Source of the DNA: a virus
Length of the DNA: 20,365 bases
Strand: one strand, 5' to 3'
Virus record (IMG/VR): IMGVR_UViG_3300029319_000651
Location: 1-20,365 of that record
Shown: positions 1 through 20,365 of the stretch, one piece after another
Position numbering within the stretch: position 1 is the first letter of the stretch
Layout of the letters: each line of letters starts with the position of its first letter
Position numbers and translations under genes: made by a program
Notes under the pieces: generated by a model
Database searches by the model: none
What the model was told of the DNA's origin: nothing
What the model saw: only the letters and a program-made list of their open reading frames with translations

Positions 1-825
1 AATGAAGGTATAAAACCAGCATTAAGTGTTGGTAACTTTCAATGGATTAATGGAGTAAAAGATTCTCAAGTAATTTTTTATCCAGATCCAAAAGGTAGAT
101 TTAATATTAGCTGGATCCCACCTTCAAACTTACAAAATAAAATTATATTAAAAAATGGAAGCAAATACCCTGGCAACGATTATATGGGCGCTTTTGGCTG
201 CGACAGCTACGATATTAGCGGTACTGTAGACGGCAAAGGTTCAAAAGGCTCGCTACACGGTTTAACAAAATTTAGTATGGAAGATTGTCCACCAAACCAA
301 TTTTTCTTAGAATATATAGCTAGACCACAAACAGCTGATATATTTTTTGAAGATGTACTTATGGCTTTGGTGTTTTATGGTATGCCATTACTTGCAGAAA
401 ACAATAAACCAAGATTATTATACTATTTACGCAGACGCGGTTACAGAGGTTATAGTATGAATCGTCCTGATAAATCTTGGAACAAGTTATCAACAGCTGA
501 AAAAGAAATAGGTGGTATACCTAATTCAAGTGAAGATATTAAACAAGCGCATGCAGCAGCAGTAGAGATGTATATACAAGGCCACGTTGGTCAAATGCAA
601 ACTGGCGATTACGGTAGCATGTACTTTAATAGAACATTAAATGATTGGAGTAAGTTTGATATAAACAAGCGTACAAAGTTTGATGCAACAATTAGTAGCG
701 GTTTAGCTATTATGGCTTGCAATAGACATTTGTATGCTCCAAATCCAAATATAGAAAAACAAAAACTTAACATTAATATATCCAGATATACTAACACTGG
801 TTATAATTCTAAAATAATAAAATAA
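1..825 (+). CDS. terL: Terminase large subunit, C-terminal nuclease part (5'-partial)
   Basis: The reading frame is open from the first base, so the gene begins upstream of the window; the ATG at 184 is internal. The visible 274 residues match the RNase H-like nuclease domain of large terminases, which cuts concatemeric DNA during packaging at the portal. Three acidic residues are in the expected order (numbered from the window edge): Asp68 in GCDSYD, Glu133 in LAENNK, and Asp228 in KFDATISSGLAIMA. The segment YIARPQTADIFFEDVL, then ENNK and a Tyr/Arg-rich stretch ending in RPDKSW, is a pattern I recall from Bacteroidota phage terminases. The N-terminal ATPase half, with Walker A and B, is not in the window. 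The portal gene follows after 4 bases, the usual packaging pair. The family is confident; the catalytic assignment rests on motif reading only. Confidence 0.9.
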   Translation, partial: NEGIKPALSVGNFQWINGVKDSQVIFYPDPKGRFNISWIPPSNLQNKIILKNGSKYPGNDYMGAFGCDSYDISGTVDGKGSKGSLHGLTKFSMEDCPPNQFFLEYIARPQTADIFFEDVLMALVFYGMPLLAENNKPRLLYYLRRRGYRGYSMNRPDKSWNKLSTAEKEIGGIPNSSEDIKQAHAAAVEMYIQGHVGQMQTGDYGSMYFNRTLNDWSKFDINKRTKFDATISSGLAIMACNRHLYAPNPNIEKQKLNINISRYTNTGYNSKIIK

Positions 826-829
826 ATAT

Positions 830-3250
830 ATGGCAGAGTCTGTTATAAAAAGTTATTTTCCAAGTCAAGTTGTAAGCGATGCTGAAAAGTTAAGCTATGA
901 CTATGGATTAAAAGTTGCTAAAGCTATTGAAACTGAATGGTTTTACAATGATTATAACCAAACAAGATATACAACAAACAAAAATAATTATCATAATTTA
1001 AGATTATACGCTAGAGGCGAGCAGTCAATAAAAAAATATAAAGATGAATTATCTATTAATGGTGATTTATCTTATTTAAATTTAGACTGGACACCAGTAC
1101 CTATTATACCTAAGTTTGTAGATATAGTTGTAAATGGTTTAGCCGAGCGTATGTACGATATAAAAGCATATTCTCAAGATCCATACGGTGTTAGTAAACG
1201 TACAGAGTACATGGAGTCTATTTTAAAAGACATTAAAACAAAAAACTTTGACGACTATGTAATGAACGAGTTTGGTGCTAATATACAAGCTAGTAAAATG
1301 CAAGAACTACCTGCTAATGAAGAAGAGCTAGCTTTGCACATGCAATTAAATTATAAACAGTCTGTAGAACTTGCTGAAGAACAAGCTATAAGAACTTTAT
1401 TAGAAGGTAACAATTATGAATTAACAAAGAGAAGGTTTTATTATGATTTAACTGTTTTAGGTATTGGCGCTGTAAAAACAGATTTTAATACATCAGAGGG
1501 TTTAACTGTAAAATATGTTGATCCTGCAGATTTAGTTTATTCATATACAGAGTCACCTTATTTTGACGACTTATATTATGTTGGTGAAGTTAAAAAAATA
1601 CCTGTAAATGAATTAGCAAAAGAGTTTCCGTTTTTAGAACAAGAAGATTTAGAAGATATAATTAAAAACAAAAATTATCATCAAACTAATTATGATCAAG
1701 GATCTACTCAATATAAAGAAATAGATAATAATAAAGTTCAAGTTTTATATTTTAATTATAAAACATATATGAACGAAGTTTATAAAGTAAAAGAAACTGG
1801 TAGTGGTGCTGAAAAAGCTATAGAAAAAGATGATACGTTTGACCCACCAGCAGAAAAAGAAGGTAACTTTGCAAGACTACAAAGAGCTATAGAAGTCATA
1901 TACGAAGGTGCTATAATATTAGGTACTAACAAACTTTTAAAGTGGGAGATGGCTAAAAATATGGTTAGACCAAAAAGCGACTATAATAAAGTAAAAATGA
2001 ATTACTCTATTGTAGCTCCACGTATGTATAAAGGTAGAATAGAAAGTTTAGTTAGACGTATAACTGGTTTTGCTGATATGATACAGCTTACACATTTAAA
2101 ACTACAACAGGTGTTAGGGCGTATGGTACCAGATGGTGTTTATCTTGATGCTGATGGTTTAGCTGAAATAGATTTAGGTAATGGAACAAACTATAATCCG
2201 CAAGAAGCATTAAATATGTTTTTCCAAACAGGTTCTGTAATTGGTAGATCAATGACACAAGACGGTGATATGAATCCTGGCAAAGTACCAATACAAGAAA
2301 TAACTAGTGGTAGTGGTGGTAATAAAATACAAGCTTTAATAGGTAACTATAATTATTACCTGCAAATGATAAGAGATACTACCGGGCTTAACGAAGCTAG
2401 AGACGGTAGTTTACCGGATAAAAACGCTTTAGTAGGTGTACAAAAACTAGCCGCAGCAAATAGTAATACAGCTACAAGGCATATATTACAGTCTGGTTTA
2501 TTTTTAACAGCAGAAGTAGCTGAACTTTTATCATTAAGAATATCAGATGTTATTGAATATTCACCAACGAAAGATGCTTTTATTCATGCTATTGGTGTGC
2601 ACAACGTTGCTACATTAGAAGAATTAAAAAGTTTATATTTATATGATTTTGGTATATTTATAGAATTAGCTCCTGATGAAGAAGAAAAAGCTTTGCTTGA
2701 AAATAATATACAAGTTGCTTTAGCTCAACAAAGTATAAATCTTGAAGATGCTATTGATATTAGAGAGATTAAAAATTTAAAATTAGCTAATCAGCTTTTA
2801 AAAATTAGAAGAATTAAAAAGCAAGAAACTGATCAAAGAATACAACAAGAGAATATACAAGCTCAAGCACAGGCTAATGCTCAAGCTCAACAAGCTGCTG
2901 CAGCTGCTGAAGTTCAAAAAAATCAAGCTTTAACAGAAACTAAAGCTGCTTTAGCTCAAATAGAAGCACAACTAGAACTTCAAAAAATGCAAGCAGAAAA
3001 CGAGCTTAAAAAAGATATAATGGCAAAGCAGTTCGAATATGACATGCAGTTAAAAAATGTAGAAAGCGCAGGCATGCAGCGAAGAGAAAAGCAGAAAGAA
3101 GATCGTAAAGATGAAAGAACAAGAATACAAGCAACTCAACAAAGTGAGTTAATTGATCAAAGAAAAGGTGAGAAAGCACCTAAAAATTTTGAGCAAGCAG
3201 GTGATGATATACTAAGCGGGCTTAATTTACAAGGTGAAACCTTGATGTAA
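830..3250 (+). CDS. Portal protein
   Basis: This 806-residue protein lies directly after the terminase and before the scaffold-like and capsid genes, the standard portal position. Its length suits the large portals of crAss-like and related phages. The portal forms the dodecameric ring at one capsid vertex through which DNA enters and leaves. A conserved-looking N-terminal block at residues 85-118 (LDWTPVPIIPKFVDIVVNGL followed by AERMYDIKAYSQDP) resembles the wing region of such portals as I remember them. Residues about 655-775 are a long, highly charged, Gln/Ala-rich helix with runs such as AQAQANAQAQQAAAAAE, predicting a coiled coil that could extend the barrel into the capsid. The start is 4 bases after the terminase stop (TAA-ATAT-ATG), without a Shine-Dalgarno sequence, which suggests coupled translation. 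No enzyme motif is seen. Confidence 0.85.
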   Translation: MAESVIKSYFPSQVVSDAEKLSYDYGLKVAKAIETEWFYNDYNQTRYTTNKNNYHNLRLYARGEQSIKKYKDELSINGDLSYLNLDWTPVPIIPKFVDIVVNGLAERMYDIKAYSQDPYGVSKRTEYMESILKDIKTKNFDDYVMNEFGANIQASKMQELPANEEELALHMQLNYKQSVELAEEQAIRTLLEGNNYELTKRRFYYDLTVLGIGAVKTDFNTSEGLTVKYVDPADLVYSYTESPYFDDLYYVGEVKKIPVNELAKEFPFLEQEDLEDIIKNKNYHQTNYDQGSTQYKEIDNNKVQVLYFNYKTYMNEVYKVKETGSGAEKAIEKDDTFDPPAEKEGNFARLQRAIEVIYEGAIILGTNKLLKWEMAKNMVRPKSDYNKVKMNYSIVAPRMYKGRIESLVRRITGFADMIQLTHLKLQQVLGRMVPDGVYLDADGLAEIDLGNGTNYNPQEALNMFFQTGSVIGRSMTQDGDMNPGKVPIQEITSGSGGNKIQALIGNYNYYLQMIRDTTGLNEARDGSLPDKNALVGVQKLAAANSNTATRHILQSGLFLTAEVAELLSLRISDVIEYSPTKDAFIHAIGVHNVATLEELKSLYLYDFGIFIELAPDEEEKALLENNIQVALAQQSINLEDAIDIREIKNLKLANQLLKIRRIKKQETDQRIQQENIQAQAQANAQAQQAAAAAEVQKNQALTETKAALAQIEAQLELQKMQAENELKKDIMAKQFEYDMQLKNVESAGMQRREKQKEDRKDERTRIQATQQSELIDQRKGEKAPKNFEQAGDDILSGLNLQGETLM

Positions 3251-3279
3251 AAAATTATTAATTATTATTATATTATATT
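3251..3279 (+). promoter_or_regulatory. A/T-only leader before the scaffold-like gene
   Basis: The 29 bases between the portal stop and the ATG at 3280 contain only A and T, with repeated TATTA units and no Shine-Dalgarno sequence. They would give an unstructured mRNA leader, the kind that supports initiation in Bacteroidota. The last bases and the start codon context (TTATATTATGGCAAAAAA) recur before the gene at 6095. No -10/-35-like or Bacteroidota TAnnTTTG element is visible, so I read this as a translation signal and not a promoter. Confidence 0.45.
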
Positions 3280-4494
3280 ATGGCAAAAAAACAAAAAGAA
3301 ACTGTAGCCGAAGAGGCTATTAAAGATAACGTTACTAAAGTTAAAGTTATCGAACAAGAAAAAAAAGAAGATGATAACATCATCAAAGTAGATTTAACAA
3401 AACCACCAAAAACAAAAGAAGATGCCGTTCCAGAGCAAAGCACAGATGAGGTTCCTGTACGCGACGAATCCGAAACTAGCGAAAAAGTACTCGAAGAAAA
3501 CGTCGAAACAACAGATGAAAAACCTACCGGAGAAGAAGTCTCCGACACAGTTCAAGATGAAGCACCCGTTATTGAGGAAATAACAGATGAAGAAGTTCAA
3601 GAGCAAGCAGAAGAATTAGTTGAAGAAACTAAAGAAGCTATAACCGAAGCTCAAGAAACAGGTCAAGCTTTACCTGAAAACATACAAAAGCTTATGGACT
3701 TTATGGACGAGACTGGTGGTAGTGTTGAAGATTATGTTCGTCTTAATCAAGATTATACCTCTTACGATGATAACATGGTTTTAAGAGAGTATTATAAACA
3801 AACTAAAAAACATCTTAATGACGAAGAGATTAGTTTTTTAATGGAAGACTCGTTTTCATATAACGAAGAAGAAGACGATGAAAGAGATATAAAAAGAAAA
3901 AAATTAGCGTTAAAAGAGCAAGTTGCCAGCGCTAGAGCCTACTTAGACGGGCAAAAGTCTAAATACTATGAAGAAATTAAGGCTGGGTCAAAGTTGACTC
4001 AAGAACAACAAAAAGCTATTGATTTCTTTAATAGATACAACAAAGAATCAGAAGAGAATCAAAAAGTTGTAGAACAGCAAGCTAAAACTTTTAAATTAAA
4101 AACTGACAATTTATTTAATAAAAACTTTAAAGGTTTTGATTATAATGTTGGTGATAAAAGATATAGGTTTAATGTTAAAAATACAAATGAAGTAAAAGAA
4201 ACTCAAAGCGACATTAATAATTTTGTCAAGAAGTTCTTGAACAAGAACAGTGAAATGGAAGATGCTGCGGGTTATCACAAATCTTTGTTTACAGCAATGA
4301 ATGCTGATGCTGTTGCTAGACACTTCTACGAACAAGGTAAAGCTGATGCTTTAAAAGAAAGTATGGCTAAATCTAAAAACGTTGATATGAATCCAAGACA
4401 AGCTTTTGGTGAAGTTGAAGCTGGAGGTATGAAAGTAAGAGTATTAGGTGATAACTCTAATGATTTTAAGTTTAAAATTAGAAATAAAAAATAA
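3280..4494 (+). CDS. Scaffold-like head protein (acidic, coiled coil)
   Basis: This 404-residue protein sits between portal and capsid genes, where scaffolding proteins are normally encoded. Residues 1-130 are very rich in Glu, Asp and Lys, with almost no hydrophobic core, and look disordered. Residues about 135-275 are strongly helical and charged, including a conserved-looking stretch at 167-190 (VLREYYKQTKKHLNDEEISF followed by LMED). The end is basic (FKFKIRNKK), a layout scaffolds use to bind capsid subunits. The likely role is to direct capsid assembly and then leave or be degraded; no protease gene is visible nearby. It could instead be an internal head protein. The leader is an A/T-only run, and leader plus first codons closely match those of the gene at 6095. 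Function is inferred from position and composition. Confidence 0.6.
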   Translation: MAKKQKETVAEEAIKDNVTKVKVIEQEKKEDDNIIKVDLTKPPKTKEDAVPEQSTDEVPVRDESETSEKVLEENVETTDEKPTGEEVSDTVQDEAPVIEEITDEEVQEQAEELVEETKEAITEAQETGQALPENIQKLMDFMDETGGSVEDYVRLNQDYTSYDDNMVLREYYKQTKKHLNDEEISFLMEDSFSYNEEEDDERDIKRKKLALKEQVASARAYLDGQKSKYYEEIKAGSKLTQEQQKAIDFFNRYNKESEENQKVVEQQAKTFKLKTDNLFNKNFKGFDYNVGDKRYRFNVKNTNEVKETQSDINNFVKKFLNKNSEMEDAAGYHKSLFTAMNADAVARHFYEQGKADALKESMAKSKNVDMNPRQAFGEVEAGGMKVRVLGDNSNDFKFKIRNKK

Positions 4495-4517
4495 TAACAA
4501 TTTAAAATTACAAAATT

Positions 4518-6026
4518 ATGGCAATTACTGCAGGAAGTTCGTTGAATAGTGCGCCTACGCATAGGCAACAAACACTAGCAACAAACTATTTAGATTTCAA
4601 CCAAGATATGGGTTGGGCTCAACAATACCTGCCAGACTTGATGGAAAAAGAAGCTGAGGTTTTCGGACCTAGAACAATTTCTGGTTTCCTTGCTCAAGTT
4701 GGTGCAGAAGAGGCTATGACATCTGATCAAGTTGTCTGGTCTGAACAATCAAGATTACACCTATCTTATTTAGGTAATATATCTGCTCACTCAGGTGGTA
4801 CATCATCATCTGGTGAAATTACATTAGAAGCTGATATTGACGGAAACACTGACAACATCGCTACTCATGGTATTAGAGTTAACGATTTAATTATCGTTGC
4901 TAACAAGCTTGGTACAGCTAAATGTATCGTTAGAAAAGTAGAAGCATCTGGTGGAGTTATTGATGTAGCTCCTTATGGATTAGCTAACTTATCTACTTTA
5001 GAATTAACTACTTCAAAAGCTACTACTATATTAGTTTATGGTTCTGAATTTGATAAAGGTGAGCAGTACAGAAGTGCTACTGCTGAAGGTACACAAGCTT
5101 CTACAAGAGGTGCTAATGAGCCTTCTTTCAAAACTTTTGACAACAAGCCAATCATTATGAAAGATTACTACGAAGTATCAGGATCTGATTCTTCTAGAAT
5201 TGGTTGGGTTGAAGTATCTGCTGAAAATGGTCAATCAGGTTACCTATGGTACTTAAAAGCTGAGGCTGACACAAGAGCTCGTTTCACTGACTACATTGAA
5301 ATGGCTATGTTAGAATCAGAAGTTGGTGTACCAGGTACTGATGATACTGATGATTTCTTAGGAGCTGCTAGAGCAACTGCTGCAACTGGACAAGCTACAG
5401 GTACTCAAGGTTTATTCCAAGCTATCGAAGTTAGAGGTAACGTTACTAATGGTGTAACAGGTGTTAACCCAGCTACTGATTTAGCTGAGTTCGACGCAAT
5501 ACTTGCTGAGTTTGATAAGCAAGGTGCTATAGAAGAGTACATGATGTTTGTTAACAGATCAACTAGCTTAGCTATTGATGATATGTTAGCTTCAATGAAC
5601 TCTTACGGAGCTGGTGGTACTTCTTACGGAGTATTTAACAACTCTGAAGATATGGCATTAAATTTAGGTTTCACTGGTTTCAGAAGAGGTTCTTATGACT
5701 TCTACAAGTCTGACTTTAGATACTTAAATGACAAAGCTACAAGAGGTGGTGTTAACGATGCTGCTGGTGCTGGATCTGCGATTAGAGGGGTTTTAATTCC
5801 TGCTGGTACTTCTTCAGTTTATGATCAAACTGTTGGTGCGAGTATGAAGCGTCCTTTCTTACACGTAAGATATAGAGCTTCACAAACTGATGACCGAAGA
5901 TTAAAAACTTGGGTTACTGGTTCTGTTGGTGCTGCTACATCTGCATTAGACGTTATGCAACTACATTTCTTAACTGAAAGATGTTTAATCACTCAAGGTG
6001 CTAACAACTTTATGTTAATGAAGTAA
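4518..6026 (+). CDS. Major capsid protein (HK97-fold type)
   Basis: This 502-residue protein follows the scaffold-like gene and precedes the neck genes, as a major capsid protein should. The N-terminal region at residues 37-83 contains YLPDLMEKEAEVFGPRTISG and EEAMTSDQVVWSEQSRLHLS, a pattern I associate with capsid proteins of crAss-like and Bacteroidota phages; the length of about 500 residues also fits. Residues about 86-178 are Gly/Ser/Thr/Val-rich and begin with a flexible HSGGTSSSGE linker. They look like an inserted beta-barrel domain in an otherwise alpha/beta protein. The capsid fold is inferred, since no structure prediction was run. Codon choice differs from the neighbours: by hand count TTC outnumbers TTT 13 to 7, and ATA is only 4 of 23 Ile codons, as expected for the most abundant protein. 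A strong hairpin terminator begins 11 bases after the stop. Confidence 0.9.
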   Translation: MAITAGSSLNSAPTHRQQTLATNYLDFNQDMGWAQQYLPDLMEKEAEVFGPRTISGFLAQVGAEEAMTSDQVVWSEQSRLHLSYLGNISAHSGGTSSSGEITLEADIDGNTDNIATHGIRVNDLIIVANKLGTAKCIVRKVEASGGVIDVAPYGLANLSTLELTTSKATTILVYGSEFDKGEQYRSATAEGTQASTRGANEPSFKTFDNKPIIMKDYYEVSGSDSSRIGWVEVSAENGQSGYLWYLKAEADTRARFTDYIEMAMLESEVGVPGTDDTDDFLGAARATAATGQATGTQGLFQAIEVRGNVTNGVTGVNPATDLAEFDAILAEFDKQGAIEEYMMFVNRSTSLAIDDMLASMNSYGAGGTSYGVFNNSEDMALNLGFTGFRRGSYDFYKSDFRYLNDKATRGGVNDAAGAGSAIRGVLIPAGTSSVYDQTVGASMKRPFLHVRYRASQTDDRRLKTWVTGSVGAATSALDVMQLHFLTERCLITQGANNFMLMK

Positions 6027-6036
6027 ACTATTTATT

Positions 6037-6075
6037 AAGGATCGAGGCTTCGGCCTCGACCCTTTATTTTATTAA
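6037..6075 (+). terminator. Rho-independent terminator after the capsid gene
   Basis: A perfect 7-bp stem, TCGAGGC (6042-6048) with GCCTCGA (6053-6059), closes a TTCG loop (6049-6052), giving the very stable C(UUCG)G tetraloop. After one A/C mismatch, the stem continues as AAGG (6037-6040) with CCTT (6061-6064). A T-rich tail, TTATTTTATT, follows. It is by far the most GC-rich short stretch in this part of the window. It starts 11 bases after the capsid stop, so it probably ends or partly attenuates late transcripts and protects the 3' end of the capsid mRNA. Confidence 0.85.
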
Positions 6076-6094
6076 TTTTATTATATATTATATT
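6069..6094 (+). promoter_or_regulatory. A/T-only leader before gene 6095
   Basis: Between the terminator and the ATG at 6095 every base is A or T, ending in TATATTATATT before ATGGCAAAAAA. This is nearly the same as the leader of the scaffold-like gene at 3280. No Shine-Dalgarno sequence is present. If the upstream terminator is efficient, a promoter must lie in this short stretch, but I see no recognisable promoter motif. Confidence 0.4.
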
Positions 6095-6904
6095 ATGGCA
6101 AAAAATCAAAAAACAGAAGTGGCTGTTGAAAAACCACAGGTTGTAGAACAACCGAAACCAAAAAAAGTTGAATCTGTAAAACCAAAATGGGAAATAAAAA
6201 ACAGGTTATATTATTTGAAAGGTAGAAATAAACCTTTATCGTATATGTTAAAAAGTTCTGACATATATTATTTTGATGAAGAAAAAGGTTATGAAAGAGA
6301 GTTAAAGTATACAAAAAATCAAAGAACACCATTTGTTGATGAAATGACAGGTGATCAAAGATTAGAGCATATTATATTTAGAAATGGTGCTCTGTTTGTA
6401 GAAAAAGAAAAAACTACTTTACAAAAATTATTAGATTTACACCCATTTAAAGATAAAATATTTTATGAGCATAATGCGGTTGAAGAAGCTGCTAATGAAA
6501 TAGAACTGCTAGAAATGGAGGCTGATGCAATATTAATGGCTAGACAAATAGATGTTGATTTAGCAGAAGCTATTATGCGAGTAGAAATTGGTTCTAAGGT
6601 ATCAGAGATGAGTTCTAAAGAGCTTAAGCGTGATTTACTAGTATTTGCTAGAAACAACCCTGCTTTGTTCTTAGAATTAGCCGCTGATGACAATGTTCAG
6701 CTTAGAAACTTTGGTATTAAAGCTGTAGAACTTGGAATAATTGATTTATCTGACGATCAAAGAAACTTCCTATGGAGTTCTAACAAAAGAAAAATCATGA
6801 CAGTTCCTTTTGACGAGCATCCATACACTGCTTTAGCGCATTGGTTTAAAACTGATGAAGGTATGGAAATATATGCAAATATAGAAAAAAGATTAAATAG
6901 TTAA
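6095..6904 (+). CDS. Conserved phage structural protein of unknown function
   Basis: I cannot name this 269-residue protein. Residues 1-31 are a Lys/Pro/Val/Glu-rich, probably disordered tail with PKP repeats. Residues about 33-118 look beta-rich, with RNKPLSYMLKSSDIYYFDEE and an IIFRNGALFVEKEK strand pair ending in LLDLHP. Residues about 127-215 are helical and acidic (AVEEAANEIELLEMEADA, then LKRDLLVFARNNPALFLELA). There is no signal peptide, membrane segment or catalytic motif. The pattern is familiar from uncultured marine phages, but I recall no function. Its place between capsid and connector genes suggests a capsid decoration, vertex or head-completion protein. It is isolated by hairpins on both sides, unlike every other gene here, so its expression may be set separately. 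Its first residues (MAKNQK, VA, E) echo those of the scaffold-like protein (MAKKQK, VA, E). Confidence 0.85.
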   Translation: MAKNQKTEVAVEKPQVVEQPKPKKVESVKPKWEIKNRLYYLKGRNKPLSYMLKSSDIYYFDEEKGYERELKYTKNQRTPFVDEMTGDQRLEHIIFRNGALFVEKEKTTLQKLLDLHPFKDKIFYEHNAVEEAANEIELLEMEADAILMARQIDVDLAEAIMRVEIGSKVSEMSSKELKRDLLVFARNNPALFLELAADDNVQLRNFGIKAVELGIIDLSDDQRNFLWSSNKRKIMTVPFDEHPYTALAHWFKTDEGMEIYANIEKRLNS

Positions 6905-6911
6905 TCAAACT

Positions 6912-6948
6912 GTAGTGGTAGTCGCCCTACGGGGCGATTACAAACTAC
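6912..6948 (+). terminator. Strong UACG hairpin, possible terminator or processing element
   Basis: TCGCCC (6922-6927) pairs perfectly with GGGCGA (6932-6937) around a TACG loop, a C(UACG)G member of the stable UNCG tetraloop class. The stem extends through a G-U and three more pairs. After a small internal loop, GTAGT (6912-6916) pairs with ACTAC (6944-6948). The downstream sequence is A-rich (AATAAAAAAATATT), not T-rich, so it lacks the usual U tract. It may terminate weakly, mark an mRNA end or cleavage site, or tune expression between gene 6095 and the connector genes. The hairpin is certain; the function is not. Confidence 0.6.
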
Positions 6949-6962
6949 AATAAAAAAATATT

Positions 6963-7643
6963 ATGGTAAACGTAAATACAGTGTATCAAACAGTTTTAGC
7001 TCTAGCTAACAAAGAGCAAAGAGGTTATATAACACCTCAAGAGTTTAATCTGTTTGCAAATCAAGCTCAAATGAGTATTTTTGAGCAATACTTTTACGAT
7101 CTAAATCAATTTACTAGAGTACCAGGTAATGACACTAGTTACTCTGATATGGTAAACTTATTAGAAGAAAAAATAGCTGCTTTTGAAGTTTCAAACGTAA
7201 GTTACTCATCTAGCTCTTCACTTCCAGGAGACTTATACAAAATACAAACTGTTGTTTTTAATAACAAGCCAGTAGAATATGTTACACAAAAAGAGTTTTT
7301 AGAAATTAAAGATGTTCCGCTTTGTAAACCAACTGATAAAAAACCTGTGTATATAAAAAATGAAAATGGTATATCTATTTATGGTGATGCAGTAATAAAC
7401 TCTGTAAGCTTAAATTATATTAGAAAACCAGTTCCTGCTAATTGGACTTATTTAGTAGTTAACGAAAAAGCTATATACAACGACACGGCTCTTGACCACA
7501 ATCACTTTGAAATACACGCTTCAGAACAAACAGAACTTGTAAATAAAATATTAAGTTATGCTGGTATAACAATGAAAGATAATTCTTTATACCAAATTGG
7601 TGTAGCAGAAGATAATAAAAATATTCAACAACAAAAAGCATAA
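6963..7643 (+). CDS. Probable head-tail connector (ring) protein
   Basis: This 226-residue protein begins the neck and tail genes. The N-terminal 45 residues are helical, with VYQTVLALANKEQRGYITPQ followed by EFN, then QAQMSIFEQYFYDL. I associate this opening with a conserved neck protein of crAss-like and marine Bacteroidota phages. A Ser-rich loop (residues 80-87) leads to a beta region with LPGDLYKIQTV, then YIRKPVPANWTY (152-163). The C-terminal helix carries HFEIHASEQTELVNKILSYA (181-200). The likely role is a ring stacked under the portal that joins head to tail. It sits 4 bases before the next connector gene, with a TAA-ATAA-ATG junction, so the two are probably co-translated. No homology search was run, and the exact ring position is unknown. 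Confidence 0.7.
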   Translation: MVNVNTVYQTVLALANKEQRGYITPQEFNLFANQAQMSIFEQYFYDLNQFTRVPGNDTSYSDMVNLLEEKIAAFEVSNVSYSSSSSLPGDLYKIQTVVFNNKPVEYVTQKEFLEIKDVPLCKPTDKKPVYIKNENGISIYGDAVINSVSLNYIRKPVPANWTYLVVNEKAIYNDTALDHNHFEIHASEQTELVNKILSYAGITMKDNSLYQIGVAEDNKNIQQQKA

Positions 7644-7647
7644 ATAA

Positions 7648-9228
7648 ATGGCATTACTAAATCAAACTCAAAGAGAATATTATCAAGGCGAAGATTATGG
7701 TAGCTATCAATTTAGCTCTTTACGAGATATTATAAATCAATTTATGGTTGCTTATGTTGGTGAGGGTAAAATTATAAGCAAAGCAAGTAAAACAGACGTT
7801 AGTTTTCATGCTCAAAGAGCAATGCAAGAATTATCGTTTGATACGTTTAAATCTATAAAATCTCAAGAAATAGAATTACCACCTTCTTTAACAATGATAT
7901 TACCTCATGATTATGTTAACTATACTTGTTTAGCTTTTGTAGATAATGCTGGTATTAAACATAGATTATATCCAGTTAACAAAACTTCTAATCCATTTTC
8001 AATAGCACAGGAACCTGATGGTACTTATGAGTTTTCAGATGACGTAGAGTTGTTGTTAGGAAATAGTTTTGCAAGCGCTCAAGGTAGAATACATCCAAGA
8101 TGGAAAAAAACACATTTAAGCAACGTTCAAAGAAATGGAAACAGTTCAGCACCGTCTGGTTATTTAGGTTTTGGTGGTGGTTTTAATATAGAATCAGATG
8201 CTACTTTAGAAGCGTTAAAATTTACTCACGTTTCACAACCTATAAATCCTGTTAATAATCTAGATCATGATGGTAGAGTTTTGTCTTGCTGGCAAAAACT
8301 TGACGTGTCTAATATGAGTACATTAAGAATATCTGGTACTGTAGATGTTTTTAACAATACGTCTACTCAAGCTACTGCCGATGCTGTTAGTCATAGTCAA
8401 AACGTACCTGATGGTAGAGTTATAATAGGTATTCAAACAACACCTGGTGTTAATAATACTAAAACAAAAGGTACACCACAGCAAATAAATAATAATCCAA
8501 ATTTTATTAGTAAAAACACTATTGATCCAGATCTTGGTTTTATGGAATATACTTCAGACGGAACGCAACAATTAGATGTAGACGTTTCTAATCATAGTGT
8601 AGTTTATTTTATAATTAATAGTTATGTAGAGGTTAGTACATCTGAAACTCTTGCTGATGGTGTTATAGGAACAACTTTACCAACTCAACACACTTTTGTT
8701 AATACTATTTCAGAGGTTTCTGCTGTTAACGGTTTATCTACAGTAGATTTATTACCTAGAGATTTACAAACAAATGATTCTATAACTTGGGAAAGATATA
8801 AATCACACAAGCCAAATGATGATATGAATAGGTATGACGATGGTACTTATGATTTAGTTTCTGGCGAAAGATATGGTCTTGATCCTCAGTACGCTCAAAT
8901 AAACGGATCTTTTTATATTGATAATTTAAAAGGTTTAATAAACTTTAGTTCTAATGTAGGTGGTAAAACAGTTATATTAGATTATATAAGTGACGGTTTA
9001 GGTACAGAAGAAGAAATGCAAGTACATAAATTTGCACAAGAAGCGTTATACATGCATATAATGTATGCTATTTTATCTACAAGAGCTAATATACCAGAAT
9101 ATATAGTTAGAAGATATAAAAAAGAAAAGTTTGCTGCTACTAGAAAAGCAAAGCTAAGACTATCAAATATTAAATTAGAAGAAATAACACAAGTACTTAG
9201 AGGAAAATCTAAGTGGATAAAACACTAA
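7648..9228 (+). CDS. Tail tubular / connector ring protein with inserted beta-sandwich domain
   Basis: This 526-residue protein has two conserved-looking halves. Residues 15-120 contain SLRDIINQFMVAYVGEGKII, DVSFHAQRAMQELSFDT and LPPSLTMILPHDYVNYTCLA. Residues 369-526 contain YGLDPQYAQINGSFYID, VILDYISDGLG, and a helical basic end with IPEYIVRRYKKEKFAATRKA then VLRGKSKWIKH. I link this pattern to tail-tubular/gp4-like connector proteins of short-tailed Bacteroidota phages. Between the halves, residues about 175-368 are Gly/Asn/Thr/Ser-rich strands (VDVFNNTST, GRVIIGIQTTPGV, SVVYFIINSYVEVS) that look like an added jelly-roll domain. It would sit on the outside of the ring and could contact a partner or the host surface. 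The giant tail gene follows after 3 bases. The role is inferred from motifs and position. Confidence 0.75.
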   Translation: MALLNQTQREYYQGEDYGSYQFSSLRDIINQFMVAYVGEGKIISKASKTDVSFHAQRAMQELSFDTFKSIKSQEIELPPSLTMILPHDYVNYTCLAFVDNAGIKHRLYPVNKTSNPFSIAQEPDGTYEFSDDVELLLGNSFASAQGRIHPRWKKTHLSNVQRNGNSSAPSGYLGFGGGFNIESDATLEALKFTHVSQPINPVNNLDHDGRVLSCWQKLDVSNMSTLRISGTVDVFNNTSTQATADAVSHSQNVPDGRVIIGIQTTPGVNNTKTKGTPQQINNNPNFISKNTIDPDLGFMEYTSDGTQQLDVDVSNHSVVYFIINSYVEVSTSETLADGVIGTTLPTQHTFVNTISEVSAVNGLSTVDLLPRDLQTNDSITWERYKSHKPNDDMNRYDDGTYDLVSGERYGLDPQYAQINGSFYIDNLKGLINFSSNVGGKTVILDYISDGLGTEEEMQVHKFAQEALYMHIMYAILSTRANIPEYIVRRYKKEKFAATRKAKLRLSNIKLEEITQVLRGKSKWIKH

Positions 9229-9231
9229 TAT

Positions 9232-12200
9232 ATGCCGGAGATTAAAAACACTTTTACTCAAGGTAAGATGAATAAAGACCTTGATGAAAGACTTATACCT
9301 AATGGTCAGTATAGAGAAGCTCTTAATGTTAAGGTTTCTGTATCAGATGAATCTGATGTTGGTACAGTTCAGAATATATTAGGTAATGAGCGTTTAGATA
9401 GTATAATTCCAGCAGGTTTTAAATGTATAGGTAGTATATCTAATGAAAAAACAAATAAACTTTATTGGTTTGTTACAAAACCTAATTTAATAGATGCTAT
9501 AGTTCAATATGATTTAGAAAATAGTAATGTTGAGTTAGTTTTAGTAGACACAAAACAAGATACTTTAAAGTTTACAGAAAAGATAATAACTGGTATAAAT
9601 ATTATAGATAACTTATTATTTTTTACAGACGGTTATAATGAGCCTAAAAAAATAAACATAGACTCTTGTATAGCTGGAACAACAACTACAGATCTTAATT
9701 TAGCAACTCACACTGAGTTAATTGTTGATGGTGATAATAAAGGTGATATAAACGAAAGTCACATTACAGTTATACGTAAAAATCCTAAATCTCAACTTGA
9801 CGTAATAATAAACAAACCTACCGGGCAAACGTCAACTAAATTATTCGAAAAAATATTCCCAAGATTTTCTTACAGATATAAATACCAAGACGGTGAATAC
9901 TCTGCTTTTGGTCCTTTTACAGATGTTGTTTTTAATGCTCTGTATAACGAAGACTATAGTCAAGACGATGCTTATTCTTCTGTAGAGTCTTATAATACCG
10001 CTATGGTAAATAATATAAAGTCTGTAGAATTAAAAAATTTCGTAACAAGTCATACACCTAAAGACGTTGTTCAAATAGAAATACTTTATAAACAAGAAGG
10101 TAGCAATGTTGTTTTTTCTATAAAAAAAATAAACTATGATACTGATCCATCATCTGATTGGACTAACAACTCTTGTCTTATAGAATCAGAGAGTATATAT
10201 TCTGCAATACCTGAAAATCAAATATTAAGAGTTTTTGATGCTGTTCCTACTAAAGCATTAGCACAAGAAATAACAGGTAATAGATTAATTTATGGTAATT
10301 ATACACAAGGACACAGCTTGTTAAATCCTTTTGGTAATACTACTACAGCTGACTTTTTCAAAGCAGATTATGGTGTTAGAAATATAAAAAAATCTTTTAA
10401 CGATGGTGGTATACAGTCTGTAAAATCACAAAGAAAATATCAAGTTGGTTTTGTTTTAGGTGATAAGTATGGAAGAGAAACACCTGTGTTTACTTCTGAC
10501 GATGGTTTTGTAGAGATACCTTGGTATAATTATGAAAAATCTGATATTGGCTTATCTGCTAGTCAAACGTTACAAATAACAGCAAGATCTGGTTTAGGTA
10601 TAACTTCACCACAAGCAGCACCTCCTCATTGGGCAGAATATTATAAGTATTATATAAAAGAAACTTCTAGTGAGTACTATAATCTAATAATGGACAAGGC
10701 TTACATACCTTCAAGATTAAATGTTTTTGATAATGAAGAAGATCATGTTTGGATTACTTTTCCATCGTCTGATAGAAATAAAGTTTCAGAAGAAGATTAT
10801 TTAATACTAAAAAAATTAGTTGGTGGTAACGAAGAGCAAGTAAGTTTAGAAAATAAATTTAAAATATTAGCTATAGATAATGAAGCGCCTGATCAAATAA
10901 AATTTGATTATTTATCTTTAGGTTTAGCAACTCAAAACACAGCAGGTGTTACTAGTTTTTTAACTAACTCTACTAGTGGTTTAATGAGAGACGCTACGTA
11001 TAGAATAGATCAAGAAACAGATATGGTTTATGTCAGAAGAGACGCTTGGATTAATGATTGCGCTGGTGGTTCTTTAACAGATGATGGTGATAATGAAAAC
11101 ATGTACGTTAACAATATGTATATGTCTTTTGAAAACCGTGTTGACAATGTAGAAACTTCAGAAAAATATAAAGTAGTTTCTATACTTTTTGTTAACGATA
11201 ATTATCAAGTTAAACTTAATAGAAAAATAACACTAAAAGACGCTCAACTAGCTGATGTAAACGGTGTAGCAAATGATACGACTAACGGTTTAAAAGCTGA
11301 TTTAGTTTTAAAGTTTGAAAGAAAAGAACAAAAAGATTTAGATGAGTTTTCAGGTAAATTTTTTGTAAAAATAGTAGCTAGTAGAGCTGCTGTAAACAAT
11401 ATTGAATATAACGCACAACCAGATTTAACTTCTCAATTTATAGTTAGTATTAAAAAACCTATAAGGTGGTATGTTGAAAGTGCTGATGGTGGAAGTAATC
11501 CAACTACTGGTTTGATAAACGGTAGTTATCCAACACTTAGCACAGCTAATAAATTAGACGTTATAAACGGTGGTGCTACTTTAACAAATACAGAAGTTGC
11601 TTGGGCTTCAGTAATGACACAAAACTCAGGCTACGCTGGTTCTAATTATGACGGTGATTCAAGAACATTTTTTATAGATAACGCTTATTTTGTAGCTGGC
11701 CAGATAGATGACAATAACTATGCTAGACAGTCTGGGCAAACTTATAGAGGTTCAGGTGTACAGTATTATCCAGAGCCTGTTTGGGACGGAAGTGATCCTG
11801 CTAGAGGTTGGACAACTAATGCAGGATCATTTTATTATAACACATCTACTTCAACAGGATACGTTTTTGATACAAAACCTTTATATTATAATCTTCAAGT
11901 TGGAAGTACGGGTGAAATAGTTGTTAATAAAGATATTAATGGTCTAGAAGGTTATGTGCAAACTACAGGGCCAAGTCATACTGCTAGTGATCATGAAGGA
12001 TATAGAGTTTGGTTAAAAGGTAAAATACAAGATCGTTTTGATTTTGATTATACAGTATATAGTCAACAAGACGGTAAACACTATTTACACTTATCATTTT
12101 TAGGTCCTGGTGTTGATTTACATAGCGGCTTTGCACCTCTTGGTATAACAACAACCTCGCCTTTAGTAGGGCCTGGAAGTATTGCTGATAATTTACAAGG

Positions 12201-15200
12201 TATATGGGGTGGTGGTTATTTTTCTGAAAACGGAAAAACATTATTTATGGAAGGTAACTATGATGCTAATGGAGATGCTTTGTTTGATCCACCAGCACCT
12301 GGTGTTGGTCAAGGTTATGATAATTTTTATAAAGATCAACACGAAAATCAATGGAACCCAGCTTATCCTGAAAGTGAAGACACAGATGGTGCTATAAGAG
12401 ATTTTGTAAATAATTTAAAAAAGAATAGTAAGTTTAAATTTTCAAACGATACTAACGATACTGTAATAACAATAGTAAGTGATGTTCAAACAAAAAAATT
12501 ATACAACCATACCCCTTGGAGAGCTTATAAAGCTTGGGATGGTGTATCTACTAATAACAACGGTACAAACGTAGTTTCTGCTAATATAGTACTTGGTGGT
12601 AATAGTGTTGAAGAAGCTGCTGTTGCTTGGGTTCAAGATACTAGTGATCCCGTAAAGCTTACTACGTTAAAAAATAGAATAGAAAACTTTGGTAAAAGAA
12701 ATAATAGAAGAATATGTTATATATTTGAAATAGATCAAGATATAACTAGTTTGTTAGGTGATACTAATCTTCTTGATGCTAATGGAGACGGAAGCAGTCC
12801 TTTAGTAGATATAGAATTTTTATCAAAAGATCCAAATATATTAACTGGTAAACTTAGAGATGTAGCAGCTATATGGGAAACAGAACCAAAAATTGATGAA
12901 GGTTTAGATATATACTACGAAGCTAGCTCAGCATATCCTTTTGTAGTAAATGAAGATACTAACGAGCTTTTAGCACCTGTTGGTTCTAGAGTTGAAATAT
13001 TAAATTTAGAAGAAGCTAGAGTTGGTGAAGTAATTGTAGATGAAGATATATTTGTTCAAGAGTGGTTAACTGGCACTAAAGTTTCTTTAACTAGTGGCTT
13101 TAACGTAAGAGATGCTAGTGGATCTACTATTGATTACGATGGTAAACAAATTAGGTTTTATAAAGATGATGGAAGTTTTGTAACTTTAAGAATTAAACCT
13201 ACTCCAAATTTTCAAAGTAATACAGTTGCGATTTTTGATGTTGATCCTACTATAGATGCTAGCTTAGAACAAGGTTTAAGCTGGAATAATTGTTTTTCAT
13301 TTGGTAATGGTATAGAGTCTAATAGAATAAGAGATGATTTTAACGCGCCACAAATTACTAACGGTGTTAAAGCTTCTATAACGTTAGAACAAGATTATAA
13401 AGAAGAACATAGAAAAAGTGGTTTAATATTTTCTGGTATTTACAACTCAACATCAAGCGTAAATAATCTTAATCAATTTATACAGGCTGAAAAAATAACT
13501 AAAGATTTAAACCCTACATACGGTAGTATACAGAAATTATTTCAAAGAAGAATTAGTTTAGTTGCTTTCTGTGAAGATAGAGTTGTTAGTATAACTTCTA
13601 ATAAAGACTCTCTTTTTAACGCAGACGGTAATCCTCAGCTTATATCTTCAACAAACGTTTTAGGTGATGCAACACCTTTTGTTGGTGATTATGGTATAAG
13701 TAAAAACCCTGAATCATTTGCTAAAGAAAGTTATAGAGCTTATTTTACAGACAAACAAAGAGGTGCTGTTCTAAGATTATCAATGGATGGTTTGACGCCT
13801 ATATCTGAAGCTGGTATGGCTGACTTCTTTAGAGATAATTTAAAACTTACAGATCAATTAATAGGTAGTTATGATAATTATAATAAGTATTATAACTTAA
13901 CAATAAGTGATAGATTACCTACTCCTAATTTAATTTCAAACGGTACTATTACTGATGGTACTCAATCGGTGCTAGCCACAAACGCTAACCGTATATTAAA
14001 CGGTAGTGTTAACGGTACTACGCTTCAATTTCCAACTATAGATATGTCTGTAGATAATGTAACTGATAATTCTACTTTAGACAGTCAAGCTATTATAGCT
14101 AATTTTGCTGAAATACCACAATACAGTATAGTGCCAGAAACTTTTACAGTTATACCACCTACACAAAGTACTTTTTTAACTTTTAGTACCACTAGTTTTA
14201 ATTTAATTTCTGCTAGCTTTACAGATCCAACTCAAAATCCTTTCTATGGAACTGGAACTGGTAATCATGTACATAGAACATATCACATATATAGAAACTA
14301 TACTAGTAATTACGTAAGTAACGGTGTTCAACAAGGAAACCTTGGTAATTCTGTTAGTACTTTTCCAACGCCAGGTTATGGAGGTTTCGGCCCTTATAAC
14401 TATAATTCTAAAAGTGCTAATTGGTATACAGGGCTTAGTCCACAGTTTCCTACCCAAAACGTAGGAGCAAGTGAGGATATTTTTTGGAATCATACTTCTG
14501 ATTTATACAATAGTCAAACACCGCCAGGTAATGAAGCACCGTTTGGCGTAACTTCTTCTAATGATAATCCTTGGTTTAATACAGACGACGGAGATAATCA
14601 TGGTCTTGGCGCTTGTTTTGACAGTACAGACGTTGGTGGTCAAGCGATAATACTACCTGGTGTTCACATACCAGACGGAGGAACACCAAACACTTCAACA
14701 CTTACTCAAGCTGTTAAAGATAAATATCCTGCAGCTACGGATTTAACAATATTTAATGGTGAAGAAATTAAAATTACATTTTATTTTAGAAATGGTTATA
14801 ACGAAGCTTCTGGAAGTACAGACAATGATAGATCTATTTATCTAGAACTTATTGATGGTAGCTCAGGTACGTTTAATACTGACGGTGTTTACACGGGTTA
14901 TACAGCTTTAAGTGATAGTAATGTTTGGGACACAACAACTGGTAGTGGATTTACTGACACTAATTTCTCAACAACACACGGTAGTCCTGGTTCTAGTACT
15001 TATGAAGTTGGTTATGCAGATGGTTCAGCAAGTTATAATTTTCCTGTAATAAGCAATAACAACAATGTGTTTCATGAAATATTTTTTAAATTTACTGACG
15101 GTACAGAAGACGAAAGTATAGTTATTGATAATTTACAAGTGCTTCTTAGACCAAATAGTACTGATAATAATCATACTGATTTGTATGGTGCTATTTCTAG

Positions 15201-17493
15201 TGTAAGTATTACAAAAGTTCATAGAGTAACCGATGTTGATACTTTTACTTCAGGTTCTACAACTGCTAACGGTGATGGAATACCTTCGCAAACAATACCT
15301 GCTTTTGCAACTGTTAGGCATGGAGTTGATAATTGGGACGAAGCTTCTACTTATATTACTCCGCAAAGTATAGCTACTTATGGAAATACTTTTTGGCCTC
15401 CTGCAACTATTACTGAAACTGTAACTCACAATGGTAATGTTATTAACATAAACTACGAAGCGCCTCCCGGTACAGTTGCTGATGTTTCTGGTTATGGTTT
15501 AACTACTTTAGGCCCTACAGATAATGGAACTGTTGTTTACAACGATGGAACTGGTGGTGCTGGTATGTACGGTACTTATACTACACCTGTATATACGTCA
15601 AATAATTATGGTGGTACTTCAGATTATAATTTTGTATTTGGTCAAAACCCACCATCACCTAGTTATCATGGAACTTCATTAATTAATGACGAAATAAAAA
15701 CTAATATAAGTGGTAATAGTATAGTAGAACAAGTGCATTATGATTTTATAGAAGATAATTGGTATGTAATAGATTTATTATATACTGGCGGTGTTTTTAG
15801 TTCTGGTACACCTGCTATTGAATTAAAACTACCTGTTGATCAAGTAAACGGTGTACAAGCCGTGTTTACACCTCAACAAGTTGATGATTTTTATTCTACA
15901 ACAACAAACATTTACAGATGTTTATTTCAAGCTACAGCTGCAAATGGTTGGAATGCTTCAACTTCTGATTATATAAGAATAGAAACTACTGATGCAGAAA
16001 TTACTATTACAGACATATATGTAGCAGATATTACACAAAGCTATCAAGGTGGTACTGCGCCTAACTGGAATATAAATGGTATTACTCAACCTGTAAATTA
16101 CTTTAGTGTACCAGAAATTTATGTTGACAATACAGATGGGTTTGTGTTTACAGAAAATTCTACATCAGCACAAAACGTTAGACAATTATTACCTAATTTA
16201 CCACAAACTACTGACGGTTATATATTAGAGTTTGAAATAAAAAACAATGCGCTTCATACTCAAATCAATGGTAATAATTCTTATGGTGAATTTAAAGTTA
16301 CTGTTAGTAATGGTACTAGTAATTTTAGAGCTGAATTAGATGCTGGTGGTTCTAGTAACAATGGTATATGGACAATAGAAGCTAAGTTAGGTACTGTTGG
16401 AACTAATAATATATCTCAAAACGGTGTAGTAGTAGGTAGCACTATAGTAGCTGCACAGCCAGCGTTTAGTGGTATAGAGTTTACTCAATTACCAAATCCA
16501 AATAAAATAATGGTAGGTAGTGTTGATAATATTAGCTTAATAGATAAAACAAATTACTTTTTAAGCGGTGGATCAGTTGATAGCTTTGCAATAACAGGTT
16601 TCGATCCTCTTTTCAACGATTATATTGACTTTAACGTTGTACCTGGTAGTGTACCACCTAATGGACAAATTTCTTTTAACAATGCGCCTAGATTAGCACC
16701 TAGAGTTCAAATTGAACAACTTATAAGTGGTAATTTAAACACTGGTAACACTTACAAATTACAGTTTAATCATCTTTCTGTTAGTGGAGATATAAAAGGT
16801 TATTATTTTAATAACGCTGGAGAAGGTTTTAGATTTACAGTACCTGCAGGAGATGGTACTTATACTATGAATCATGAAATTGGTGATCATACTATTGACA
16901 ATGCTGCTAACGAGCTTAGCAATACTTTTGTTATATATGCAGATGACGATGTTGAGTCTAGCGGTATTATAGATAATATTTTATTACAACAAGTTTTTAC
17001 AGGTTTAGAAACAAAAACAGTTAGTTATAGTGAAAAAGTTAGAGGTTGGGTAAGTTTTAAATCATTTGTGTTAGAGCAAGGTACTAGTTTAGCAAATAAT
17101 TATTATACTTTTTATGAAGGTGGTTTATATTTGCATAATTCAGAAAATGAACCAAGAAATAATTTTTACGGTATACAGTATAATTCTTCTATAACAGCTG
17201 TTTTAAACGATTCACCATCTGTTGTCAAATATTTCAACACGTTAAACTACGAGGGTAGTCAATCAGAAGTAGTTGCAGGAAATATTAATTCTGGCTTTGA
17301 AGTTTATAACGAAAATGCTAAAGATGGTTGGCTTGTAGATTATATACAAACTGATAAACAAAGAGGTAGTGTAAAAGAGTTTATAGAGAAAGAAGGTAAG
17401 TGGTTTAATTATATAAAAGGAGACGATACAGATTTAGATACAGGTTCTTTAAGCTTTCAAGGTCTTGGTGTTGTTAAAAACGTAACAGTATAA
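9232..17493 (+). CDS. Giant tail stabilization / hub protein with jelly-roll array
   Basis: At 2,753 residues this is the largest gene in the window. Residues 12-52 (KMNKDLDERLIPNGQYREAL, then SDVGTVQNILGN) match the start of a tail stabilization-type family common in crAss-like and marine phages. Residues about 60-145 show propeller-like strands (NKLYWFV, LLFFTDGYNEPKKINID). Further core signatures are YRYKYQDGEYSAFGPFT (about 214-230), YQVGFVLGDKYGRETPVFT (403-421), AIWETEPKIDEGLDIYYEAS (1213-1232), and TDKQRGAVLRLSMDGLTPIS near 1506. The closing core runs from SEKVRGWVSFKSF (about 2600) to EKEGKWFNYIKG near the end. About 1,000 residues between these cores (1565-2590) are Thr/Asn/Gly-rich beta modules, several ending in an IDN-type strand. 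A Ca2+-loop-like DANGDGSSPLVD lies at 1182-1193. The probable role is the tail hub or muzzle, with host-binding modules. No enzyme motif is seen. Confidence 0.8.
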   Translation: MPEIKNTFTQGKMNKDLDERLIPNGQYREALNVKVSVSDESDVGTVQNILGNERLDSIIPAGFKCIGSISNEKTNKLYWFVTKPNLIDAIVQYDLENSNVELVLVDTKQDTLKFTEKIITGINIIDNLLFFTDGYNEPKKINIDSCIAGTTTTDLNLATHTELIVDGDNKGDINESHITVIRKNPKSQLDVIINKPTGQTSTKLFEKIFPRFSYRYKYQDGEYSAFGPFTDVVFNALYNEDYSQDDAYSSVESYNTAMVNNIKSVELKNFVTSHTPKDVVQIEILYKQEGSNVVFSIKKINYDTDPSSDWTNNSCLIESESIYSAIPENQILRVFDAVPTKALAQEITGNRLIYGNYTQGHSLLNPFGNTTTADFFKADYGVRNIKKSFNDGGIQSVKSQRKYQVGFVLGDKYGRETPVFTSDDGFVEIPWYNYEKSDIGLSASQTLQITARSGLGITSPQAAPPHWAEYYKYYIKETSSEYYNLIMDKAYIPSRLNVFDNEEDHVWITFPSSDRNKVSEEDYLILKKLVGGNEEQVSLENKFKILAIDNEAPDQIKFDYLSLGLATQNTAGVTSFLTNSTSGLMRDATYRIDQETDMVYVRRDAWINDCAGGSLTDDGDNENMYVNNMYMSFENRVDNVETSEKYKVVSILFVNDNYQVKLNRKITLKDAQLADVNGVANDTTNGLKADLVLKFERKEQKDLDEFSGKFFVKIVASRAAVNNIEYNAQPDLTSQFIVSIKKPIRWYVESADGGSNPTTGLINGSYPTLSTANKLDVINGGATLTNTEVAWASVMTQNSGYAGSNYDGDSRTFFIDNAYFVAGQIDDNNYARQSGQTYRGSGVQYYPEPVWDGSDPARGWTTNAGSFYYNTSTSTGYVFDTKPLYYNLQVGSTGEIVVNKDINGLEGYVQTTGPSHTASDHEGYRVWLKGKIQDRFDFDYTVYSQQDGKHYLHLSFLGPGVDLHSGFAPLGITTTSPLVGPGSIADNLQGIWGGGYFSENGKTLFMEGNYDANGDALFDPPAPGVGQGYDNFYKDQHENQWNPAYPESEDTDGAIRDFVNNLKKNSKFKFSNDTNDTVITIVSDVQTKKLYNHTPWRAYKAWDGVSTNNNGTNVVSANIVLGGNSVEEAAVAWVQDTSDPVKLTTLKNRIENFGKRNNRRICYIFEIDQDITSLLGDTNLLDANGDGSSPLVDIEFLSKDPNILTGKLRDVAAIWETEPKIDEGLDIYYEASSAYPFVVNEDTNELLAPVGSRVEILNLEEARVGEVIVDEDIFVQEWLTGTKVSLTSGFNVRDASGSTIDYDGKQIRFYKDDGSFVTLRIKPTPNFQSNTVAIFDVDPTIDASLEQGLSWNNCFSFGNGIESNRIRDDFNAPQITNGVKASITLEQDYKEEHRKSGLIFSGIYNSTSSVNNLNQFIQAEKITKDLNPTYGSIQKLFQRRISLVAFCEDRVVSITSNKDSLFNADGNPQLISSTNVLGDATPFVGDYGISKNPESFAKESYRAYFTDKQRGAVLRLSMDGLTPISEAGMADFFRDNLKLTDQLIGSYDNYNKYYNLTISDRLPTPNLISNGTITDGTQSVLATNANRILNGSVNGTTLQFPTIDMSVDNVTDNSTLDSQAIIANFAEIPQYSIVPETFTVIPPTQSTFLTFSTTSFNLISASFTDPTQNPFYGTGTGNHVHRTYHIYRNYTSNYVSNGVQQGNLGNSVSTFPTPGYGGFGPYNYNSKSANWYTGLSPQFPTQNVGASEDIFWNHTSDLYNSQTPPGNEAPFGVTSSNDNPWFNTDDGDNHGLGACFDSTDVGGQAIILPGVHIPDGGTPNTSTLTQAVKDKYPAATDLTIFNGEEIKITFYFRNGYNEASGSTDNDRSIYLELIDGSSGTFNTDGVYTGYTALSDSNVWDTTTGSGFTDTNFSTTHGSPGSSTYEVGYADGSASYNFPVISNNNNVFHEIFFKFTDGTEDESIVIDNLQVLLRPNSTDNNHTDLYGAISSVSITKVHRVTDVDTFTSGSTTANGDGIPSQTIPAFATVRHGVDNWDEASTYITPQSIATYGNTFWPPATITETVTHNGNVININYEAPPGTVADVSGYGLTTLGPTDNGTVVYNDGTGGAGMYGTYTTPVYTSNNYGGTSDYNFVFGQNPPSPSYHGTSLINDEIKTNISGNSIVEQVHYDFIEDNWYVIDLLYTGGVFSSGTPAIELKLPVDQVNGVQAVFTPQQVDDFYSTTTNIYRCLFQATAANGWNASTSDYIRIETTDAEITITDIYVADITQSYQGGTAPNWNINGITQPVNYFSVPEIYVDNTDGFVFTENSTSAQNVRQLLPNLPQTTDGYILEFEIKNNALHTQINGNNSYGEFKVTVSNGTSNFRAELDAGGSSNNGIWTIEAKLGTVGTNNISQNGVVVGSTIVAAQPAFSGIEFTQLPNPNKIMVGSVDNISLIDKTNYFLSGGSVDSFAITGFDPLFNDYIDFNVVPGSVPPNGQISFNNAPRLAPRVQIEQLISGNLNTGNTYKLQFNHLSVSGDIKGYYFNNAGEGFRFTVPAGDGTYTMNHEIGDHTIDNAANELSNTFVIYADDDVESSGIIDNILLQQVFTGLETKTVSYSEKVRGWVSFKSFVLEQGTSLANNYYTFYEGGLYLHNSENEPRNNFYGIQYNSSITAVLNDSPSVVKYFNTLNYEGSQSEVVAGNINSGFEVYNENAKDGWLVDYIQTDKQRGSVKEFIEKEGKWFNYIKGDDTDLDTGSLSFQGLGVVKNVTV

Positions 17494-17495
17494 AT

Positions 17496-18803
17496 ATGGA
17501 AAAAATAATTAATTCAGTTCAAATAAATCAAAAAGATTTATCAACTTTATCAGAAGTTAGAAACTTAAAAGTTAGCGGTGATGTAGGATCTGTTTTTAAT
17601 TTAAATGTTATTAAAGTAAACGGTACAAACAAAGAAAGCTATTATGATTTTAATTCAAAAACTTTTACAGATGAATTTACTTCAAAAAATAATTTAAACG
17701 TTAGTTTAAACACGCTAAGTACTATAATACCTATAAAATTTGCTGCTGATACTAACGGTGAAACTTATAAAATTTTAGTTTTAGCTTCAGAAGTTGATAA
17801 TACTAGTTTTTCAAATGGCTCGCGTGTAAATGTAAAAGAAATAACCCAAGTAGGAACTACAACAGTGTCTATTGAAGTTGATAATGGTAAAAATAAAGTA
17901 GCTAGTAATGCTAATAAATATACCGCTGATCCACCTGCTTCTGCAGTAACATCTACAGGATCTACAACAAGCACTAGTTCTGTAAACGCGCCAGTTACTT
18001 TTGTTTTAACAAACGCAAATAACGATACACATGGTCTTGGCTTACGTTTACCTACAGATATTCCAAGTGGTAGTGTTACGCCTGCTGGTTATTTAACGGC
18101 TGCACAAACAGTTTTTTCAATACCTGACACGTATTTTTATTCTGCTATAGTGCGAAATGCTTCAGGTTCTACGAGTAGTTCAACTACAGTAACACTTACT
18201 AGTGTTGAAAATTTAGCTATTGGTATGCAAGTTGGTTATTATGGTAGCAGTGTTCTTGCTTCTTATCCAACAATTACAGCAATAAACGGTAACGTAGTAA
18301 CTCTTTCATCTGCTTTGTCAATTAGTGATGGTGATGGTGTACAGTTTAGAGCTTATGGTCCACAGTTAATTAGAACTTGTTTTGGATATACAGTAGAATT
18401 TAAAAACTTTATAGCTACTGGTGATAATTTATTTACAACTGTTAGAACAACTACAGAATTACCAGCTTCTTCTGGTTCGGTAACTATACCAGTTAACGGT
18501 ACTAGAGGTATTAGCGTTGGTGCTAGATTTTTTGGTTTAAATGTAAACGAAAATAGCAATAACAACGTAATACAGATTGTTAGTTCTTCAGAAGACGCAG
18601 GAAGTATAACTATAGAAGATTTTGCAGGTAACGTAGATGATATTGTAGCGTTAAACGTTACGGCTGGTTCAGAGTTACTTATAAGTGGTAGTAATAGAGT
18701 TGTAACAGTAACAGGTACTGTTGTTATAAAAAGTTACCCTGAATCAGATTTTAAAGTAAAATTAGATTTAAACAAGTTTATCACTCACGGAAGCGCATCT
18801 TAA
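17496..18803 (+). CDS. Tail-associated beta-rich protein of unknown function
   Basis: I do not recognise this 435-residue protein. It is almost all Val/Thr/Ser/Asn-rich beta structure, with few charged helices and no membrane segment. Residues 1-140 look like a beta domain. A Thr/Ser linker (about 143-165, with STGSTTSTSSV) follows, then further beta domains. Two stretches share a layout: VTLTSVENLAIGMQV ending in VVTLSSALSISDGDGVQF (about 229-288), and VTIPVNGTRGISVGARFFG ending in VTAGSELLIS (about 326-397). This strand-IGMxV-strand pattern occurs in phage tail and fibre proteins as I recall them. It starts 2 bases after the giant gene's stop, so expression is tightly coupled. A minor tail, fibre-anchor or tail-tip protein is the best guess. 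Confidence 0.7.
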   Translation: MEKIINSVQINQKDLSTLSEVRNLKVSGDVGSVFNLNVIKVNGTNKESYYDFNSKTFTDEFTSKNNLNVSLNTLSTIIPIKFAADTNGETYKILVLASEVDNTSFSNGSRVNVKEITQVGTTTVSIEVDNGKNKVASNANKYTADPPASAVTSTGSTTSTSSVNAPVTFVLTNANNDTHGLGLRLPTDIPSGSVTPAGYLTAAQTVFSIPDTYFYSAIVRNASGSTSSSTTVTLTSVENLAIGMQVGYYGSSVLASYPTITAINGNVVTLSSALSISDGDGVQFRAYGPQLIRTCFGYTVEFKNFIATGDNLFTTVRTTTELPASSGSVTIPVNGTRGISVGARFFGLNVNENSNNNVIQIVSSSEDAGSITIEDFAGNVDDIVALNVTAGSELLISGSNRVVTVTGTVVIKSYPESDFKVKLDLNKFITHGSAS

Positions 18804-18813
18804 AAAATAAATT

Positions 18814-19140
18814 ATGACAATAGAGTTTGAAAAAGAAATAGAAAATATATCGTTGCAAATTGGCGATGTAGCTTATGTAGTTACACCAACTACTAATGGT
18901 TACACTAATACACCTTCAAAAATAGGTGAAATTACAGCTATAAACAAATTTTCAATTGAAGTAACTAACACTTCAAGTACGCCAGTAGCTACTGATGACT
19001 TTATTATGTTTTCTAAAAACAATGTTGTTAACAATAGTAGTTTATTAGGTTATTATGCTGAAGTAAAGTTGTCAAATGATTCTACTGAAAAAGCAGAATT
19101 ATTTGCTCTAGGATCTGAAGTAGTGCAAAGTAGTAAATAA
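18814..19140 (+). CDS. Small conserved phage structural protein of unknown function
   Basis: This 108-residue, beta-rich protein has a characteristic C-terminal half: DFIMFSKNNVVNNSSLLGYY and AEVKLSNDSTEKAELFALGS, ending in EVVQSSK. I have seen this SSLLGYYAE and KAELFA pattern in structural regions of marine phages, without an assigned function. The N-terminal half (SLQIGDVAYVV, then KIGEITAINKFSIEV) reads like a small barrel with a Gly-Asp turn. There is no signal peptide or membrane segment. It lies 10 bases after the beta-rich tail gene and 27 before the probable ejection protein. A small tail or virion component is likely. The conserved-looking sequence and position make it a real gene despite its size. 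Confidence 0.75.
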   Translation: MTIEFEKEIENISLQIGDVAYVVTPTTNGYTNTPSKIGEITAINKFSIEVTNTSSTPVATDDFIMFSKNNVVNNSSLLGYYAEVKLSNDSTEKAELFALGSEVVQSSK

Positions 19141-19167
19141 TATATAAAAAATGTAACTATAAAATAT

Positions 19168-20022
19168 ATGAAAAACGAGAAAAAAAGTCCTGCAAAATTT
19201 TTTGGTATAGGTAAGCTTGTATCTGGTATAGCCGCTAAAGTATCTGCTGCTGGCGGAGGTTTAACTGGTATAAAAGCTTTGGCTATGGCTAATCCTTTAG
19301 CAACTGCCGCTGTAATAGCTGGTGGTGCTTATCTATATAGTAAACATAAAAAGAAAAAAGCAAAAGAAAAAAGACAGCAAGGCTTATTGTCAGATGCTCA
19401 GGCAGATTTTAACGAAAGACTAAAGCAATATGAAAACTTAGATTTTAAACCTATAGATATTGATGCTTTAAAACAAGAAAATTTACTAGAAGATCTTGAA
19501 ATTGATGCTTCAGCTGTAGAAGCTTCGCAAAGAGCTTTTGCACAATCACAAGCAAACATATTACAAAGCTTAAGAGGTGTAGGTGGTAGCACTGGGGCTG
19601 CTAGTTTAGCTACAGCTTTAAGTGGTCAAGCAGCAGATCAAGCTGAAAAAATGAGGTTAAGTATTGCTGAGCAGATAAATGCTAATAGAAAATTAGCGTT
19701 ACAAGAACAGTCTAGATTAAATAATATACAAAAAGAATTACAATTGGCTAATATGGAAGGTGCTAGACAATTTGAAATAGATCAATTAACTACTTTAATG
19801 GGTGTTGATGCTCAAAAAATAGCTGGTATTAGAGGTGATATTGCAGCGCAACAAGAAAGAAGAGGTCAAATATTTGGAGCAGTTGGAAGTATAATTGGAA
19901 GCGGAATAGGTAGCGGTGAAAAAGATCCATTTGGACTTGGTAATCTACCTAGCCTGCTAAAATTACCTAAAGACGACGGAACTTTAAGCGGTGGAGAAGA
20001 ACTTTCACCAGGTATGAGTTAA
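19168..20022 (+). CDS. Probable internal virion / DNA-ejection protein
   Basis: This 284-residue protein resembles small internal virion proteins of short-tailed phages in composition. A hydrophobic, Ala/Gly-rich stretch at 31-58 (LAMANPLATAAVIAGGAYLY) could enter a membrane and is followed by a dense Lys/Arg cluster (59-69). Residues about 115-230 form a long Gln/Ala helix with QANILQSLRGVGGSTGAASL (128-147), a pattern I recall from marine phage internal proteins. A glycine-zipper-like FGAVGSIIGSGIGSG (236-250) precedes a disordered Gly/Pro end. Such proteins are packed in the head and injected to help DNA cross the host envelope. Its place after the tail genes and before a similar gene fits. 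The ATG at 19168 is used; an out-of-frame ATGTAA lies just upstream at 19151. Function is inferred. Confidence 0.65.
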   Translation: MKNEKKSPAKFFGIGKLVSGIAAKVSAAGGGLTGIKALAMANPLATAAVIAGGAYLYSKHKKKKAKEKRQQGLLSDAQADFNERLKQYENLDFKPIDIDALKQENLLEDLEIDASAVEASQRAFAQSQANILQSLRGVGGSTGAASLATALSGQAADQAEKMRLSIAEQINANRKLALQEQSRLNNIQKELQLANMEGARQFEIDQLTTLMGVDAQKIAGIRGDIAAQQERRGQIFGAVGSIIGSGIGSGEKDPFGLGNLPSLLKLPKDDGTLSGGEELSPGMS

Positions 20023-20034
20023 AAAAAATAAAAC

Positions 20035-20365
20035 ATGGCAAACGGAAGAATAATAGAAGCTGCACAAGCAGCGTTTACAAAACCAAAAATAGATATATCT
20101 GGTTATGTTGGTGGCTTAACTGCTATTGCTGCTGGTATGATACAAAGAAATAAGTTTCTTGAAGAAAGAAGAAAAGCAGTTGATCAATTAGAAATAGATA
20201 CTAATGATGATAACTTTAAAGCTATTTTTAATGATACAAAAACTAAAATATATAATGGTGAGATTGATTTTGAAGATGGAGTTAAGCAGTTAAAACAAAT
20301 GTCTGATGTAGCAAACAAAGTTGTTCCTGAGCTTAGAAATCAAATTGAACAACTTCAATTAAAAG
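20035..20365 (+). CDS. Probable internal virion protein, N-terminal part (3'-partial)
   Basis: The frame starts at ATG 20035, 12 bases after the preceding stop, and runs open for 110 codons to the window's right edge. The A-rich leader without Shine-Dalgarno sequence and the ATGGCA start match other genes here. Residues 22-38 (SGYVGGLTAIAAGMIQR) are a Gly/Ala-rich hydrophobic stretch. Charged helices follow (KFLEERRKAVDQLEID) and an acidic region with FEDGVKQLKQMSDV. This looks like the start of a larger internal virion or ejection protein paired with the gene before it. The rest lies outside the window, so size and function cannot be judged. Confidence 0.75.
   Translation, partial: MANGRIIEAAQAAFTKPKIDISGYVGGLTAIAAGMIQRNKFLEERRKAVDQLEIDTNDDNFKAIFNDTKTKIYNGEIDFEDGVKQLKQMSDVANKVVPELRNQIEQLQLK

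Follow-up and report, generated by a model that had tools for sequence, protein, structure and literature searches.

Conserved hairpins on either side of the gene that follows the capsid gene may divide the late virion genes of a Bacteroidetes-type phage lineage into units of different dose

The stretch of DNA analysed here, which we call the window, comprises 20,365 bases out of a 20,676-base virus record. It carries late genes of a tailed phage in the order terminase end, portal, scaffold-position gene, capsid, X, N1, N2 and further genes. The scaffold-position gene (3280-4494) is assigned its role from place alone. The capsid gene (4518..6026, plus strand) encodes a virion structural protein, phrog_13704, whose match to SU10_MCP is weak and below the cut-off. 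Gene X (6095..6904, plus strand) encodes 269 aa and belongs to phrog_34748, a PHROG without an assigned function, and N1 (6963..7643, plus strand), a virion structural protein of phrog_14543, is the first gene past the second of the two hairpins described below. A megablast of the whole window against a phage collection gave no match; the closest annotated relatives, at the protein level and below 60% identity, are Maribacter phage Panino, MW202828, the Flavobacterium elemoviruses and Cellulophaga phages. The lineage is one of mostly uncultured Bacteroidetes-type viruses.

Gene X is real and conserved, with 46 relatives aligned at 68-81% identity, and matches no Pfam family at E up to 1. Its structure model (mean pLDDT 83.4, pTM 0.61) found no match in the PDB with Foldseek at E <= 0.001, and the best VIA-align result, a RecA chain at Z 7.2 over 57 residues, is graded middling by that tool, with much of the model barely probed. 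Ten predicted viral structures match the model at E <= 0.001, their E-values running from 2e-13 to 3e-4; they include proteins from both crAss-like phages and Tenacibaculum phage Gundel_1. One of these matches is a 294-residue protein of phage phi14:2, and a 294-codon gene follows the major head protein of phi14:2; we take the two to be the same by length, the accession being unmatched. As a member of this larger group, gene X probably serves in the head or as a connector.

Only two gaps within the window are structured, and they lie directly before and after gene X, as the first-pass annotation had claimed. The remaining nine intergenic gaps span 2-29 nt; they either have a folding energy of 0 kcal/mol or are too short for any fold. 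Hairpin 1 (6037..6064, plus strand) has a C(UUCG)G loop followed by a T-rich tail (6065..6079, plus strand), and hairpin 2 (6911..6949, plus strand), on the 3' side of X, has a C(UACG)G loop and no U tract. Loops and tails are as they had been described, with the end of hairpin 2 at 6949 and not 6948. An Rfam 15 search for known structured RNA in the window and seven related loci gave 0 matches above the gathering score. A palindrome, CAAGGTGAAACCTTG, lies at 3230-3244 at the very end of the portal gene, where it adjoins the AT-rich leader of the scaffold-position gene; it has no T tail.

Two scans of viral contigs, from which the best 80 of 600 and the best 80 of 595 confirmed stretches were taken, yielded 157 loci, some of which share one contig; with the window, these make 158 sequences. 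Because of this choice of the best stretches, the set leans to close relatives. The gap counts cover loci whose contig extends past the gap in question, and these counts, like the pairing, leader and X tree counts, are restricted to loci with a capsid-X gap shorter than 260 nt. Among the matches listed, window included, all 88 distinct capsid-X gaps (143 loci) fold below -10 kcal/mol, and so do all 88 distinct X-N1 gaps among the matches listed (116 loci, first 75 nt). The same threshold was reached by 0/49 portal-scaffold and 0/71 scaffold-capsid gaps listed, and the N1-N2 gaps listed are under 15 nt or overlapping in 107 of 108 loci. Stem sequences themselves are not conserved between relatives. 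Loops of the form C(UNCG)G are frequent in both hairpins (hairpin 1, 63/86; hairpin 2, 66/88 of the matches listed), so an earlier description of the two as matched holds for their loops; it does not extend to tail, architecture or strand signature, which differ.

The layout recurs beyond this set. Five of seven annotated phage regions were analysed (MW202828, Panino, elemoF, phi38:1 and phi18:3), and every one of them shows hairpins at the capsid-X and the X-N1 junction alike. A second set comprised 15 contigs selected by their sigma-factor gene (L192 among them is the same contig as L088) and was counted by eye; here a hairpin directly follows the capsid gene in 12 of 15 and gene X in 11 of 12 readable cases, L194 being the one that lacks hairpin 2. 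Three of the 15 (L199, L204 and L205) have an inserted ORF after the capsid gene and no strong hairpin directly there. Extra ORFs between the capsid gene and the next shared gene were seen in L198, L199, L204 and L205, which are distant relatives. Judged by these comparisons, hairpins 1 and 2 are not chance. In the literature on terminators and transcription in such phages, as represented by titles, term counts and the starts of abstracts, no report of hairpins at these junctions surfaced, and the words "terminator", "promoter" and "elemo" are absent from the text of PMC7077304.

Hairpin 1 combines a GC-rich stem, a T-rich tract directly behind it and compensatory upkeep of the stem, as is expected of an intrinsic terminator. 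Its folding energy is -17.4 kcal/mol (z -4.1 against dinucleotide shuffles, of which 1 in 200 was equally stable), and the sequence directly 3' of it is TATTTTATTAATTTT. It ranked first in a terminator scan of bases 1-20000, in which 16 other hits, on either strand, all lie within genes; because shuffles predict 6.6 chance hits against the 17 found, a lone hit in that list means little. All 88 distinct gaps among the matches listed have at least five T among the 10 nt behind the stem, a count that is helped by the AT-rich surroundings. A four-base loop is present in 71 of the 88 distinct gaps listed, and in these 71 the arms are paired in 533 of 568 cells as against 445 (sd 4.5) when shuffled, the arms having been located by folding every sequence separately, a procedure biased towards pairing. 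On the capsid tree (86 of the 88 rows listed) the loop changes 22 times and there are many two-sided pair changes. The changes number 11 at pair 5 (11 left, 11 right) and 20 at pair 7 (18 left, 16 right); recombination could make such counts on trees, here and below, too high. The strand signature outside the T tail is weak, because 93 G-U are set against 39 A.C among the matches listed (an A.C mismatch stands at pair 8 in 32 of the 71 four-base-loop gaps listed) and because 39 of the 88 distinct gaps listed are more stable on the minus strand. Hairpin 1 is most likely an intrinsic terminator that would close the scaffold-capsid unit.

The tail of hairpin 1 overlaps an AT block, TTATTAATTTTATTATATATTATATT (6069..6094, plus strand), which lies flush with the ATG of X. 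Another AT block, TTATTATATTATATT (3265..3279, plus strand), lies flush with the ATG of the scaffold-position gene, and 3255-3297 is 91% identical to the leader and start of X. We consider both to be candidate late promoters, the latter of the scaffold-capsid unit. With flush defined as a 15-base core against the start codon, 12 or more of the 15 matching, the core stands before the scaffold-position gene in 64 of 77 distinct leaders and before X in 37 of 45, among the matches listed, and is absent from the capsid (0/97), N1 (0/83) and N2 (0/86) leaders listed. In ten contigs of 42-64 kb the core, with up to 1 mismatch, occurs at most twice per contig; its genome-wide rarity is not established by this, because a reversed-pattern control hits equally often (11 hits versus 11). 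The block was also compared with the T4 gp55-type late promoter: it reads TTATTAATTTTATTATATATTATATT and lacks the core TATAAATA of the consensus given in PMC1524935.

The -7 box of Bacteroidetes hosts, TAHHTTTG as defined in PMC6847099, gives these positions a context. In the five annotated phages it is present in 4/5 portal-scaffold, 2/5 capsid-X and 3/5 X-N1 gaps, with a chance expectation of 2-9% in each gap that has one; it is found in 0/9 of their scaffold-capsid and N1-N2 gaps, which are too short for a strong control. Several of these boxes stand at places where the window clade has the AT block. The clade itself lacks the element almost throughout (0/49 portal-scaffold, 3/88 capsid-X and 0/88 X-N1 gaps among the matches listed). 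Because the AT block is flush at the scaffold-position gene and X only, and because relatives have a host box there, we infer that it is a late promoter replacing the host-type one. An unlikely alternative is that the block is a translation-initiation context and that X is read only by way of read-through of the terminator. Its position flush against the start codon would suit this role, in Flavobacterium johnsoniae the bases upstream of the start codon modulate initiation (PMC6847099), and the tie with the reversed control leaves the motif's rarity unproven. However, the capsid gene, which is surely strongly translated, has no such block in front of it, nor do N1 and N2 in the leaders listed, and annotated relatives often carry the host promoter box at the position of the block.

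Hairpin 2 is built of a lower stem of 6 bp, a 1x2 internal loop and an upper stem of 10 bp, and folds at -26 kcal/mol (z -9.2; none of 200 shuffles equally stable). Its pairing is strictly specific to one strand: the matches listed hold 147 G-U on the plus strand and 0 A.C, an A.C being a would-be G-U on the minus strand, and the plus-strand fold is the stronger in 87 of 88 distinct gaps listed. In a MAFFT alignment of the 45 distinct X-N1 gaps of 75 nt or less among the matches listed, 56 cells show a two-sided change with pairing kept, against 18.5 when shuffled, the covariation score is 0.345 against 0.234, and sliding one arm by 1-3 columns takes the pairing from 95.5% down to 30-54%. Two of five covariation measures on these 45 gaps fail to beat the shuffles clearly: pairs with a two-sided change number 5 against 3.9, a value reached by 37 of 500 shuffles, and further pair types number 16 against 17.0. 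The lower stem shows one-sided changes and no two-sided change in the same 45 gaps, and the consensus fold retains only nine pairs, all of the upper stem. On the X tree (90 of the 91 rows listed) we count 29 changes at pair 8, 24 involving the left base and 26 the right. Whether relatives keep the stems through compensatory changes had been set beforehand as a check on the original observation, and for both hairpins they do. On this pattern of substitutions, hairpin 2 is selected as a plus-strand RNA.

The junction between X and N1 is also a place where genes come and go. A small ORF of ~50 aa (KSKGLGDT..KITKATGIK...CGC..R...FPY, phrog_32048) lies between hairpin 2 and N1 in some relatives, for example at L043:5469-5633. 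It is present in 34 of 91 distinct X-N1 gaps among the matches listed and absent from the window, and on the X tree of the matches listed it changes state at least 20 times. Five small ORFs occupy the junction in Maribacter phage Panino (L161:8336-9439) and six reverse-strand ORFs in Cellulophaga phage phi18:3 (L165:6012-7794), and because of these clusters the junction looks like an insertion hot spot. Such recurrent insertion, together with a hairpin 1 stem that carries no clear strand signature, could be taken to mean that the palindromes work at the DNA level, for instance by maintaining module boundaries as sites of binding or recombination. We consider this very improbable, given the strand-specific G-U pairs at hairpin 2, the frequency of UNCG loops in both hairpins and the variation of stem sequences between relatives. 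For hairpin 2 in particular, a role at the DNA level was set aside on the imbalance between G-U and A.C among the matches listed.

What hairpin 2 lacks in the window is the T tract of an intrinsic terminator: it is followed by ATAAAAAAAT, and its absence from the terminator-scan list is explained by the missing T tail. The tail-less state is the common one, found in 75 of 91 distinct X-N1 gaps among the matches listed, and in all 75 of these the next ORF is 12-25 nt away. T-tailed versions make up the other 16 of the 91 gaps listed, and 15 of the 16 lie 64-77 nt before the next ORF. The association of a T tail with a long leader is not strict, as L139, L199 and L205 have a T tail with a short leader. 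On the X tree of the matches listed, at least two changes of the T state are seen, against one of the long leader. The 15 long leaders listed after a T-tailed hairpin 2 share a well conserved block of ~50 nt (L037, L055, L129 and 12 more loci; the L037 version reads TTTAGGGGCTAACCTTCCGCTTTATTATGTAACTATATAATAGTAAAATA), which is possibly a promoter or another element.

These two states bear on how far the X unit extends. The first-pass annotation had suggested that gene X may form its own transcription unit. One part of this stands: X probably starts a new unit, because hairpin 1 is terminator-like and is followed by a promoter-like block. That the unit would also end with X, both hairpins being terminators and hairpin 2 working without a U tract, is a reading we find rather unlikely, although the T-tailed hairpins at this site in the 16 gaps listed and in the five annotated phages, and the very stable stem of hairpin 2, speak for it. 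X is probably not a one-gene unit because hairpin 2 has no U tract in the window, as in most of the gaps listed, and because the next ORF begins too soon for a promoter of N1 to fit in between; the leaders of N1 among the matches listed contain neither the AT block nor TAHHTTTG. From its sequence context, hairpin 2 in the window is probably no canonical terminator. With neither T tract nor promoter room there, the tail genes would be transcribed through it, and they are probably reached through a hairpin that serves in processing, in stability or in leaky termination. We put RNA processing or stability at roughly even odds, favoured because the pairing is so strictly strand-specific; leaky termination we hold to be possible, if doubtful.

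We prefer the following reading, to which we assign a probability of about 0.55: hairpins 1 and 2 would be RNA elements that split the late virion genes into units of different dose. In the first step, supported by sequence and comparison, hairpin 1 and its T tail would end most scaffold-capsid transcripts. In the second, the AT block overlapping that tail would act as a late promoter and restart transcription at X, as a second copy of the promoter before the scaffold-position gene. In the third, the U-less hairpin 2, 12-25 nt before the next ORF, would let the polymerase through and act on the RNA, either by processing the X message or protecting its 3' end or by terminating leakily, with the result that expression of X exceeds that of the tail genes under the same promoter. 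In other relatives the hairpin 2 site holds a T-tailed terminator, in most cases accompanied by either a separate long leader or a host-type promoter box. Overall, the expected expression levels would be capsid > X >= tail genes. An abundance step from the capsid gene down to the tail genes, which had been raised at the outset, is in this respect half right, as the hairpin pair more likely gives a stepped abundance profile.

A candidate for the factor that reads the AT block comes from related contigs. A Sigma70_r2 search matched 2 of 13 records, G001 and G002, which are 61- and 63-kb contigs of the window clade; one of the two proteins passes the Pfam cut-offs for regions 2 and 4 and the other is below both. 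A scan with this sigma protein gave 23 contigs, that of G002 included, and hence 22 further ones. The sigma-70-family protein, of ~249 aa, is found at L167:412-1155 (minus strand), L168:800-1546 (plus strand) and L169-L191. Its C-terminal tail has the consensus SQV.DYL, with QV invariant in 17 aligned sequences, a tail that may resemble the clamp-binding tails of T4 late factors. The capsid gene is present in 15 of 15 sigma contigs examined, out of the 23 loci. The pattern WTTATATTATATYATG, with up to 1 mismatch, occurs in 14/14 sigma-carrying records and 1/5 isolates, where the hit is far from these junctions; its reversed control occurs in 8/14 and 0/5.

The protein was not found in 13 of 15 contigs, most of which are fragments, or in 5 of 5 isolates, and when these 18 records were searched with a profile, along with two others and with no positive control, the result was 0/20. 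G003, a 64-kb contig, has the AT block, and the sigma protein was not found in it. The window record is itself a 20-kb fragment. That the phage sigma factor of related contigs reads the AT block is a speculative proposal. Tentatively, and with some doubt, we hypothesize a late-transcription system with two sites: the lineage's own sigma-70-type factor (~249 aa) would read the AT-block promoter before the scaffold-position gene and before X, the capsid terminator would close the first unit, and the U-less hairpin past X would set the dose of the tail genes by RNA processing, with relatives that lack the factor using host-type promoters at the same places.

If the preferred reading holds, the hairpin pair may allow different output levels for shell and tail genes, and the junctions described here map a possible control of shell-to-tail stoichiometry in a large, mostly uncultured group of Bacteroidetes-type phages. 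The layout is common to cultured relatives such as the elemoviruses and phi38:1, and the phage sigma factor is a candidate for a late-gene switch. In evolution, a single site has switched between a T-tailed terminator and an RNA hairpin that has no tail.

Several known systems resemble parts of this arrangement. The RNase III processing sites of T7 are hairpins between late genes with a small internal loop. Hairpin 2 likewise has a small internal loop. Its helix, 16 bp in the window and of median 15 bp in the 76 short-leader gaps among the matches listed, is shorter than classical RNase III substrates. T-phi of T7 and T3 is a stem-loop terminator between gene 10 and gene 11, described as inefficient in T7 (PMC3276506), and hairpin 1 too sits directly after a capsid gene and before the next virion gene. 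T-phi differs in being read by a single-subunit phage RNA polymerase; a search for that polymerase family (PF00940) matched 0 of 13 records here and likewise 0 control genomes. A further difference is that hairpin 1 is followed at once by a promoter-like block and, past the next gene, by a second hairpin.

In phiX174, terminators between capsid genes give stepwise falling transcript amounts, and an overlapping promoter-terminator element lies elsewhere in that genome (PMC9135205). That phage is unrelated, and its four terminators of varying strength contrast with one terminator and a U-less hairpin here. Closer to the window, the elemovirus elemoF, phi38:1 (Callevirus), phi18:3 (Baltivirus), Panino and MW202828 share the virion genes in the same order along with the hairpins at both junctions, and differ in that hairpin 2 is T-tailed in all five. 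In the crAss-like phage phi14:2, too, the major head protein is followed by a hairpin (z -4.05), one that lacks a T tract. A terminator after the capsid gene is already of a well-known kind, which limits the surprise of hairpin 1; what differs from that kind is the covarying, U-less hairpin 2 together with the paired AT block.

Follow-up and report, generated by a model that had tools for sequence, protein, structure and literature searches.

Analysis of a 20,365-nucleotide stretch of viral DNA (IMG/VR uncultured virus record IMGVR_UViG_3300029319_000651, 20,676 bases long, positions 1 to 20,365; hereafter the window) identified a giant tail protein of the muzzle family whose conserved core is split, at a β-hairpin of the propeller, by an insert of about 1,040 residues. 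We think it probable that the muzzle propeller bearing this insert displays a projecting β-sandwich accessory adhesin, which would most likely bind a receptor or polysaccharide. In crass-like phages, which count among the most abundant phage groups, the muzzle is the hexamer that plugs the end of the tail and serves as the gate facing the cell.

A muzzle-family protein with a divided core

The protein is encoded by a single uninterrupted reading frame, which was divided as follows:

9232–17493, + strand: muzzle-family tail protein, 2,753 aa, one open reading frame (phrog_14478, PF25729, tblastn)
9232–13905, + strand: muzzle core before the insert, residues 1–1558, ending in ~230 aa of propeller strands (blastp matches to phi38:1, elemo, phi13:2, Manatee and Panino proteins; profile to gp44 1054–1285)
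13906–17016, + strand: insert, residues 1559–2595 (1,037 aa), inside a β-hairpin that is 2–49 aa long in most relatives (profile loop measurement, identity bins, relatives' loops)
17017–17490, + strand: muzzle core after the insert, residues 2596–2753, completing the split hairpin (crAss_MUZ_C at 2641–2730)

The whole frame matched phrog_14478 (virion structural protein; E 2e-130), and residues 2641–2730 matched the crAss_MUZ_C domain PF25729 (E 2e-10; 41.2 bits against a curated cut-off of 27), which was also found in 18 of 18 insert-bearing sequences. With the 2,753-aa protein as query, tblastn matched gp97 of Cellulophaga phage phi38:1 and proteins of other flavophages. Its annotated relatives, each less than 60% identical, are structural proteins from phages of Cellulophaga, Flavobacterium, Maribacter and Tenacibaculum, and the nearest isolates bear other family names (Pervagoviridae, Pachyviridae). 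The genes around it encode virion proteins of the same phage type, among them a portal and a likely major capsid protein.

When a family profile of the C-terminal core was run against gp44, the muzzle protein of ΦcrAss001, it matched residues 1054–1285 (48.4 bits, E 2.9e-17 for a single target sequence), while the N-terminal part gave a weak profile match (10.3 bits, gp44 29–161). This mapping was obtained only with the broad family profile; gp44 was not recovered by single-sequence or thin-profile searches of PDB sequences. Judged by these profile and domain matches, the protein is a homologue of gp44, with which it shares the propeller half, the MUZ_C domain and the order of a ring-type protein followed by the muzzle. 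The original prediction had noted core signatures of one phage tail family on both sides of the insert, and that family can now be named as the crassvirus muzzle (phrog_14478, PF25729 and the gp44 profile). Phi38:1 gp97 corresponds to the same protein from its N-terminus to MUZ_C, with matched segments 30–36% identical, but totals only 1,324 aa.

The insert occupies a propeller hairpin that is short in most relatives

The best boundaries of the insert are residues 1559–2595 (window 13906–17016), compared with 13924–17005 as first proposed. The signatures lie at residues 1510 (RGAVLRLSMDG), 1553–1560 (YYNLTISD), 2600 (SEKVRGWVSFKSF) and 2673 (YEGSQSEV). Between them the composition is raised in Thr (12.0 versus 7.1%), Asn (10.2 versus 8.5%) and Gly (9.6 versus 7.5%) and lowered in Lys (1.5 versus 6.0%) and Arg (1.5 versus 3.1%); of the four residues in which this stretch had been called rich, only Ser was scarcely raised (8.7 versus 8.1%).

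Identity to the five nearest relatives, in 50-aa bins, was 76–88% at 1501–1550, mostly 20–50% at 1551–2600 and 54–76% at 2601–2750, and the homology edges of the insert are sharp. The blastp alignment to phi38:1 gp97 likewise halts at residue 1554 and resumes at 2596, positions that are 9 residues apart on the phi38:1 side (1070 to 1079). As measured by profile from ...YYNLTI to TVSYSEKVRGW, the loop comprises 4 aa in phi38:1, 4 in Panino and 11 in the elemo phages, against 1,037 in the window. That a large insertion splits a conserved structural core is therefore upheld by the fall in identity at both edges and by the four residues with which phi38:1 joins the same strands, and we hold the insertion and its site with high confidence.

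Homologues in which a short loop joins the two core halves were found in abundance: a loop of <60 aa connects the same two strands in phi38:1 and in 108 of 148 sampled relatives. A first IMG/VR set was ranked by full-length match, which favours insert-bearing forms; its loops were either 2–49 aa or mostly 930–1,442 aa, with a few intermediates. In a second set, found with the core sequence only and biased in the opposite direction, 76 of 80 loops were <60 aa, and the remaining four (264–669 aa) belonged to broken genes. Because of the loop lengths in both sets, the short loop is taken as the common and probably ancestral state.

The insertion site aligns to a 3-residue turn of gp44 (K1198–H1200), where the window has 1,037 aa. 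In the ΦcrAss001 muzzle, IG2 and its crass insertions occupy 318–1021, the gate lies in blade 4, and length variation was ascribed to insertions in the crass and IG2 regions only (PMC10172136). On this alignment the insertion site is C-terminal to the IG2 and crass domains, within the β-propeller, and the hairpin falls outside the regions of length variation reported in that structure paper (PMC10172136). An AlphaFold model of a short-loop core (L013) reached a pLDDT of 41, with ~55–60 for the hairpin at the junction, and blade number and direction were therefore counted from the sequence. Counting four-strand blades in this way places the site probably in blade 6, between strands B and C. The insert may be directed toward the cell.

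The insert is composed of predicted β-sandwich modules

An alignment of the insert over 17 relatives resolves four parts:

13915–15249, + strand: M1, residues ~1562–2006, beginning NLISN, with a β domain at 1824–2003 at pLDDT mostly 50–84 (alignment, AlphaFold)
15247–16035, + strand: M2, residues ~2006–2268 (alignment, AlphaFold)
16015–16563, + strand: M3, residues ~2262–2444, jelly-roll-like, terminating DNISL (homologous to M4 by hhalign)
16543–17016, + strand: M4, residues ~2438–2595, jelly-roll-like, terminating DNILL (alignment, AlphaFold)

M3 and M4 are tandem homologues (hhalign probability 96.3, E 1.5e-9, 139 aligned columns), whereas no homology of this type was detected for M1 and M2; M4 is present in the inserts of most long-loop loci. 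AlphaFold, run with 18 sequences, gave an all-β model of the insert with a mean pLDDT of 52 and better stretches (mostly 60–85) around 1824–2003, 2274–2333 and 2414–2583, and, as had been anticipated, several separate β domains were predicted.

Foldseek searches with parts of the insert matched a CBM22 tandem (E 4e-4, target TM 0.28), accessory domains of GH101 and other jelly-rolls, with E-values down to ~1e-6; these matches are accessory domains of glycan-active and other proteins. Matches among viral models were phage proteins named carbohydrate-binding or 'CenC-like'. TM-scores for the whole insert model were low (~0.1 on the query, ≤0.28 on a PDB target) because the domain arrangement in the model is uncertain. 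Pfam searches over 18 insert sequences gave no carbohydrate-binding or CBM family above cut-off, the best being GalBD_like (E 0.012) in 1 of the 18. With moderate confidence, the modules are predicted to be of jelly-roll type and to resemble carbohydrate-binding folds locally. The likeness to carbohydrate-binding jelly-rolls such as CBM22 lies in the local fold, with tandem NLxxN starts and DNIxL ends; the modules differ in standing outside the Pfam CBM families, and their glycan binding is putative.

The muzzle gene is broken at the same hairpin in other lineages

The reading frame is interrupted between the same two strands in phi13:2, ctfjg026, L065, L066, L093, L140/L141 and L167. In the first four, which were read in detail, protein 1 stops after extra residues and protein 2 begins with, or shortly ahead of, the propeller strand that follows (MGKNDWVLTFSEKNKGW in L065, MAITITYKESAKGW in L066, for instance). 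A 148-row tree, a fast tree with some long branches, required at least five changes for broken genes, four of them forced by well-supported branches. These comparisons indicate that the gene was broken at the hairpin at least four times, in lineages other than the insert-bearing clade.

Cellulophaga phage phi13:2 (gp120/gp121) and the uncultured ctfjg026 (Manatee Spring) resemble the window in having several hundred added residues at this hairpin, but their gene stops once the insert is complete and starts anew with the following strand, so that the propeller would comprise two chains. The phi13:2 insert, unlike that of the window, contains bacterial Ig/cadherin-like domains (Big_9, E 4e-21), so that unrelated adhesin-type domains share one site. 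In ctfjg026 (L005), by contrast with the window, a separate 183-aa open reading frame lies in the gap (12665–13216); it is annotated 'putative glycosidase', and no Pfam family was found in it.

Since the hairpin accepts both long inserts and chain breaks, we infer that it is a surface site and dispensable for the folding of the chain in one piece. Both would be tolerated because the two flanking strands keep pairing as a hairpin, maintaining the propeller fold, and the site could then be lengthened, emptied or cut with the core intact. With a short loop here in most relatives and a gene broken in two in a few, the hairpin stands out as a natural site for adding new parts to the tail tip. Tentatively, and with more doubt than assurance, the muzzle-propeller hairpin may be a general evolutionary socket that is lengthened with unrelated adhesin domains, emptied, or cut into a two-protein blade. 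If so, it would give crass-like phages a modular tail tip and, in some lineages, a split two-chain gatekeeper.

Divergence of the insert and its proposed role

In the proposed mechanism, the β-sandwich modules, which include at least two copies of one jelly-roll type in tandem, would project from the propeller as the accessory adhesin and most likely bind a surface polysaccharide or other receptor of a flavobacterial-type host, bringing the muzzle gate to the cell or membrane before it opens. Surface display on the tail and involvement in host recognition are plausible; the function of the insert, as adhesin or in glycan binding, is held with lower confidence than the insertion or the jelly-roll reading.

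The insert diverges much faster than the core. Compared with L007, the nearest relative, identity is 67% and 63% in the core on either side of the insert and 34% within it; for pairs whose core flanks are 75–95% identical, mean identity is 73.5% at the N-terminus and 39.7% in the insert. A DNA-pattern scan for the insert alone gave no matches and, because it requires exact 8-residue stretches, this is read as divergence and not absence. In a 74-row tree, the 31 insert-bearing rows formed one group with the short-loop rows L013 and L043 nested inside, consistent with at least two whole losses of the insert, regains being less likely. Outside this main clade, L047 has a 930-aa insert with the same NLILNPGFEE-type start, apparently a separate gain.

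These observations bear on whether the insert serves chiefly as a structural spacer or brace, its modules stiffening or widening the tail tip or binding the tail-fibre hub without receptor specificity. The similar length (936–1,442 aa) and module order of many insert-bearing relatives would suit such a role, as would an insert without an accepted carbohydrate-binding family. We nevertheless consider it unlikely, given that the insert changes far faster than any core part, was wholly lost in L013 and L043 and has its place taken in phi13:2 by unrelated adhesin-type domains.

The original prediction viewed the insert as a cassette swapped between phages by recombination to set host range. Patchy presence and absence (at least 11 changes of insert state over the 148 tips) and the agreement of insert-based and core-based nearest neighbours in only 12 of 28 cases could be so explained. 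However, no local insert match exceeded the flanking-core identity in any pair with core identity <95%, insert and core distances correlate (Mantel r 0.38, p 0.0005), and module order is preserved across the insert-bearing clade; the disagreement between neighbours is expected because insert identities are saturated near 30%. Exchange of the insert is thus not supported by these comparisons, and we judge it improbable; the data fit an old acquisition followed by rapid divergence, with whole loss on occasion and separate gains. That the 1,037 residues were an original part of the core fold, deleted in short-loop relatives, is scarcely credible: the insert does occur nearly throughout one sampled clade, but the short loop is found in distant relatives (phi38:1, the elemo phages and the 76 of 80 loci from the core-only search), gp44 has its 3-residue turn, and intact short-loop cores lie within the insert-bearing clade.

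The existence of natural relatives with a loop, a long insert or a broken gene at the same residues makes it possible to test directly, in cultured Cellulophaga and Flavobacterium phages, what the insert does and whether the propeller chain must be continuous.

The muzzle C-terminus and adjacent genes

Two downstream open reading frames complete the locus:

17496–18803, + strand: 435-aa open reading frame separating the muzzle from its detached C-terminal domain (at least 27 related loci have a homologue at this position)
18814–19140, + strand: 108-aa open reading frame, the muzzle C-terminal domain as a separate gene (E 2.3e-19 with an HMM that left out the window sequence)

The final ~100 aa of the muzzle, which are fused in phi38:1, the elemo phages and phi13:2, are absent from the 2,753-aa protein and were located in the 108-aa frame; in this the window also differs from gp44, its last ~100 aa (as defined from phi38:1) being a separate gene. 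An assembly error was rejected as the cause, since dozens of contigs share the arrangement: nearly every insert-bearing locus has a separate C-terminal frame, mostly 1.2–1.8 kb downstream of the conserved C-part, and the layout with the 435-aa frame in between is repeated in nearly all related IMG/VR loci. For that intervening frame, Pfam gave only one sub-threshold match (Tail_tube, 17.6 bits versus a cut-off of 23).

In short-loop relatives (L078, L082, L074, L063 and others) the stretch that runs from the last propeller strands to the end of the muzzle is often 290–1,480 aa, and much of it is a C-terminal extension with repeated GC.D..A.NY...DDGSC motifs, found in many of these relatives and making this a second place of muzzle extension. 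Presence of the hairpin insert appears to trade off against a long C-terminal extension (Fisher p 7e-9); a functional trade-off is not claimed, as the pattern largely follows the tree.

Upstream of the muzzle, a 526-aa open reading frame (window 7648–9228) matches phrog_13977 (273 aa) in two separated stretches and, compared with phi38:1 gp96 (283 aa), seems to contain an insertion of its own of ~250 aa.
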